From Candidatus Zhuqueibacterota bacterium (lineage in GTDB: Bacteria > Zhuqueibacterota > Zhuqueibacteria > Oceanimicrobiales > Oceanimicrobiaceae): a DNA stretch of 49,448 nucleotides. The notes beneath the pieces are model-generated. The model did no database searches. It was not told the origin of the DNA and saw nothing but the letters and a program-made list of their open reading frames with translations. The stretch covers positions 1 through 49,448 of the forward strand of contig JAJDAG010000083.1 of NCBI GenBank assembly GCA_029262005.1, in the 5' to 3' direction. Both the position numbers and the translations under genes were made by a program. Of this stretch, positions 1 through 49,448 are shown one piece after another (position 1 is the first letter of the stretch; each line of letters opens with the position of its first letter).

Positions 1-3000
1 TCACACTAGGCGATCTTTTCGAACAAAGAGCGCGACAATATTCAAATAAGACCCTTTTTCAAGTTGTTCAAAACAACAAAACAATTGATTACACCTGGTC
101 CGACGTTCGCAAACGTGTTTTTGTAATCATGAGCGCATTGATTGAACTGCAAAGCGTGAGCGGCTCAAAAATGCGCGTCGCGATTATGTCGGAAAACAGT
201 ATTGACATGGCCTGCATCGATTTGGCCTGCTTGATGTGCGGCATTGTCGATGTCCCGATTCCGGCAAACAGCACGGCGCAAAACATCAATTTCATTCTTA
301 ATCACTCGCAAGCAACCTTGCTTTTTATTTCAGGAGAAAACCGTCTTGACGAATTCAATAAAATCAAAACAGCACCAGACCGTCTTGAAAAAATCGTCAC
401 CCTGAACATCGACACAATATCGGAGAATTCCTGCTTCATGTCATTCGAGGCATTTCTGGAGCTGGGCAGCCAGCGTGAAGAAAGCACATTGACGGACATA
501 ATGAAGCAGGTTCATCTTGATGATCTGGCCACAACCATGTACACTTCTGGCACCACAGAAGAACCGAAGGGCATCAAGTTTTCACAGCGGAATATCATCA
601 GCAAGCGGTTTGCCCGTGCTATCGCACTGCCGGAAATAGGGCACGAAGATAAATTCATTTGTTATCTGCCGCTTTTTCACACATTCGGACGCTATTTTGA
701 AATGATTGGCTGCATTTTTTGGGGCGCTACCTATATTTTCTTGGAAAGCCCGCGTCTGCAAACGATGATACAAAACATGAAACTGACGCACCCAACCATC
801 TTTATCAGCATTCCGAAAAAGTGGACGCAACTATTTGACAAAGTGCAGGAATCCGTGGATATCGAACGCGCTGAACCGGCGGAAATAAAATCGGTTGTAC
901 GCAAAGTGACTGGCGGCAGATTGAAATGGGGCTTGTCCGCCGCCGGTTATCTTGATCCGGATATATTCAGTTTTTTCCAGGAAAACGGCATCGAGATCAT
1001 GAGCGGATTCGGCATGACCGAGGCAACGGGTGGCATCACAATGACGCCACCTTTTGACTATCGCGGCAACTCGGTTGGCATTCCTTTGCCGGGCATTGAT
1101 GTGAAGCTTGAAAGCGATGGCGAAATGCTTATTCGCGGGCCTTATGTTATGACCGGATATTTGCTTACGGACAGCGGCCTTGAGAATGGCTGGTTACGAA
1201 CCGGTGATATTTTCAAACAAGATTCAGACGGTTTTCTCGAAATAATCGATCGAAAAAAAGAAATTTACAAAAACGTGCGTGGCGAAACCATCTCACCCCA
1301 AAAAATTGAAAATCTATTTCACGACTTTGAGGCTGTCAAGCGCGTTTTCCTGGTTGGCGATCATCGCGAATCCAACACCCTGCTACTGCACCCTAACTAT
1401 GATTATGAGGAACTCGATTTGAAGCAATTGACCGCGAGCCAGCTCCGCAGCTTTTTCAGCTCGCTTATCGTGTCGGTAAATCAGTTTCTTGCACCGTTTG
1501 AACGCATCACCAATTTTAGTATTGTGCAACGTGATTTTTCAGCGGAATTAGGAGAATTGACTCCCAAAGGAACTTTTAAACGCAAAGTAGTGGCGCAAAA
1601 TTTTGCTCAAGTTGTCGAGGCCATGTATGAGCGAAATTACTTACCGCTCGATCTGGACGGGTGTGAAGTCCGCATTCCCATGTGGTTCCTGCGCGAAAAA
1701 GCATGGACTTCCGACGATGTGAAAATTGAAAACAACACCCTTTTGGTGCCATCTGCCAATAAGTGCATGACCCTCAAATTAATGCGAAAAAGAAAGCCGC
1801 GCCGACTGCAGATCGGCACTCTGGTTTATGAGACAAGTGAAGCGTTCATCGACCTGACTGATGTGATAAACAGACCGCAACTTTATCTTGGCAACATGGC
1901 TCTTGGGGTTTTCGTCGGTGAAACGCTGTTAAAAAAAACAGTACAACCTCTATCAATTAACGGCGGCATTCAACTTCTGACGAAATCAAAAATAAACCGC
2001 CTGAAAAAAGAATGGTCAGACCGTTTTAACCAGATTGCCAGAAAAAAGGAAAGGACATTCGAGGGCGTTCACCTGGCAGCCTGCATGCTGCAAACCTGGA
2101 ACGAAAAACGCGCACTCAAGGCCATCAACTATCTTGAGAGCGTTATTCAGGAACGAAGTGAGAAAACCCATGCACAGGCGAAATCCGTTTTGATGCGAAC
2201 GGCTCATTGCACGAATGTGGTGATTAAACGCCGGGCGTTTCAGGTGCTCATTCTCACCGAACAACGTGATTTGCTGCAACCTGTCATGGATCGGTTTCTG
2301 TTATCGCGACACCACGTGCTCGACGAAGAATGTATTAAAAAAATCAGCGACCACGCTTTCAGCAAAGAACAACTAAGCCGCTTTCTCGCCTACCTCACGC
2401 ATTGTTTCGAGCAAATCCGTGCCGGGGAAGCGCACTCGGTGCGGTACCCGATAAGCGCTTTGCTCAAGCTGCTGACCGCTTATGGTTCCAAACATCCACT
2501 TTTTTTCAGAACTGTTCGTAGTGCGCTGGTCAAATGGCTTCTGTTTCCCCCGAACAAAACCATTGCCAAAGAAGCCCGTACAGGCTTGAATCGCCTGACG
2601 AAAGGGTTTAGAAAATGGCTCGGGCAGAACCTGCAAGTGGCCATCGATTACGAACGCGGCCGCGAATTTCAGTGGAAGGATGTTATCTGCTTCGAAGAGA
2701 CTATTCCCGAAGACGACCAATTGCGCATGGCCCAGGCGATTCAGAACTGTCCGTTGATCCGGGAAGCTATTTTTCTATTTTCCGGCGGCCGGCTAATTCA
2801 GCTTACCGAGATTCCGCAAAATGGAATCTGGATAAGCAACCTGGGCTCGTTACATGGAAAATCGGTGTACCGCGTATCTGTGCAAACACATAATTTTGGC
2901 TCGTTCGACCTCGCCATTAACCTGAACCAGACACTAAGTCAGGAAAAAATTGACTCAGAGATAAACTGGCTTATCTGCACCGGCGGCACTGAACGCACAA

Positions 3001-4427
3001 AACCATTGGTCGAGGAGTTTGGCGGCTATTGGCCGAAGTACGATCTTTGGACCGAGGAGTTCATTTCAGGCGAAACGGTTGAGAAATACTTGCGCAGGCA
3101 GGAGTTGGCCAAAAATGAAGAACAGATGCAACTGATATGGACTTCATTTGTCTGGAACGGCGTGAGCGCCTATGTTGATTTCTGGAATCGCACGGGTGGC
3201 AAAATGGAAATTGGCGATCCAACCCCGGCAAATGTCATTGTGCCTTCACACGATTTTCAGGTGGGATTCCGCATCGTTTCAATCTCAAACAGCCAGCCAT
3301 TTACCAATCTAACCAACATGCTGCTCTCGTTTGAAAAAAACTTTGTAAATTCAGTTGAAACTCAATATCCGGGGATCAAAGGTAAGAGCAAATGGTATAT
3401 CCTTTTTGCTGCTTTCCTGGAAATACTTGGTGAAAATGAAGGACTGCAACTTTTACAGAATGAGCTCGAGGTAATTTCCAAGGGAAAAAGAAACAAACCG
3501 GTTCAGGAAATGCAACAAAAGCTAAAAGCCTTTATCCAGGCGGTGCGCTCGCATGGCTACAAACCAGAACGCTTGTATTTCGCAATTAAGCGCTTCAAGC
3601 GTTGGCTGGCCGTCAACCCGGAAGCGACCGCTCAGGCACAAATACAAACCCTCATCGATCTTCGCACAACTTACATTATTGACACGGTCGAGAAACGAAA
3701 TCCGGGCTCGCGCATTCAGTTGTATCGAGACACTGTGTTCTCAAAAAGTGATTCGCATTTTCGAAAAGCGTTAACGCAGATCATGAAGACCAAAAAGAAA
3801 AATTCACTGTCACACTTTGACTTGCAGAAGCATTTCGCCGAGCTACAACACCACCACGAACTTAGCGAGAACGAGAAAATTTTCCTGACCCGTCTCTCCT
3901 ACCCGCACCTTGGCGCACGAGAATCTGCTGAAATGATCTCGCTGGTGTCGGCAGGTTCTGAGAACGCAACGCTGGTGGTTTATACTGATGACGATGAGGG
4001 CAACCGACTTGCCATTCGCAACCCGGCCTCACCCAAGGAAATAGCCCGGCTCCACAAGCTGTTCACAGCCGCCAAATTGCCGGTGGATTTCACACCAAAG
4101 CACGAATTTCTCCTGGTCCTCAATGCAAGGGGCAGAGTAATCGGTGGGTTGTTTTTCAGGCATACTGATGACAAGCAGGTGCATCTTGAAAAAGTGGTTG
4201 TGGATGAACACAGCCGCCGCAGAACCGTCAGCGACAACCTGATGCGAGAGTTTTTCAATCGGGTTCACAGCCAGGGAATTGAAGTCGTCACCGTCGGTTT
4301 TTTACGACCCGAATATTTCTATCGTTTTGGCTTCCGCATCGATCACAGATATGGCAATATGGTCAAACGCCTTGAGGACAAAGCGGAGGTTGAGCGTGGA
4401 ACAGATCTGATGGAGCAAATCGTTTAA
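1..4427 (+). CDS. Adenylate-forming (AMP-binding) enzyme with C-terminal GNAT domain, 5'-truncated by the window
   Basis: The frame is open from base 3 and already encodes the typical start of an acyl-CoA/acyl-ACP synthetase (TLGDLFEQRA, then YTWSDVRKRV), so the ATG at 129 is internal and the true start lies upstream of the window. At least 1474 residues are visible. Adenylation motifs are intact: YTSGTTEEPKG (P-loop-like A3) near residue 138 counted from the 129 ATG, GFGMTEATGG, GWLRTGDIF and the hinge IIDRKKEIYKNVRGE. The domain should activate a carboxylic acid as its acyl-AMP. No carrier-protein domain was recognised. A long middle part follows; around nt 2680-3290 it resembles a kinase/aminoglycoside phosphotransferase fold, with a hinge-like YDLWTEEFISGE and a loop GDPTPANVIV. 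The last ~110 residues look like a GNAT acetyltransferase (VIGGLFF, YFYRFGFR). It converges on glgA and is the only plus-strand gene. Substrate unknown. Confidence 0.85.
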   Translation, partial: TLGDLFEQRARQYSNKTLFQVVQNNKTIDYTWSDVRKRVFVIMSALIELQSVSGSKMRVAIMSENSIDMACIDLACLMCGIVDVPIPANSTAQNINFILNHSQATLLFISGENRLDEFNKIKTAPDRLEKIVTLNIDTISENSCFMSFEAFLELGSQREESTLTDIMKQVHLDDLATTMYTSGTTEEPKGIKFSQRNIISKRFARAIALPEIGHEDKFICYLPLFHTFGRYFEMIGCIFWGATYIFLESPRLQTMIQNMKLTHPTIFISIPKKWTQLFDKVQESVDIERAEPAEIKSVVRKVTGGRLKWGLSAAGYLDPDIFSFFQENGIEIMSGFGMTEATGGITMTPPFDYRGNSVGIPLPGIDVKLESDGEMLIRGPYVMTGYLLTDSGLENGWLRTGDIFKQDSDGFLEIIDRKKEIYKNVRGETISPQKIENLFHDFEAVKRVFLVGDHRESNTLLLHPNYDYEELDLKQLTASQLRSFFSSLIVSVNQFLAPFERITNFSIVQRDFSAELGELTPKGTFKRKVVAQNFAQVVEAMYERNYLPLDLDGCEVRIPMWFLREKAWTSDDVKIENNTLLVPSANKCMTLKLMRKRKPRRLQIGTLVYETSEAFIDLTDVINRPQLYLGNMALGVFVGETLLKKTVQPLSINGGIQLLTKSKINRLKKEWSDRFNQIARKKERTFEGVHLAACMLQTWNEKRALKAINYLESVIQERSEKTHAQAKSVLMRTAHCTNVVIKRRAFQVLILTEQRDLLQPVMDRFLLSRHHVLDEECIKKISDHAFSKEQLSRFLAYLTHCFEQIRAGEAHSVRYPISALLKLLTAYGSKHPLFFRTVRSALVKWLLFPPNKTIAKEARTGLNRLTKGFRKWLGQNLQVAIDYERGREFQWKDVICFEETIPEDDQLRMAQAIQNCPLIREAIFLFSGGRLIQLTEIPQNGIWISNLGSLHGKSVYRVSVQTHNFGSFDLAINLNQTLSQEKIDSEINWLICTGGTERTKPLVEEFGGYWPKYDLWTEEFISGETVEKYLRRQELAKNEEQMQLIWTSFVWNGVSAYVDFWNRTGGKMEIGDPTPANVIVPSHDFQVGFRIVSISNSQPFTNLTNMLLSFEKNFVNSVETQYPGIKGKSKWYILFAAFLEILGENEGLQLLQNELEVISKGKRNKPVQEMQQKLKAFIQAVRSHGYKPERLYFAIKRFKRWLAVNPEATAQAQIQTLIDLRTTYIIDTVEKRNPGSRIQLYRDTVFSKSDSHFRKALTQIMKTKKKNSLSHFDLQKHFAELQHHHELSENEKIFLTRLSYPHLGARESAEMISLVSAGSENATLVVYTDDDEGNRLAIRNPASPKEIARLHKLFTAAKLPVDFTPKHEFLLVLNARGRVIGGLFFRHTDDKQVHLEKVVVDEHSRRRTVSDNLMREFFNRVHSQGIEVVTVGFLRPEYFYRFGFRIDHRYGNMVKRLEDKAEVERGTDLMEQIV

Positions 4428-4490
4428 CAGCTTATTAATTACCCCCAACCGAAGGAGTGACAGCGCGGGAGCGTTTTCGGTCAGACACTA

Positions 4491-4514
4491 AATAGCAGAG
4501 ACGGCTGTGCTATT
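4491..4514 (-). terminator. Weak hairpin at the end of glgA
   Basis: A 7-bp perfect inverted repeat, AATAGCA / TGCTATT with a 10-nt loop, overlaps the glgA stop codon. On the minus strand it is followed by only a short TTTA. It lies in the 85-bp gap between two convergent genes, where terminators are expected, but the stem is short and the U-tract poor. Confidence 0.3.
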
Positions 4515-6045
4515 ACCTGTCAGATTGATTCAAAGCCGGTCCATAAACCTCTTCAACATACTGCGCTGCCGAATCCGACCATTCGAATCGTTGAAAAAAT
4601 CCGCGCCGCTGAATCGCCAGGAATTTGTCTCGATCCTGGTAATAAAGCTTAGACGCTATTTTAACTGTTTTAACAAGATTGCGTAATACAGCTTTTCTAT
4701 TCCGGCCGGCAAAGCCAAAGCCAGTCCCGGCCTTTTTGTTGTGAGGCACCACTGTATCAGTCAGACCACCGGTAAATCGCACCAATGGCGGGGTTGCATT
4801 GCTCAAAGACTCCATCTGCGTAATTCCGCACGGTTCAAACAAACTAGGCATGAGGAAAACGGCGCTACCCAGGCTGATATTTTTTGCAATTTCACGATCA
4901 AATGCAATGGTGAAAGCATAGTTAGGCCTGCTGGAGATACTCAGAAAATCATTGTAAGTGGTTTTATCCGGGAATCTCTGGACGGCGATGTTTCGCATAA
5001 AAATTTCATACTCGGGCAACCCGGTGGCCAGAATCGCCACATTGACGTTTGGCAGATCAAGAATGTGCTCAAGCACCGGGCGACCGTCCAGCTCCTCGGT
5101 TAACAATCGGAATTTTTGTTCAACAGCGCGGCCAACAAACCCGAGCAGAAAGTTCTCAGGCGTTGCAAAAGAGGCTGACAATGATTTCTTCGCCTCTGCT
5201 TTCTTTGCAAGCACCTGCTGAAATTCTCTTTCTGTCGGCTTGAAACTGTATTCAAACCCATTCAAAACGCCTGTGAGTTTGCCCTTGCGGGACAAGCGCG
5301 CCGCAATTTTCTCAAGTCCTTTGCCGCCGGCAAAAAAAGCTGATTCTTTTTCTGGCCTGGTTGTTTCTTTTGCATAATTTGGACTTACTGTGTTAACCAT
5401 GTGCGCAAGCTCCAAAGCCAACCTCAAGGCGTTCACGCTCTTCCACTTCGGGTGCGGATCATGAAATAATGGACCGACTTTCGGGTGACTCAAAATCTTA
5501 TTTACATCCCAGCCTCTAATTGCGGATATACCAATATTGCCCTGGTAGCCGATGTTGTGCACCGTGAGAACACGCTTGGGGGGCAAACGCTCCATTTCCA
5601 TCAGGCCAAATAGGTAGCCCAGCACCCAGTCGTTAATGTGCACAATATCCGGCTGGCTCCGACGGATGAGTTCCAGGCAAGCCGTGGAAAAAAATGAAAA
5701 TCTAAGAATATCGTCTTTGAACGGAATATTTTTGCTGTAAATATAGGGCTCGGCGTAATCGCCATCGAAATAGGTTGGGTTCTTAACAAAGTGGACCGGG
5801 ACATTTTGCAGTTTACCTTGATGAATCGAAACGGCCTCGTTGCGCTTAGCGAAAGGAACTTCGTAACTATCCGTTTTCGCGCCGATGTACTTGCTGTCGA
5901 TCACACCGTAAAGTGGCGTGACAATTTCGATTTGCACGCCCTGTTTGTGCAACGCAGGCGGCAATTCACCCGCGACATCCCCGACGCCACCTACTTTTGA
6001 AAACGGTTTACACTCTGCGGTTATGTAGAGGACTTTGATTTTCAT
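4513..6045 (-). CDS. glgA: Glycogen/starch synthase, GT5 family
   Basis: 510 residues, within the usual size of bacterial GlgA. It transfers glucose from ADP-glucose (sometimes UDP-glucose) to the non-reducing end of an alpha-1,4-glucan in the cytoplasm. The N-terminus carries the sugar-nucleotide loop KVGGVGDVAGELP at residues 17-29 (family form KxGGLxDV). The C-terminal Rossmann domain carries SLFEPCGITQMES and FTGGLTDTV, the GT5 signature with the retaining-mechanism Glu. It is the last gene of the starch cluster, 95 bp after GH57. That gap contains a sigma70-like promoter and two palindromes, so glgA may also be transcribed alone. Presence with glucan-degrading enzymes suggests that imported glucan feeds glycogen storage. 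Donor nucleotide cannot be read from sequence. Confidence 0.95.
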   Translation of the reverse strand: MKIKVLYITAECKPFSKVGGVGDVAGELPPALHKQGVQIEIVTPLYGVIDSKYIGAKTDSYEVPFAKRNEAVSIHQGKLQNVPVHFVKNPTYFDGDYAEPYIYSKNIPFKDDILRFSFFSTACLELIRRSQPDIVHINDWVLGYLFGLMEMERLPPKRVLTVHNIGYQGNIGISAIRGWDVNKILSHPKVGPLFHDPHPKWKSVNALRLALELAHMVNTVSPNYAKETTRPEKESAFFAGGKGLEKIAARLSRKGKLTGVLNGFEYSFKPTEREFQQVLAKKAEAKKSLSASFATPENFLLGFVGRAVEQKFRLLTEELDGRPVLEHILDLPNVNVAILATGLPEYEIFMRNIAVQRFPDKTTYNDFLSISSRPNYAFTIAFDREIAKNISLGSAVFLMPSLFEPCGITQMESLSNATPPLVRFTGGLTDTVVPHNKKAGTGFGFAGRNRKAVLRNLVKTVKIASKLYYQDRDKFLAIQRRGFFQRFEWSDSAAQYVEEVYGPALNQSDR

Positions 6046-6060
6046 GACTACAATTGAACG

Positions 6061-6074
6061 TTTGTAAGTACAAA
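6061..6074 (-). promoter_or_regulatory. Candidate LacI-family operator before glgA
   Basis: TTTGTAAGTACAAA is an inverted repeat with 6-bp arms. It sits 16-29 nt before the glgA ATG and just downstream of the predicted start of transcription. Twelve of 14 bases match TTTGTGCGTACAAA in front of the LacI-type gene at 36226-36239. Position and similarity suggest the same repressor binds both; this is inference. Confidence 0.4.
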
Positions 6075-6087
6075 AAATGGCCGGTAG

Positions 6088-6115
6088 TTCATAAACTTAT
6101 GAATCGGTTTGACAA
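6088..6115 (-). promoter_or_regulatory. Predicted sigma70-like promoter for glgA with overlapping palindrome
   Basis: Reading the minus strand, TTGTCA (6115-6110) and TATGAA (6093-6088) are separated by 16 bp, matching -35 and -10 boxes at 5/6 and 4/6. The -10 box lies inside a palindrome with 7-bp arms, TTCATAA-AC-TTATGAA (6088-6103), which could be a second regulator site. Predicted transcription start is near 6081. Confidence 0.45.
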
Positions 6116-6140
6116 CTGTCTTGCGTGGAAAGTTGTAAAT

Positions 6141-8312
6141 CTACAGCGCAGCCACCTCCAAAACAAGATCAGTTTGCCAGGTTGCACCGGCATCCAACTC
6201 AAATTTCCAGTTTGGTAAAACAACTGAACTTTGGTAAACGCGTTCAAAGCCACCCTCCGACTGTGAGATGGTCTCAATGGGAAAGCGCCAAAATGAGCAG
6301 TCCTCCGATGCCTTCAATGAGATGCTCACTTTCAACCACTCATCAACGAGACGAGCTTCGCCGGCGCTTGCAATTTCTCCTGAGCTGCGCAATCGCGCGT
6401 CTTTTAATTTACTACCTGGAAAAACAAAATATCGGTCCGGAGCATCCCCGGCAAGCAAAGCAAAATCCCACTCGGAAGCAAACCAGAAGGACTCTGTTTT
6501 TTGGCTGTTATTGGTGAGCGAATAATGAATCAGCAAACAGGAGGAAAGGCTGTCAACGGAGATTGTCTTTTCAATCAGAACAGATGCTTTACGGCGATTT
6601 TGTGTGGCGACTTCGCCGAGACGCCGCAGCTTAATCGCAACATTATCATCTTGTTTATGCAGGACATATTCAAACGGTTGCTCAATGAAATCGCCTGCCT
6701 CAACATGCTTTGATTGACTGAATTTTGTCAATGTTGTTTTTTTCTCAAGAAAATGATCCAGGCAGGACATGCGGCGATAATTGTCATAATGCAGAAGCTT
6801 TTCCAGACCTTCTTCCTTCATAACCACGAGATCGTGAATGCTGGCGATACTATCTTCCGCCACTGTCTCCTTGCTTTTGCCGGCAGGCTGTGCAGCCTGC
6901 ACCAGTTTTTTGTGGTAGCTTTCTTCACGCCGCGTCATGGTATCCATAATGTTGATGGCTCCGGGCTTAAAGTCCAGCTCAAAAATCGCCCCACCGCGTT
7001 GGGGCGCTATTTTCAGATTTATTTGCGGGTTCGAAACCAGCACCTCCCCATGGCCGTCACAATCAAAATCCGTTTCTGCAATATCAAGCCAGCCGGTCGA
7101 TTCACCAGGATGTTCGATTTCGTCGAGCAAGCGCTCTGCTTGAATAAATTCATGATAGGTGGCATAGCGCAAGTGGCATAAATAGAGTCCGCCGAAAACA
7201 CCATGCCAGTAAGGGCAATTGCACTGACCTGCCCAGAGGTGGTCTTGAGCCCGTTTGAATTTATCCTCAGCGCTATGCACGGCTGCCAGTGACTCCAGCC
7301 TTTTGCTCAGGCGCAGCATTTTCTTGTGCATGTTATTGGACTCTGGGTATTTGACCATAAAGTTACGCCAAAAACCACCCCGAACAAACATCCTGTTTTT
7401 ATCAAGCATGTCCGCCTGGCGAAGCGTTGCTTCAAAATCGTCGTATTGTGAAATGGCTCTGGTTGGCAGCGCCCATTCCATCATTTCCCGGTAAGAGGCT
7501 GTTGGCAAATAAATTCGCCCCAACGGCTGGAACCGCTCAATGGCTTCTGAAAAATGAATAATGTTAATCCATTCAGAATTTTCTTCCAGCACCGTAAAGA
7601 AATTATCCAGCCAGCCATTTTCAAAGCAGTGCTTGTATGTGTTCGGCCAGACGCCGAACTTTTCACCATCGTCGGCGAACACGACCACGGCCTCGCCATC
7701 TTCCGTAGCAATAGAACGCAGATACTCGATGGTATTTTCCGGTGGCTCAAAAGGGATGGTGTAACGAAGTTTTTCACGAATTGGAAACAGAAAGACCGTA
7801 TGGCCTTCCTCCTCGGTTAAAAAATAGCCCAACATTTCCTCATCCTTCAGCCCCGCATTCTTGAAGTGAGAGTCATCCAGAACAAGATAATTCACGCCGG
7901 CCTCTGCCAGGCATTTAGGCAAATGCGGCTCCCAAATTCTCTCTGCCAGCCACATACCGGCCGGTTCATAGCCAGTGTTCTCTTTGACAAACCGGTTCAG
8001 CTTTTGAACCTGGCCTACCTTATCTCGATCCGGGATGACTGACATTATCGGCTCGTAAAAACCACCCGTCATCATTTCAATTTGGTTTCGCTGAACAAGT
8101 TTGCGAAGCAACGGGATAAAGGTTGGTTTATTTATTTTCAACCATTCAAAGAGGATACCGGTATAATGTTGCGCCATACGGATATGTGGGTGCTTTTCCA
8201 ACAATTCCAGGAAAGGCAAATAGGATTTTTGATACGCTTCTTCAAGGACAAAGTCAAAATTTCCAACCGGTTGGTGATTGTGAATGCCAAATGCAATGCT
8301 GATTGTTTTCAA
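6141..8312 (-). CDS. GH57 4-alpha-glucanotransferase / alpha-amylase-type enzyme
   Basis: 723 residues, no signal peptide, so cytoplasmic. The sequence resembles, from memory, the Thermococcus litoralis 4-alpha-glucanotransferase along its whole length. Conserved GH57 blocks are FGIHNHQPVGNF (residues 8-19), GGFYEPI (83-89), WLAERIWEP with the likely nucleophile Glu124, VVFADDGEKFG with the likely acid/base Asp at 214/215, and FVRGGFWRNF further on. The C-terminal half, from about residue 430 (GGAIFELD...), is the beta-sandwich domain seen in the longer transferases. It would transfer maltodextrin segments between alpha-1,4-glucans. Its start is TTG: the codon overlaps the TGA stop of the upstream GH13 lipoprotein gene (TTGA), and AAAGGG lies a few bases before it, so the two are translationally coupled. 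Amylase versus transferase activity cannot be separated by sequence alone. Confidence 0.9.
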   Translation of the reverse strand: MKTISIAFGIHNHQPVGNFDFVLEEAYQKSYLPFLELLEKHPHIRMAQHYTGILFEWLKINKPTFIPLLRKLVQRNQIEMMTGGFYEPIMSVIPDRDKVGQVQKLNRFVKENTGYEPAGMWLAERIWEPHLPKCLAEAGVNYLVLDDSHFKNAGLKDEEMLGYFLTEEEGHTVFLFPIREKLRYTIPFEPPENTIEYLRSIATEDGEAVVVFADDGEKFGVWPNTYKHCFENGWLDNFFTVLEENSEWINIIHFSEAIERFQPLGRIYLPTASYREMMEWALPTRAISQYDDFEATLRQADMLDKNRMFVRGGFWRNFMVKYPESNNMHKKMLRLSKRLESLAAVHSAEDKFKRAQDHLWAGQCNCPYWHGVFGGLYLCHLRYATYHEFIQAERLLDEIEHPGESTGWLDIAETDFDCDGHGEVLVSNPQINLKIAPQRGGAIFELDFKPGAINIMDTMTRREESYHKKLVQAAQPAGKSKETVAEDSIASIHDLVVMKEEGLEKLLHYDNYRRMSCLDHFLEKKTTLTKFSQSKHVEAGDFIEQPFEYVLHKQDDNVAIKLRRLGEVATQNRRKASVLIEKTISVDSLSSCLLIHYSLTNNSQKTESFWFASEWDFALLAGDAPDRYFVFPGSKLKDARLRSSGEIASAGEARLVDEWLKVSISLKASEDCSFWRFPIETISQSEGGFERVYQSSVVLPNWKFELDAGATWQTDLVLEVAAL

Positions 8313-9685
8313 TTTTTACTACCCTTTTTGCTTAATACTTTATAGCCCCAGGAATCTAATTTAAACGTCATGTTAGCAGTAATATTAATCGGCTTTCCGG
8401 AGAAAACATCCGTGAAAATTTGATTTGCGAAACCGGTATTTTGCATCGTCACTGTCTGAGTTTTATCGGAAAGATTGAGTACAACCAAAACCGTATCCTC
8501 AGCCTTATGCCGTATAAAAGCAAATACCGAATTCGCGCTGGCGGTGTTGATTCTTTTCATTGTGCCACCGTGGCTGCCATTCCAGAGAGCTTGGTTGTCT
8601 TTCTTCAAGTTTAACAAAGTCTGGTAGAGTCGACCCATTTTGTGCTCCTGCCACGGAATGACATCTCGTTCAAAGAATGCCAGACGTTTGTCGAGTCCTG
8701 CCTCCTGGCCGCTGTAAACCAAAGGCATTCCCGGAATGGTACCGGCCAGAACTGCGAAGGCTGCAGCGCCGTCACCAAGACGCTCCCGAACCGTACCGTT
8801 CCAGCTATTCTCATCATGGTTGGAAGTAAAGCGCATGCGATATGCATCGACGGGATAGCTGCCGGCCTCAACTGTTAATAGCGAATCCAGACTGGTGGCA
8901 TTCATCTTACCCGCGGCTATTTTATTCATGGATTTAAATGCGACCCAACTATAACTCATGTCAAAGCCGTTTTCATGTAGCTCAGGCCCCTCCCACTCAG
9001 CGAGCATAAACACAGGTTTGATTTTGTCCAGCTCAGTGCGCGCCTCTTTCCAGAAGTCCAACGGCACCATGCCGGCAACATCGCACCTGTAGCCGTCGAT
9101 GTCAGCTTCCTCGACCCAGTACTTCAGAGCCTTGATCTGATAATCGCGCAGGCCTCTTTTGCTATAATCCAGGTCAATAACATCACTCCAGTCTGGAACC
9201 GGTGGAACAAACTCGCCCTGCTCATTTTGAGTAAACCACTCCGGATGGGCCATGGTTAGAGGATTGTCGCACGCGGTGTGGTTCGCGACCCAGTCCAATA
9301 AAACGTACATACCCATCGCATGGACTTTTTTCACCAGCCGCCTGAAATCTTCCATAGTGCCATGCTCTGGATTGATGCCGAAATAATCTTTGACTGAATA
9401 ATAACTACCGAGGCTACCCTTACGATTTTGCACACCAATCGGGTGAACAGGCATGAACCACAAAATTCCCACCCCCATTTCTTGCAACCTTGGCAAATGC
9501 TTTTCGAATTCTGCAAAACTGCCACTTTCCGAGTACTGCCGAAGATTGACTTCATAAATACTGACGTTACGGCTCCACTCGGGATGCGCGATTGCATCAC
9601 CGTGTGTGGAATCAGCATTCTCAACACTGCCGCAAGCTACAAAAACAGCACAAAGCGAAAAAAATAATCGTGTGGTATACTGCAT
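8309..9685 (-). CDS. GH13 alpha-amylase family lipoprotein
   Basis: 458 residues. The N-terminus MQYTTRLFFSLCAVFVAC looks like a lipoprotein signal with Cys18 as the lipidated residue; the -3 position is Phe, which is unusual. The (beta/alpha)8 barrel has all four GH13 regions: I DWVANH (131-136), II DGYRCDVAG with nucleophile Asp202, III MLAEWEG with acid/base Glu230, IV FTSNHDEN with Asp291. A short C-terminal beta domain follows (FAFIRHKAEDTVLVVLNLS). It would hydrolyse alpha-1,4-linked maltodextrins in the periplasm or at the membrane. GGAGAG lies 9 nt before the ATG. The stop overlaps the TTG start of GH57 by 4 nt. It is preceded by a 294-bp gap with a long inverted repeat. Exact specificity unknown. 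Confidence 0.88.
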   Translation of the reverse strand: MQYTTRLFFSLCAVFVACGSVENADSTHGDAIAHPEWSRNVSIYEVNLRQYSESGSFAEFEKHLPRLQEMGVGILWFMPVHPIGVQNRKGSLGSYYSVKDYFGINPEHGTMEDFRRLVKKVHAMGMYVLLDWVANHTACDNPLTMAHPEWFTQNEQGEFVPPVPDWSDVIDLDYSKRGLRDYQIKALKYWVEEADIDGYRCDVAGMVPLDFWKEARTELDKIKPVFMLAEWEGPELHENGFDMSYSWVAFKSMNKIAAGKMNATSLDSLLTVEAGSYPVDAYRMRFTSNHDENSWNGTVRERLGDGAAAFAVLAGTIPGMPLVYSGQEAGLDKRLAFFERDVIPWQEHKMGRLYQTLLNLKKDNQALWNGSHGGTMKRINTASANSVFAFIRHKAEDTVLVVLNLSDKTQTVTMQNTGFANQIFTDVFSGKPINITANMTFKLDSWGYKVLSKKGSKN

Positions 9686-9979
9686 ATTTTAAGTCTCTCC
9701 GTGTTAAGCAGGCAAATATTTATGCCTCGTTTCGCGCCGGTAATGATTAAAACGTCCAACATTTTGAAACGCACATTTAAAATTTCTACTCGCGGCAAAG
9801 TCATATGCCGGGCTCACTCAGCTAGCCGTTTTTGAAATTCTGCCAAAAATGATTCTTGGACAGACAGCACGCACCGGCTTGTCACTCAGGAGGCGTCTTG
9901 TTCGCTTGGTAAACTACTGTAAATCAACAAGATTCCTCCTAAATGACAAGAGTGTTGTGAATTGTTCAGGCTAGTTAAG
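9686..9979. other. 294-bp intergenic region between two GH13 genes
   Basis: No credible gene on either strand. It holds a long imperfect inverted repeat at 9878-9950, close to the end of the upstream gene. The remaining 190 bp before the lipoprotein gene contain a Shine-Dalgarno sequence but no convincing -35/-10 pair. Confidence 0.6.
9878..9950. repeat. Long imperfect inverted repeat (25-bp arms, 23-nt loop)
   Basis: Arms 9878-9902 and 9926-9950 pair at 20 of 25 positions in three perfect blocks: CTTGTCA/TGACAAG, AGGAGG/CCTCCT and TCTTGTT/AACAAGA. Between the blocks are a 3/3 and a 2/2 internal mismatch. The loop is 23 nt. It starts 30 nt after the stop of the 9980-12394 gene. No U-tract follows on the minus strand, so it is not a classical terminator; RNA processing, mRNA stabilisation or a REP-like element are possible. 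Confidence 0.6.
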
Positions 9980-12394
9980 TCAGCGTAGTATCCATACGCC
10001 ACCTGAATAAGCAGCCAAAGTGGTCCTAAAGTTATTTTCAGTAAGCAATGCCGGGCTATCTGCAATCACAGGTTCTGCCGCGCGCAAACCGTAGAACTCG
10101 GGCAAGTCTACTTCTATACTGCGAACCTGGGCGCTTTTATTCAGAGCAACCAGAACACGTTCGTTAAAATCCGAACGCAGATAAATAAAGACATCCTGAT
10201 CAGCGTGCAGTGTTTGAAAATCGCCGTAGCAAAGCGCTGAATGGTCTCGTCTTGCGTGCACGATTTTGCTCACTTCGGTCAACAAACGTTTTTCAGCATG
10301 AGCGAGCTGCTCGCCAAAACGCATCATACGCCGATTATCAGGATCACCTGCGCCCGCCAAGCCTATTTCGTCACCGTAAAAAAGAACCGGCACACCCGGA
10401 ATCGTAAGCAGGTAAGTCATGTAAAGCTTTACTTTGTCATAACTGGCTTCATGATCAACCGTGGGTGGTTTAATCCAGCCTATCTCCTGGGCATCGTTGC
10501 CACCCGGCGCAACATCTTCATCCGCATAGGCAATGAATCTGGGCTTGTCGTGACTGTCCATAACATTGCCCATCAGGTTATTCATACCAAACATGGAGAT
10601 AGTCTTATCCAACTCGCGTGCCAGAATAGCGAAACTAGCGTCCTGATTCAGAAATACATAAATCGCGGTGTCGTACAGATTAAAGTTAAACTGAGCGTCG
10701 AGCTGCCCCTTATTGATATAAGAGCCAATGAGATCGTAGCTGCCGAATGTTTCCCCAATTTGAAAAACTTTATTGCCTGAACGGCTCTCAACTTCAGATC
10801 TTAACTTCCGTGTGAGTTCACGCCAGAAGTGATTCGGAACGTGTTTCACAGCGTCATGCCGGAAACCATCGGCTCCGGATTCATTTAGCCACCACACCGC
10901 GTTACTGGTTACCGCCGCAACGGCCGCGACCGAGCCAGAGTAATCGAAAGATGGCAGAAATGGTTCAAACCAGGTCGTCAGTCTAAATTCATCCCAAAGA
11001 CGGATATTTTTACGTCCATCAGGCAAGTCATAAGTTCCGAACCAGTCCGGATGCTGTTGAAAAAAAGGATGCTCCTGGTGAACATGGTTGGCAACAAAGT
11101 CAAGGAGGACTTTGATGCCCTGTCGGTGTGCTACACGCACCACAGATTTCAATAGATTAAGATCACCAAAACGTGATTCAATGTGTTCGTGGTGCGTAGG
11201 CCAATAACCGTGGTACCCCGAGTAAAATCGGTGCGGTTCCGGCCATTCCCGGAATGCCTGGTCGGTATTTTCATTTAAAGGTGACAGCCACAATACCGTT
11301 ACGCCGAGCGAATCAAAATATCCTTCATTGAGCTTTGCAAGAATACCCTGCAGATCTCCGCCCTGATAATTTGCTTTACCTGACAAGGAATCGTGTACCA
11401 CCGGCTGATTGTTCGTAGTTTCCCCATCGTTAAAGCGATCTACCATCAGCGAGTAGATGATGGCGCTATTCCAGGCCGCGAACTTGTCAGATGCAGCAAC
11501 AGGTTGCCCAGCCCGCAGATGTGTGCTCTGAAGATTACTTGTCTGACCATCGTTGGTAACGGCAAGACGAACCGTGTTGTCTCCCTGCAGCAAACCCGAC
11601 TTTATACGCAGGTGAATTTGTTCCTTATTTACCGTAATTGAACCTGAAGGGAGTAAACGATTGTTTAATAATGCGATAATGTTTTTTTCACGCACAGGCG
11701 CCACTTCATTTCCATTTTCGAAGTAGTATTGTAAAACGGTTTCATTTGCGCGTTTCTCAAACCCGAGCAAGTGTAAGTAAGCTCTGTTCGAGTGACGCGA
11801 CAGGACTTGCACCACCGAGTTATAACTGCCAAAGCCGTTGTCTACTTTATGCGTGTTTTCAGGATCGTAAATTTCCTTATCATCTAGAACAAACTGATAC
11901 AGGTACTGTCCCGGGTCCAGCTCCAATTCAATCTCGTAGGTTCCATCGCCGTCATCATCCTGCATCGGCAAACTGCTTCGGTTCCAATCATTGAATGTGC
12001 CCATTATATTCAACCGAAAGGTGGGCTTGCGGCCGGGCGAAAATTTAATAGTGTGCCTTTGCTTAAACGTCGAAAACACAGGAATATGGTATTCCTGTTG
12101 GTTGAGTTCGAATGAGATGGTGGTAAGTCCCTCAAACCCCATCGCCGGTGTCAGAAACAACTGATTGTTATCCGTGTCGAACTCAATCGCAATGTTCGCA
12201 TGCTGCTTGAAATTGAGGATATATTCCGGGGCATAAAACAGATCACTGACCACAACCCGCTTCACCTTACCCGCCTCAAGTCTGATGGGAGAAATCAGGT
12301 CTGTAATGTCTGTTTCAGCGCTATTCACGCCAATAAATGACAGCAGAACAACGCCAGTCGCGGTTGCAAAATGATAGATCCTCTTCAAAACCAA
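9980..12394 (-). CDS. Exported GH13 amylase with N-terminal CBM48-like module
   Basis: 804 residues with a signal peptide (hydrophobic TATGVVLLSFIGVNSA, cleavage near residue 26). Order: an N-terminal beta-rich part (30-110), an E-set/CBM48-like glucan-binding module with IMGTFNDWN at 130-137 and YLYQFVLDDKE after it, a second E-set-like part (~220-295), then the GH13 barrel from ~310. The catalytic regions are complete: DFVANH (432-437), GFRHDAVKH with nucleophile Asp514, FQIGETFG with Glu548, and MDSHDKPR with Asp616. FYGDEIGLAGAGDPDNRR is typical of maltogenic/neopullulanase-type enzymes. The protein probably trims branched oligosaccharides in the periplasm. Its start is a TTG with no ATG before the signal peptide; a second in-frame TTG lies two codons later, so the exact start is uncertain. 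It follows the symporter gene by 148 bp. Confidence 0.87.
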   Translation of the reverse strand: MVLKRIYHFATATGVVLLSFIGVNSAETDITDLISPIRLEAGKVKRVVVSDLFYAPEYILNFKQHANIAIEFDTDNNQLFLTPAMGFEGLTTISFELNQQEYHIPVFSTFKQRHTIKFSPGRKPTFRLNIMGTFNDWNRSSLPMQDDDGDGTYEIELELDPGQYLYQFVLDDKEIYDPENTHKVDNGFGSYNSVVQVLSRHSNRAYLHLLGFEKRANETVLQYYFENGNEVAPVREKNIIALLNNRLLPSGSITVNKEQIHLRIKSGLLQGDNTVRLAVTNDGQTSNLQSTHLRAGQPVAASDKFAAWNSAIIYSLMVDRFNDGETTNNQPVVHDSLSGKANYQGGDLQGILAKLNEGYFDSLGVTVLWLSPLNENTDQAFREWPEPHRFYSGYHGYWPTHHEHIESRFGDLNLLKSVVRVAHRQGIKVLLDFVANHVHQEHPFFQQHPDWFGTYDLPDGRKNIRLWDEFRLTTWFEPFLPSFDYSGSVAAVAAVTSNAVWWLNESGADGFRHDAVKHVPNHFWRELTRKLRSEVESRSGNKVFQIGETFGSYDLIGSYINKGQLDAQFNFNLYDTAIYVFLNQDASFAILARELDKTISMFGMNNLMGNVMDSHDKPRFIAYADEDVAPGGNDAQEIGWIKPPTVDHEASYDKVKLYMTYLLTIPGVPVLFYGDEIGLAGAGDPDNRRMMRFGEQLAHAEKRLLTEVSKIVHARRDHSALCYGDFQTLHADQDVFIYLRSDFNERVLVALNKSAQVRSIEVDLPEFYGLRAAEPVIADSPALLTENNFRTTLAAYSGGVWILR

Positions 12395-12542
12395 TACCCC
12401 AAAGATTTAATCATAATTAAGATTCCTAATACTGCCTAACCGCAAAGAAAATACGAAATATGAGACGTTCTCCCCTCCGGGCTGCTCGATATAAAGAGTC
12501 AGGCAACTCATGGATTTTCCCAGAGGAACGCTTGCTGCAAAT

Positions 12543-14354
12543 CTATTCAACCTTCACTTCCCCGGATAAATGCCTGAACCAACTGAAATACAATCCGGTT
12601 GACAAGCTGACAAGTATCAGCAGCAGCCAGCTAAGCTGATCCCAGCGTTTCATGATAAGCGCCATACCGGTCAGAAACAGCACCACTTGCCACGGAACCG
12701 CAAAAAATGTTGAGAGCTTGTCACGGCGATTTTCGGTATCTATTTGGGTTTGAACTGAAGGCGAAAGTTTTTTCTTGATCGGCCCCCAGAAGCCAAAAGG
12801 ACGCGTCCTTTTGTAAAACTCCAGCAAAACGCTTTCATCGGTCGGCTTGGTCAGATAAGTCCCAATCACCATGCCCACAAGTGAAGATAGTGTGGCAAAG
12901 ACAAACGCAAAGTATTCAGGGATTTCTGGGGCAACCAGGCGTTGAATCACTGCGGCAATCATACCAACAGCCGTGCCGGCTGCAAAGCCGTAGCCGTTCA
13001 TACGCCACCAGTACCAGCGCGCCAACGTGGGTAAAAGCAAACCTGCACCCAGGCTTGAGGTTATCCAGCCCCAGATCTCGTTTATGTTTTTGATCAGCAG
13101 CATGAACAACAAACCCAATACCACGAGCACCAGTGATGAAACACGGCCATGCAGCATCAACCGCCGCTCACTTGCTCCTGGATTGATGTAAGTCTGATAA
13201 ATGTCCTTTACCCAATAGGCAGCGCCTGCATTCACCGTCGAGTCAAATGTGGACATGGCTGCCGCCATCAGACCGGCTACCAACAGCCCTTTGGCGCCTA
13301 CAGGTACCAGCTGATTGATAACAACAGGAAGAACCGTTTCAGGATCTTGAATGACCCCCTGTTGAACCCCGAGCACTGCGCCCATCATAGCAATAGACAC
13401 AATAAATGGCCAGCGAAATGCCAGCAAAGTTGTCCAGAACAACGAAAGCAATCCGGCTTCACGATCACTTCTCGATGCGAAAAATCGCTGAATCATGTAC
13501 TGACTGGTACCACCACTACCCTCAAGTATCACCTTCAAAAGATAAAATAAAATTGCAATGCCGAAGAGATTATAGATCGAATAAGCTGAATTCGCCGGCA
13601 AATTCATTTCCCATGAAGGCATAAGATTTGTCCAGGCGGCTCTTGTTGTCTCAATGGCCTGGAATCCGCCATCACGCAGAGGCACTGAAATCAAAAATGT
13701 CTCCGGCAAGTTGAACTGGCTTACCGCCAGGATGCAAATATAAATGATCGTACCAAAAATCAGCAAGCCCTGAAAAACATCCGTCCAGACCACACCGTAA
13801 AGACCGCTTGCAACCGTGTAAATCATAGCAAGTACAATCATCAGTGTTGCAGCCCAAAACTGTGGGCTTAGGCCCATTAGAGGTGGCACGCCAAGGAATT
13901 CCGCCACAAATTTTCCAGAACCGATGGCGAAATACGTAATCATGGCAACGGTCATAATAAGAATAGAAACCGCCGCGATAATGCGTGCCACATCTCCCTC
14001 GCGTTCCTTGCCGAACCGAAAGTGCATCCATTCCGCCATGGTCATTACCTCGGCGCGACGATTCCATTTTCCTTGAAAAATCATCAAAAACGCCATAATC
14101 AAAGTGACACCGCCGCGAATCTCGATAAAAAAACCTGTAGCGCCCAACGCAAAAATAAAGGCGGTGTTGATCATGGTTCCGCTGATATCGAGGTTGGACG
14201 CCATGCCGGAGGCGCCAAGCGCCCACCACGGGATATTTCGTTTCCCCAAAAAATAAGACTCTATTCCCTGGGACGCTTTTCGTTGCATAAACAATCCCAC
14301 AAAAATCATAGCAAAGATGTAAACTGCCACAATGGTATAATCGAGAATAGTCAT
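12543..14354 (-). CDS. Sodium:solute symporter (SSS family), probable sugar uptake
   Basis: 603 residues, almost wholly hydrophobic helices (about 13-14 membrane segments), the size of SGLT-like proteins. The N-terminus (ILDYTIVAVYIFAMIFVGLFM, split here by position: residues 3-22) and GKRNIPWWALGASGMASNLDIS match the SSS family; the latter lies at the Na2-site helix TM1. VAGLMAAAMSTFDSTVNAGA matches the TM8 sodium-site signature with adjacent Ser/Thr. The family couples inward Na+ flow to uptake of sugars, amino acids or other solutes. Flanking GH13 genes make maltose, maltodextrin or glucose the likely cargo (inference). The start is well set: AAGGAGGGAGGAAGT directly precedes the ATG. No MFS or ABC maltose transporter is in the window, so this is the only inner-membrane sugar importer here. 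Confidence 0.9.
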   Translation of the reverse strand: MTILDYTIVAVYIFAMIFVGLFMQRKASQGIESYFLGKRNIPWWALGASGMASNLDISGTMINTAFIFALGATGFFIEIRGGVTLIMAFLMIFQGKWNRRAEVMTMAEWMHFRFGKEREGDVARIIAAVSILIMTVAMITYFAIGSGKFVAEFLGVPPLMGLSPQFWAATLMIVLAMIYTVASGLYGVVWTDVFQGLLIFGTIIYICILAVSQFNLPETFLISVPLRDGGFQAIETTRAAWTNLMPSWEMNLPANSAYSIYNLFGIAILFYLLKVILEGSGGTSQYMIQRFFASRSDREAGLLSLFWTTLLAFRWPFIVSIAMMGAVLGVQQGVIQDPETVLPVVINQLVPVGAKGLLVAGLMAAAMSTFDSTVNAGAAYWVKDIYQTYINPGASERRLMLHGRVSSLVLVVLGLLFMLLIKNINEIWGWITSSLGAGLLLPTLARWYWWRMNGYGFAAGTAVGMIAAVIQRLVAPEIPEYFAFVFATLSSLVGMVIGTYLTKPTDESVLLEFYKRTRPFGFWGPIKKKLSPSVQTQIDTENRRDKLSTFFAVPWQVVLFLTGMALIMKRWDQLSWLLLILVSLSTGLYFSWFRHLSGEVKVE

Positions 14355-14485
14355 ACTTCCTCCCTCCTTATCAAGTACCTCATACGATAAACATCTTACT
14401 TAGTGATTGACCGAAAAATCGTGTCCTCGTCATTTCAAACATTGTTCACAAGCGAGAGTCCCTACCCTTTTATTTCAGGTGAGGA

Positions 14486-16273
14486 CTATTTTTTCTTGAG
14501 AATGGCTCCTGCAAAAGGGTCGAGTGTCAAATTGAGCACTCCCTGTTCAATTCCGTATTTTTTTTCACTGAGAAGGTCAACAGCCTGAGAGACACCCGGC
14601 CAGTCAACAGAAATTTCCACAACTTCAGTGGAGGCGCTATTATTTAGCAAAATCAATATTTGCTCGCCATCATAGATTCGTAGGAATCCGTAGAGCTGCC
14701 GGTCGTTGTCCTCAAGCACGGTCTCGATTGAGCCAACCCGTAAAGGCGTATTCTGATGCCGCATACTGATTAGCTTCTTGTAGTAGGTAAACATTTCTGA
14801 ATCAAACTTCACTTCATCCCGCGCTTTGAGATGTGGTAGTACGGCCGTGTAGGTCTCATCCTCGTATTTCAGATCGGGCCAAATCATAGGCTTGCGGTCA
14901 TCCGGGTCGTCGCCGCCCCACATGCCCGCTTCGTCGCCGTAGTAAATCATAGGCGAGCCGATGTAGGTCATTTGAAACAGAGTGATGAGCTTGTGTATTT
15001 TGCGCGCGGTTTCATCCGGCTTCACCGGATTATAATCGGGATTGGCCCTGACACCCGCTTGCCGGTCGTAGTTGCGATCCGGGTTCATGATCATGCTTGC
15101 CATCCGGTCGGTGTCGTGCCCGTCAACGAGATTCATCATCAGCAGGTTGGTGCGCTCAGAATAAAGGCTGCGAACTCTGGCCAACTCTCGCCCAAACTCC
15201 GTGGCGCTCGTTTGCGTGGCCCTATCAGCAAAGAAGTCAACAACCGCCTTTGCAACCGGATAGTTCATGGTGATGTCAAAGCGCTTGCCTCCAACCCACT
15301 CAGCCGCATCACCCCAGATTTCACCGACAGTAATCGCTGCCGGATTGATAGACTTAACCAAGGTTTGCCAATCTTCCCAGAACAATGGGTTGACTTCGTT
15401 GGCAACATCCAACCGCCAGCCATCAATCCCATCCGCGGGGTCGCCATCACCGTTGGGATCCATCCAGCGGCGTGTGATGCTAAAAAAATACTCCCGCACA
15501 GGCGCCACCAGACCTTTATTGTCCTCTCTGAATTCCGGCAATCCTTTGTAATCCCACCAACCGTGGTAGTCGAATTCGTCAACACCGGGAGTTGTGGGAT
15601 CATCCCAGCGCTTCACGTCAAACCAGCCAGCGTACTTCGATTCTTGCTGTTTTGCCACGATGTCCTGAAATGCCCAAAATTGCGTGCCACAATGATTAAA
15701 CACACCATCAATGACGACACGCATGCCCTTGTGATGCGCCTGTTTGATCAATGTGAGAAAGACACTATCGGCGTTGGTGAACGTCCAACTTTTGGGATCA
15801 TTCGTCTCATTCAGAATGATTCGCCAATCCCCTTCGCGGTTGCGCCCGAAATTATTATCGATATGATGGTAACTGCTGGCGTCATACTTGTGCAAAGAAG
15901 GCGCTTCAAAGACCGGGTTAAAATAGATAACATCCACGCCCAATTCATGCAAATAGTCCAGTTTTTCGATGACGCCGACCAGATCACCGCCATAGCGTCG
16001 GTCGAAAACCATTTCATAGAAGTCCTCGTTCCGTTGCTGCTCCCAGGGTTGCAGCGCGTACCAGTCTGAAGTCCACGGATGTACCTGCCAGTCCCAGTCT
16101 CGCTCACCAACAACACGCGCCTTCACAGGATCGTTTTCTATACTGCCATTGCGAAAACGCTCAGGAAAAATTTGATACCAAACAGCGCCGCGCGCCCATT
16201 GCAAATCATGGTTTCCGGCAAAAGTATTTGCGCTGCACAAAAGTGTCAGGAGAATAAGAATTGGTCTTAACAT
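14486..16273 (-). CDS. Exported GH13 cyclomaltodextrinase/neopullulanase-like enzyme
   Basis: 595 residues. Signal peptide MLRPILILLTLLCSANTFA, cut near residue 19. The barrel begins almost at once (AVWYQIFPERF at 30-40) with no N-terminal binding module. The neopullulanase-like block YGGDLVGVIEKLDYL (94-108) and IYFNPVFEAPSLHKYD are present. Catalytic regions: DGVFNH (189-194), DGWRLDVANE with nucleophile Asp289, VGEIWG with Glu318, and VDGHDTDR with Asp387. YYGDEAGMWGGDDPDDRKPM is typical of enzymes acting on maltooligosaccharides and pullulan. A DPNGDGDPADG loop (272-282) before region II could bind calcium. Likely a periplasmic hydrolase acting upstream of the adjacent symporter. The upstream 115-bp gap carries a nested inverted repeat. 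Confidence 0.88.
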   Translation of the reverse strand: MLRPILILLTLLCSANTFAGNHDLQWARGAVWYQIFPERFRNGSIENDPVKARVVGERDWDWQVHPWTSDWYALQPWEQQRNEDFYEMVFDRRYGGDLVGVIEKLDYLHELGVDVIYFNPVFEAPSLHKYDASSYHHIDNNFGRNREGDWRIILNETNDPKSWTFTNADSVFLTLIKQAHHKGMRVVIDGVFNHCGTQFWAFQDIVAKQQESKYAGWFDVKRWDDPTTPGVDEFDYHGWWDYKGLPEFREDNKGLVAPVREYFFSITRRWMDPNGDGDPADGIDGWRLDVANEVNPLFWEDWQTLVKSINPAAITVGEIWGDAAEWVGGKRFDITMNYPVAKAVVDFFADRATQTSATEFGRELARVRSLYSERTNLLMMNLVDGHDTDRMASMIMNPDRNYDRQAGVRANPDYNPVKPDETARKIHKLITLFQMTYIGSPMIYYGDEAGMWGGDDPDDRKPMIWPDLKYEDETYTAVLPHLKARDEVKFDSEMFTYYKKLISMRHQNTPLRVGSIETVLEDNDRQLYGFLRIYDGEQILILLNNSASTEVVEISVDWPGVSQAVDLLSEKKYGIEQGVLNLTLDPFAGAILKKK

Positions 16274-16300
16274 GGTTTTACTCTTTCTTTATATCGCCGC

Positions 16301-16343
16301 TCCTTGCCTCGACTCCGATTATTAATAATTCATGAGGCAAGGA
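16301..16343. repeat. Nested inverted repeat upstream of the 14486-16273 GH13 gene
   Basis: TCCTTGCCTC (16301-16310) and GAGGCAAGGA (16334-16343) are a perfect 10-bp inverted repeat with a 23-nt loop. Inside the loop ATTATTAATAAT (16318-16329) is itself a perfect palindrome. It lies between the end of the large GH13 gene and the ATG at 16273. No T-tract follows on the minus strand, so a leader structure or regulator site is as likely as a terminator. Confidence 0.55.
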
Positions 16344-16388
16344 TGGCCAAGTGAACAAAGGTATCAAATTGAGCCGATAACTACACCG

Positions 16389-19300
16389 CTATTTCAATTT
16401 CATTAGCTTCATAGATTTAACAACGCGCCGGCCAGGGTTGTCCCCCCGTTCAGCGAAAGTGCTGCGCAGTACATACAAGCCGGACGGGACATCGATGCCG
16501 TGCCCGTTTTTGCCATCCCAAAAAAGCGTAAACTCTCCGGCAGCGTGTGGTTGATCAAGCAAATCCCGGATCTTTTCACCAAGAATATTAAAAATTTCGA
16601 GATGCACCTTTGCCGGCGCAGCCAATGAGAACCGGATTTTCGTGCCAGGATTAAATGGATTCGGATAATTTTGAAACAGTTCGAAATCATCAGGCACAGT
16701 TGCTGCTATGGGGCCGGAAACCGATGTAACAAGCTTGATTGCGGTGTCAGCCAGCACAAAAACCCCGGCCTGCCAGGGCGCCAGATTTACCTGAAAGCTA
16801 CCGATGGTGGGTTTCCCGACAAAATAGGATGTGTCGTTGAGCACATCATTCATGAAATAGGCAATGCCGGTGCGCAAAGAGTCGCTCAACTGCAGGTCGG
16901 CCTCGTCAATGGCGAGTGTTGCCAGCGCGGGAGAGCCGGAGAGATTGATTGCCGCTACGCCGTTCGCATCCAGCCACGGACGCAAATAGGCGTAGACACT
17001 ACCGGCGCCACTGTCGAGCCGTTTGATTTCCCGCGAACGAAAGGCGGCAAACTGGTTACGGATTGCACCTAACCGTTGATAGTATTTGAATGTGACTTCT
17101 CCACCGTTTCGTTGCCAGTCTATTTTGCCACGGCGGCTGGTCTCCCCTACTTCCTGGCCAGCATAGATGAGCGGAATACCCGGAATTGTGAATAAAAGGG
17201 CTGCCCCAGCCTTTGTACGGCGAAAGTCAGAATTGAATTCCTGGGCAATGCGGGTCTCGTCATGGTTTTCCAGAAAGCGCAAATAGTGAGAATTGCTGCC
17301 GGTAAAATGATTATAATTGAGATTCGGGCTGGAATTTCTTACTCTGCTATGCAATGTAGAAATGCTGCCGCCATTCAAAGCGGACTTAAACTCGCCGAAC
17401 AGGCTCCAGTCGTATGCTGCATCGTTGGCGCCGCCAAAGTCAGAATAGTTGATTTCGCTGCCAAATCCGGTGCCGCCAGTTTCACCAAGGATTAGCACAT
17501 CCGGCCGAACTCGCTTGATCTCTTCGCGAAACGGCCGCCACCAGGCGCTCTTGCCGTAGCGGTTCTGTGGTCCCCAATAAACGTCCATTCGATAACCGTC
17601 AATACCCTGCTGCAGCACCCAATACTTGTACATATTGAGCATGTAGTCCACGGTTTCGATGTTATCATAATCAAGATTCGCCAGTGTCCAGTTAGAGTAA
17701 TGCACATAGACGGTGTAGTCATTGACGCGGGTGGCAGATTGTCCCAATCCACGGCTGTCGCCCTTGATTTGAGTCTCCAGGAAAGGTCGATAATTTGAGA
17801 AGTCCTGAAACTTACGCACGTCTGTTACCCAATCGTGCCCGCCGGAGACATGACTCGGCGTAGAATCAAGTATGACACGAATGCCGAGTGAATGCGCCTC
17901 ATCCACAAACGTGCGAAAATCTTCCTGCGTTCCCAGTTGTGGATGAATCGAAAAAAAGTCCGTGATGTTGTAGCCCGCATTGAGCTCGTTGATGGACTCG
18001 GCATTATCATAAATCGGCATTAACCAGACAACGTTCGCACCCAGGTCCTTGATATCAGGTAACCGCGCCTTGGCTGCTGCAAATGTACCTGCATCAGTGA
18101 ACGCCGGCATATAGATTTCATAAACGATGGCATCCTTTACCCACTGCGGATTCTTGTCCACGCTCGAAAATGCCAGGCCACCATCGGGCTTTATGACAAA
18201 GTAACTGCGGGAAACCCCAATATTAGAATCGGGATCCACAGCGATCAGATCAAAGTAATATTCACCCGGGGTTGAAGGAACAGATATGACCGGTGTATTT
18301 TCCTGGGAATTGATGGCCAACGGCTCTGGATTAATTTCGTCGTCTGAGCGCCACGTTACCGCAAGTGCGTCACCATCCGGATCATTGCCATCAAATGTGA
18401 GCTGTAACCGGCCGGTACCGGCAATATTGAACCTGACCTGCGGCTTTGGTGCGTGATCGACAAAATATCTGATTTTGATGCTGTCTCGTTGCACGACACC
18501 TAAAGTGTCGGTAGCCTCTGCCCGGATGAGATTGTCACCGTCCTGCAGATTCAACAGCAGGGAGAACCGACCCGCCGAATCGCTGTTCACGACCGCAGGG
18601 GGGCCGCTATTAAGCGTGAGCGTCACCTCACTATTTGGACTGGCTGTTTCACCGACAACGGTTTTCGTTGCTCGCAAATGTCTGTCATTCGGCCGGGTCA
18701 GGAACTCAATGAACCCGGGTGGTTCGTCAATTTTAAAAGTTGTGCTGTCAGCGCTCACATTTCCGTTGTTGTTACTCACAGATAGCTTGAGTGAATGTGT
18801 CCCCACGGCCAGCGGTGTCGGCGGCACAAACCTAAAGTGGTGGGTCACCGGGTCGTATCCGCTTCCCAGCCCGCTATATTTAGTCTGATCGATCTCAACT
18901 CTGATAGAAGAAGGGTCAACTGGCGATGTAAGAGCCGGAAAAATGTAAGCTGTGATCTCGGGTAGCTGCGACTTCACCTCGCCGCTCACCGAATTTGGCA
19001 GCAAATAATGGATTGTCGGGTCATTTATCAAAATGTACGAATTGTTAAAATCAAGCTGATTGCGATTCGGGTTTAATGGATCGAGCAGCCAACCTGTAGA
19101 TGACCCGTTTTCGTTAAATTTATACTGATAAGCTCCCGGAATGCTCTTTCCAGGATCCGGCAGTGGGTCAGGCCCCCCTAGTCTCAGCCTCACAGTTTTT
19201 GACCAGACGCCCGATCCAGGGTCTTTAGTCATAGCAAATTTAGCATCGAAAATCCGGCCATTCTGATTTTCACCCCAATTATTGAATTCACCCGGCAGAT

Positions 19301-19460
19301 AGACGATGGTCGGGCTGCCGGCCGGGGTGTAGAAAAATGTGACATCCACACTGTCGGGGCTCTGAGCTCCGACAATGATCGGGGCAAACAAATAGCATCC
19401 TGCCAGCATGAACGCTTTACATTTTTTTTGAATCATCGTTTTGCCTTTTGTGATATTCAT
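16389..19460 (-). CDS. Large secreted multi-domain GH13 amylase with C-terminal sorting module
   Basis: 1023 residues. Signal peptide near residues 9-33 (AFMLAGCYLFAPIIVGA). Order: CBM48/E-set-like glucan-binding module (35-150; LPGEFNNWGENQNG, YQYKFNENG), three Ig-like beta domains (~165-425), GH13 barrel (~440-800), a small C-terminal beta domain, then an FlgD-like sorting module with NYPNPFNPGTKIRFSL and the tail KSMKLMKLK. Catalytic residues: Asp626 in DGYRMDVYWG, Glu660 in ILGETGG, Asp734 in LENHDETR. Region I reads DSTPSH (532-537), with Ser in place of the usual Asn before His. The sorting module points to export across the outer membrane and surface attachment or release. The ATG overlaps the TGA of the PPIase gene (ATGA). 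A second ATG at 19436 with a better signal-peptide n-region is an alternative start. Confidence 0.9.
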   Translation of the reverse strand: MNITKGKTMIQKKCKAFMLAGCYLFAPIIVGAQSPDSVDVTFFYTPAGSPTIVYLPGEFNNWGENQNGRIFDAKFAMTKDPGSGVWSKTVRLRLGGPDPLPDPGKSIPGAYQYKFNENGSSTGWLLDPLNPNRNQLDFNNSYILINDPTIHYLLPNSVSGEVKSQLPEITAYIFPALTSPVDPSSIRVEIDQTKYSGLGSGYDPVTHHFRFVPPTPLAVGTHSLKLSVSNNNGNVSADSTTFKIDEPPGFIEFLTRPNDRHLRATKTVVGETASPNSEVTLTLNSGPPAVVNSDSAGRFSLLLNLQDGDNLIRAEATDTLGVVQRDSIKIRYFVDHAPKPQVRFNIAGTGRLQLTFDGNDPDGDALAVTWRSDDEINPEPLAINSQENTPVISVPSTPGEYYFDLIAVDPDSNIGVSRSYFVIKPDGGLAFSSVDKNPQWVKDAIVYEIYMPAFTDAGTFAAAKARLPDIKDLGANVVWLMPIYDNAESINELNAGYNITDFFSIHPQLGTQEDFRTFVDEAHSLGIRVILDSTPSHVSGGHDWVTDVRKFQDFSNYRPFLETQIKGDSRGLGQSATRVNDYTVYVHYSNWTLANLDYDNIETVDYMLNMYKYWVLQQGIDGYRMDVYWGPQNRYGKSAWWRPFREEIKRVRPDVLILGETGGTGFGSEINYSDFGGANDAAYDWSLFGEFKSALNGGSISTLHSRVRNSSPNLNYNHFTGSNSHYLRFLENHDETRIAQEFNSDFRRTKAGAALLFTIPGIPLIYAGQEVGETSRRGKIDWQRNGGEVTFKYYQRLGAIRNQFAAFRSREIKRLDSGAGSVYAYLRPWLDANGVAAINLSGSPALATLAIDEADLQLSDSLRTGIAYFMNDVLNDTSYFVGKPTIGSFQVNLAPWQAGVFVLADTAIKLVTSVSGPIAATVPDDFELFQNYPNPFNPGTKIRFSLAAPAKVHLEIFNILGEKIRDLLDQPHAAGEFTLFWDGKNGHGIDVPSGLYVLRSTFAERGDNPGRRVVKSMKLMKLK

Positions 19461-20929
19461 CGGGCCATTTCCGCAAAGATCCTGCCCATATAGCGCGGCA
19501 GTTTGTCGAACGGCAATACAGCGGGCGCTACCGGCCTGCCGGGAAAGTGCGTCTTGACGACGGCCATATTCAGGTGTTTGAGCATCAGCGTGTCCAGCAA
19601 GACTTGATTCACTTTGATACCTACCGTAGACACCGCTTGTGCGAGGTATTCATCTAACAAGGAAATGGTATCCTGGCCACCCTTACGCCTTGTGGAAAGC
19701 CCTGGCATGGATTCGTCATGCGCCTCGACTTCCCGTGAACGCACGGCCTCGAGCCGCATTTGGTCGGCCAGATAACTGTCCATCCACATGGCCGTCTCTG
19801 CTCTGACATAGTCTGAACTCTGAAATCCACGACGGGCGGCTTCCTGCGCAAGATATTCATGTTCCATCATAATAATTGCCATATTTCTCAGACTGCTGCG
19901 AAAGGCACCCTTGTTGGCGAAGTTCAGTGGATATGGCCCAAACCGAAGCTTCCAGAGAAAATCCGCCAGGGTCCACTGGGACCCGTCGTCAAAAGTGACG
20001 AGCATCTCACGCAGACGTGCTTGAAGTGCCGCACGGGCCAAGTCATACTGGTTGTCCGACATCTGCACGGGCCGCATCCCCTCGCCGGCGGCATCGTTTT
20101 TCGATGCAATAGCAAACGTTTTCTCTATTTGCTCAGCCACAAAAGCGAGTTTTTCCGCCGGTACCTTGGTCTGCTTGCCGGCCATCACCGATTTGAAGAA
20201 TCTCCGATACGCCAGTTTCTTCTTTCGTGCCATCAGCTTCTTGCGCACCTGCTTCTCAAAAAAAGATGCGCCAGAACCGGCGGGAAATGGTTGCGCCCGC
20301 TCTTTTTCCACGCGGAACAAATAAAAAGCATCCTTGAATTCAACGGGCTGAGACACGTCTCCTGCCTGCAAACGCCACAGGACTTTCTCAACTACAGGCT
20401 CACTTTGCCCCCAGGATATGGTGTAGGCCGTGCCCAGTTCCCCCCAAATGCCGGAGTCTACAGAATCAGCAATCTTCCTGCGCGCCGAATCAGCATAGGC
20501 CCGCGATTCAAAAACCAATTCCTGGACATCCAGTGTTCTCCTCGCGTCGTTCATAGCGACTTTCAACTCACCGGCAGCCACTGTAATATCCGAAAACACA
20601 TCATTGAGGAGCGCTTCCAGCATGGCCTCTTTCTCGAACTGTCTTGCAAGCGCCTTAAACCGCGGCCGCTTGGCCAGACCATGTTGCCGCCCGCTCTGCG
20701 CCAATAATTTCTCCCCGATGAGTGAGGCCAAATAAAGCTGTCTTGATTGTTTATCGTTATCAGGAAACTGAGCAAAGTACGGCGTCAAGGCATATCTGGA
20801 CTTGAATTCATCGACTGAAATGCTGCGCTTACCGATAGTGGCCACTACAGTCGGATCCGGGTACTCCCGGCAAGAGAATAGGACCGACATCAATATAAGA
20901 AATGTAAATGTGAAATTTCTAAAACGCAA
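19457..20929 (-). CDS. Peptidyl-prolyl isomerase (SurA/PrsA-like) lipoprotein
   Basis: 490 residues. Signal with lipobox-like VLFSC, Cys20 lipidated. The N-terminal part (VVATIGKRSISVDEFKSRY, 27-45) resembles the SurA_N/PrsA chaperone region that cradles clients. A parvulin-like domain lies at about 130-215 (LDVQELVFESRAYADSARRK, then WGELGTAYTISWGQSEP and VLWRLQAGDVSQPVEF). Parvulins isomerise Xaa-Pro bonds in unfolded secreted proteins. The C-terminal half (~250-490) is helical and less typical. Four bases after the SGNH-TPR gene and overlapping the large GH13 gene by 4 nt, it is tightly coupled to both. It may be a dedicated foldase for the secreted amylases (inference). Start codon is TTG with AGGTAG just before it; the next ATG would fall inside the signal peptide. 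Confidence 0.8.
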   Translation of the reverse strand: MRFRNFTFTFLILMSVLFSCREYPDPTVVATIGKRSISVDEFKSRYALTPYFAQFPDNDKQSRQLYLASLIGEKLLAQSGRQHGLAKRPRFKALARQFEKEAMLEALLNDVFSDITVAAGELKVAMNDARRTLDVQELVFESRAYADSARRKIADSVDSGIWGELGTAYTISWGQSEPVVEKVLWRLQAGDVSQPVEFKDAFYLFRVEKERAQPFPAGSGASFFEKQVRKKLMARKKKLAYRRFFKSVMAGKQTKVPAEKLAFVAEQIEKTFAIASKNDAAGEGMRPVQMSDNQYDLARAALQARLREMLVTFDDGSQWTLADFLWKLRFGPYPLNFANKGAFRSSLRNMAIIMMEHEYLAQEAARRGFQSSDYVRAETAMWMDSYLADQMRLEAVRSREVEAHDESMPGLSTRRKGGQDTISLLDEYLAQAVSTVGIKVNQVLLDTLMLKHLNMAVVKTHFPGRPVAPAVLPFDKLPRYMGRIFAEMAR

Positions 20930-20933
20930 AGAA

Positions 20934-23021
20934 CTACCTGTCCTTTATTTTGGCCCAGAGCTCTGTGAGCCCGGGGTGGTCTGGATAAGACTTCAGCAAA
21001 ACTTGACAGTTGGCCTGAGCCTGGCCAAACTCTCCCATTTTGGCGAGAGCGACTGTGAGATTATATAGGGTCTCCGGGTCATCGGGTTGCACTCTTAGTG
21101 CGCGCTGTAAAAATGGCAGTCCTCGTTCCGGATTGCCGGCATTTACATGAATTGACCCGAGCCATTTGTTGGCAATCGCAGACTCATTCACCCGGAGCGA
21201 CTTCTCGAAAATGTTCGCCGATGCGGCAAAATCCTGCATCTCCAGGTAGAGCAAACCCAGTCTGAGATATGGCGACAAGTTGTATGGTGTTCCCCGCACC
21301 AGCGCCCGATACTCAGCCGCCGCGCGTGCAAGCTGCTTGTTCTTTGCGTAGAACTCTGCCAGGTCAACGTGCGACTGCTCCCAGTTTTTTTTATCGCGAA
21401 AAACCTCGTATGCCACCTCTTGCATCTTATTCGCCGGTTGGTACTCGCTGGCAAAGTTCGGCTCACCCCCCCGTTTGAACGGCCACCCGGACATCAACAC
21501 ATCTGTTTTTATTTTTGCGACTTCCAAGTCAACCGGCGTCAGTTCCAGACGTTGCCAGTACTCGTCGTCGCTGCCAATGGTTGCGGTGTCCCACTGCGCG
21601 GCAGGCAGATCATGTTCTATCATTGCATCAAAAAAGGCAAGCGTCATTTGAAAATAGCCTTTTAGATTTGGATGTAGATGCTCCAGCATCAGATTGGTGC
21701 CAATCAACGAGTCCGGCGACGCAGCTTCGAAATAGTGCTTCATCCTCACGACCGGAACATCGTGTTTGGCAGCCACTTGATGGATTGTCCGGTTAAAATC
21801 TTCACTGGCGCGGAATCTGAGCGCATCTAAATCTTTTGCTCGGTAAAAGGCTGCACGAGCAGCAGCCGGCTTTCCAGAAGCATGCAGGCTACGCGCCACC
21901 TGAAAGTGCAAACCGGCAACACCATCATCCAACTCAGCAGCTTTTCTAAACGCGTTCAAAGCCTCCTCAAAGCGACCCGCCTTCTGAAACTGCCTGCCAC
22001 GATTAAACAAATCGTTCCACGCCAAAGGTCGTTTCCCGGTTTTGTAGACCGACTCGAAAGGCACCTGATCCCGGATATTGCAAACGAGCTCACTGAGCAA
22101 GATCGGCACTTTGCTGGCCCGTGCAATACCAATGATATCCAGCAGATTTTGCTCGAATATCTCCACGGCTTTATGATACTCATCACTGCCAAAACGAATC
22201 TGCTTGTTACCGACCATCCTTTCCATCAAAGTCGCATTTTCAGGTCTTTGTTGGTCTCCACCTCCCGGGCTCTTAGCCTTTACCCAGCCAATGAAACTGC
22301 GCAACAAGTAAAACACTTTTGAATGTTGCAGCCGGATGACCAAATTAACCAGGCCGCGATATTGGCCCAAAACTTCTGTGGAACTGATACCTAAAGCACC
22401 ATAAAACTCGTTATGACCAGCGTAAATAAGAAAGGCATCGGGTTCGTAGTCGACCAGCTCATCCATAAAATCAAGTACGGTGTAGGAGTTGACGGCCGGC
22501 ATCGCCAGGTTGACCACTTCGATCTGCCTGTTCGGCAAGGCATCCTCGAGCCTCGTCGCCAGCATCCGAGAAAAAGCGCCGTTATGGAAGTAGGGAAATC
22601 CCGCCGCCGTCGAGCCGCCGAGCACAAAAATCCGGCAGCCGTTGGCGGGTTTCTCCTTGAGAATGGCGTCATAAGAAGTTGCCGGGGCCAGGTCCTTGAC
22701 AAAAAAATATCTGCGCCCGACCTGATGGTTGGTTACCCAATATCTGGTATCATTCTCCAAGGATGAAAAAATATCCAGGCGAGGCCCGTAATTGAACAAA
22801 CGAAGGACTCCTTCGAGCAATATGAAAAAAAGCACTGGTATCAGCGCGGCAAGCAGCCTGAACGCCCGTGATTTCATCCGTGCGGATGGTGAGGTCAAGG
22901 TAGCCACATACGCCTCAACCACAGTAAGAGGCACTTTGATTCGCCTGGACATTTCGACCGCCGAAAATCTGTGATGATGCTTTTCTATGAAGTTTTTTTG
23001 CTTATTTGTCAATTCGTTCAT
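20934..23021 (-). CDS. Membrane-anchored SGNH/GDSL-like hydrolase with TPR repeats
   Basis: 695 residues. Residues 1-45 are charged and contain an HTH-like stretch (FSAVEMSRRIKVPLTVVEAYV). A single membrane helix follows at about 53-75 (LLAALIPVLFFILLEGVL). The SGNH-like domain spans ~80-460: block I is IFVLGGSTAAGFPY (GGST instead of GDSL), block III AGHNEFYG, and the last block HLHPNLKGY with the His. Within it at ~340-400 are TPR-like helices (FEEALNAFRKAAEL). The C-terminus (~555-690) holds four or so TPR units (SPYLRLGLLYLEMQDFAASA, ETLYNLTVALAKMG). The family hydrolyses esters, often on cell-envelope glycans; no substrate is known here. It lies between the FG-GAP protein (16 bp) and the PPIase (4 bp), so it is co-transcribed with secretion-related genes. 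Confidence 0.78.
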   Translation of the reverse strand: MNELTNKQKNFIEKHHHRFSAVEMSRRIKVPLTVVEAYVATLTSPSARMKSRAFRLLAALIPVLFFILLEGVLRLFNYGPRLDIFSSLENDTRYWVTNHQVGRRYFFVKDLAPATSYDAILKEKPANGCRIFVLGGSTAAGFPYFHNGAFSRMLATRLEDALPNRQIEVVNLAMPAVNSYTVLDFMDELVDYEPDAFLIYAGHNEFYGALGISSTEVLGQYRGLVNLVIRLQHSKVFYLLRSFIGWVKAKSPGGGDQQRPENATLMERMVGNKQIRFGSDEYHKAVEIFEQNLLDIIGIARASKVPILLSELVCNIRDQVPFESVYKTGKRPLAWNDLFNRGRQFQKAGRFEEALNAFRKAAELDDGVAGLHFQVARSLHASGKPAAARAAFYRAKDLDALRFRASEDFNRTIHQVAAKHDVPVVRMKHYFEAASPDSLIGTNLMLEHLHPNLKGYFQMTLAFFDAMIEHDLPAAQWDTATIGSDDEYWQRLELTPVDLEVAKIKTDVLMSGWPFKRGGEPNFASEYQPANKMQEVAYEVFRDKKNWEQSHVDLAEFYAKNKQLARAAAEYRALVRGTPYNLSPYLRLGLLYLEMQDFAASANIFEKSLRVNESAIANKWLGSIHVNAGNPERGLPFLQRALRVQPDDPETLYNLTVALAKMGEFGQAQANCQVLLKSYPDHPGLTELWAKIKDR

Positions 23022-23037
23022 CGCGTAACTATCGGGC

Positions 23038-24801
23038 TTAAGGCAACAGCAGTACTTTCCGACTTTGTCGCAAATTGCCCGACACTATTTGTATCACGTA
23101 GACGCCGTTCCCAAGACGCTTGCCGGAATCCGAGCGCCCATCCCACTGCAGCGAATAAGACCCGGGTTGGCGCACTTCCCGGGCGAGCGTCCGAACCCTT
23201 TGCCCGACTATATTAAAAACGGCAACCTGAAAAGCAACAGCAGCGTTCCCACCCAAAGTAAGTGGCAGACTTATGTTCCCTGTCGATTCTGTTCTCGAAA
23301 ACGGATTGGGGTAACCCCGCCCCAGCGAGAAGTCTCGTGGCCCCTGCAGCGTTCCGCCGGCAACTGAAGTCACGGTGCCAACCCCCTCCTCAATTAGGAT
23401 TTCCTGATTGAGGGTGACACCGTCACCAAATCGCTCGACCAGCCCAGATGGCCAGTGAATTTCAAGCTCATCAACGCTACTGACTTGTGCCAGCCCAAAA
23501 TGAACAACGGGGCTGTTTTGTGAAAACCATCCCATTCCACCTGAAACTTCCCGGGTTTGCTCGAGATGACCGGCACGCAAAATGACACGCGCACCGAGCG
23601 CATCCCGATTGCTCTGTGTGCCGCGCAACCTGATTTTGAGCCAATTGTTGCCTGAGCCGAGATTTCTGAAGAGCTGGTTCGACCTACCTTCGTTGGTGAC
23701 AAACAAGTCAATGTAGCCGTCGCGGTCCACGTCGCCACAGGCTGCGGCAAACCCCGACAGCAGGCTGCTGCTCGGATCCCCTGCGTTCACAACGGTGAAT
23801 GTACCGTCGTGGTTGTTGTGGTACAGAACATTTGGATCCGGCGGCGAGTTGAAACTACTGGCGTTAACAATGTACAAATCAAGCCAGCCATCGTTATTGT
23901 AATCCAGCCAGGTCACGCCCCAACCCATGCCGATATCAGCCACCCCTGCCGATTGCGTAACATCGGTGAAAGTTCCGTTGCGGTTGTTTTCAAACAAGAG
24001 ATTTTCGAACATGTTGGTGATATACAAGTCCAGATATCCGTCATTATTAAAATCTGCAAAAGCCGGCGCCATGCCCTCAGCCTGAACGGCCAAACCTGCC
24101 TGGTCTGCCACGTCTGTGAACGTACCGTCGCCGTTGTTTCTGTACAAATTATTGGCCTGTCTTCCATCGTAAACGAGATAAATATCTTGATCACCGTCGT
24201 TATCATAATCTACGATAGCAAGTCCCATGGCATTGGCTCGCCCCCAAACACCCGTGCTTACAATGACGTTCGTAAATGTGAGACCGTCGCGTGCGTGGTA
24301 AAAGGCGTTCTCACCTGCTCGATTGAAAATAAAAATGTCCAGCAAACCGTCATTGTCATAGTCGATAAAACCTGTTGCTTCCGTTTTGAGCACATCCCCT
24401 ACGCCGGCCTGGTCAGTTTGGTCTGTAAATACGCCGGCCTGGTTTATGAACAGCAGATTGGGTTCATCTATGCCGGCCATATAAAGGTCTAAAAAACCGT
24501 CGTTGTTGATGTCTCCCCAAAGTGCCATACCGCTGTTGCCGACAACAGCCAGATTGTTTTGCGTGGCCACTTCTGCAAATGCGCCGTCGCCGCGATTGCG
24601 GAACAGCAGGTTCGGCTGCCCTTTCCTGGACACAAAAATGTCCACGAAACGATCCCCGTCAAAATCCATGATGGCCACAGCTTTGTTACCCCCGGCAGAA
24701 AATATGCCCGCCTGGCTGGTGACTTCTTCAAACAATTTAGATTGTGCCTGCAGACCAGTCGTCAGCAAAAACAAAATCGTTGATAGCACAAGCTGATTCA
24801 T
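23038..24801 (-). CDS. Secreted FG-GAP/VCBS-repeat protein with ASPIC domain and sorting module
   Basis: 587 residues from the ATG at 24801, which directly begins a good signal peptide (MNQLVLSTILFLLTTGLQAQ). The open frame extends 26 codons further upstream, but that part overlaps a terminator. Residues ~25-400 form a seven- to eight-bladed propeller of FG-GAP/VCBS repeats with DFDGDRFVDIF, DYDNDGLLDIFIF, DYDNDGDQDIYLV and similar calcium-binding loops. An ASPIC/UnbV domain follows (WLKIRLRGTQSNRDALGARV, then ELEIHWPSGLVERF). The end is an FlgD-like sorting module (GYPNPFSRTES, VFNIVGQRVRTL, tail RKVLLLP). Likely a surface adhesion or glycan-contact protein. It follows a terminator, so it may begin a sub-operon of four genes down to the large GH13. 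Confidence 0.87.
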   Translation of the reverse strand: MNQLVLSTILFLLTTGLQAQSKLFEEVTSQAGIFSAGGNKAVAIMDFDGDRFVDIFVSRKGQPNLLFRNRGDGAFAEVATQNNLAVVGNSGMALWGDINNDGFLDLYMAGIDEPNLLFINQAGVFTDQTDQAGVGDVLKTEATGFIDYDNDGLLDIFIFNRAGENAFYHARDGLTFTNVIVSTGVWGRANAMGLAIVDYDNDGDQDIYLVYDGRQANNLYRNNGDGTFTDVADQAGLAVQAEGMAPAFADFNNDGYLDLYITNMFENLLFENNRNGTFTDVTQSAGVADIGMGWGVTWLDYNNDGWLDLYIVNASSFNSPPDPNVLYHNNHDGTFTVVNAGDPSSSLLSGFAAACGDVDRDGYIDLFVTNEGRSNQLFRNLGSGNNWLKIRLRGTQSNRDALGARVILRAGHLEQTREVSGGMGWFSQNSPVVHFGLAQVSSVDELEIHWPSGLVERFGDGVTLNQEILIEEGVGTVTSVAGGTLQGPRDFSLGRGYPNPFSRTESTGNISLPLTLGGNAAVAFQVAVFNIVGQRVRTLAREVRQPGSYSLQWDGRSDSGKRLGNGVYVIQIVSGNLRQSRKVLLLP

Positions 24802-24854
24802 GTTGTGTGAGAGGTTAATCTGGTGAAACGCCTGGATTGAATTAGACCGAGTAT

Positions 24855-24899
24855 GAAAAGGTTGGGCTGCCCGGAACATCGCCCAAACAGCCCAACCTG
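24855..24899 (-). terminator. Intrinsic terminator after the starch-binding-like protein gene
   Basis: AGGTTGGGCTG (24859-24869) and CAGCCCAACCT (24888-24898) form a perfect 11-bp stem, GC-rich, with an 18-nt loop. On the minus strand the stem is followed by TTTTCATACT. It lies 26 nt after the stop of the gene at 24925-26967 and separates it from the FG-GAP gene. Confidence 0.75.
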
Positions 24900-24924
24900 C
24901 ATCAGATACGTCTGGAGTATTCCG

Positions 24925-26967
24925 TTATTTCAGCAACAACATTTTTCTGGTTTGAACGAAATTTCCGGCTTCCAATTTGTACACGTAGAAGCCACTTGCA
25001 ACCTGGCGGCCGGCATCGTTTTGGCCGTTCCAGCGCACGTGGTAATTTCCCGCAACCTGATTCTCGGCTACCAGTGTGGCGATTTGCTGACCGATTAAAT
25101 TGTATACGGTCAACTTGACATCACCGCTTCTCGGAATGGAGTAGGTAATGGATGTCTCAGGGTTAAACGGATTCGGGAAGTTGTGGTCAAGCGCAAACTT
25201 GCCAGGTACGAAATCGCCTACCCGTTCAACGCTTGTCGGATTCGACACCATGGCGTTGTAATCCCAATGGTCATATTTCTTGGGATCAATACTGCCAAAC
25301 TGAGCGTGAATTGTGAACGCGCTCTGGCTGTCATCCACGTTGGCAACATGGTTGTTGCCAAAACCGCCCTCATTATCACCGCCCCAAACACCGAACTTAA
25401 ATACCTGGCCAACTCTTCCCATGGTACCCACATTCATACTGTCCGGTGAGAACATGTACTGACGCGTATAGATGGAATCGCCGGCAACAGCATCGCCGTT
25501 TGTCCCATCGTCGTACATCGTACGGGTTGTGTCGTCGTTAAGGGTGCCGCCCCAACTTTGCCAGTCACCTGTAGATAGGCCGTTTATACGGACGCCGTAC
25601 TTCAGTACACTGTCTGGATGCGCGATATCCCGACCGCCCTGAATGTCTAATAACGTGTCTGTCGGATTCGAAAAGAGCAGCTCGAAGATGGCTGGCCGCA
25701 TGTCTACCTCAAAAGTCATCAACACATTTTGAGATAGAACCTCGTTGCTCGGAAAGAAAGGCTGCCTATGCGGACTGAAATCATCGTCATCGGCGTCCGT
25801 GATGGTTGTTGCCTGAGCATCAATAGAAGCGCGACGACGTTCTGCCCGGCCTTGCTCGGTCTGACTCTCCGGCACAAAATCGAAATCAAAGTAGCTTTCG
25901 CGTATTTCCTGGCCAAATTTCTTCAACCGGTAATCATACTCAATAACGCCACCAAGTGTTGCAACCAGGGTGTCGCGACCGAAATAAAGACTCGTACCCT
26001 CAATCGAGACCATCGGAACGTCTACAAGTTCGTTGGCGGTTCCGGCGAAACCCACACGGGCGAACAATGTGTCGCCAGGGGTGAAGCCTCTGGATTGGAT
26101 TGCGCGCGTGATATCCGTCGTAAAGGTAAGATCGACCGTGTCCGAGTTCGATGCTCTGATAGGAACAGCGCCATCGAACCAATCCCAAACTACAGTCGTA
26201 TCATTAGGGCCGACAATAAATTTACGGTTGTCGGGGATGTTGTCTTCCCAGGATTTTGTGCCGGCGCTGGCATCGGGGCCGTCCAAAGTCACAAACTTGT
26301 AATTGATAGTGTCGCCAATCGCACTGGCAGGCAGATGGGTCACGCCCGACCAGAAGTTATCCGCCGGGTAGGTAAACTGGCCATCATTGTCACTCCCGGT
26401 CTCTTGCGTCAATGGTACCGGAGTACTCCAATCGCCATTGCCCTCAGGCCACTGGCCACGTGTTCCGACGAATTCATTATCCGCGTTGAAATTAGCAAAT
26501 CCTTGCATGTTGATACGGAGATAAACATCAATAGTATCGGTCTCAGTGTAGGGCCTGTATAGCGGATCGTTGCCCGAGGTGCCGTTATAGAACTGGACCG
26601 GAAGCGTGGTATCGGACTGACCGACCACCAAATTACGGTTGTTATTCGCTGTATTAACATTGCTTTCCCAGCCGTCACCGCCTTGCACCACGTCGGTGCG
26701 AACATTGAATTTGTAATCAACCATGTCACCGGCATTAAATGCGAGGGTAACGCTCCAGAGGTCGCCATCGACATGTTGCAGCTGACCACCGGTGTCATCG
26801 CTCCATGTTAAGGGGGCCGTGCCACCGCGGATCTGAACCATAGAATTGGGTGTTACCGTATCCGGAACCGTTGCCGTATTCATCCAGAAGGTAACGTTCA
26901 CTGTCTGCGCACCCGCAGCAGCATAAGTCATCATTACCAGTAAAATGGCAAACAAAACTCTTTTCAT
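24925..26967 (-). CDS. Secreted protein with repeated starch-binding-like (E-set/CBM20-like) modules and sorting module
   Basis: 680 residues. Signal peptide MKRVLFAILLVMMTYAAAGA. Module 1 (~22-135: VNVTFWMN, MVQIRGG, GDLWSVTLAF, DYKFNV) and module 2 (~145-270: IDVYLRINMQG, INYKFVT) both end in a similar block: NRNLVVGQSDTT then FYNG, and NRKFIVGPNDTT then WFDGA. This shows internal duplication. They look like the beta-sandwich starch-binding modules of CBM20/CBM26 or SusE/SusF type. A third module (~280-390) and a fourth (~415-580, with GDSIYTRQYMF) follow, then the sorting module NFPNPFNPETSITYSIP and tail RKMLLLK. No catalytic domain is seen. It likely holds starch at the cell surface. GGGAGAA precedes the ATG. 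A strong terminator follows the gene. Carbohydrate binding is inferred from fold-like patterns and context. Confidence 0.8.
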   Translation of the reverse strand: MKRVLFAILLVMMTYAAAGAQTVNVTFWMNTATVPDTVTPNSMVQIRGGTAPLTWSDDTGGQLQHVDGDLWSVTLAFNAGDMVDYKFNVRTDVVQGGDGWESNVNTANNNRNLVVGQSDTTLPVQFYNGTSGNDPLYRPYTETDTIDVYLRINMQGFANFNADNEFVGTRGQWPEGNGDWSTPVPLTQETGSDNDGQFTYPADNFWSGVTHLPASAIGDTINYKFVTLDGPDASAGTKSWEDNIPDNRKFIVGPNDTTVVWDWFDGAVPIRASNSDTVDLTFTTDITRAIQSRGFTPGDTLFARVGFAGTANELVDVPMVSIEGTSLYFGRDTLVATLGGVIEYDYRLKKFGQEIRESYFDFDFVPESQTEQGRAERRRASIDAQATTITDADDDDFSPHRQPFFPSNEVLSQNVLMTFEVDMRPAIFELLFSNPTDTLLDIQGGRDIAHPDSVLKYGVRINGLSTGDWQSWGGTLNDDTTRTMYDDGTNGDAVAGDSIYTRQYMFSPDSMNVGTMGRVGQVFKFGVWGGDNEGGFGNNHVANVDDSQSAFTIHAQFGSIDPKKYDHWDYNAMVSNPTSVERVGDFVPGKFALDHNFPNPFNPETSITYSIPRSGDVKLTVYNLIGQQIATLVAENQVAGNYHVRWNGQNDAGRQVASGFYVYKLEAGNFVQTRKMLLLK

Positions 26968-27023
26968 AATCGTTCTCCCGTTTAGATCGAAGAAAATTCT
27001 ACCAATTAGAAATCAAACCACTT

Positions 27024-27051
27024 TGATGAGGTCAGTCACCTCCTTTCATCA
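27024..27051 (-). promoter_or_regulatory. Hairpin burying a perfect Shine-Dalgarno-like sequence
   Basis: In the 126-bp gap before the starch-binding-like gene, the minus strand reads AAAGGAGGTGA (27046-27036) inside a hairpin: TGATG/CATCA plus AGGT/ACCT with a bulge. No proper ORF starts after it, and the real gene has its own GGGAGAA. A possible -10 box TATAGT lies just upstream (plus-strand ~27052-27057). It could be an mRNA-leader control element or chance. Confidence 0.25.
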
Positions 27052-27093
27052 CTATATGAGGAATATTTGTTTCTGTCCTCCCACCATATTATC

Positions 27094-28131
27094 TCAAAAT
27101 GATATTCCAAAAGAGAGCATCTGAACATTTTCAAGCAGGCCGAAATCGGCGTAGGCGTAGTCCAGAACAAGGGTCGTGGACTCATGAATGTTGAGGGCAA
27201 GGCCGGCCCCGAAAGTTAAACCCTCCTCACTGTTCTCGCGAAAAAGAGATTTGTAGCCGCCGCGAACAAAGAACATGTCTTTGAACGAAAACTCAGTGCC
27301 AACATTGACTATGCCTGAGTTGTCATTGGGTTGGGTCGCCTCGAGCGAAAACACCAGGCGGCTATTTTCTTTGTACCTGATGAGGTCGCCGGAAATCCCA
27401 ACCCTGAAAATCACAGGTAGTTGAAACGATTCTGTCTTCAGGAGACCAACGATGGTTTCATTGTTGCCGGTTACATTGGGGTCGAGGTCCACTCTCTGAA
27501 TGAGGTCCTTTCCATCCAAATGCATTTCACTGCCAAGATTTGAGAAGCTAACGCCAAGCTGCAAATCGCGGAATTGTGTTATGAACAAAAGTCCAACATC
27601 AATGGCCACAGCCGTGGCGGTTTCGTTAAATATCTCTTGACTTATGAATTTGACACTGCCGCCGACTGAAAACAGGTCTGTGAGGTTTCGTGCGTAACTA
27701 ATGGTGGCGGCGATATCCTGTGCGGAGAATCGCTCGCCAGTGCCATTTGGTTCAAAAACAGTGGTGACGCGTTCTTCGCCAAAGTCGAGCGCAGTAAGGC
27801 TGAGCCCCACAGCGTTGCCGTTACCCAAATGAAGCACGAGGCCGGCCCAGTTGAAATTGGTATCCAGGAACCAGTTGCCGTGCACAAATTGAGCCTGCGA
27901 TAATCCCGATCTGGCAATTGCACCGGGGTTCCAGTAGATGGACGTTGGCCCGCCGGCGACAGCAGCGTAGGCCCCACCCATGGCGGCGCTGCGTGCACCC
28001 ACAGCGATACCCAAAAAATTAGCGGCGGTTGTTCCGACTTTGTCCTGAGCCGATAGCGGTTGAACCAACGCTGCTATGGCTATCAAAGTGGACAAAAACG
28101 TTCGCCAGTTGCTGCTGAATCGTCGAGTCAT
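27094..28131 (-). CDS. PorV/PorQ-family outer-membrane beta-barrel protein
   Basis: 345 residues from the ATG at 28131. GGAG (28141-28138) lies 6-7 nt before this ATG, while the upstream GTG at 28161 has no such site. Signal peptide with TLIAIAALVQPLSA. The mature N-terminus KVGTTAANFLGIAVGARSAA followed by MGGAYAAVAGGPTSIYWNPG is the hallmark of the PorV/PorQ (FadL-like) family. The rest alternates as membrane beta-strands and ends in Phe (LSFGISF), as expected for an outer-membrane barrel. In Bacteroidota PorV carries type IX secretion substrates to the attachment complex. Here it lies 30 bp after the 1335-residue protein and in one run with the TonB-dependent receptor, so a role in receiving or anchoring these proteins, or as a substrate channel, is possible. 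Confidence 0.85.
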   Translation of the reverse strand: MTRRFSSNWRTFLSTLIAIAALVQPLSAQDKVGTTAANFLGIAVGARSAAMGGAYAAVAGGPTSIYWNPGAIARSGLSQAQFVHGNWFLDTNFNWAGLVLHLGNGNAVGLSLTALDFGEERVTTVFEPNGTGERFSAQDIAATISYARNLTDLFSVGGSVKFISQEIFNETATAVAIDVGLLFITQFRDLQLGVSFSNLGSEMHLDGKDLIQRVDLDPNVTGNNETIVGLLKTESFQLPVIFRVGISGDLIRYKENSRLVFSLEATQPNDNSGIVNVGTEFSFKDMFFVRGGYKSLFRENSEEGLTFGAGLALNIHESTTLVLDYAYADFGLLENVQMLSFGISF

Positions 28132-28160
28132 CATTTGCTCCAAATCTAAAAGACCGACCA

Positions 28161-31100
28161 CTACTTGATAATTCCCAGTTTGCCCCGCTTCACACCAACC
28201 GAAGATTCAATAACATAGAAATAGATGCCATAAGCGACATCAAGGTTTTCTCGTGTCTTCAAATTCCAGGATATTGTGCCGTCATGGATGTTACCGGAGT
28301 GCTCCAGTGTCACAATGCGCTCACCCCGGGAGGTGAAAATATGCACTCTGGCATCGCTTGGCAACCGGGTGAAATCGATTTTTCGTTCGCCGCGCCCCCT
28401 GATGCCCGGAGGAGCGGACTGCTCAAAAGCCGTGGCCACGATGTATGGGTTCGGCACCACGCGAATTTGTTCGAGTGCGGCCGTTTGCTGTGCCCGCTGC
28501 TCGGTAACTACGGCGGGTTGCGTTGAAAACTCAAGCAGATCGCCGTTGCGGTACGGCTTCACGGTGTTCAAGGCCAGTACCACATCTTCGCCAAAAACTT
28601 CGGCGGTATCGTTGCCGGTGACAAAAAAGAACATGTCCCAGGTACGCACGAGCTCGCCCCCCACACCTTTTTCAAAGAACCGGATCTGATCGTTTGCCGA
28701 TATCGTGTTGTTTCGATCCCGGTCCGTAAACAGAATTTCGATCTGTTCATTCTCTGTCAGATTCCAAACTTGAAATTTCAGGGGAACGCCCGGTATGAAA
28801 ATTGGCGCCGGCGGCGGTAAAGAGGTGTCCACTATTGCATCAAAAAAACGAATCTCGTAATCGGAGGGGTATGGCAAGAGCGTCGCCGTGGTTCCGGCAA
28901 TAGGGTCCGTAATAACAGTGAAGTTGCTCTTGAAGGTAAACTTGAGCGGGGTCGCAACACTGAATCCGGAGCGCCCTTCATCAAGTGCAATGCTTGGCCG
29001 ATCGGGCGTATTATCGAACACCAGCTGAATGCCGTCAAAAACATCAGTGTCTCCGGTCTCAGCGGCAAACGGGCTGCGCTGAATATTCCGACTTTGGAAT
29101 ACCGGATAGTATTGATATGATATTGTATAGGCTTCGTCGTTCAGCAAACCTGTTGCCGCTGCCTTAATCTTGCCGTTTTCAGCGTCGAGCACATAGTTGC
29201 CGTTCGGAACCAGTTCTCCCGACAAACTGCGAATTTCAACTGTCCCTTCCACAATGTTCGTGTTGAACAAGTTGGCAAAAAGTGTGTCGCGCGCCGCAAA
29301 AAAGCCCGGTTCGCCGTTATTGGGCTCACCGTTGCCCTCTGTGCCGTCTTCATCTCTTGAACCTGCTATGAGCGCAGGCACACCGTCACTACCGATATCA
29401 CTGCTTGCGGCATCCCAATGAGAAACACCCGTCAAGTCTCGCACGGAATACGAGTATGTGACCTTGACCAGACGTTCCTCATTATCATTCAGGTCAACAT
29501 TTGGCTCTCCCGGGTCGGCCTTGCCGTTGCCTTCACTGCCATCTGCGTCGTTGGTGCCCGGCAAACCGTCATTGCCAACATCATCGGTGGCGAGGCGCCA
29601 GTTGTCGTTGTTGTCGATGCCGTCAGTGGATGTGTCGTCGAATTCCAATCTGTAACGGTGCCCGGTTTGCACCATATTATCCACCACCTCAAAAAAAGTG
29701 CGCCCAGTACCCACTGCGGCGATGGTTTCAAGCTCTTCTGAATTTTCCGGAGCGACAAATCCAGCCGCCGGTGCATTGGGAACGATCACTGCGGTATTTA
29801 TGTCGGTGAGGAAAGCCCCGGAGGAAAGCCTTGTCACAAACTTCGTGTTCTCCGAAGGAAAGATATCTGCCTCGGCGTCGCCACGATCATAAGCAACAAC
29901 GGCATAAAAATAGGTGCGGCCGTTATCGACATCATCATCGACAAATGTGTGCTGCAGGCCCGAATTCTCTCCAAGAAAAAAAGACAGCCCTCGAGCATCC
30001 TGTAGCAAATCATCGCTCGGTCTGAAAAAACCGGAGATGTTATTGGCCAAATCAAACTGCTTCAGGGGCTTGAAGGTGGTCACAACGCCAAGCGCATCGG
30101 TAACCTGAAATGCATCGAGAAAGCCGGCGTCGGTTGCTTTGAAAATTTTGTACCCCTCAAAATCTTTTATTCGCAGCACAGGATCGACGGAGTCCTCGGC
30201 CTCTCTGTCCCAATAGAGTGTTACTTTTCCATCTCCGGGAACGGCGGTGAGAATCGGCTTTTTGGGCGGCTGCGGAAAACGATAGTCGGCATCAAATATT
30301 TTCTGCACGGTCACGCGGTTTTTGAGCAGGTCATCAATAATTACATTCCTGCCGCCACCGTCGCCATAAACCAACGCCAGCGAGAACCTCTCAATGCGTT
30401 TGGCCAGCAACGGGAAGAACCCTGAACCGTAGACAAAATCTCCATCCTCACCATTAGTCGGTTTGTTATTTTGAATGGACGCCGGCACGGTAAAAAATCC
30501 AGGAGCCATCCGGCCCCACAATTCTTCGTCGTCGGCAAGATCAATGATATTGGCAGGTACAAAGTAGTCGAAACTAGTCAACCCGATCTGGTCGGACTCG
30601 TCGACGTCGGTCTGGTCGATGTTTGGCTCTCCCGCCGTCGGTACGCCGTCGTTTTCACCTGCATCGCCGGTATCAGGCTGGCCGTCGGCGCCAACATCAT
30701 CAAAGTCAGAATCCCAGTCGTTGTCATTGTCAATGCCGTCATCCCGGCGCTCGTCAATTAGTGAGTTGTTGATGCCATCACTATTGACATAGTCCACGTA
30801 CTTTTTCGGGCTGCGGATATCGATCAGGACATTGCCGTCCTGGTCGCGTCGGATTTGCCGAAAATGTAACTGCACATTCTCATCGATCAACCCATCGAGA
30901 TCATTGTCGATGCCATCGAATGCGTTCGGATTCACCTGCTCCTGTCCATTTACGATCAGAAGATTTCCTTCGCTTAACTCAGTAACCCCGGCTGTAACGG
31001 CGATTGTATTTTCTCCAACGCCGCTGCTGCGAGTCACAAACACAGTATCGCCGGCGGGCACGGTCACCAAAGTGCGTTCAAAATTCTGACCAACGATGAC

Positions 31101-32168
31101 AACCTGGTCACCAGAATTGAATATTCGCGGTTCGAAATTTTGCTCTGTAAAAAAAGGACCGGTCGGGATCAGAGCTCCCTCTGCGTCGCCATCGTTGTCG
31201 ATGCCATCGAAAGGATTTCCCGGGCTTTCCAAAAACGCGTAGGCCACGACGCCAACAGCGCTGCCAACCCAAAGCGGGTTGCGGCGCACATTATCATCGA
31301 AGTCTGCAGTAAAAGTCATATCGAGTTCAACATCGAAAAAGGAGTAATCGTCATCAAATTCGTTGCCGCTCTGGGTGTTGCCCGTCACGCCGATGTAGGT
31401 TCCCACGAGCATGCCAAAGGCAGCCCTTGTGTAATCGGTGGTACCCCTGTTTAAAATTTCATAGAGCCAGAAAATGGTATCTTGTGCAAGAAATTGTGCC
31501 CACTGCAATCCTCGTGCCTTCACCTCAAGACCCAGGCCGTTTCTGGAGGCATCATTGGCATCGGGCTTGAATGCGACTCCCAGCGAGTTGTTCAGGGCAG
31601 AATTGAACTCCTCATCATTGTCGTCATCAATAACAAAGAAACTCTCTTGGTCGGCGTTAAACACATCTTTGCCAAACAGGCCGTTCCAGGCACCTCGCCA
31701 ACCCGGATCTTCCGGGTCATCGAGCTTATCCGGCCAAAACGGTGGCCATGAATTTTTGTTGGTGCTCAGTGCGACTCGCCCCTGATTGTTATTGAAGTAA
31801 CGTCCGTCCGGCTCGAAACCCCAGAATTGGCCGGAGGAAGATTCCTCTTGATTCTGAGTGGGACGGGAAACCGGCGTAACAACTACGGAGTGAAAAACCA
31901 CACTATCAAGCGCTACTTCTGCGCCGACCATTGGGCTGACATCTCCGATATAGCCATTGTTATCATGAATCCAGGCACCTCGTGGCCCAGCCTCACCGGG
32001 CTGACCAATCACCCCCCAGTTGCCGAAGACTGTCTTGACCAGATTTGCATTGTGAATTGCTGATCTTCGGAATTGCCGGCCACTGTGCTGAGCATAACCG
32101 GTCGTCCAGAACAGAACAATCAAAATAGTCGTTACGAGAGCACCACGATAAGCAAGTCGTTTCTTCAT
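28161..32168 (-). CDS. Very large secreted protein with Asp-rich DGIDND repeats and C-terminal sorting-like domain
   Basis: 1335 residues from the ATG at 32168, which is preceded by CAGGGA at proper spacing and starts a signal peptide (MKKRLAYRGALVTTILIVLF). The frame extends to 32237, but that start would overlap the receptor gene by 29 nt. Several Asp/Asn/Gly loops occur: FDGIDNDGDAEG, FDGIDNDLDGLID, DGIDNDNDWDSDFDD, TDGIDNNDNWRLATDD. They resemble thrombospondin type-3/MopE-like calcium-binding repeats. A fibronectin-III-like domain lies near the middle (ILTAVPGDGKVTLYWDRE, FEGYKIFKA). The C-terminus (IRVVPNPYIV, VHIFTSRGERIVTL, tail GKLGIIK) is a PNPY variant of the sorting module. Function unknown. 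It is fixed between a TonB-dependent receptor (40 bp) and a PorV-like barrel (30 bp) and may be the surface-exposed partner of the receptor. Confidence 0.82.
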   Translation of the reverse strand: MKKRLAYRGALVTTILIVLFWTTGYAQHSGRQFRRSAIHNANLVKTVFGNWGVIGQPGEAGPRGAWIHDNNGYIGDVSPMVGAEVALDSVVFHSVVVTPVSRPTQNQEESSSGQFWGFEPDGRYFNNNQGRVALSTNKNSWPPFWPDKLDDPEDPGWRGAWNGLFGKDVFNADQESFFVIDDDNDEEFNSALNNSLGVAFKPDANDASRNGLGLEVKARGLQWAQFLAQDTIFWLYEILNRGTTDYTRAAFGMLVGTYIGVTGNTQSGNEFDDDYSFFDVELDMTFTADFDDNVRRNPLWVGSAVGVVAYAFLESPGNPFDGIDNDGDAEGALIPTGPFFTEQNFEPRIFNSGDQVVIVGQNFERTLVTVPAGDTVFVTRSSGVGENTIAVTAGVTELSEGNLLIVNGQEQVNPNAFDGIDNDLDGLIDENVQLHFRQIRRDQDGNVLIDIRSPKKYVDYVNSDGINNSLIDERRDDGIDNDNDWDSDFDDVGADGQPDTGDAGENDGVPTAGEPNIDQTDVDESDQIGLTSFDYFVPANIIDLADDEELWGRMAPGFFTVPASIQNNKPTNGEDGDFVYGSGFFPLLAKRIERFSLALVYGDGGGRNVIIDDLLKNRVTVQKIFDADYRFPQPPKKPILTAVPGDGKVTLYWDREAEDSVDPVLRIKDFEGYKIFKATDAGFLDAFQVTDALGVVTTFKPLKQFDLANNISGFFRPSDDLLQDARGLSFFLGENSGLQHTFVDDDVDNGRTYFYAVVAYDRGDAEADIFPSENTKFVTRLSSGAFLTDINTAVIVPNAPAAGFVAPENSEELETIAAVGTGRTFFEVVDNMVQTGHRYRLEFDDTSTDGIDNNDNWRLATDDVGNDGLPGTNDADGSEGNGKADPGEPNVDLNDNEERLVKVTYSYSVRDLTGVSHWDAASSDIGSDGVPALIAGSRDEDGTEGNGEPNNGEPGFFAARDTLFANLFNTNIVEGTVEIRSLSGELVPNGNYVLDAENGKIKAAATGLLNDEAYTISYQYYPVFQSRNIQRSPFAAETGDTDVFDGIQLVFDNTPDRPSIALDEGRSGFSVATPLKFTFKSNFTVITDPIAGTTATLLPYPSDYEIRFFDAIVDTSLPPPAPIFIPGVPLKFQVWNLTENEQIEILFTDRDRNNTISANDQIRFFEKGVGGELVRTWDMFFFVTGNDTAEVFGEDVVLALNTVKPYRNGDLLEFSTQPAVVTEQRAQQTAALEQIRVVPNPYIVATAFEQSAPPGIRGRGERKIDFTRLPSDARVHIFTSRGERIVTLEHSGNIHDGTISWNLKTRENLDVAYGIYFYVIESSVGVKRGKLGIIK

Positions 32169-32208
32169 GTTTCCCTGCGTCTGTTTCAGTTTCTGAGTGG
32201 GTAGCAAT

Positions 32209-35103
32209 TTAAAAATTGACACCCATTCCAATTTCAATTCTCCGTGGCTCGGAGAAATGCGTTTGATTGGTGTAAAAGTCGGTTTTGGTATTCACCACAT
32301 TCGGGAAACCAGTTTCACGGGCCCGCACTTCATCTACAGTGAAACGACCATCACCTGTGTCGTCGAAAACATTTATTTCGTTCAAAGTGTCAAACAGATT
32401 GAACACGCGCAAAAACAGATTTGCTTTCCTGCTGCCTCCCAACGGCACCTCATAGTAAGCGCGCAGGTCAAGACTGACGAAACCGGGCTTGTTTTCACTG
32501 TTGGTAAGCAACGTGGATACATCTGCGCCCGCACGCGGTGTAAAGGGTTGGCCGGAGCCATACTGAAAAATCAGGCTGCCGCCCCAGTTGCGCCGGGAGT
32601 AGGAGACGTTGGCATTAAGGGTGTGAAGTTGATCCCAATCGACATTTGTCAATTGAACCTCGGGATCGCGACCCTCAGCCCGTGCATTTCTGGCCGCTTC
32701 CGGATTGGAGTTCGTCGCTTTAGCAATTTGAAATGTGTAATCGAGATTGCCGGAAAATCCGCGGCTAAAGCGTTGGCCCACCGACAGGACAACACCGCGT
32801 ACGAAACCAAAGTCACTGTTGACTATTTTGTTGTAACTTTGCGACTCACCGAAAACCAGAATCGCATCCGAACTCGTGCCTGCAAGATCACGGATATCGC
32901 GAAAAAATATGGTGACATCCGTTGCAATGTCATCCGAAAGCTGTTGTTGCAGGCCGATTTCACCACTAATAGTAAACTCAGGTTTCAGATCGGCGTTTCC
33001 AATCGTACCTTGATTCCCGGTACCGGAGCCCAGCTCGAACTCTGGATTTTGATATAGGCGCTCAAAGCTCGGCACCTGGATGAAATACCCATATGAAAAA
33101 TGAAAGACCCCGCGATCGGTGATGGGGAAAGCTATACCAATGCGAGGACTGATACGCGTCTTTGTGCTGGCTTGCTTAAACCAGAATTGCTCCCTCTGAG
33201 CAATCGTGAGGGTCTCTTCACCGGGATCCTGAAAACCATCGCTATTGATGTCGTCAAAGCGATGTTCCGGCTTTATTGGATTGAAAATATTGGGATCCGT
33301 TTGATCGACGAGCACAACGCCGTCAGGGTCGAAATGGTCGATGCGCACGCCCAGATTCACGATCATGCTTTCAAACTCCATCTTGTCCTGAATATAGGCC
33401 GAGAATTCTATCGGCTTGTGCCGGTAAGTATCGTGAAACTCAGAACTGTTTGGCAGAACCTGAAAATCTACAAACGGATTGTCGGTTCCAGCATTGAATG
33501 ACCGCCCAACCGGCCGCAGGTCGATATCATCGAAAAAAATGTCGTGACGACGAAACTCAACCCCCGTTTTGACTTGATGATTGTTGGTGACTTGGCTTGT
33601 GATATCGAGCTTGCCCAAAAATGTTTTGGTTTCACGATGGAAGCGCTTTAGGTCGGTGCCCCCATTTCTGAAGCTGAAAGGCAACTCAGTCAACAAGTCG
33701 GGGTGGACATAGCGCTGTGGGTTGACGACCACTTGGCCTCCTTCTGCCGTCAAGAGCCGATTGCCGTCTGCGTCCGTTTGAAATTCCAGGTTCTCAAATG
33801 TCTTGGCTTCAAAGGTCTTGTCAAAAAGCGAAAAGCCAATGTCATAGAAAGTCCGGGCGCTGACGGCGTGGGTCCACTTGGCAATGTGCAAATTTCCAAC
33901 GCGGAACTTCTTTTGAGCACCGTCCGGATTCAAAAGGAAGGTTCTGTCAACCTCTCTGAAATCATCGTTGTTCCGCAGGTAGTTATAAGAAATTTTTATC
34001 GACGGGCTCAGCTTGTAGACCAGTTTTATCTGAGCAAACAACTCCTTACTACCATTCATATCGATGATTTTGCCATCGCCAATAGCAGAGGAGTCCGTCG
34101 GTATCAGCCGAAATGTGCTGTCGGCATTGAACACCGGAACGCCATTATCATCGGCTTCAAAGCTATTGGGAATAAAGTGTGGTAAAAATTTTCGTTGACC
34201 CCCAATCCAGCCGCCGCGGTTTATGTAGCGGCCGTTAACAAAGTAGAACAATTTATCTTTCAAAATAGGACCGTGCAGCGCTATTTCGAAATTGCGGGTG
34301 TCAAAAGGTGCTAACTCGTCAACACCCTTGAAGATGTCTGCGTTTGAACTCAGATGATCACCGGCATAAGTCGTAAATGAACCACCGAAGGAATTGCTGC
34401 CCTCTTTGGTTGCAATGTTAATGATGCCGGACTGCGCGTGGCCGTACTCGGCATTGAAAGCACCGCTGATCACTTGCAGTTCCTGCACAGCGTCTTTGTT
34501 AAAATCTATAACCGTGCCGCCATCGAACACATCGGTAACGGGGACGCCATCGACCAAGTAACCGATTTCCCCGGATCGCCCCCCGCGGATGTGCAGCGCC
34601 CCCTGGCTTGAAACAACGCCGGCCTGTAATTCTATTGCATCTGTCAGCTCCGCAATAGGCAGTGATGAGATCTCTTCAGCACCGACCACAGCGGTGGAAG
34701 CTGTCAGATCCCTCTGTACAAGCTCGCGTTCGGCGATAATGGTCACGCCCTCGCCAATGTCAACGACCTCCGGGCTGAGCTGGAAGTCAACTTTGGTGGT
34801 CAGATCGATTGAAACCCGGATATTTTGATAGGTCAACGATCCATACCCAATCATAGTGGCACGAAGGGAATAGATGCCCGGACTGATATTGAGAATAATG
34901 AAATTACCGTCGAGATCAGCGGCTGCTCCGGAACTCGTGCCCTCCAATATGATATTGGCGCCAGGTAGAGAATCACCGTTTTCGGCATCCGTTATCCGGC
35001 CTGCGAGCTTGCCGGTCGTCCCCGCAAATCCAGAATGAACTACCGTCAGACCACAGAAGATGGTCAGAACCGCAGCAAATAGTGTTCTGTATTGGATTTT
35101 CAT
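32209..35103 (-). CDS. TonB-dependent receptor with carboxypeptidase-regulatory N-domain (SusC/CirA-like)
   Basis: 964 residues. Signal peptide (TLFAAVLTIFCGLTVVHSGFA). An N-terminal CarboxypepD_reg-like beta-sandwich follows at ~31-110 (GKLAGRITDAENGDSLPGAN, LDGNFIILNISPGIYSL). The plug domain lies at ~130-240 (LHIRGGRSGEIGYLVDGVPV, VQELQVISGAFNAEYGHAQ, GIINIATKEG). The large barrel ends in ...GMGVNF with a C-terminal Phe. Such receptors import ligands across the outer membrane with energy from TonB-ExbBD, whose genes are not in the window. It is 63 bp downstream of the LacI-type gene and heads the cluster, so the ligand is probably starch oligosaccharide (inference). No SusD-like lipoprotein follows. 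Confidence 0.92.
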   Translation of the reverse strand: MKIQYRTLFAAVLTIFCGLTVVHSGFAGTTGKLAGRITDAENGDSLPGANIILEGTSSGAAADLDGNFIILNISPGIYSLRATMIGYGSLTYQNIRVSIDLTTKVDFQLSPEVVDIGEGVTIIAERELVQRDLTASTAVVGAEEISSLPIAELTDAIELQAGVVSSQGALHIRGGRSGEIGYLVDGVPVTDVFDGGTVIDFNKDAVQELQVISGAFNAEYGHAQSGIINIATKEGSNSFGGSFTTYAGDHLSSNADIFKGVDELAPFDTRNFEIALHGPILKDKLFYFVNGRYINRGGWIGGQRKFLPHFIPNSFEADDNGVPVFNADSTFRLIPTDSSAIGDGKIIDMNGSKELFAQIKLVYKLSPSIKISYNYLRNNDDFREVDRTFLLNPDGAQKKFRVGNLHIAKWTHAVSARTFYDIGFSLFDKTFEAKTFENLEFQTDADGNRLLTAEGGQVVVNPQRYVHPDLLTELPFSFRNGGTDLKRFHRETKTFLGKLDITSQVTNNHQVKTGVEFRRHDIFFDDIDLRPVGRSFNAGTDNPFVDFQVLPNSSEFHDTYRHKPIEFSAYIQDKMEFESMIVNLGVRIDHFDPDGVVLVDQTDPNIFNPIKPEHRFDDINSDGFQDPGEETLTIAQREQFWFKQASTKTRISPRIGIAFPITDRGVFHFSYGYFIQVPSFERLYQNPEFELGSGTGNQGTIGNADLKPEFTISGEIGLQQQLSDDIATDVTIFFRDIRDLAGTSSDAILVFGESQSYNKIVNSDFGFVRGVVLSVGQRFSRGFSGNLDYTFQIAKATNSNPEAARNARAEGRDPEVQLTNVDWDQLHTLNANVSYSRRNWGGSLIFQYGSGQPFTPRAGADVSTLLTNSENKPGFVSLDLRAYYEVPLGGSRKANLFLRVFNLFDTLNEINVFDDTGDGRFTVDEVRARETGFPNVVNTKTDFYTNQTHFSEPRRIEIGMGVNF

Positions 35104-35166
35104 AGATCCGATTCCGCGTTTAAGACAAAACGATTATTTTCATGTCGGTAGAAGGCAAAAAAAAAT

Positions 35167-36201
35167 TTATTGTGCAAGCCGATGCTGGTTCCGTTGTGCA
35201 CCACAAGTCTCCCGGACAACGATTTCAGTGCCAAGCTGCTTTTGGAAACCCTGATCCGGCAAGCTATCTATTCGGCTCATCAAGCGCTCGACTGCCAGCT
35301 CCCCCATTTCAATCGTCGGTTGCTTCACGGTGGTAAGACCGACGTAACTTGCTAACTCAATATCATCAAAACCGACAATAGCGATGTCTTCCGGGATGCG
35401 CAGATTCCGCTCGCGTACCGCCTGCATAGCGCCAATTGCCTGAATATCGCTGGAAACAAAAACGGCACGTGGTCGCGACTCTGACAAATCAAGCAACTGC
35501 AGCATGGCGGTGTACCCACTCTGTTTGTTGAAACCATCTGCTTCGTTGGCAAAATCGCATGCAACAAAATGCTGGTCGTGAAACGCGAGTCCATTGTCAC
35601 GAAGGGCCTTCTTGTAACCCTCCAAGCGCAACCGCGCAGGCACGCTGTTCAATTGACCATCAATCATTGCAATGTCATGATATCCAAGATCAATAAGATG
35701 TTTCGTTGCCAGGTATGCGCCTTCGACGTTATCAACTTTGATGGAATCCAAGTCCGGGTGAAAACTATCTACCAGCACGATCGGAAACCCTTTCTGGTTA
35801 AACACGGCCGCATCCTCATTCGATATCTCTAACGAAATGTAAAGAATGCCATCAACCCGGCGCTCTTTCAATACTCTGTTGAGGAATGTTTCCTTCTTAT
35901 TCGTTTGGTCTACGCTATAAAGAATCAGGTCATTCTCGTATTGAGTAATCTTGCGTTGAATCCCCGCGAGTAATTGCACAAAAAAGTACCCAGTAAAGAA
36001 AGGGATGATGCAACCGATGCTGTTGGTCCGTCTGCGCGCAAGGCTTTGCGCCATACTGTGTGGCTGATAATTCAGCTCTTCGATTGCTTGCTCAACCTTG
36101 AGCCGGGTTTTCTCGGACAGGTTCGGTTGTTTGTTTATGGCGCGTGATACTGTGCCAATGCCAACACCTGCCCGCTTTGCAACATCGTATATTGTTGCCA
36201 C
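35167..36201 (-). CDS. LacI-family transcriptional regulator
   Basis: 344 residues from a GTG at 36201, preceded by AAGGGA at 8-9 nt. The open frame extends upstream to 36303, but the extra 34 residues are Cys-rich and unlike the family. The N-terminal HTH is complete: ATIYDVAKRAGVGIGTVSRAI at residues 2-22 (positions 36198-36136), then the hinge PHSMAQSLARRRTNSIGCI. The periplasmic-binding-like sensor domain follows (YFFVQLLAGIQRKI, GFPIVLVDSF, YTAMLQLLDL, VGFDDIELASYVGLTTVKQP). It should bind an alpha-glucan-derived sugar and release operators. Its position at the head of the cluster marks it as the local regulator. A TTTGTGCGTACAAA palindrome in its own leader suggests autoregulation. Confidence 0.93.
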   Translation of the reverse strand: MATIYDVAKRAGVGIGTVSRAINKQPNLSEKTRLKVEQAIEELNYQPHSMAQSLARRRTNSIGCIIPFFTGYFFVQLLAGIQRKITQYENDLILYSVDQTNKKETFLNRVLKERRVDGILYISLEISNEDAAVFNQKGFPIVLVDSFHPDLDSIKVDNVEGAYLATKHLIDLGYHDIAMIDGQLNSVPARLRLEGYKKALRDNGLAFHDQHFVACDFANEADGFNKQSGYTAMLQLLDLSESRPRAVFVSSDIQAIGAMQAVRERNLRIPEDIAIVGFDDIELASYVGLTTVKQPTIEMGELAVERLMSRIDSLPDQGFQKQLGTEIVVRETCGAQRNQHRLAQ

Positions 36202-36225
36202 CCATATTCCCTTTCTATATGACAA

Positions 36226-36239
36226 TTTGTGCGTACAAA
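36226..36239 (-). promoter_or_regulatory. Candidate LacI-family operator in the leader of the regulator gene
   Basis: TTTGTGC-GTACAAA is a near-perfect 14-bp palindrome with central CG, the usual form of LacI-family operators. It lies 25-38 nt before the GTG start. The only similar site seen in intergenic DNA of the window is the one before glgA (6061-6074). Confidence 0.45.
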
Positions 36240-36374
36240 ATGAAGGCTGGGCCTTGCAAAAAAATGAACAGCGCGAAGCACAAAACTGAATGACGAACGA
36301 CAAGAGTTAACAGCAAATCTGGAAACACCTCTACGAAGGATAAGAAAACATCAAAGATTGGAAGTGCTTCCATG

Positions 36375-36403
36375 AGCATAATAAATAAGCGCGACAGAGT
36401 CAA
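36375..36403 (-). promoter_or_regulatory. Predicted sigma70 promoter for the LacI-type gene
   Basis: On the minus strand TTGACT (36403-36398) and TATGCT (36380-36375) are spaced by exactly 17 bp, matching the consensus at 5/6 and 4/6. Predicted start near 36368 gives a leader of about 165 nt that contains the operator candidate. It could drive the downstream cluster too. Confidence 0.5.
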
Positions 36404-36558
36404 GAACTTTTTAAACTTTTTTAATAATTATTGAGTCGAGTGGAAATAGCGTGGTACTGTCGTGTGGAGCCGTTCAATGGTATCAATTCGGTAAATGCTA
36501 TGTTGAAGACCGGCAAGCAAAACAAACTCTTACCCGGAAAAACATGAATCATGCCAGG

Positions 36559-38349
36559 TTAAGTCGCCTTATTCAAGGATAATGACAGGGTGCTTTTCTC
36601 ATTCTCAAGCGCCATACAGCGTGACAATAAACTTCGCCGCACATCAGCCTCGCCCCCGCACGCCTTAAGCTGCTCGCGAACTGCAGCGATTTCTTGTTGA
36701 AGTTGCTCCTTGCGAATGGTTAAGATGCAATCCTCAGCCCACTTTTCCGCATCCAAATCCGGTCGCTCCCTTGCCAGTTCCTGCACAATAAACTCAGATA
36801 TTCTAACATCGTTAAAGCGCTGCACAATTTCTATCTGCGTAGGCTGACGTCCTCCTCTCTGCTGGTTTTTATGAAAGTCGAGAACCGGCAGCAAATAGTG
36901 CCCTTCGCCCACCTTGAGGTCGAAGTGGTCAAATATGAGCTCGCTAGTTGACCAGTCGTGCAATAAAATTCTGACCAGGTCATCGACTGCTTTCTCCGAT
37001 TTTGTCTGTTTTCCGGGCTTTGGTGCAGTGCTCATGCCGGCTAACCTTGCATCTTTTCTGGCCTGCTGCTGCAGGACTTTCTGCAATTCAGCCCAGAGGT
37101 CCTTTTCGTTGACATGCAGCCGTTCTGCAATATCCGAAACCACCATACTGCGTTGAATGCGATCTTTAACCCGGGCCACAGAGGCAAGCAACGATTGTAC
37201 ACCTTCTTCACGTTTTTCCGGGGCTATCTGAAGTAGTAGCGTCAGTTTGTAGTCAAACAAATGTTTTGCATTGCTGACCCGGTCGAGCAATTTCTCCTGG
37301 CCAAACTCGCGAACAAAGCTGTCCGGATCATGTCCATCCGGCAAAGTGGCAATGTAAACTTCCACATCATTTTCGACTAAGACATCCGCGCCGCGAATGC
37401 TTGCTGCAGCGCCTGCTGTGTCACTGTCATACATGAGCACCACATGCCGCGTATAGCGCCGGATAAGCGCGGCCTGCTCCTGTGTGAGTGCTGTGCCGGA
37501 AGTCGCCACCACGTTGCCGATACCATTGGCCAGGAGGCTGAGCAAATCCATGTAGCCCTCCACGAAGATAGCTTTATCCTGACGCCTGATATCATCCCGG
37601 TTTTGAAACAGGCCGTAAAGAATTTTGCTCTTTTCATAGACGGGTGTCTCCGGCGAATTTATATATTTCGGCGATTTAGGCTGCTCTTTCATAACACGGC
37701 CACCAAAAGCCACAACTCTGCCTGATAAATTTTTGATGGGAAACATGATGCGCTCACGGAAACGATCGTAGCACTTTCCTCCTTCTTTTTGCAGCGCGAG
37801 ACCTGCCGCCACAAGCGTGTCCACATCGTTGGCGGTCTTACCAGCCTGTTGAATGAGGCCATCCCAATCATGGGTTGCGTAACCGAGTCCAAACGCTTTC
37901 ATATTTTCTACACTTAATCCCCTGCTCTGAAAATATTTCAACGCTTCCTCGCCTGTTGAAGCAAAGAGGTTCTGCTGAAACCAGTCCATGGCAAACTCGC
38001 AGATATGGTAAAGCGCTTCGTTTTGCTTCGCCTGTCCTTCGTCGCGCTCCTCCCATTCCAAATCGATATTGGCCCGGCCGGCCAGAAGCTTTACTGCCTC
38101 AGGAAAGCCAATACCCTCATGTCGCATCAGAAACGTGAATACATTGCCGCCGGCGCCGCAGCCAAAACAATGGAAGATTTGCTTATCCTGATTTATGCTA
38201 AATGAGGGGCTTTTCTCATTGTGAAAAGGGCACAGGCCAAATTGATTCTGCCCTTTCTTCTTAAGAGTAACATATGCGGAAACAAGATCCAGAATGTCAG
38301 TAGCCATTCTGATTTCATCGATTTTATTTTCAGGGATAGTATGTGGCAC
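36559..38349 (-). CDS. dnaG: DNA primase DnaG
   Basis: 596 residues, normal length. It makes RNA primers for replication. The CHC2 zinc-binding domain has Cys40, His43, Cys61 and Cys64 (LCPFHNEKSPSF, HCFGCGAGG). The catalytic core has RIMFPIKNLSGRVVAFGGRV, and the TOPRIM domain has IFVEGYMD with the Glu, and VLMYDSDTAG with the DxD metal ligands. A C-terminal helical helicase-binding domain (~445-596) is present. The start is GTG, giving MPHTIPENKIDEIR in line with the family. It follows the HD-GYP gene by 36 bp, so the two may be co-transcribed. No rpoD or rpsU is adjacent, unlike in the classical macromolecular-synthesis operon. Confidence 0.96.
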   Translation of the reverse strand: MPHTIPENKIDEIRMATDILDLVSAYVTLKKKGQNQFGLCPFHNEKSPSFSINQDKQIFHCFGCGAGGNVFTFLMRHEGIGFPEAVKLLAGRANIDLEWEERDEGQAKQNEALYHICEFAMDWFQQNLFASTGEEALKYFQSRGLSVENMKAFGLGYATHDWDGLIQQAGKTANDVDTLVAAGLALQKEGGKCYDRFRERIMFPIKNLSGRVVAFGGRVMKEQPKSPKYINSPETPVYEKSKILYGLFQNRDDIRRQDKAIFVEGYMDLLSLLANGIGNVVATSGTALTQEQAALIRRYTRHVVLMYDSDTAGAAASIRGADVLVENDVEVYIATLPDGHDPDSFVREFGQEKLLDRVSNAKHLFDYKLTLLLQIAPEKREEGVQSLLASVARVKDRIQRSMVVSDIAERLHVNEKDLWAELQKVLQQQARKDARLAGMSTAPKPGKQTKSEKAVDDLVRILLHDWSTSELIFDHFDLKVGEGHYLLPVLDFHKNQQRGGRQPTQIEIVQRFNDVRISEFIVQELARERPDLDAEKWAEDCILTIRKEQLQQEIAAVREQLKACGGEADVRRSLLSRCMALENEKSTLSLSLNKAT

Positions 38350-38385
38350 TTTAGTTACAAAGACCTGGTTTGGTGCAATATTTCT

Positions 38386-39936
38386 CTATTCATCCTCATC
38401 TTCAAGAGCCGGGTTTTCATAGAGCTTTCTGCGAATGAACAGTTCTACAATATCGCTATCAATTTTGCCGGCGCGTGCTTCTTCTTGAAGTATTGCGAGG
38501 GTTTTTTCGATTGGTATCGCTTTTTTGTAAGGCCGATCAGGTGAGCTAAGAGCATCAAAGATGTCGGCAATACAGAGAATGCGTGCCGGCAGAGAGATCT
38601 CGCTGCCTTTCAGGCCCAAAGGGTAACCACTGCCATCCAGATACTCATGATGGCCGGCTGCATGTTTGGGAATATTTCGCAAATCTTTTGTAAATGGAAT
38701 TTTCTCAAGTATATCAATTGTGTAGGCCACATGTGCTTGAATCTCTTCATACTCCCCAGGGGTCAAATTGCCTTTTACAACCGACAAATTCTCAAACTCG
38801 TGCCGGGTCAGAAAATAGCAAAGCTCGCCACTGCTGTCGCTGTAAGTGCGTTCGGCGAGTTTCTGAAGCCGTGATAATGCTTCGTTATTGAGATAGCCGG
38901 GAACATTAATTTGTTGCACAAATGCAAAGGCCGCATCGATTTCCTGCATTTGCCTCTCAATTTCATCCTGCATTTTCTCAACTTCAACCAACCCCCCGTT
39001 ACCTTTGCTCAGTGCCTGCACTTTTTCCCGCAAATAACCGTTTTGAATACCAACTCTGATACCCTCAAAGCGTTGTCGTATAACTTCCAGCTCAACGCGA
39101 GTCAGCTTGTTCGCTTTCTCTAGAACACTTTCGCGAACACCAATCTTACCAATATCATGTAACCAGCCGGCCATGCGTAATTCTTCGATTTCCTCTGGTG
39201 AAAAGTGGGTTTCTCCGAGACGGCCCTCAGTTTCACGATTAATCGAATCAGCAATGCGCACCGAATACTTGGCCACTCTGCCGGAATGGCCAGCCGTGTG
39301 TGGACTCCTGGCGTCAATTGCTTTGGCCGAGTAGCGAACCAGAGATTTGAACAGATTCTTGATTTCTGCAAAGAGTTTGACATTGCGGATGGCCACTGCA
39401 GCCTGTGATGCCAGAGACAAGACCAGGCTTTCATATTTTTGCTCGAACGGCACAACCTCTCCGGATGCTGTCAGGGAATTTATTAACTGCAACACGCCAG
39501 TGACGCTTCCGGATGAATCGCGCATTGGCACCACCAGCATGGATTTTGAGCGGTAGTTATTCTGAGCATCAAATTGTTTGTTGATCTGATACGCCACTGT
39601 TGGTGGAATCTTATAAACATCTGGTATGTTCAGCAACTCGCCGGTAATCGCCACATAGCCGGCAATGCTGTGCTTGCTTAAAGGCAGGTAGAATGATTTG
39701 AAGGGCTCTTTTTCACCATCCCGTTTTTGTAAAGATTCTGTCTGCGCAACGGTAAAGTTGAGCCGCTTGTCCTCTATTATATATAGGCTTCCACCATCCG
39801 CATGGGTGAAATGACATGCTTCACGAACGATGCGTTCAAGCAGATTGTTTAGGTTTTGCTCGCTCGAAAGGGCAATTCCAATCGCATTGAGTTTGTGAAT
39901 CTGATCTTCAAGCTCAGAGTTGTGAATGACAGCCAT
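38386..39936 (-). CDS. GAF-domain HD-GYP phosphodiesterase (probable cyclic-di-GMP hydrolase)
   Basis: 516 residues, cytoplasmic. An N-terminal GAF sensor domain spans ~15-190 (GSLYIIEDKRLNFTV, SIAGYVAITGELLNI, MLVVPMRDSSGSVTGVLQL). The HD-GYP domain runs from ~200: HTAGHSGRV (213-221), the metal-binding HDIGKIG (260-266), HAAGHHEYLDGSGYP (425-439, including GYP at 437-439) and ADIFDALSSPDRPY. Such proteins break down cyclic-di-GMP to GMP or pGpG. About 100 residues between HD and GYP (~285-385) form a helical insert not usual for the core domain. Its role here beside dnaG is unknown. No link to starch genes is evident. Confidence 0.92.
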   Translation of the reverse strand: MAVIHNSELEDQIHKLNAIGIALSSEQNLNNLLERIVREACHFTHADGGSLYIIEDKRLNFTVAQTESLQKRDGEKEPFKSFYLPLSKHSIAGYVAITGELLNIPDVYKIPPTVAYQINKQFDAQNNYRSKSMLVVPMRDSSGSVTGVLQLINSLTASGEVVPFEQKYESLVLSLASQAAVAIRNVKLFAEIKNLFKSLVRYSAKAIDARSPHTAGHSGRVAKYSVRIADSINRETEGRLGETHFSPEEIEELRMAGWLHDIGKIGVRESVLEKANKLTRVELEVIRQRFEGIRVGIQNGYLREKVQALSKGNGGLVEVEKMQDEIERQMQEIDAAFAFVQQINVPGYLNNEALSRLQKLAERTYSDSSGELCYFLTRHEFENLSVVKGNLTPGEYEEIQAHVAYTIDILEKIPFTKDLRNIPKHAAGHHEYLDGSGYPLGLKGSEISLPARILCIADIFDALSSPDRPYKKAIPIEKTLAILQEEARAGKIDSDIVELFIRRKLYENPALEDEDE

Positions 39937-40224
39937 AGCCTCAATTATCTTTCCAGGAAACCCTGGTCCCCTTGCCGAGCGTCAACCTAAAATTGAGCAT
40001 ATCCAAGTACGGCAGATGCTTATCCAGTTTATCTTTACTCAACAATGCAATCTAATGCAGACAACAAGCAGGCACCCCATCGGCCTTTCAAACTCCACCC
40101 GTTATTGCCCTTACTTTCTCACGATTCAAATTCGAAAATCGTTTCCTCGATGCCAACTTTTAATAAAAATCGAATTAGAAATATGAGCAATTATGGTCAA
40201 AAAAGCAAACGTAATTCGCAGGGT

Positions 40225-43200
40225 TCAAGACAACGAACCGGTGCACAAACGCAATAGTTCGGTCAATTTGTATTCAGACTTTTCTTCCGCAGCAAACCAC
40301 TGGTTGACTGTTTGGGCGGCTGCAACCAAATCACGCATAATTGCTGCAACAGAACGGGATTGCTTGTGCCCGGTGTTTTCACGGGAAAATACTGAAATTG
40401 CGGTCAAAAGAAAAAGATGAATTACCATTTTATTGAACCGTTCTTTGTTGAACCAGACAACACCCTCAAATTCATTAACCTTGACCCAGGAGCGAACATC
40501 CGGGTTTTCAAACAGAGCGTTCAACGCCTTTTGCCCATCCAAATTTTCCATGTCCGCCATAAACAATCGCTCCCCCTCGCCAAGCAGCACGGCAAGCAAA
40601 TGCACATCGTCATAAAGGGACTCAGACTCCCCTCCGGCGTCCTGGCGCAAACGCTTAAAACGCTGGTCTATGAGTCGATCGCAAAGCCAGGGCATTTCAC
40701 CCGTAGCAACTGCCGCAGTCTCTTGCATGGGCCGCAAACCTCGCAAAACCAAACAGGCATAAATAAACGACCAATCAGCATTTTTTAATGCAGTTTGCAG
40801 CAATCGTCTGGCACCGGCACTTCCGCGAACCCGGGACTTCGCCAACCCGGCAACAGATTCATCAAAATCGAGTGCCGCTTCAAGTCTTGCGGCGGCACAG
40901 TCCGACGTAATGTGCTCCAATGGACCTCCAAAAAGCTCCGCACTCGCCCTGTCCATTTCCTGATAACCGTTTTGCCACTTTTGAATCCAAATTTTTGAGA
41001 TGGTCTCATCTTTGATTTTTTCACGCAATTCCATGAACTCGGAATAAACTCTTGAACTAAAAAGGTCATCCAATTTAACCAAAAACGGTGAAAAACGTCT
41101 TTCCGCCACGGCTTCAGAAATGCTGACCACGCCGGCACCATTGAGATGAATACACAGCTCACCATAGGAATGTGCGTCATCATCGCGTACTTCAGACATT
41201 TCGGTTACGACCAGGTACTTAAACGCGCTAAGCTCAAAATACAGGCCCTGGTCGCAGACCTGTCTGCTGTTTCGCATGTATTCGAGTCCGGCTACTTGAT
41301 CACGAAAAATGAAGTAATAATTCTCATCATCTGTTAAACCAAGCCCCTGGCCCAGAGAACGCTGAACAAGCCTGGTTCCACCATTCTCAGAGGGCTGGGA
41401 AAACGGCACGGACGTCCGTATCCAGCCAAATGCTTCTTCGTATTTATTATTGTAGAGAACCAAAGCCCGATCACCGAAGGCCGCATTAGAATAAGCAAAA
41501 ACATTGTCATTGATTTCACCGATATGATTAACAAAATCATAAAAAATAAAATTCTCAACACCGGCAAACAAATAGCGTTTTTTGAAAAGCGGAAAAATCT
41601 CGCGCTCATGGCGCTGTACCAGCCAGTTGTTTTCCTTTTCATCGAAGTAGGCCCTGCGGTATTCCATGCCATATTTTTCATGATAACCTTCAATTTGTCC
41701 ATGACCAAGCATGGGCAATCCGGGCATTGTGGCCAACATTGTACAAACGCCAAAATATTTATCCCCATCACCGAACTGAGCGATGGCGGTGTCCTCGTCC
41801 GGATTGTTCATAAAGTTCACATAACGCTTAAGAATTTCAGGGTTGAATTGCAGCGTATTTATAACCGTTTCCCGGTATTTATGATTTTCCTCATTCTTCA
41901 ACATATGCATAAAAGCACTGTTGTAAACTCGATGCATACCCAACGTGCGAACAAAATAGCCTTCCATCAACCAGAAGGCTTCTGCCAGAAGCAAAGTATC
42001 CGGGGCCTCTTGCGCCACCCGATCCACAACTTCACGCCAGAACTCTGCCGGAACTATTTCATCAAATTTTTGCCTGGAAAGGCCAAACTCCGAGCGCGTC
42101 GGAATATCACCGCCGCTTCCTGGTTCCGGATACCACAATCGGTGAAAATGTTTCTTCGCCAAAGTCATTGCCGCGTCGAAGCGAATCACCGGAAACTTGC
42201 GCGCAACTTCCACAATCTTGTTGATAACTGCCTCGCGCACCTCAGGATTCAGATAATCGAGCTGAGCGGTGTCATTCCACGGCATGCTGGTGCCGTCGTT
42301 ACCGTGATAGATATAACGCACGTTCCCATTCCAGGTATCTTCACGCCGAAATACAACTGCAGCATCCGAGCGGTCAAAATACCCGTCCTCAATACAAATA
42401 TTGTAGCGCGGGTCGGCACTGAAATTGGCACTACCGAAACGATAATTGGGAAACGGACTGTGTGGCAGCGAAATAAACCAGTCAGGCTGTTCACGCAACC
42501 AGCGCGAATCAATCCCGGTATGATTTGGCACCATATCACATCCCATCCGGATGCGCCTCTGCCAGCACCTTTGGCGCAAATTGTTCAGAGCATCCTCGCC
42601 GCCTAAGTCTTGCGCTATTTCATAATCAAAGAGTGAGTAAGCAGAAGCCTCGGCCTCAGGATTGCCGCACATTTGCTTGATCTTTTTCGATGCTGGGCTG
42701 CGCTCCCAAATGCCGATAAGCCAAAGACCGGAGATCCCCCAACCGGCCAGGCGGTCCAGCTCCTCGTCAGGAATTTCATCGAGTCGACTAATTTGCCTGT
42801 CATATTTTTTTGTCAATTGGTCGAGCCAGACCAGAGTACTCTTGGCCATGAGCACCAAACTCGGCATCCAGTCGAGGTCTGCAGTAAAACGCTCAGGTTC
42901 ATCAGCCTGTTGCCCGGTAAAATACAATGCCTCCGTAGGCGCCGAGCCCGTAAAACCTGCTTTGGCTTCCTCTTTCATAAAATCGAGTCCACCCAAAAGA
43001 CGCACGAGTATGCCCTTGAGCATTTCAGTCCAATGACCAAGAATATAATTGAGCTGACCCTCGAGTGAGTCCGGGCTCTTAAGTGCCGGAATTCGCAGTA
43101 AGGAAAACAAGTCCACTTGCTCGGGGCCGAACGGGGGTTGCGTAGCAAAAAAAACTTGCAGACTTTCAATGGCTTCTTGATACGCCGAAGCGCTACTCAG

Positions 43201-43761
43201 TTCGGCATCGTCAAACAACTCCTGATACGGATGAAATGCTTTGTTCCGGTTGGACAACCAGAGCATCATCAATTCCTCGATAACGCTCTCCTTGTTAGAC
43301 ACACCGTTTGTGCTGCCTTTAAGATATGCGTCAACATCCATTTTGCCAGTGTAAACGGCTGCGGGTGGAAACTGTTTGACAAACAACTGCATAGTTTCCT
43401 GCAACGCATCCGCACCGAGATTTTCGCGCAACCATGCCAGTGCCTGATCCATAACCTTTGTATTAACTTTTTGACGATAAAGCTCAATCACAATGTGCAG
43501 CACTTCATCTATTAAACCCATTGCGCTGATATGGCCGGCTTTCACCGTGAGCTCCGGCCTGGTGTGTAAATCCCGTAGCTCATTCATTTTTTTTGCAAAA
43601 ATTCGTGCCGCACGAAAATCGGCAAAAACAACATTTCCGGATGCTGAGAATAAATGCTCATCAAAATCAAATTTTTTGCGCGCGCGGGACGAAACGTGGA
43701 ATTCGACCGTCACCTGGCTCCCGGTGTCCACCGGAACCCCAGTTGAATTTTTATGCTTCAA
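40225..43761 (-). CDS. Cytoplasmic 1178-residue GH13-family protein with long extra N- and C-terminal regions
   Basis: 1178 residues, no signal peptide. The first ~330 residues are helical and unlike known binding modules; the GH13 barrel spans ~330-870; the last ~300 residues are again helical. Catalytic regions: I CDMVPNHTG (Asp409-His414), II VIRFDAAMT with nucleophile Asp529, III LLLAEAFW with acid/base Glu594, IV NFMNNPDEDTA with Asp655. In region IV the usual His before the Asp is Pro. Starch-like substrates are likely, but hydrolase, transferase or phosphorylase-like activity cannot be told; an NxPD form is remembered from GlgE maltosyltransferases. Start is TTG, preceded by AAAGGGA. 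The gene lies outside the main cluster but only 4 kb from it, upstream of a 288-bp gap (39937-40224) that shows no gene. Confidence 0.85.
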   Translation of the reverse strand: MKHKNSTGVPVDTGSQVTVEFHVSSRARKKFDFDEHLFSASGNVVFADFRAARIFAKKMNELRDLHTRPELTVKAGHISAMGLIDEVLHIVIELYRQKVNTKVMDQALAWLRENLGADALQETMQLFVKQFPPAAVYTGKMDVDAYLKGSTNGVSNKESVIEELMMLWLSNRNKAFHPYQELFDDAELSSASAYQEAIESLQVFFATQPPFGPEQVDLFSLLRIPALKSPDSLEGQLNYILGHWTEMLKGILVRLLGGLDFMKEEAKAGFTGSAPTEALYFTGQQADEPERFTADLDWMPSLVLMAKSTLVWLDQLTKKYDRQISRLDEIPDEELDRLAGWGISGLWLIGIWERSPASKKIKQMCGNPEAEASAYSLFDYEIAQDLGGEDALNNLRQRCWQRRIRMGCDMVPNHTGIDSRWLREQPDWFISLPHSPFPNYRFGSANFSADPRYNICIEDGYFDRSDAAVVFRREDTWNGNVRYIYHGNDGTSMPWNDTAQLDYLNPEVREAVINKIVEVARKFPVIRFDAAMTLAKKHFHRLWYPEPGSGGDIPTRSEFGLSRQKFDEIVPAEFWREVVDRVAQEAPDTLLLAEAFWLMEGYFVRTLGMHRVYNSAFMHMLKNEENHKYRETVINTLQFNPEILKRYVNFMNNPDEDTAIAQFGDGDKYFGVCTMLATMPGLPMLGHGQIEGYHEKYGMEYRRAYFDEKENNWLVQRHEREIFPLFKKRYLFAGVENFIFYDFVNHIGEINDNVFAYSNAAFGDRALVLYNNKYEEAFGWIRTSVPFSQPSENGGTRLVQRSLGQGLGLTDDENYYFIFRDQVAGLEYMRNSRQVCDQGLYFELSAFKYLVVTEMSEVRDDDAHSYGELCIHLNGAGVVSISEAVAERRFSPFLVKLDDLFSSRVYSEFMELREKIKDETISKIWIQKWQNGYQEMDRASAELFGGPLEHITSDCAAARLEAALDFDESVAGLAKSRVRGSAGARRLLQTALKNADWSFIYACLVLRGLRPMQETAAVATGEMPWLCDRLIDQRFKRLRQDAGGESESLYDDVHLLAVLLGEGERLFMADMENLDGQKALNALFENPDVRSWVKVNEFEGVVWFNKERFNKMVIHLFLLTAISVFSRENTGHKQSRSVAAIMRDLVAAAQTVNQWFAAEEKSEYKLTELLRLCTGSLS

Positions 43762-43902
43762 TTAGTTTTCCCTTTTTGAGCTAAGAAGGAGAGTTCAATC
43801 TTGTAGAAATTGATTGGTATAATATAGCAAGGTATGTTTGCAAAGAAAAGTGAAAAATGAAAATGATTCGGAAGAAAAGTGAAATGCGGTTAAGAGATAA
43901 AG

Positions 43903-44334
43903 TCAACCTTCTTTGCAGGACGTTTCAACCAACTGTTTTAAGCGCAGATTGTCTCGCTCCATACCGCTACTCAGCTCAAAAATCGTCTGCTCCGAAAGAG
44001 CATCGTTATAAAAGCTTGTGCGGCGTAACAACGTTCCGGTATTCAAGGCTCTTAGTTGAATGAGCCCTTTACCTGAGAGCGGCCCGGAAAAGCGATGGTA
44101 GGCTATCCGCTCTTTTTCAACAAATTCCGTAATTTTGACCATGTACTTAACCTGCCCAATTGTGTCTCCTCCAGCCTCAACCTCCGCTATCATCCCAACA
44201 GCGGGCGCTTCATCCAAGCTACCGTCCACGGCTTTGACAAAATTAAAAATTCTCGACCAGTTGCAGGGATGAATGTAAGACCAGACACGATTCCTGGGTG
44301 CCTCAATTTCAATTGAACGAATAATTTCAGTCAT
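43903..44334 (-). CDS. SRPBCC-fold (polyketide cyclase/START-like) small protein
   Basis: 143 residues from the ATG at 44334, preceded by AGGTGA at 5 nt spacing. The longer frame starting at a TTG five codons upstream would place that site inside the gene. The pattern IIRSIEIEAPRNRVWSYI followed by NWSRIFNFVKAVDG is the typical N-terminus of SRPBCC proteins, with later beta strands (VKYMVKITEFVEKERIAYHR) and a long C-terminal helix (EQTIFELSSGMERDNLRL). Such proteins bind hydrophobic ligands; no ligand is known here. It lies 141 bp upstream of the GH13 gene and 90 bp downstream of an unknown gene. Confidence 0.75.
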   Translation of the reverse strand: MTEIIRSIEIEAPRNRVWSYIHPCNWSRIFNFVKAVDGSLDEAPAVGMIAEVEAGGDTIGQVKYMVKITEFVEKERIAYHRFSGPLSGKGLIQLRALNTGTLLRRTSFYNDALSEQTIFELSSGMERDNLRLKQLVETSCKEG

Positions 44335-44424
44335 GTTGGTCACCTGCAAGGAAGAAAGTAAATCTGAAAAACGGGTACCTATCTTCTTTCACGAAGCGCC
44401 GGCACTTCACAGTTCAGCGCCAGC

Positions 44425-44784
44425 CTAAGTTGCTTCTTCAGAAACCACTGCCTTGAGCGCAGTTTTAATTTCAGTGTCGGTAAGAGCCGCAAACACGTCC
44501 TTCAATGTATCGCCGGCTATGGACCAATTGTTATTTGAAAACGCTTTATTACAAAACAAGAAGTAGCCGTTGGGGCACTTGAAAAGCTGCACACTTTTGC
44601 AATCACCAACATAGCCTGTTTTCACAAGTTGCTCTCCCCTAAATTTAACTTCAGAATGCTTCATGGAAAGAACGCGGCTCACAGAGTTGATTTGCTTTAT
44701 AAAAGGTCGTCCCTCTGCGGTCAGTAGAATCGTTTCAACATCTAAATTTATGCTGTTATTTGCTTGTGGCGCTTTTTCCGACAT
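44425..44784 (-). CDS. Small protein of unknown function
   Basis: 119 residues, no signal peptide or membrane segment. GGAGG lies about 10 nt before the ATG, which supports translation. The middle holds VGDCKSVQLFKCPNGYFLFC with three Cys, and the end is acidic and helical (LKDVFAALTDTEIKTAL). I do not recognise the family. The position between an SRPBCC protein and the metalloprotease gives no clear clue. Confidence 0.6.
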   Translation of the reverse strand: MSEKAPQANNSINLDVETILLTAEGRPFIKQINSVSRVLSMKHSEVKFRGEQLVKTGYVGDCKSVQLFKCPNGYFLFCNKAFSNNNWSIAGDTLKDVFAALTDTEIKTALKAVVSEEAT

Positions 44785-44934
44785 TAAAAATTTGCCTCCA
44801 TTAGAAGAACTCTATGTTCAGTTGAAGTGAAAATTTGCGGATTGAAAGTAAGAAGTTCGGCCAGGAAAAGCAAGTGAAATGTCTGCGAAAAGGTCTGGCA
44901 GCAAAGCCCTTTCTATTTTACAATTTACTTGCGT

Positions 44935-47900
44935 TTAACGCAGCAGGATCATTTTGCGCGCCAGCGACCTCTCTCCGGACATAAGTTGATAAAAATACAA
45001 TCCGTTCGCCATCTGCACGCCTGCATCATTCCGTCCATCCCAGTCTATTTCAAAGAAACCCGGCCTGTGTTCAGCACTCACAAGTGTCCTGACAACCTGC
45101 CCCAGGGCGTTGTAAATAATTAATGAAACATGATTCTGCCGAGCAATAAAATAACGAATTCGAGTTGCAGGATTAAACGGGTTTGGAAAATTCTGCTCAA
45201 GCTGAAATTCTTGCGGAATCTGAACGTGCTCGGGTTGAACAGACACAACCAGATCGTTCCAGGCGGCCTGGGCCAAATCAGCATTTGCGCTTAAGTCTGG
45301 CAACCCTTGCCCGGCAATCCAGGCAAATCCGACCAGAACAGAATCGCCAGGCTCCAATGCAAATGGCCCGGAACCAATGAAACTGGAAAAATCATCATCA
45401 CCGGTTATTGGCATCGGACCCGGCCCATCAAAGTTGGACAAATATGAAGAAAAATCGGCAGGATCGAGGTCGGAAATCACCCGGGCGCCAGAGGCAGCTT
45501 GCATAGTTTTAATGCCGTACCAGTTGCTGTCTCGTGGGTTCGAGCTGTTTTCATACTGATACACCAAAGATCTGTTTGCATCATAACCGCCACGATTCCG
45601 TTGCACGCTCTCGGTATGGATTCCGACATCCCAATCAGCAAACTGTCCCAAATATAAATTCTCAATGGACTCGCCTGTGGCGTTTGCGACCAGGCAGGCA
45701 ATCAGTACAAAGTCATCGCCAAAATTTGAATACGATGTTTGCTTGACTTGCAAGCCCAATGACGCACTTAAAAGATTCATGTTGCCGTCTGAGAATTGCG
45801 TTACACCTATCTGGCCAAATTGCGCATTGGCGACAAATGGTTGAAAAGGCGAGTCTTGCTCAAAATCGACGAGGCTGATTCCATTGGGCAGCCCAAGACT
45901 GGGGACGTTTGCACCCATCCGGCTGCCACTCGCAGCGACAAATCCACCGGAAAACAATGTGCCGCCGCCGTGCTCTAAAAAAGAAAATCCACGCCCACGC
46001 CCAGTGCCGTCATCCCCATAAATACCATTGGCCCAAACGGAAAAGGAAACGGTTCCGGTCTCGTGCGTGAGGCGCGGTCTGGCGTGCAGTGAATCAACTT
46101 TCAATTCATAAAAAAAGGCTTGACCGCCAATATTTTGCGCGCCTTGCTGATGGTCAAAATTATCAACGGCAAGAAAATATGTCTCCTGTCCGGTCAACTC
46201 CAATTCAATAAATGGATCTTTGTCAATACCGGGAACTCGATCATCGTTGCGTGCCACCACACGATTCCGGCTGTCGGTTAAAGTCAAAACTGCATCCAGC
46301 AAAGAGCCGTGGCGTGCGGCAGCCAAATCGATTCGAACAAAAGCTCCGGAGAACGCGGAAAGAGAAAAAATATCAACATCACTTTTATTTGATAGAAAGC
46401 CCTGAGTTATGCTGCCTGGCACAATCGGGGTCGCACTGGCGGGCGTCTCATTTGGTTCTGAAATTTCGATTGGTTCAGGCCCGAAAAGTGTAAGTTCCAC
46501 TGCCAGGTTATAATGCGCAATTTCATCGAAAATCTCGCCATCAACGGAAAAGAGGTTGCCGGAAATAACTCCAAAATCGAGGCTCTCATCTGCGCCAATG
46601 CCCGGGCCGGTTCCAGCAAGCGTAGCGCCTTCAGGAAACTGAAAAACAGCGAATAAGTCATGGCGGGCGAGAATTTCGGTATTCAGATCAATCTCTAAAA
46701 AACTATTGCCCCGGCCTGAAATATCATTCAGTTCAATAATTGGATTCAACAAATCCGGTTGTCCGTCAGTGGTGGGCCCGGTGAGAAGAATGCGGGGCCA
46801 AATCGTATTTTTATCGTTATTAAAAAAACGAATACCCGAAACAGAGTATGGTGCCGCCACGCTCGCAGGCAGAGAAAAGCGAACAGCAAAATAGTCACTG
46901 GCACCGGTTGGCGTTTGAACCGCTTGCACGGACTCAATTGAGTCGTCATATTTCGCCAACCGGATCTCTCTGTTTAACACAATGTTGAGAGCCGGAGTAA
47001 CGCTGTTTGCAACCGGTGCAACGTATTGAATATCGTGTCTGAAATCCAGAGCCGGATTGCTGCCTTCGTTTGCACCATTGTAAAATTCCTCGGGTGCAGG
47101 CAATGGTACCAGCGTCTGCGAGCTAAACTGGCCTGGACCAAGCTCATCGGTCTGAATCGCGTAATCTCCTCCGGGCGTCAAACCGGACAAGAAATAGCGC
47201 CCCTGCCAATCCGGGTCTTCCGAACCACCATTGGCGGCAAAAGGAGTAAATGCGCCACTAATTTGTGACACGGCATCGGCAAAAACAGAGATGGCACCAC
47301 CACTGGTGTTTCGGGCAATCACGTTTACACCATTCAGTGGCGTCGCACCATCAAACGCAAATATCTTTCCGGTGAAAGTACCGGTGGAAGCGATGATAAA
47401 CGGATCTTGCGTGCTGAAAACCGGATAAAGTACTGACAACATTGCAATGTCGTCGCTGTGCGGTGTTACTCCGGAGGCGCTGCCTGCAAAGAAAACAGGA
47501 AACATGGTTTCAACCGATGAGACCGGTGGCACGCCAAAGCCCAGAATATTTTCGCCGGAGAGAATGGCATTGCCGTTAACCTGCGAATGCGCCAAATTAA
47601 TAAAGTGGCCGAATTCATGCACAACAACTGCCTTGAACTCTTCGAGCGGCAGTTCCCCATTGCCCGCTATTCCATCGATAAAAGCGCCATTCAGGAAGGC
47701 AGAAGCTTCGACAATTTCATACGGTGCGGACGCCGAAATAATGTCAGGTCCGGCAAAACCAACGATGCCACTGTTTTCCCCAAACAGCATATCAAAAATT
47801 TCACCACTCGCATCGAAGACAATCTGGTTTTGTCCGGTTGCCGCGGTCTTATTGAGAATTGGGGCAAAATTCGTGATGTTAATATCAACAGACGCTCCGT

Positions 47901-48180
47901 TCGGCGTCAAAATTAAACCCTGATTCTGAAAAGTAATTGCTGCTGTCGCCACATTGCTCCAGCGCTGAAACGCATAGTCTATCAAACCCGCCGCAACAGA
48001 ATTACCCAGGATTCCAAGCGGTCCTGCATCATACCGATAAGGCACGGGTGTAGATGTATTCCACTTGTAGGGAGCCCCGTTGGGACCAATGAGCATTGGT
48101 TCACCAGCGTTAACTTGAGTTAAGAAAAAAAAGAATGAATTTATCAGAAAAACAAAGATGCGTAGATTTGCAGGTCTCAC
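44935..48180 (-). CDS. Secreted matrixin-type zinc metalloprotease with PPC domain and sorting module
   Basis: 1081 residues. Start is GTG with GGAG 5 nt before it, leading into a signal peptide (MRPANLRIFVFLINSFFFFL, cut near residue 25). The protease domain has the pattern IDYAFQRWSNVATAAITF, the zinc site HEFGHFINLAH (His188, Glu189, His192, His198) and a likely Met-turn ETMFPVF (Met226), as in matrixins. The third ligand lies at HExxHxxxxxH spacing, with Asn in place of the usual Gly. Later parts: a carboxypeptidase-regulatory-like domain (FTGKIFAFDGATPLNGVNV), a PPC domain (SEPNETPASATPIVPG, DVDIFSLSAFSG), and an FlgD-like sorting module (NFPNPFNPATRIRYFI, tail ARKMILLR). It likely degrades proteins outside the cell or processes surface proteins. 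It follows a small secreted protein by 61 bp. Confidence 0.88.
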   Translation of the reverse strand: MRPANLRIFVFLINSFFFFLTQVNAGEPMLIGPNGAPYKWNTSTPVPYRYDAGPLGILGNSVAAGLIDYAFQRWSNVATAAITFQNQGLILTPNGASVDINITNFAPILNKTAATGQNQIVFDASGEIFDMLFGENSGIVGFAGPDIISASAPYEIVEASAFLNGAFIDGIAGNGELPLEEFKAVVVHEFGHFINLAHSQVNGNAILSGENILGFGVPPVSSVETMFPVFFAGSASGVTPHSDDIAMLSVLYPVFSTQDPFIIASTGTFTGKIFAFDGATPLNGVNVIARNTSGGAISVFADAVSQISGAFTPFAANGGSEDPDWQGRYFLSGLTPGGDYAIQTDELGPGQFSSQTLVPLPAPEEFYNGANEGSNPALDFRHDIQYVAPVANSVTPALNIVLNREIRLAKYDDSIESVQAVQTPTGASDYFAVRFSLPASVAAPYSVSGIRFFNNDKNTIWPRILLTGPTTDGQPDLLNPIIELNDISGRGNSFLEIDLNTEILARHDLFAVFQFPEGATLAGTGPGIGADESLDFGVISGNLFSVDGEIFDEIAHYNLAVELTLFGPEPIEISEPNETPASATPIVPGSITQGFLSNKSDVDIFSLSAFSGAFVRIDLAAARHGSLLDAVLTLTDSRNRVVARNDDRVPGIDKDPFIELELTGQETYFLAVDNFDHQQGAQNIGGQAFFYELKVDSLHARPRLTHETGTVSFSVWANGIYGDDGTGRGRGFSFLEHGGGTLFSGGFVAASGSRMGANVPSLGLPNGISLVDFEQDSPFQPFVANAQFGQIGVTQFSDGNMNLLSASLGLQVKQTSYSNFGDDFVLIACLVANATGESIENLYLGQFADWDVGIHTESVQRNRGGYDANRSLVYQYENSSNPRDSNWYGIKTMQAASGARVISDLDPADFSSYLSNFDGPGPMPITGDDDFSSFIGSGPFALEPGDSVLVGFAWIAGQGLPDLSANADLAQAAWNDLVVSVQPEHVQIPQEFQLEQNFPNPFNPATRIRYFIARQNHVSLIIYNALGQVVRTLVSAEHRPGFFEIDWDGRNDAGVQMANGLYFYQLMSGERSLARKMILLR

Positions 48181-48241
48181 GAATACTCCGTGTCAAAAAT
48201 CTATTTCACAGTTTTATCTATCACTTTTTCTCAAACAGGTT

Positions 48242-48829
48242 TTATTGCACCAACTTCCCCAGAAGGTCAACAAAAGTATCAAAGGCCAACGGCCCCTCGG
48301 GCAGGCCACTTACCATCTTAGATAGCGCACCTGATTGGTTGATGAGTGCGAACAGCCCGGCATTGTTTAAACCGTTAGCTACGATTTTTTGCCTGTGGCC
48401 GCCCTTGGTTACAACACTAAAGCTACCCTGCTGCAGCCCAACCGGTGCAGTCAAACCTATTTTGCTATCGGCGGTCAGCAGCAAAACATATTCGCGGCCA
48501 ATCTCATACACGGGCAGGCCTGCGACGATTGATTTTGAAATGCCCAGCCCGGACTCGACAGCAGCGGAGCGGAGTTGACGAATTTGCAGCGTCTGGCCCA
48601 GACTGCCTTTTAATGCCCGTCTGATCTCAAAAGTATATTTTGTCACCGCAAGTCGCACGCCACCCGGGGCCACAACATAATCCGATTCTGCAGCAACGCA
48701 CTTGCCCGCAAAAATACGCCGGCTACGAGATACCAGCTCGGCCAGGTTCATCTTAACACTGCTGGAGGCCATGACATTTGTAGCGAGTAGTACGACCAAA
48801 GCCATTGTCGGGATTGAATTTTTTAGCAT
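48242..48829 (-). CDS. Small secreted protein, companion of the metalloprotease
   Basis: 195 residues from the ATG at 48829; GGAG lies about 8 nt before it and the signal peptide (MLKNSIPTMALVVLLATNVMA) starts exactly there. The frame extends 15 codons further, without support. The pattern LAELVSRSRRIFAGKC, YTFEIRRALKGSLGQTLQIRQ and GLPVYEIGREYVLLL matches a common secreted family of unknown function that, from memory, is often encoded next to matrixin-type proteases in bacteria. It may act as a folding helper, inhibitor or substrate of the protease (inference). Confidence 0.75.
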   Translation of the reverse strand: MLKNSIPTMALVVLLATNVMASSSVKMNLAELVSRSRRIFAGKCVAAESDYVVAPGGVRLAVTKYTFEIRRALKGSLGQTLQIRQLRSAAVESGLGISKSIVAGLPVYEIGREYVLLLTADSKIGLTAPVGLQQGSFSVVTKGGHRQKIVANGLNNAGLFALINQSGALSKMVSGLPEGPLAFDTFVDLLGKLVQ

Positions 48830-49179
48830 TTGACGACTCCAAAGTACGTTCACGGCCAGGGGTGCATGCAACATGCCTGCGAGTTGCTGTTAAGAGTGAC
48901 TCTCGAAGCACTTACTCTATTAGAGACAAACGGTGGCATAAGCAGAAAACCAGAAACCAAACAAATGTACCTTGAAACTATTACGGAATCTGATAATCCG
49001 GTTGGCGCGCACAAGTCGAGATCACCGGGGTTAGCGATAAATATCTAATGGAGAAAAATGAAGTTTTTTAAAATTTACTGTAGAAAGATATGCGGCAGAA
49101 GTGGAAAACTCAATATAAAAAGAACAGGGACTCTGCGTAAATGCAGAGCCCCTGTTCTTTACTTAACGAATGGGTAAAG
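48830..49179. other. 350-bp intergenic region before the metalloprotease pair
   Basis: No gene is supported on either strand. It contains the terminator of the next upstream gene (49119-49160), a short GCATG-CAA-CATGC hairpin near 48864-48876, and presumably the promoter of the pair at 48829, though no convincing -35/-10 boxes could be fixed. Confidence 0.55.
49111..49160 (-). terminator. Strong intrinsic terminator
   Basis: Arms 49119-49136 and 49143-49160 pair at 17 of 18 positions (the one mismatch is a G-U type pair in RNA) around a 6-nt loop. On the minus strand the stem is followed by TTTTATATTG. It lies about 20 nt after the stop of the gene at 49180 and ends that transcript. Confidence 0.9.
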
Positions 49180-49448
49180 CTATTTCAGCAGGGTCATCTT
49201 AAATGATTTTGTGAATTCACCTGCTTTGATACTGTAGAAATATAATCCGCTGGAAACAGGACGTCCTGAAAAGTCAGTTCCATCCCAGGAAATCGTGTAT
49301 CTTCCTGCAGACTTTTTCTCGTTTTGCACAAGATCTCTAATCTTTTGACCGGTAATATTGAACACCGACAGCGTCACTTCTGCTGCTTCAGGTAAAGTAT
49401 AGTTGATCTTTGTGCTCGGATTAAACGGATTCGGATAACTGGGCTCAA
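49180..49448 (-). CDS. C-terminal sorting module of a secreted protein, cut by the window edge
   Basis: The frame is open to the window end, so the GTG at 49377 is internal. The visible ~89 residues read [16 protein letters not shown], then [32 protein letters not shown] and the tail KSFKMTLLK. This is the same FlgD-like module found on four other proteins in the window. The rest of the protein lies to the right, so its function cannot be told. Confidence 0.85.

Follow-up and report, generated by a model that had tools for sequence, protein, structure and literature searches.

SusCD is the textbook glycan uptake route of FCB bacteria. The window studied here, by which we mean the whole stretch of 49,448 nucleotides of contig JAJDAG010000083.1 from a Candidatus Zhuqueibacterota bacterium, contains an alpha-glucan cluster headed by three genes, for a TonB-dependent receptor (TBDR), a large secreted protein and an outer-membrane barrel. 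This raises the question whether such a trio forms an uptake machine unlike SusCD and, if so, how it would be assembled at the cell surface. No description of the trio was found in the literature searched, which covered few subscription journals or preprints. Here we explore the three proteins, their relatives and their genomic context.

Materials and methods

Genomes were sampled by means of searches and selected stretches, and trio counts cover the loci so obtained. SusD was searched with PF07980 only. The family alignment of the large protein has 34 rows. An AlphaFold2 fusion of the C-terminal sorting domain (CTD) and the barrel was made from an orthologue, the large protein of which is 67% identical; its linker includes the signal peptide of the barrel, and one stop codon was read as Gly. 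A pTM of 0.86 for this fusion requires a relative error of about 2-4 A.

Results

The original prediction, a receptor, a large secreted protein and a PorV-like barrel that lie closely spaced at the head of a starch cluster, was confirmed by the open reading frames (ORFs) and by domain models (Table 1). According to the ORF coordinates the large protein starts 40 bp past the TBDR stop, and the barrel, with two candidate ATGs, starts 26-29 bp past the large gene. By Pfam the TBDR has both plug and beta-barrel domains, with PF13620/PF13715, PF07715 (40.2 bits) and PF00593 (98.3 bits) all above cut-off, and it stays below the SusC/RagA-type model TIGR04056 (65.8 bits vs a cut-off of 368.25). The CBM20 protein scores above cut-off with CBM_20 (31.3 bits) and TIGR04183 (36.3 bits) in Pfam and NCBIfam, and past its gene the window continues with GH13, SSF and GH57 genes as identified by Pfam.

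Table 1. Features of the trio and its surroundings in the window
Feature	Coordinates	Strand	Remarks
TBDR, 964 aa	32209..35103	-	signal peptide, CarboxypepD_reg domain, plug, barrel
Large surface protein, 1335 aa	28161..32168	-	ATG at 32168, stop ends 28161; T9SS-type cargo; proposed ligand-capturing partner
Sec signal peptide of large protein, residues 1-26	32091..32168	-	ends ..GYAQ; no lipobox Cys
Head, residues ~28-637	30258..32087	-	predicted beta-supersandwich; Trp-rich patch; Asp-rich insert
Asp-rich EF-loop-like segment, residues ~421-530	30579..30908	-	DGIDNDLDGLIDE, DDGIDNDNDWD...
Fibronectin type III (Fn3)-like segment, residues ~634-790	29799..30269	-	weak Fn3 matches; inferred boundaries
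CTD, residues ~1224-1335 of large protein	28164..28499	-	divergent type A CTD
PorV/PorQ-family outer-membrane barrel, ~345 aa	28134 (or 28131)..27094	-	likely ATG; proposed shuttle and anchor of large protein
LacI-family regulator	35167..36303	-	Pfam PF00356, PF13377; just upstream of trio
CBM20 starch-binding protein	24925..26967	-	generic type A T9SS tail; directly follows barrel gene
Remaining alpha-glucan cluster	4513..24879	-	Pfam: FG-GAP/ASPIC T9SS protein, TPR, rotamase, GH13 enzymes, SSF symporter, GH57, starch synthase

The large protein, with 10.1% Asp and a net charge of -105, has no Pfam domain above cut-off, no SusD family among its Pfam and NCBIfam matches, and no match in the PDB when this was searched with its sequence profile; it is not SusD. 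As read from the sequence, its Sec-type signal peptide has no lipobox Cys and hence does not mark a lipoprotein, and its homologues have comparable signal sequences, likewise without a lipobox. An AF2 model of the head (pLDDT 82.6, pTM 0.76) is nearly all-beta, not helical, and by VIA-align resembles the supersandwich domains of GH15, GH94, GH116 and GH149 at Z 16-20; Foldseek alone gave weak, low-TM matches to Fn3 chains for the large protein, the supersandwich surfacing with VIA-align. The head is predicted to have the supersandwich fold of carbohydrate-active enzymes, and a fold in common with such enzymes is no proof of sugar binding. Conserved Trp residues W141, W145, W157 and W161 lie in the head patch. 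Residues 421-540 contain 28 Asp, the Asp columns are nearly invariant in the 34-row alignment, and this segment probably binds Ca2+. The Fn3-like segment carries the conserved motif W653..DFEGYKIY..YYYAVVAYD in the same alignment.

At its C-terminus the large protein has a sorting-like end ('VVPNPY...KRGKLGIIK'). Profile-profile comparison by hhalign matched its CTD, at 97.7% probability and E 2e-12, to type A CTDs encoded in the clusters themselves, and the best named match of the paralogues' CTDs is the CTD of PorZ (5.6e-11). Since the window protein scores below the cut-offs of the single-sequence T9SS CTD models of Pfam and NCBIfam, we consider its CTD a divergent type A subclass. The protein thus combines the Sec signal peptide and type A CTD of T9SS cargo; NCBIfam models for type B CTDs and PorP/SprF barrels matched neither it nor the barrel at E up to 0.01. 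T9SS machinery, SprA included, occurs in the organism's own genome, which encodes PorU (842.6 bits) as well as distinct PorV-, PorQ- and PorV2-like genes outside the trio, and SprA was found in 60/60 relatives.

The barrel is a member of the NF033709 PorV/PorQ family (194.5 bits vs a cut-off of 90), a family name that gives trio copies no function and omits the unit that they belong to. It is not PorV by the NF033710 equivalog (74.8 vs 250 bits), nor PorQ by NF033711 (101.3 vs 220 bits). A PorV-like gene located elsewhere in the genome (L093) reaches 221 bits, just under the NF033710 cut-off, and a PorQ-like gene separate from the trio (L090) 193 bits. The model of a barrel orthologue is nearest to PorV (8gl6_F and 6h3i_F, Z 34.7 and 34.0; 22% identity at Z 34.7), with FadL at Z 29.7. 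The CTD of the large protein and the barrel are predicted to share an interface because their fusion gave a pTM of 0.86, where about 0.70 is expected if the parts are unplaced. A predicted interface between the proteins of the trio had been set as a check beforehand, and this result supplies one, between the CTD of the large protein and the barrel.

The order TBDR, large protein, barrel recurs in contigs of KSB1, Neomarinimicrobiota, Caldithrix and Rhodothermales/Bacteroidetes. The arrangement is far beyond chance: almost every related locus of sufficient length has the same genes in the same order. Conservation of the trio in relatives, on which the original prediction depended, therefore holds across several phyla, with many paralogues per genome and glycan-degradation neighbours. 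In the sampled loci of G014, a relative with a 3.6-Mb genome, 17 of the 18 proteins with the large-protein CTD belong to complete trios, of which 16 have the usual gene order and one is rearranged; the corresponding figure for the sampled loci of G017 is 13/16, and in these two genomes the TBDR is joined with the CTD protein and the barrel in nearly all copies. CTD proteins without a neighbouring barrel make up 3/6 in the organism's own genome and 5/8 in G003. Mirror-tree correlations within genomes amount to 0.81-0.87, with 0/2000 shuffles as high, a result that is evidence of co-inheritance only since linkage alone can produce such correlation.

LacI keeps its position upstream of the trio in many window-type loci, and homologues of the CBM20 protein come after the barrel in most. 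In many families window-type trios accompany genes for LacI, GH13, an SSF symporter and T9SS proteins that bind alpha-glucans, while other trios adjoin genes for GH94, GH16+malectin, GH53, glucoamylase, GHL10 and CBM4/9; one trio adjoins an M28 peptidase, and some could not be linked to a glycan. By PF07980, SusD has a single match in the organism's own genome and is absent in 37/60 relatives, including the trio-rich G013 and G014.

Discussion

We consider it rather likely that the trio is a TonB-dependent glycan-uptake complex, SusCD-like in its working and built otherwise, with a T9SS-exported capture protein and a dedicated barrel. The large protein would reach the periplasm via Sec and then pass CTD-first through the T9SS translocon (SprA), upon which its divergent CTD would be picked up by its own PorV/PorQ-family barrel instead of the housekeeping PorV. 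PorQ anchors PorZ (PMC5562754), cognate PorV-like barrels may shield CTDs from cleavage (PMC10202324), and final cargo location is set by dedicated shuttles (PMC12618676). In the same way the barrel may remain bound, with the CTD probably uncleaved and the large protein tethered beside, and in contact with, the receptor. As a lid or collector, the supersandwich/Fn3 part, which is rich in conserved Trp and to which Ca2+ probably lends stiffness, would capture the alpha-glucan fragments that surface amylases and CBM20 proteins release. It would hand them to the TBDR for TonB-powered import. For other glycans, an equivalent role would fall to the other trios of these genomes.

The suggestion that the large protein is delivered or held by its PorV-like partner agrees with two known systems. 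In the PorQ-PorZ attachment complex of the Porphyromonas gingivalis T9SS, a PorV/PorQ-family barrel holds a CTD-bearing surface protein, as proposed for the trio, the barrel of which scores higher as PorQ than as PorV and the paralogue CTDs of which best match that of PorZ. However, PorQ-PorZ is a single processing module, whereas trio pairs are cargo-specific, receptor-linked, multiplied and under the PorQ/PorZ equivalog cut-offs. In Flavobacterium a dedicated barrel gene, sprF, likewise adjoins the gene of its own large T9SS cargo, SprB, but that system has a type B CTD, a PorP/SprF barrel and no receptor gene, in contrast to the type A-like CTD and PorV/PorQ-type barrel of the trio. With SusCD/RagAB, the glycan and peptide importers of Bacteroidota, the trio has in common a TBDR with an adjacent large surface partner, many copies, glycan-utilization loci, starch-binding helpers and a regulator. 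It differs in a receptor far under the SusC cut-off, in a beta-rich partner that is neither SusD nor a lipoprotein and bears a T9SS CTD, and in having a PorV/PorQ-type barrel as a part. The vitamin B12 importer BtuB-BtuG of Bacteroides also pairs a TBDR with a non-SusD surface partner (PMC10404256); BtuG is a surface lipoprotein, and the system is not known to include a T9SS CTD or a PorV-type barrel. BtuG is a beta-propeller; the matches listed for the head are supersandwich domains with no propeller among them, absence from the list being no exclusion.

A different account would make the barrel a transient shuttle: PorU, which is present in the organism's own genome, would cut the CTD, the large protein, LPS-linked or set free, would act as adhesin, scaffold or enzyme, and the TBDR would merely be co-regulated. 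Canonical type A cargo is indeed processed via CTD cleavage (PMC5562754, PMC10202324), and epimerases and enzyme domains occur among supersandwich proteins, in line with the VIA-align matches. We nevertheless regard this account as unlikely, since a barrel per cargo is needless if the housekeeping PorV handles type A cargo, dedicated barrels accompany cargo that is retained or targeted (PMC9143113, PMC12618676), PorZ, which has the nearest named CTD, keeps that domain, and the TBDR belongs to the trio in nearly all copies of G014 and G017. Less probable still is that the protein is a calcium-dependent adhesin which holds cells to insoluble glycan, uptake being secondary; this would suit its Asp-rich loops, Fn3-like part, large size and surface display, but leaves one TBDR per large protein and TBDR-cargo co-inheritance unexplained.

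Two further roles we set low. That the TBDR serves export, the trio being a dedicated protein-secretion unit, has a precedent in Oar and PopC of Myxococcus (PMC6434023), and a big cargo gene does adjoin the TBDR gene; as export is already accounted for by the T9SS translocon and a cargo-type CTD, and as glycan-degrading genes lie beside most sampled trios and a sugar symporter and LacI beside that of the window, we give it as little credence as the adhesin. It is hardly credible that the barrel transports hydrophobic compounds in the manner of FadL and is adjacent by accident: its model has a FadL-type fold but is nearer to PorV, the curated NF033709 places it in the PorV/PorQ family, and it is paired with CTD proteins in nearly every copy of G014 and G017.

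We see even odds that TBDR, capture protein and barrel make up a separate TonB-linked uptake class, one that uses a capture protein exported by the T9SS and anchored by a barrel in place of SusD, that has spread over several FCB phyla and multiplied to twelve or more copies per genome, and that defines SusD-free polysaccharide utilization loci. If true, nutrient importers would routinely be assembled via the T9SS, with PorV/PorQ-type barrels among their permanent subunits. SusD-free loci are easily missed by methods based on SusCD pairs; if trios import, many genomes of KSB1, Neomarinimicrobiota, Calditrichota and Rhodothermales would hold unrecognised polysaccharide utilization loci, and the enzymes encoded nearby would reveal the substrates. 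Import by trios would also explain the 20-30 PorV-family genes in trio-bearing genomes, and T9SS would gain a role in building import machines.

Gene order and conservation of the trio

The original prediction, that a TonB-dependent receptor (TBDR), a large secreted protein and a PorV-like barrel form an uptake machine unlike SusCD, was borne out in its genes and their order, with intergenic gaps of 40 bp between the receptor and large genes and of 26-29 bp between the large and barrel genes. The large protein (1335 aa) contains 10.1% Asp, has a net charge of -105 and, as read from its sequence, carries a Sec type signal peptide without lipobox.

Genes of the trio and its neighbours in the window
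Gene	Position	Strand	Remark
LacI regulator	36303-35167	minus	first in gene order
TBDR	35103-32209	minus	3' of LacI
Large protein	ATG 32168, stop ends 28161	minus	middle gene of trio
PorV-like barrel	28134 or 28131 to 27094	minus	two candidate starts
CBM20 protein with type A T9SS tail	26967-24925	minus	next gene after barrel
FG-GAP/ASPIC, TPR, rotamase, GH13 enzymes, SSF symporter, GH57, starch synthase		minus	past CBM20 protein, in this order

Of 60 genomes covered by a protein search, 59 have a relative of the large protein, and almost all loci of sufficient length display the order TBDR, large protein, PorV-like barrel. Conservation of the trio in relatives was thus confirmed, as the order recurs in KSB1, Neomarinimicrobiota, Caldithrix and Rhodothermales/other Bacteroidetes contigs. 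Among 148 sampled genomes of the phylum to which one Bacteroidetes-titled record belongs, 61 have the large-protein family at E <= 1e-50. Locus L051 is an exception with the barrel gene ahead of the large gene; this order, TBDR, barrel, large protein, is shared with locus L071, and the two barrels form one clade with full tree support. In two genomes (L113:3506-14478 and L118:3141-13840) a TBDR and a PorV-like gene adjoin, with a protein bearing a C-terminal sorting domain (CTD) kept ~4-5 kb upstream.

Glycan context

Among a dozen families, most loci examined have a relative of the CBM20 T9SS protein 3' of the window-type trio. Of ten such downstream proteins, six have a Pfam CBM20 match, mostly weak and in two cases over the cut-off, and two others match an alpha-glucan water dikinase N-domain. 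Window-type trios recurrently have LacI, GH13 and, at 65-84% identity, an SSF symporter nearby; other trios neighbour GH94, GH16+malectin with CBM9, GH53, glucoamylase, GHL10 or CBM4/9, and in one case an M28 peptidase. PF07980, the sole SusD model searched, had no match in 37 of 60 genomes, G013 and G014 among them, and one in the window's own genome.

Some neighbouring genes deserve mention. Two different trios of one genome each have an FG-GAP/ASPIC protein with a T9SS tail downstream (window:23038-24879; L085:9439-11340). A TPR/GDSL and rotamase (SurA/PPIC-like) gene pair adjoins the trio (window:19457-23021), has homologues near trios in several families and might encode dedicated chaperones for outer-membrane or T9SS proteins. 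A starch cluster on contig C9 of G013 (L120:4802-19999, L121:3-11099) has a tandem pair of trios that belong to different subclasses, with GH13 and the SSF symporter after them; one of the two may handle chains of another length or another type of branch.

Expansion and classes

Five genomes each contain 22-34 PorV-family matches, and most strong ones adjoin a gene with a large-protein-type CTD. On the fetched loci, 18 proteins of G014 (3.6 Mb, 100% complete) have such a CTD, 16 in full trios (genes within an 800-bp limit), one in the reordered trio L071 and one with a receptor only (L072); for G017, 13 of 16 are in full trios. Of six CTD proteins in the window's own genome, three belong to full trios. 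Trio-type units hold 13 of the 22 G014 Plug matches, and five more of its trio receptors score under the limit of that search.

Middle proteins are either long (about 950-1380 aa) and homologous along their whole length, or shorter (mostly about 690-890 aa), with homology largely in the C-terminal part and, for some, in the Fn3-like region as well; receptor and barrel kinds are alike for both. Trio barrels cluster apart from PorV, PorQ and PorV2 in the tree, with modest deep support. Within-genome distances of the three genes correlate at 0.81-0.87, which indicates co-inheritance, from which physical contact of the proteins does not follow.

Several loci depart from this arrangement. The L072 receptor and CTD-protein pair (8212-13754) lacks an adjoining barrel and directly follows a full trio, with which its cargo may share one barrel. 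On contig C20 of G003 (L119:75-11500), four CTD proteins of 595-1147 aa are encoded head-to-tail with neither a barrel nor a receptor nearby. PorV-family barrel domains within open frames of 681-1115 aa (L092:4208-6250, L094:1333-4593, and contig C142 of genome G000, 35836-36663) suggest fusions of a PorV-type barrel to other domains.

Fold of the large protein

No Pfam domain was detected in the large protein at its cut-off. The AlphaFold2 model of residues 28-1227 (mean pLDDT 82.6, pTM 0.76) is nearly all beta, and its best VIA-align match was dextran dextrinase (Z 19.7, 253 residues, 3.1 A), followed by glucodextranase (Z 18.8), GH94 phosphorylases (Z about 18) and, at lower Z, more supersandwich-fold proteins. 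The matched region corresponds to the beta-supersandwich domain of these enzymes; the model contains no catalytic helical barrel after it. The fold match by itself shows no function. Together with the (nearly) invariant Trp residues of the family alignment (141, 145, 157 and 161, four within 21 residues, and W223) and the Asp-rich loops located within the head, it suggests a head that may bind glycan and be stiffened by Ca2+.

CTD, barrel and their predicted contact

By hhalign, the last 112 residues of the large protein match generic type A CTDs encoded in the same clusters (97.7%, E 2e-12) but form a distinct class, VVPNPY...GRGxRxxxF..LP..IRIYT..GxLV...W.L.TKD..IAYGVYIYHV...GKFAVIK. For paralogous middle-protein CTDs, PorZ was the best named model (5.6e-11 at best). 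Scores of the window barrel are 194.5 (PorV/PorQ family), 101 (PorQ) and 75 (PorV). In P. gingivalis, PorZ keeps its CTD and is anchored to the surface by PorQ (PMC5562754, PMC10202324). PorV binds substrate CTDs at its extracellular loops (PMC10994853). For type B cargo, Flavobacterium uses dedicated PorP/SprF-like shuttles, in many cases encoded by an adjacent gene, which set the final location of the cargo (PMC9143113, PMC12618676).

At the orthologous locus L039 (large protein 67% identical) the large and barrel genes are in frame with one stop between them. A single chain of the last 130 residues of the large protein plus the barrel, the stop codon read through, was modelled with mean pLDDT 88.5 and pTM 0.86, the linker at low confidence. 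By a simple calculation this pTM requires a relative CTD/barrel error of ~2-4 A, an unplaced CTD giving about 0.70 or less. A defined CTD-barrel arrangement is therefore predicted, subject to the single-chain tether and stop read-through, and the CTD-barrel part of the anticipated interface is upheld to that extent. The modelled barrel is nearest to PorV (Z 34.7 and 34.0), with FadL further off (29.7).

Proposed mechanism

T9SS machinery is at hand: SprA, the translocon, was found in 60 of 60 genomes searched, and the window's own genome (5.77 Mb, 98.7% complete) contains PorU (842.6 bits) and PorV-, PorQ- and PorV2-like genes separate from the trio. The best-supported reading is a SusCD-like uptake complex that differs from SusCD in its assembly through T9SS and in the protein taking SusD's place. 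The capture protein would leave CTD-first via T9SS and be held by its own barrel, next to its receptor; the weakest links are contact with the receptor, binding of a ligand and retention of the CTD, all of which we infer. Each component type is already known, and no description of their combination, of the SusD-replacing role or of the expansion was found in the literature searched. There is a substantial chance that the trio, as a TonB-dependent receptor with surface partner, merits a separate class.
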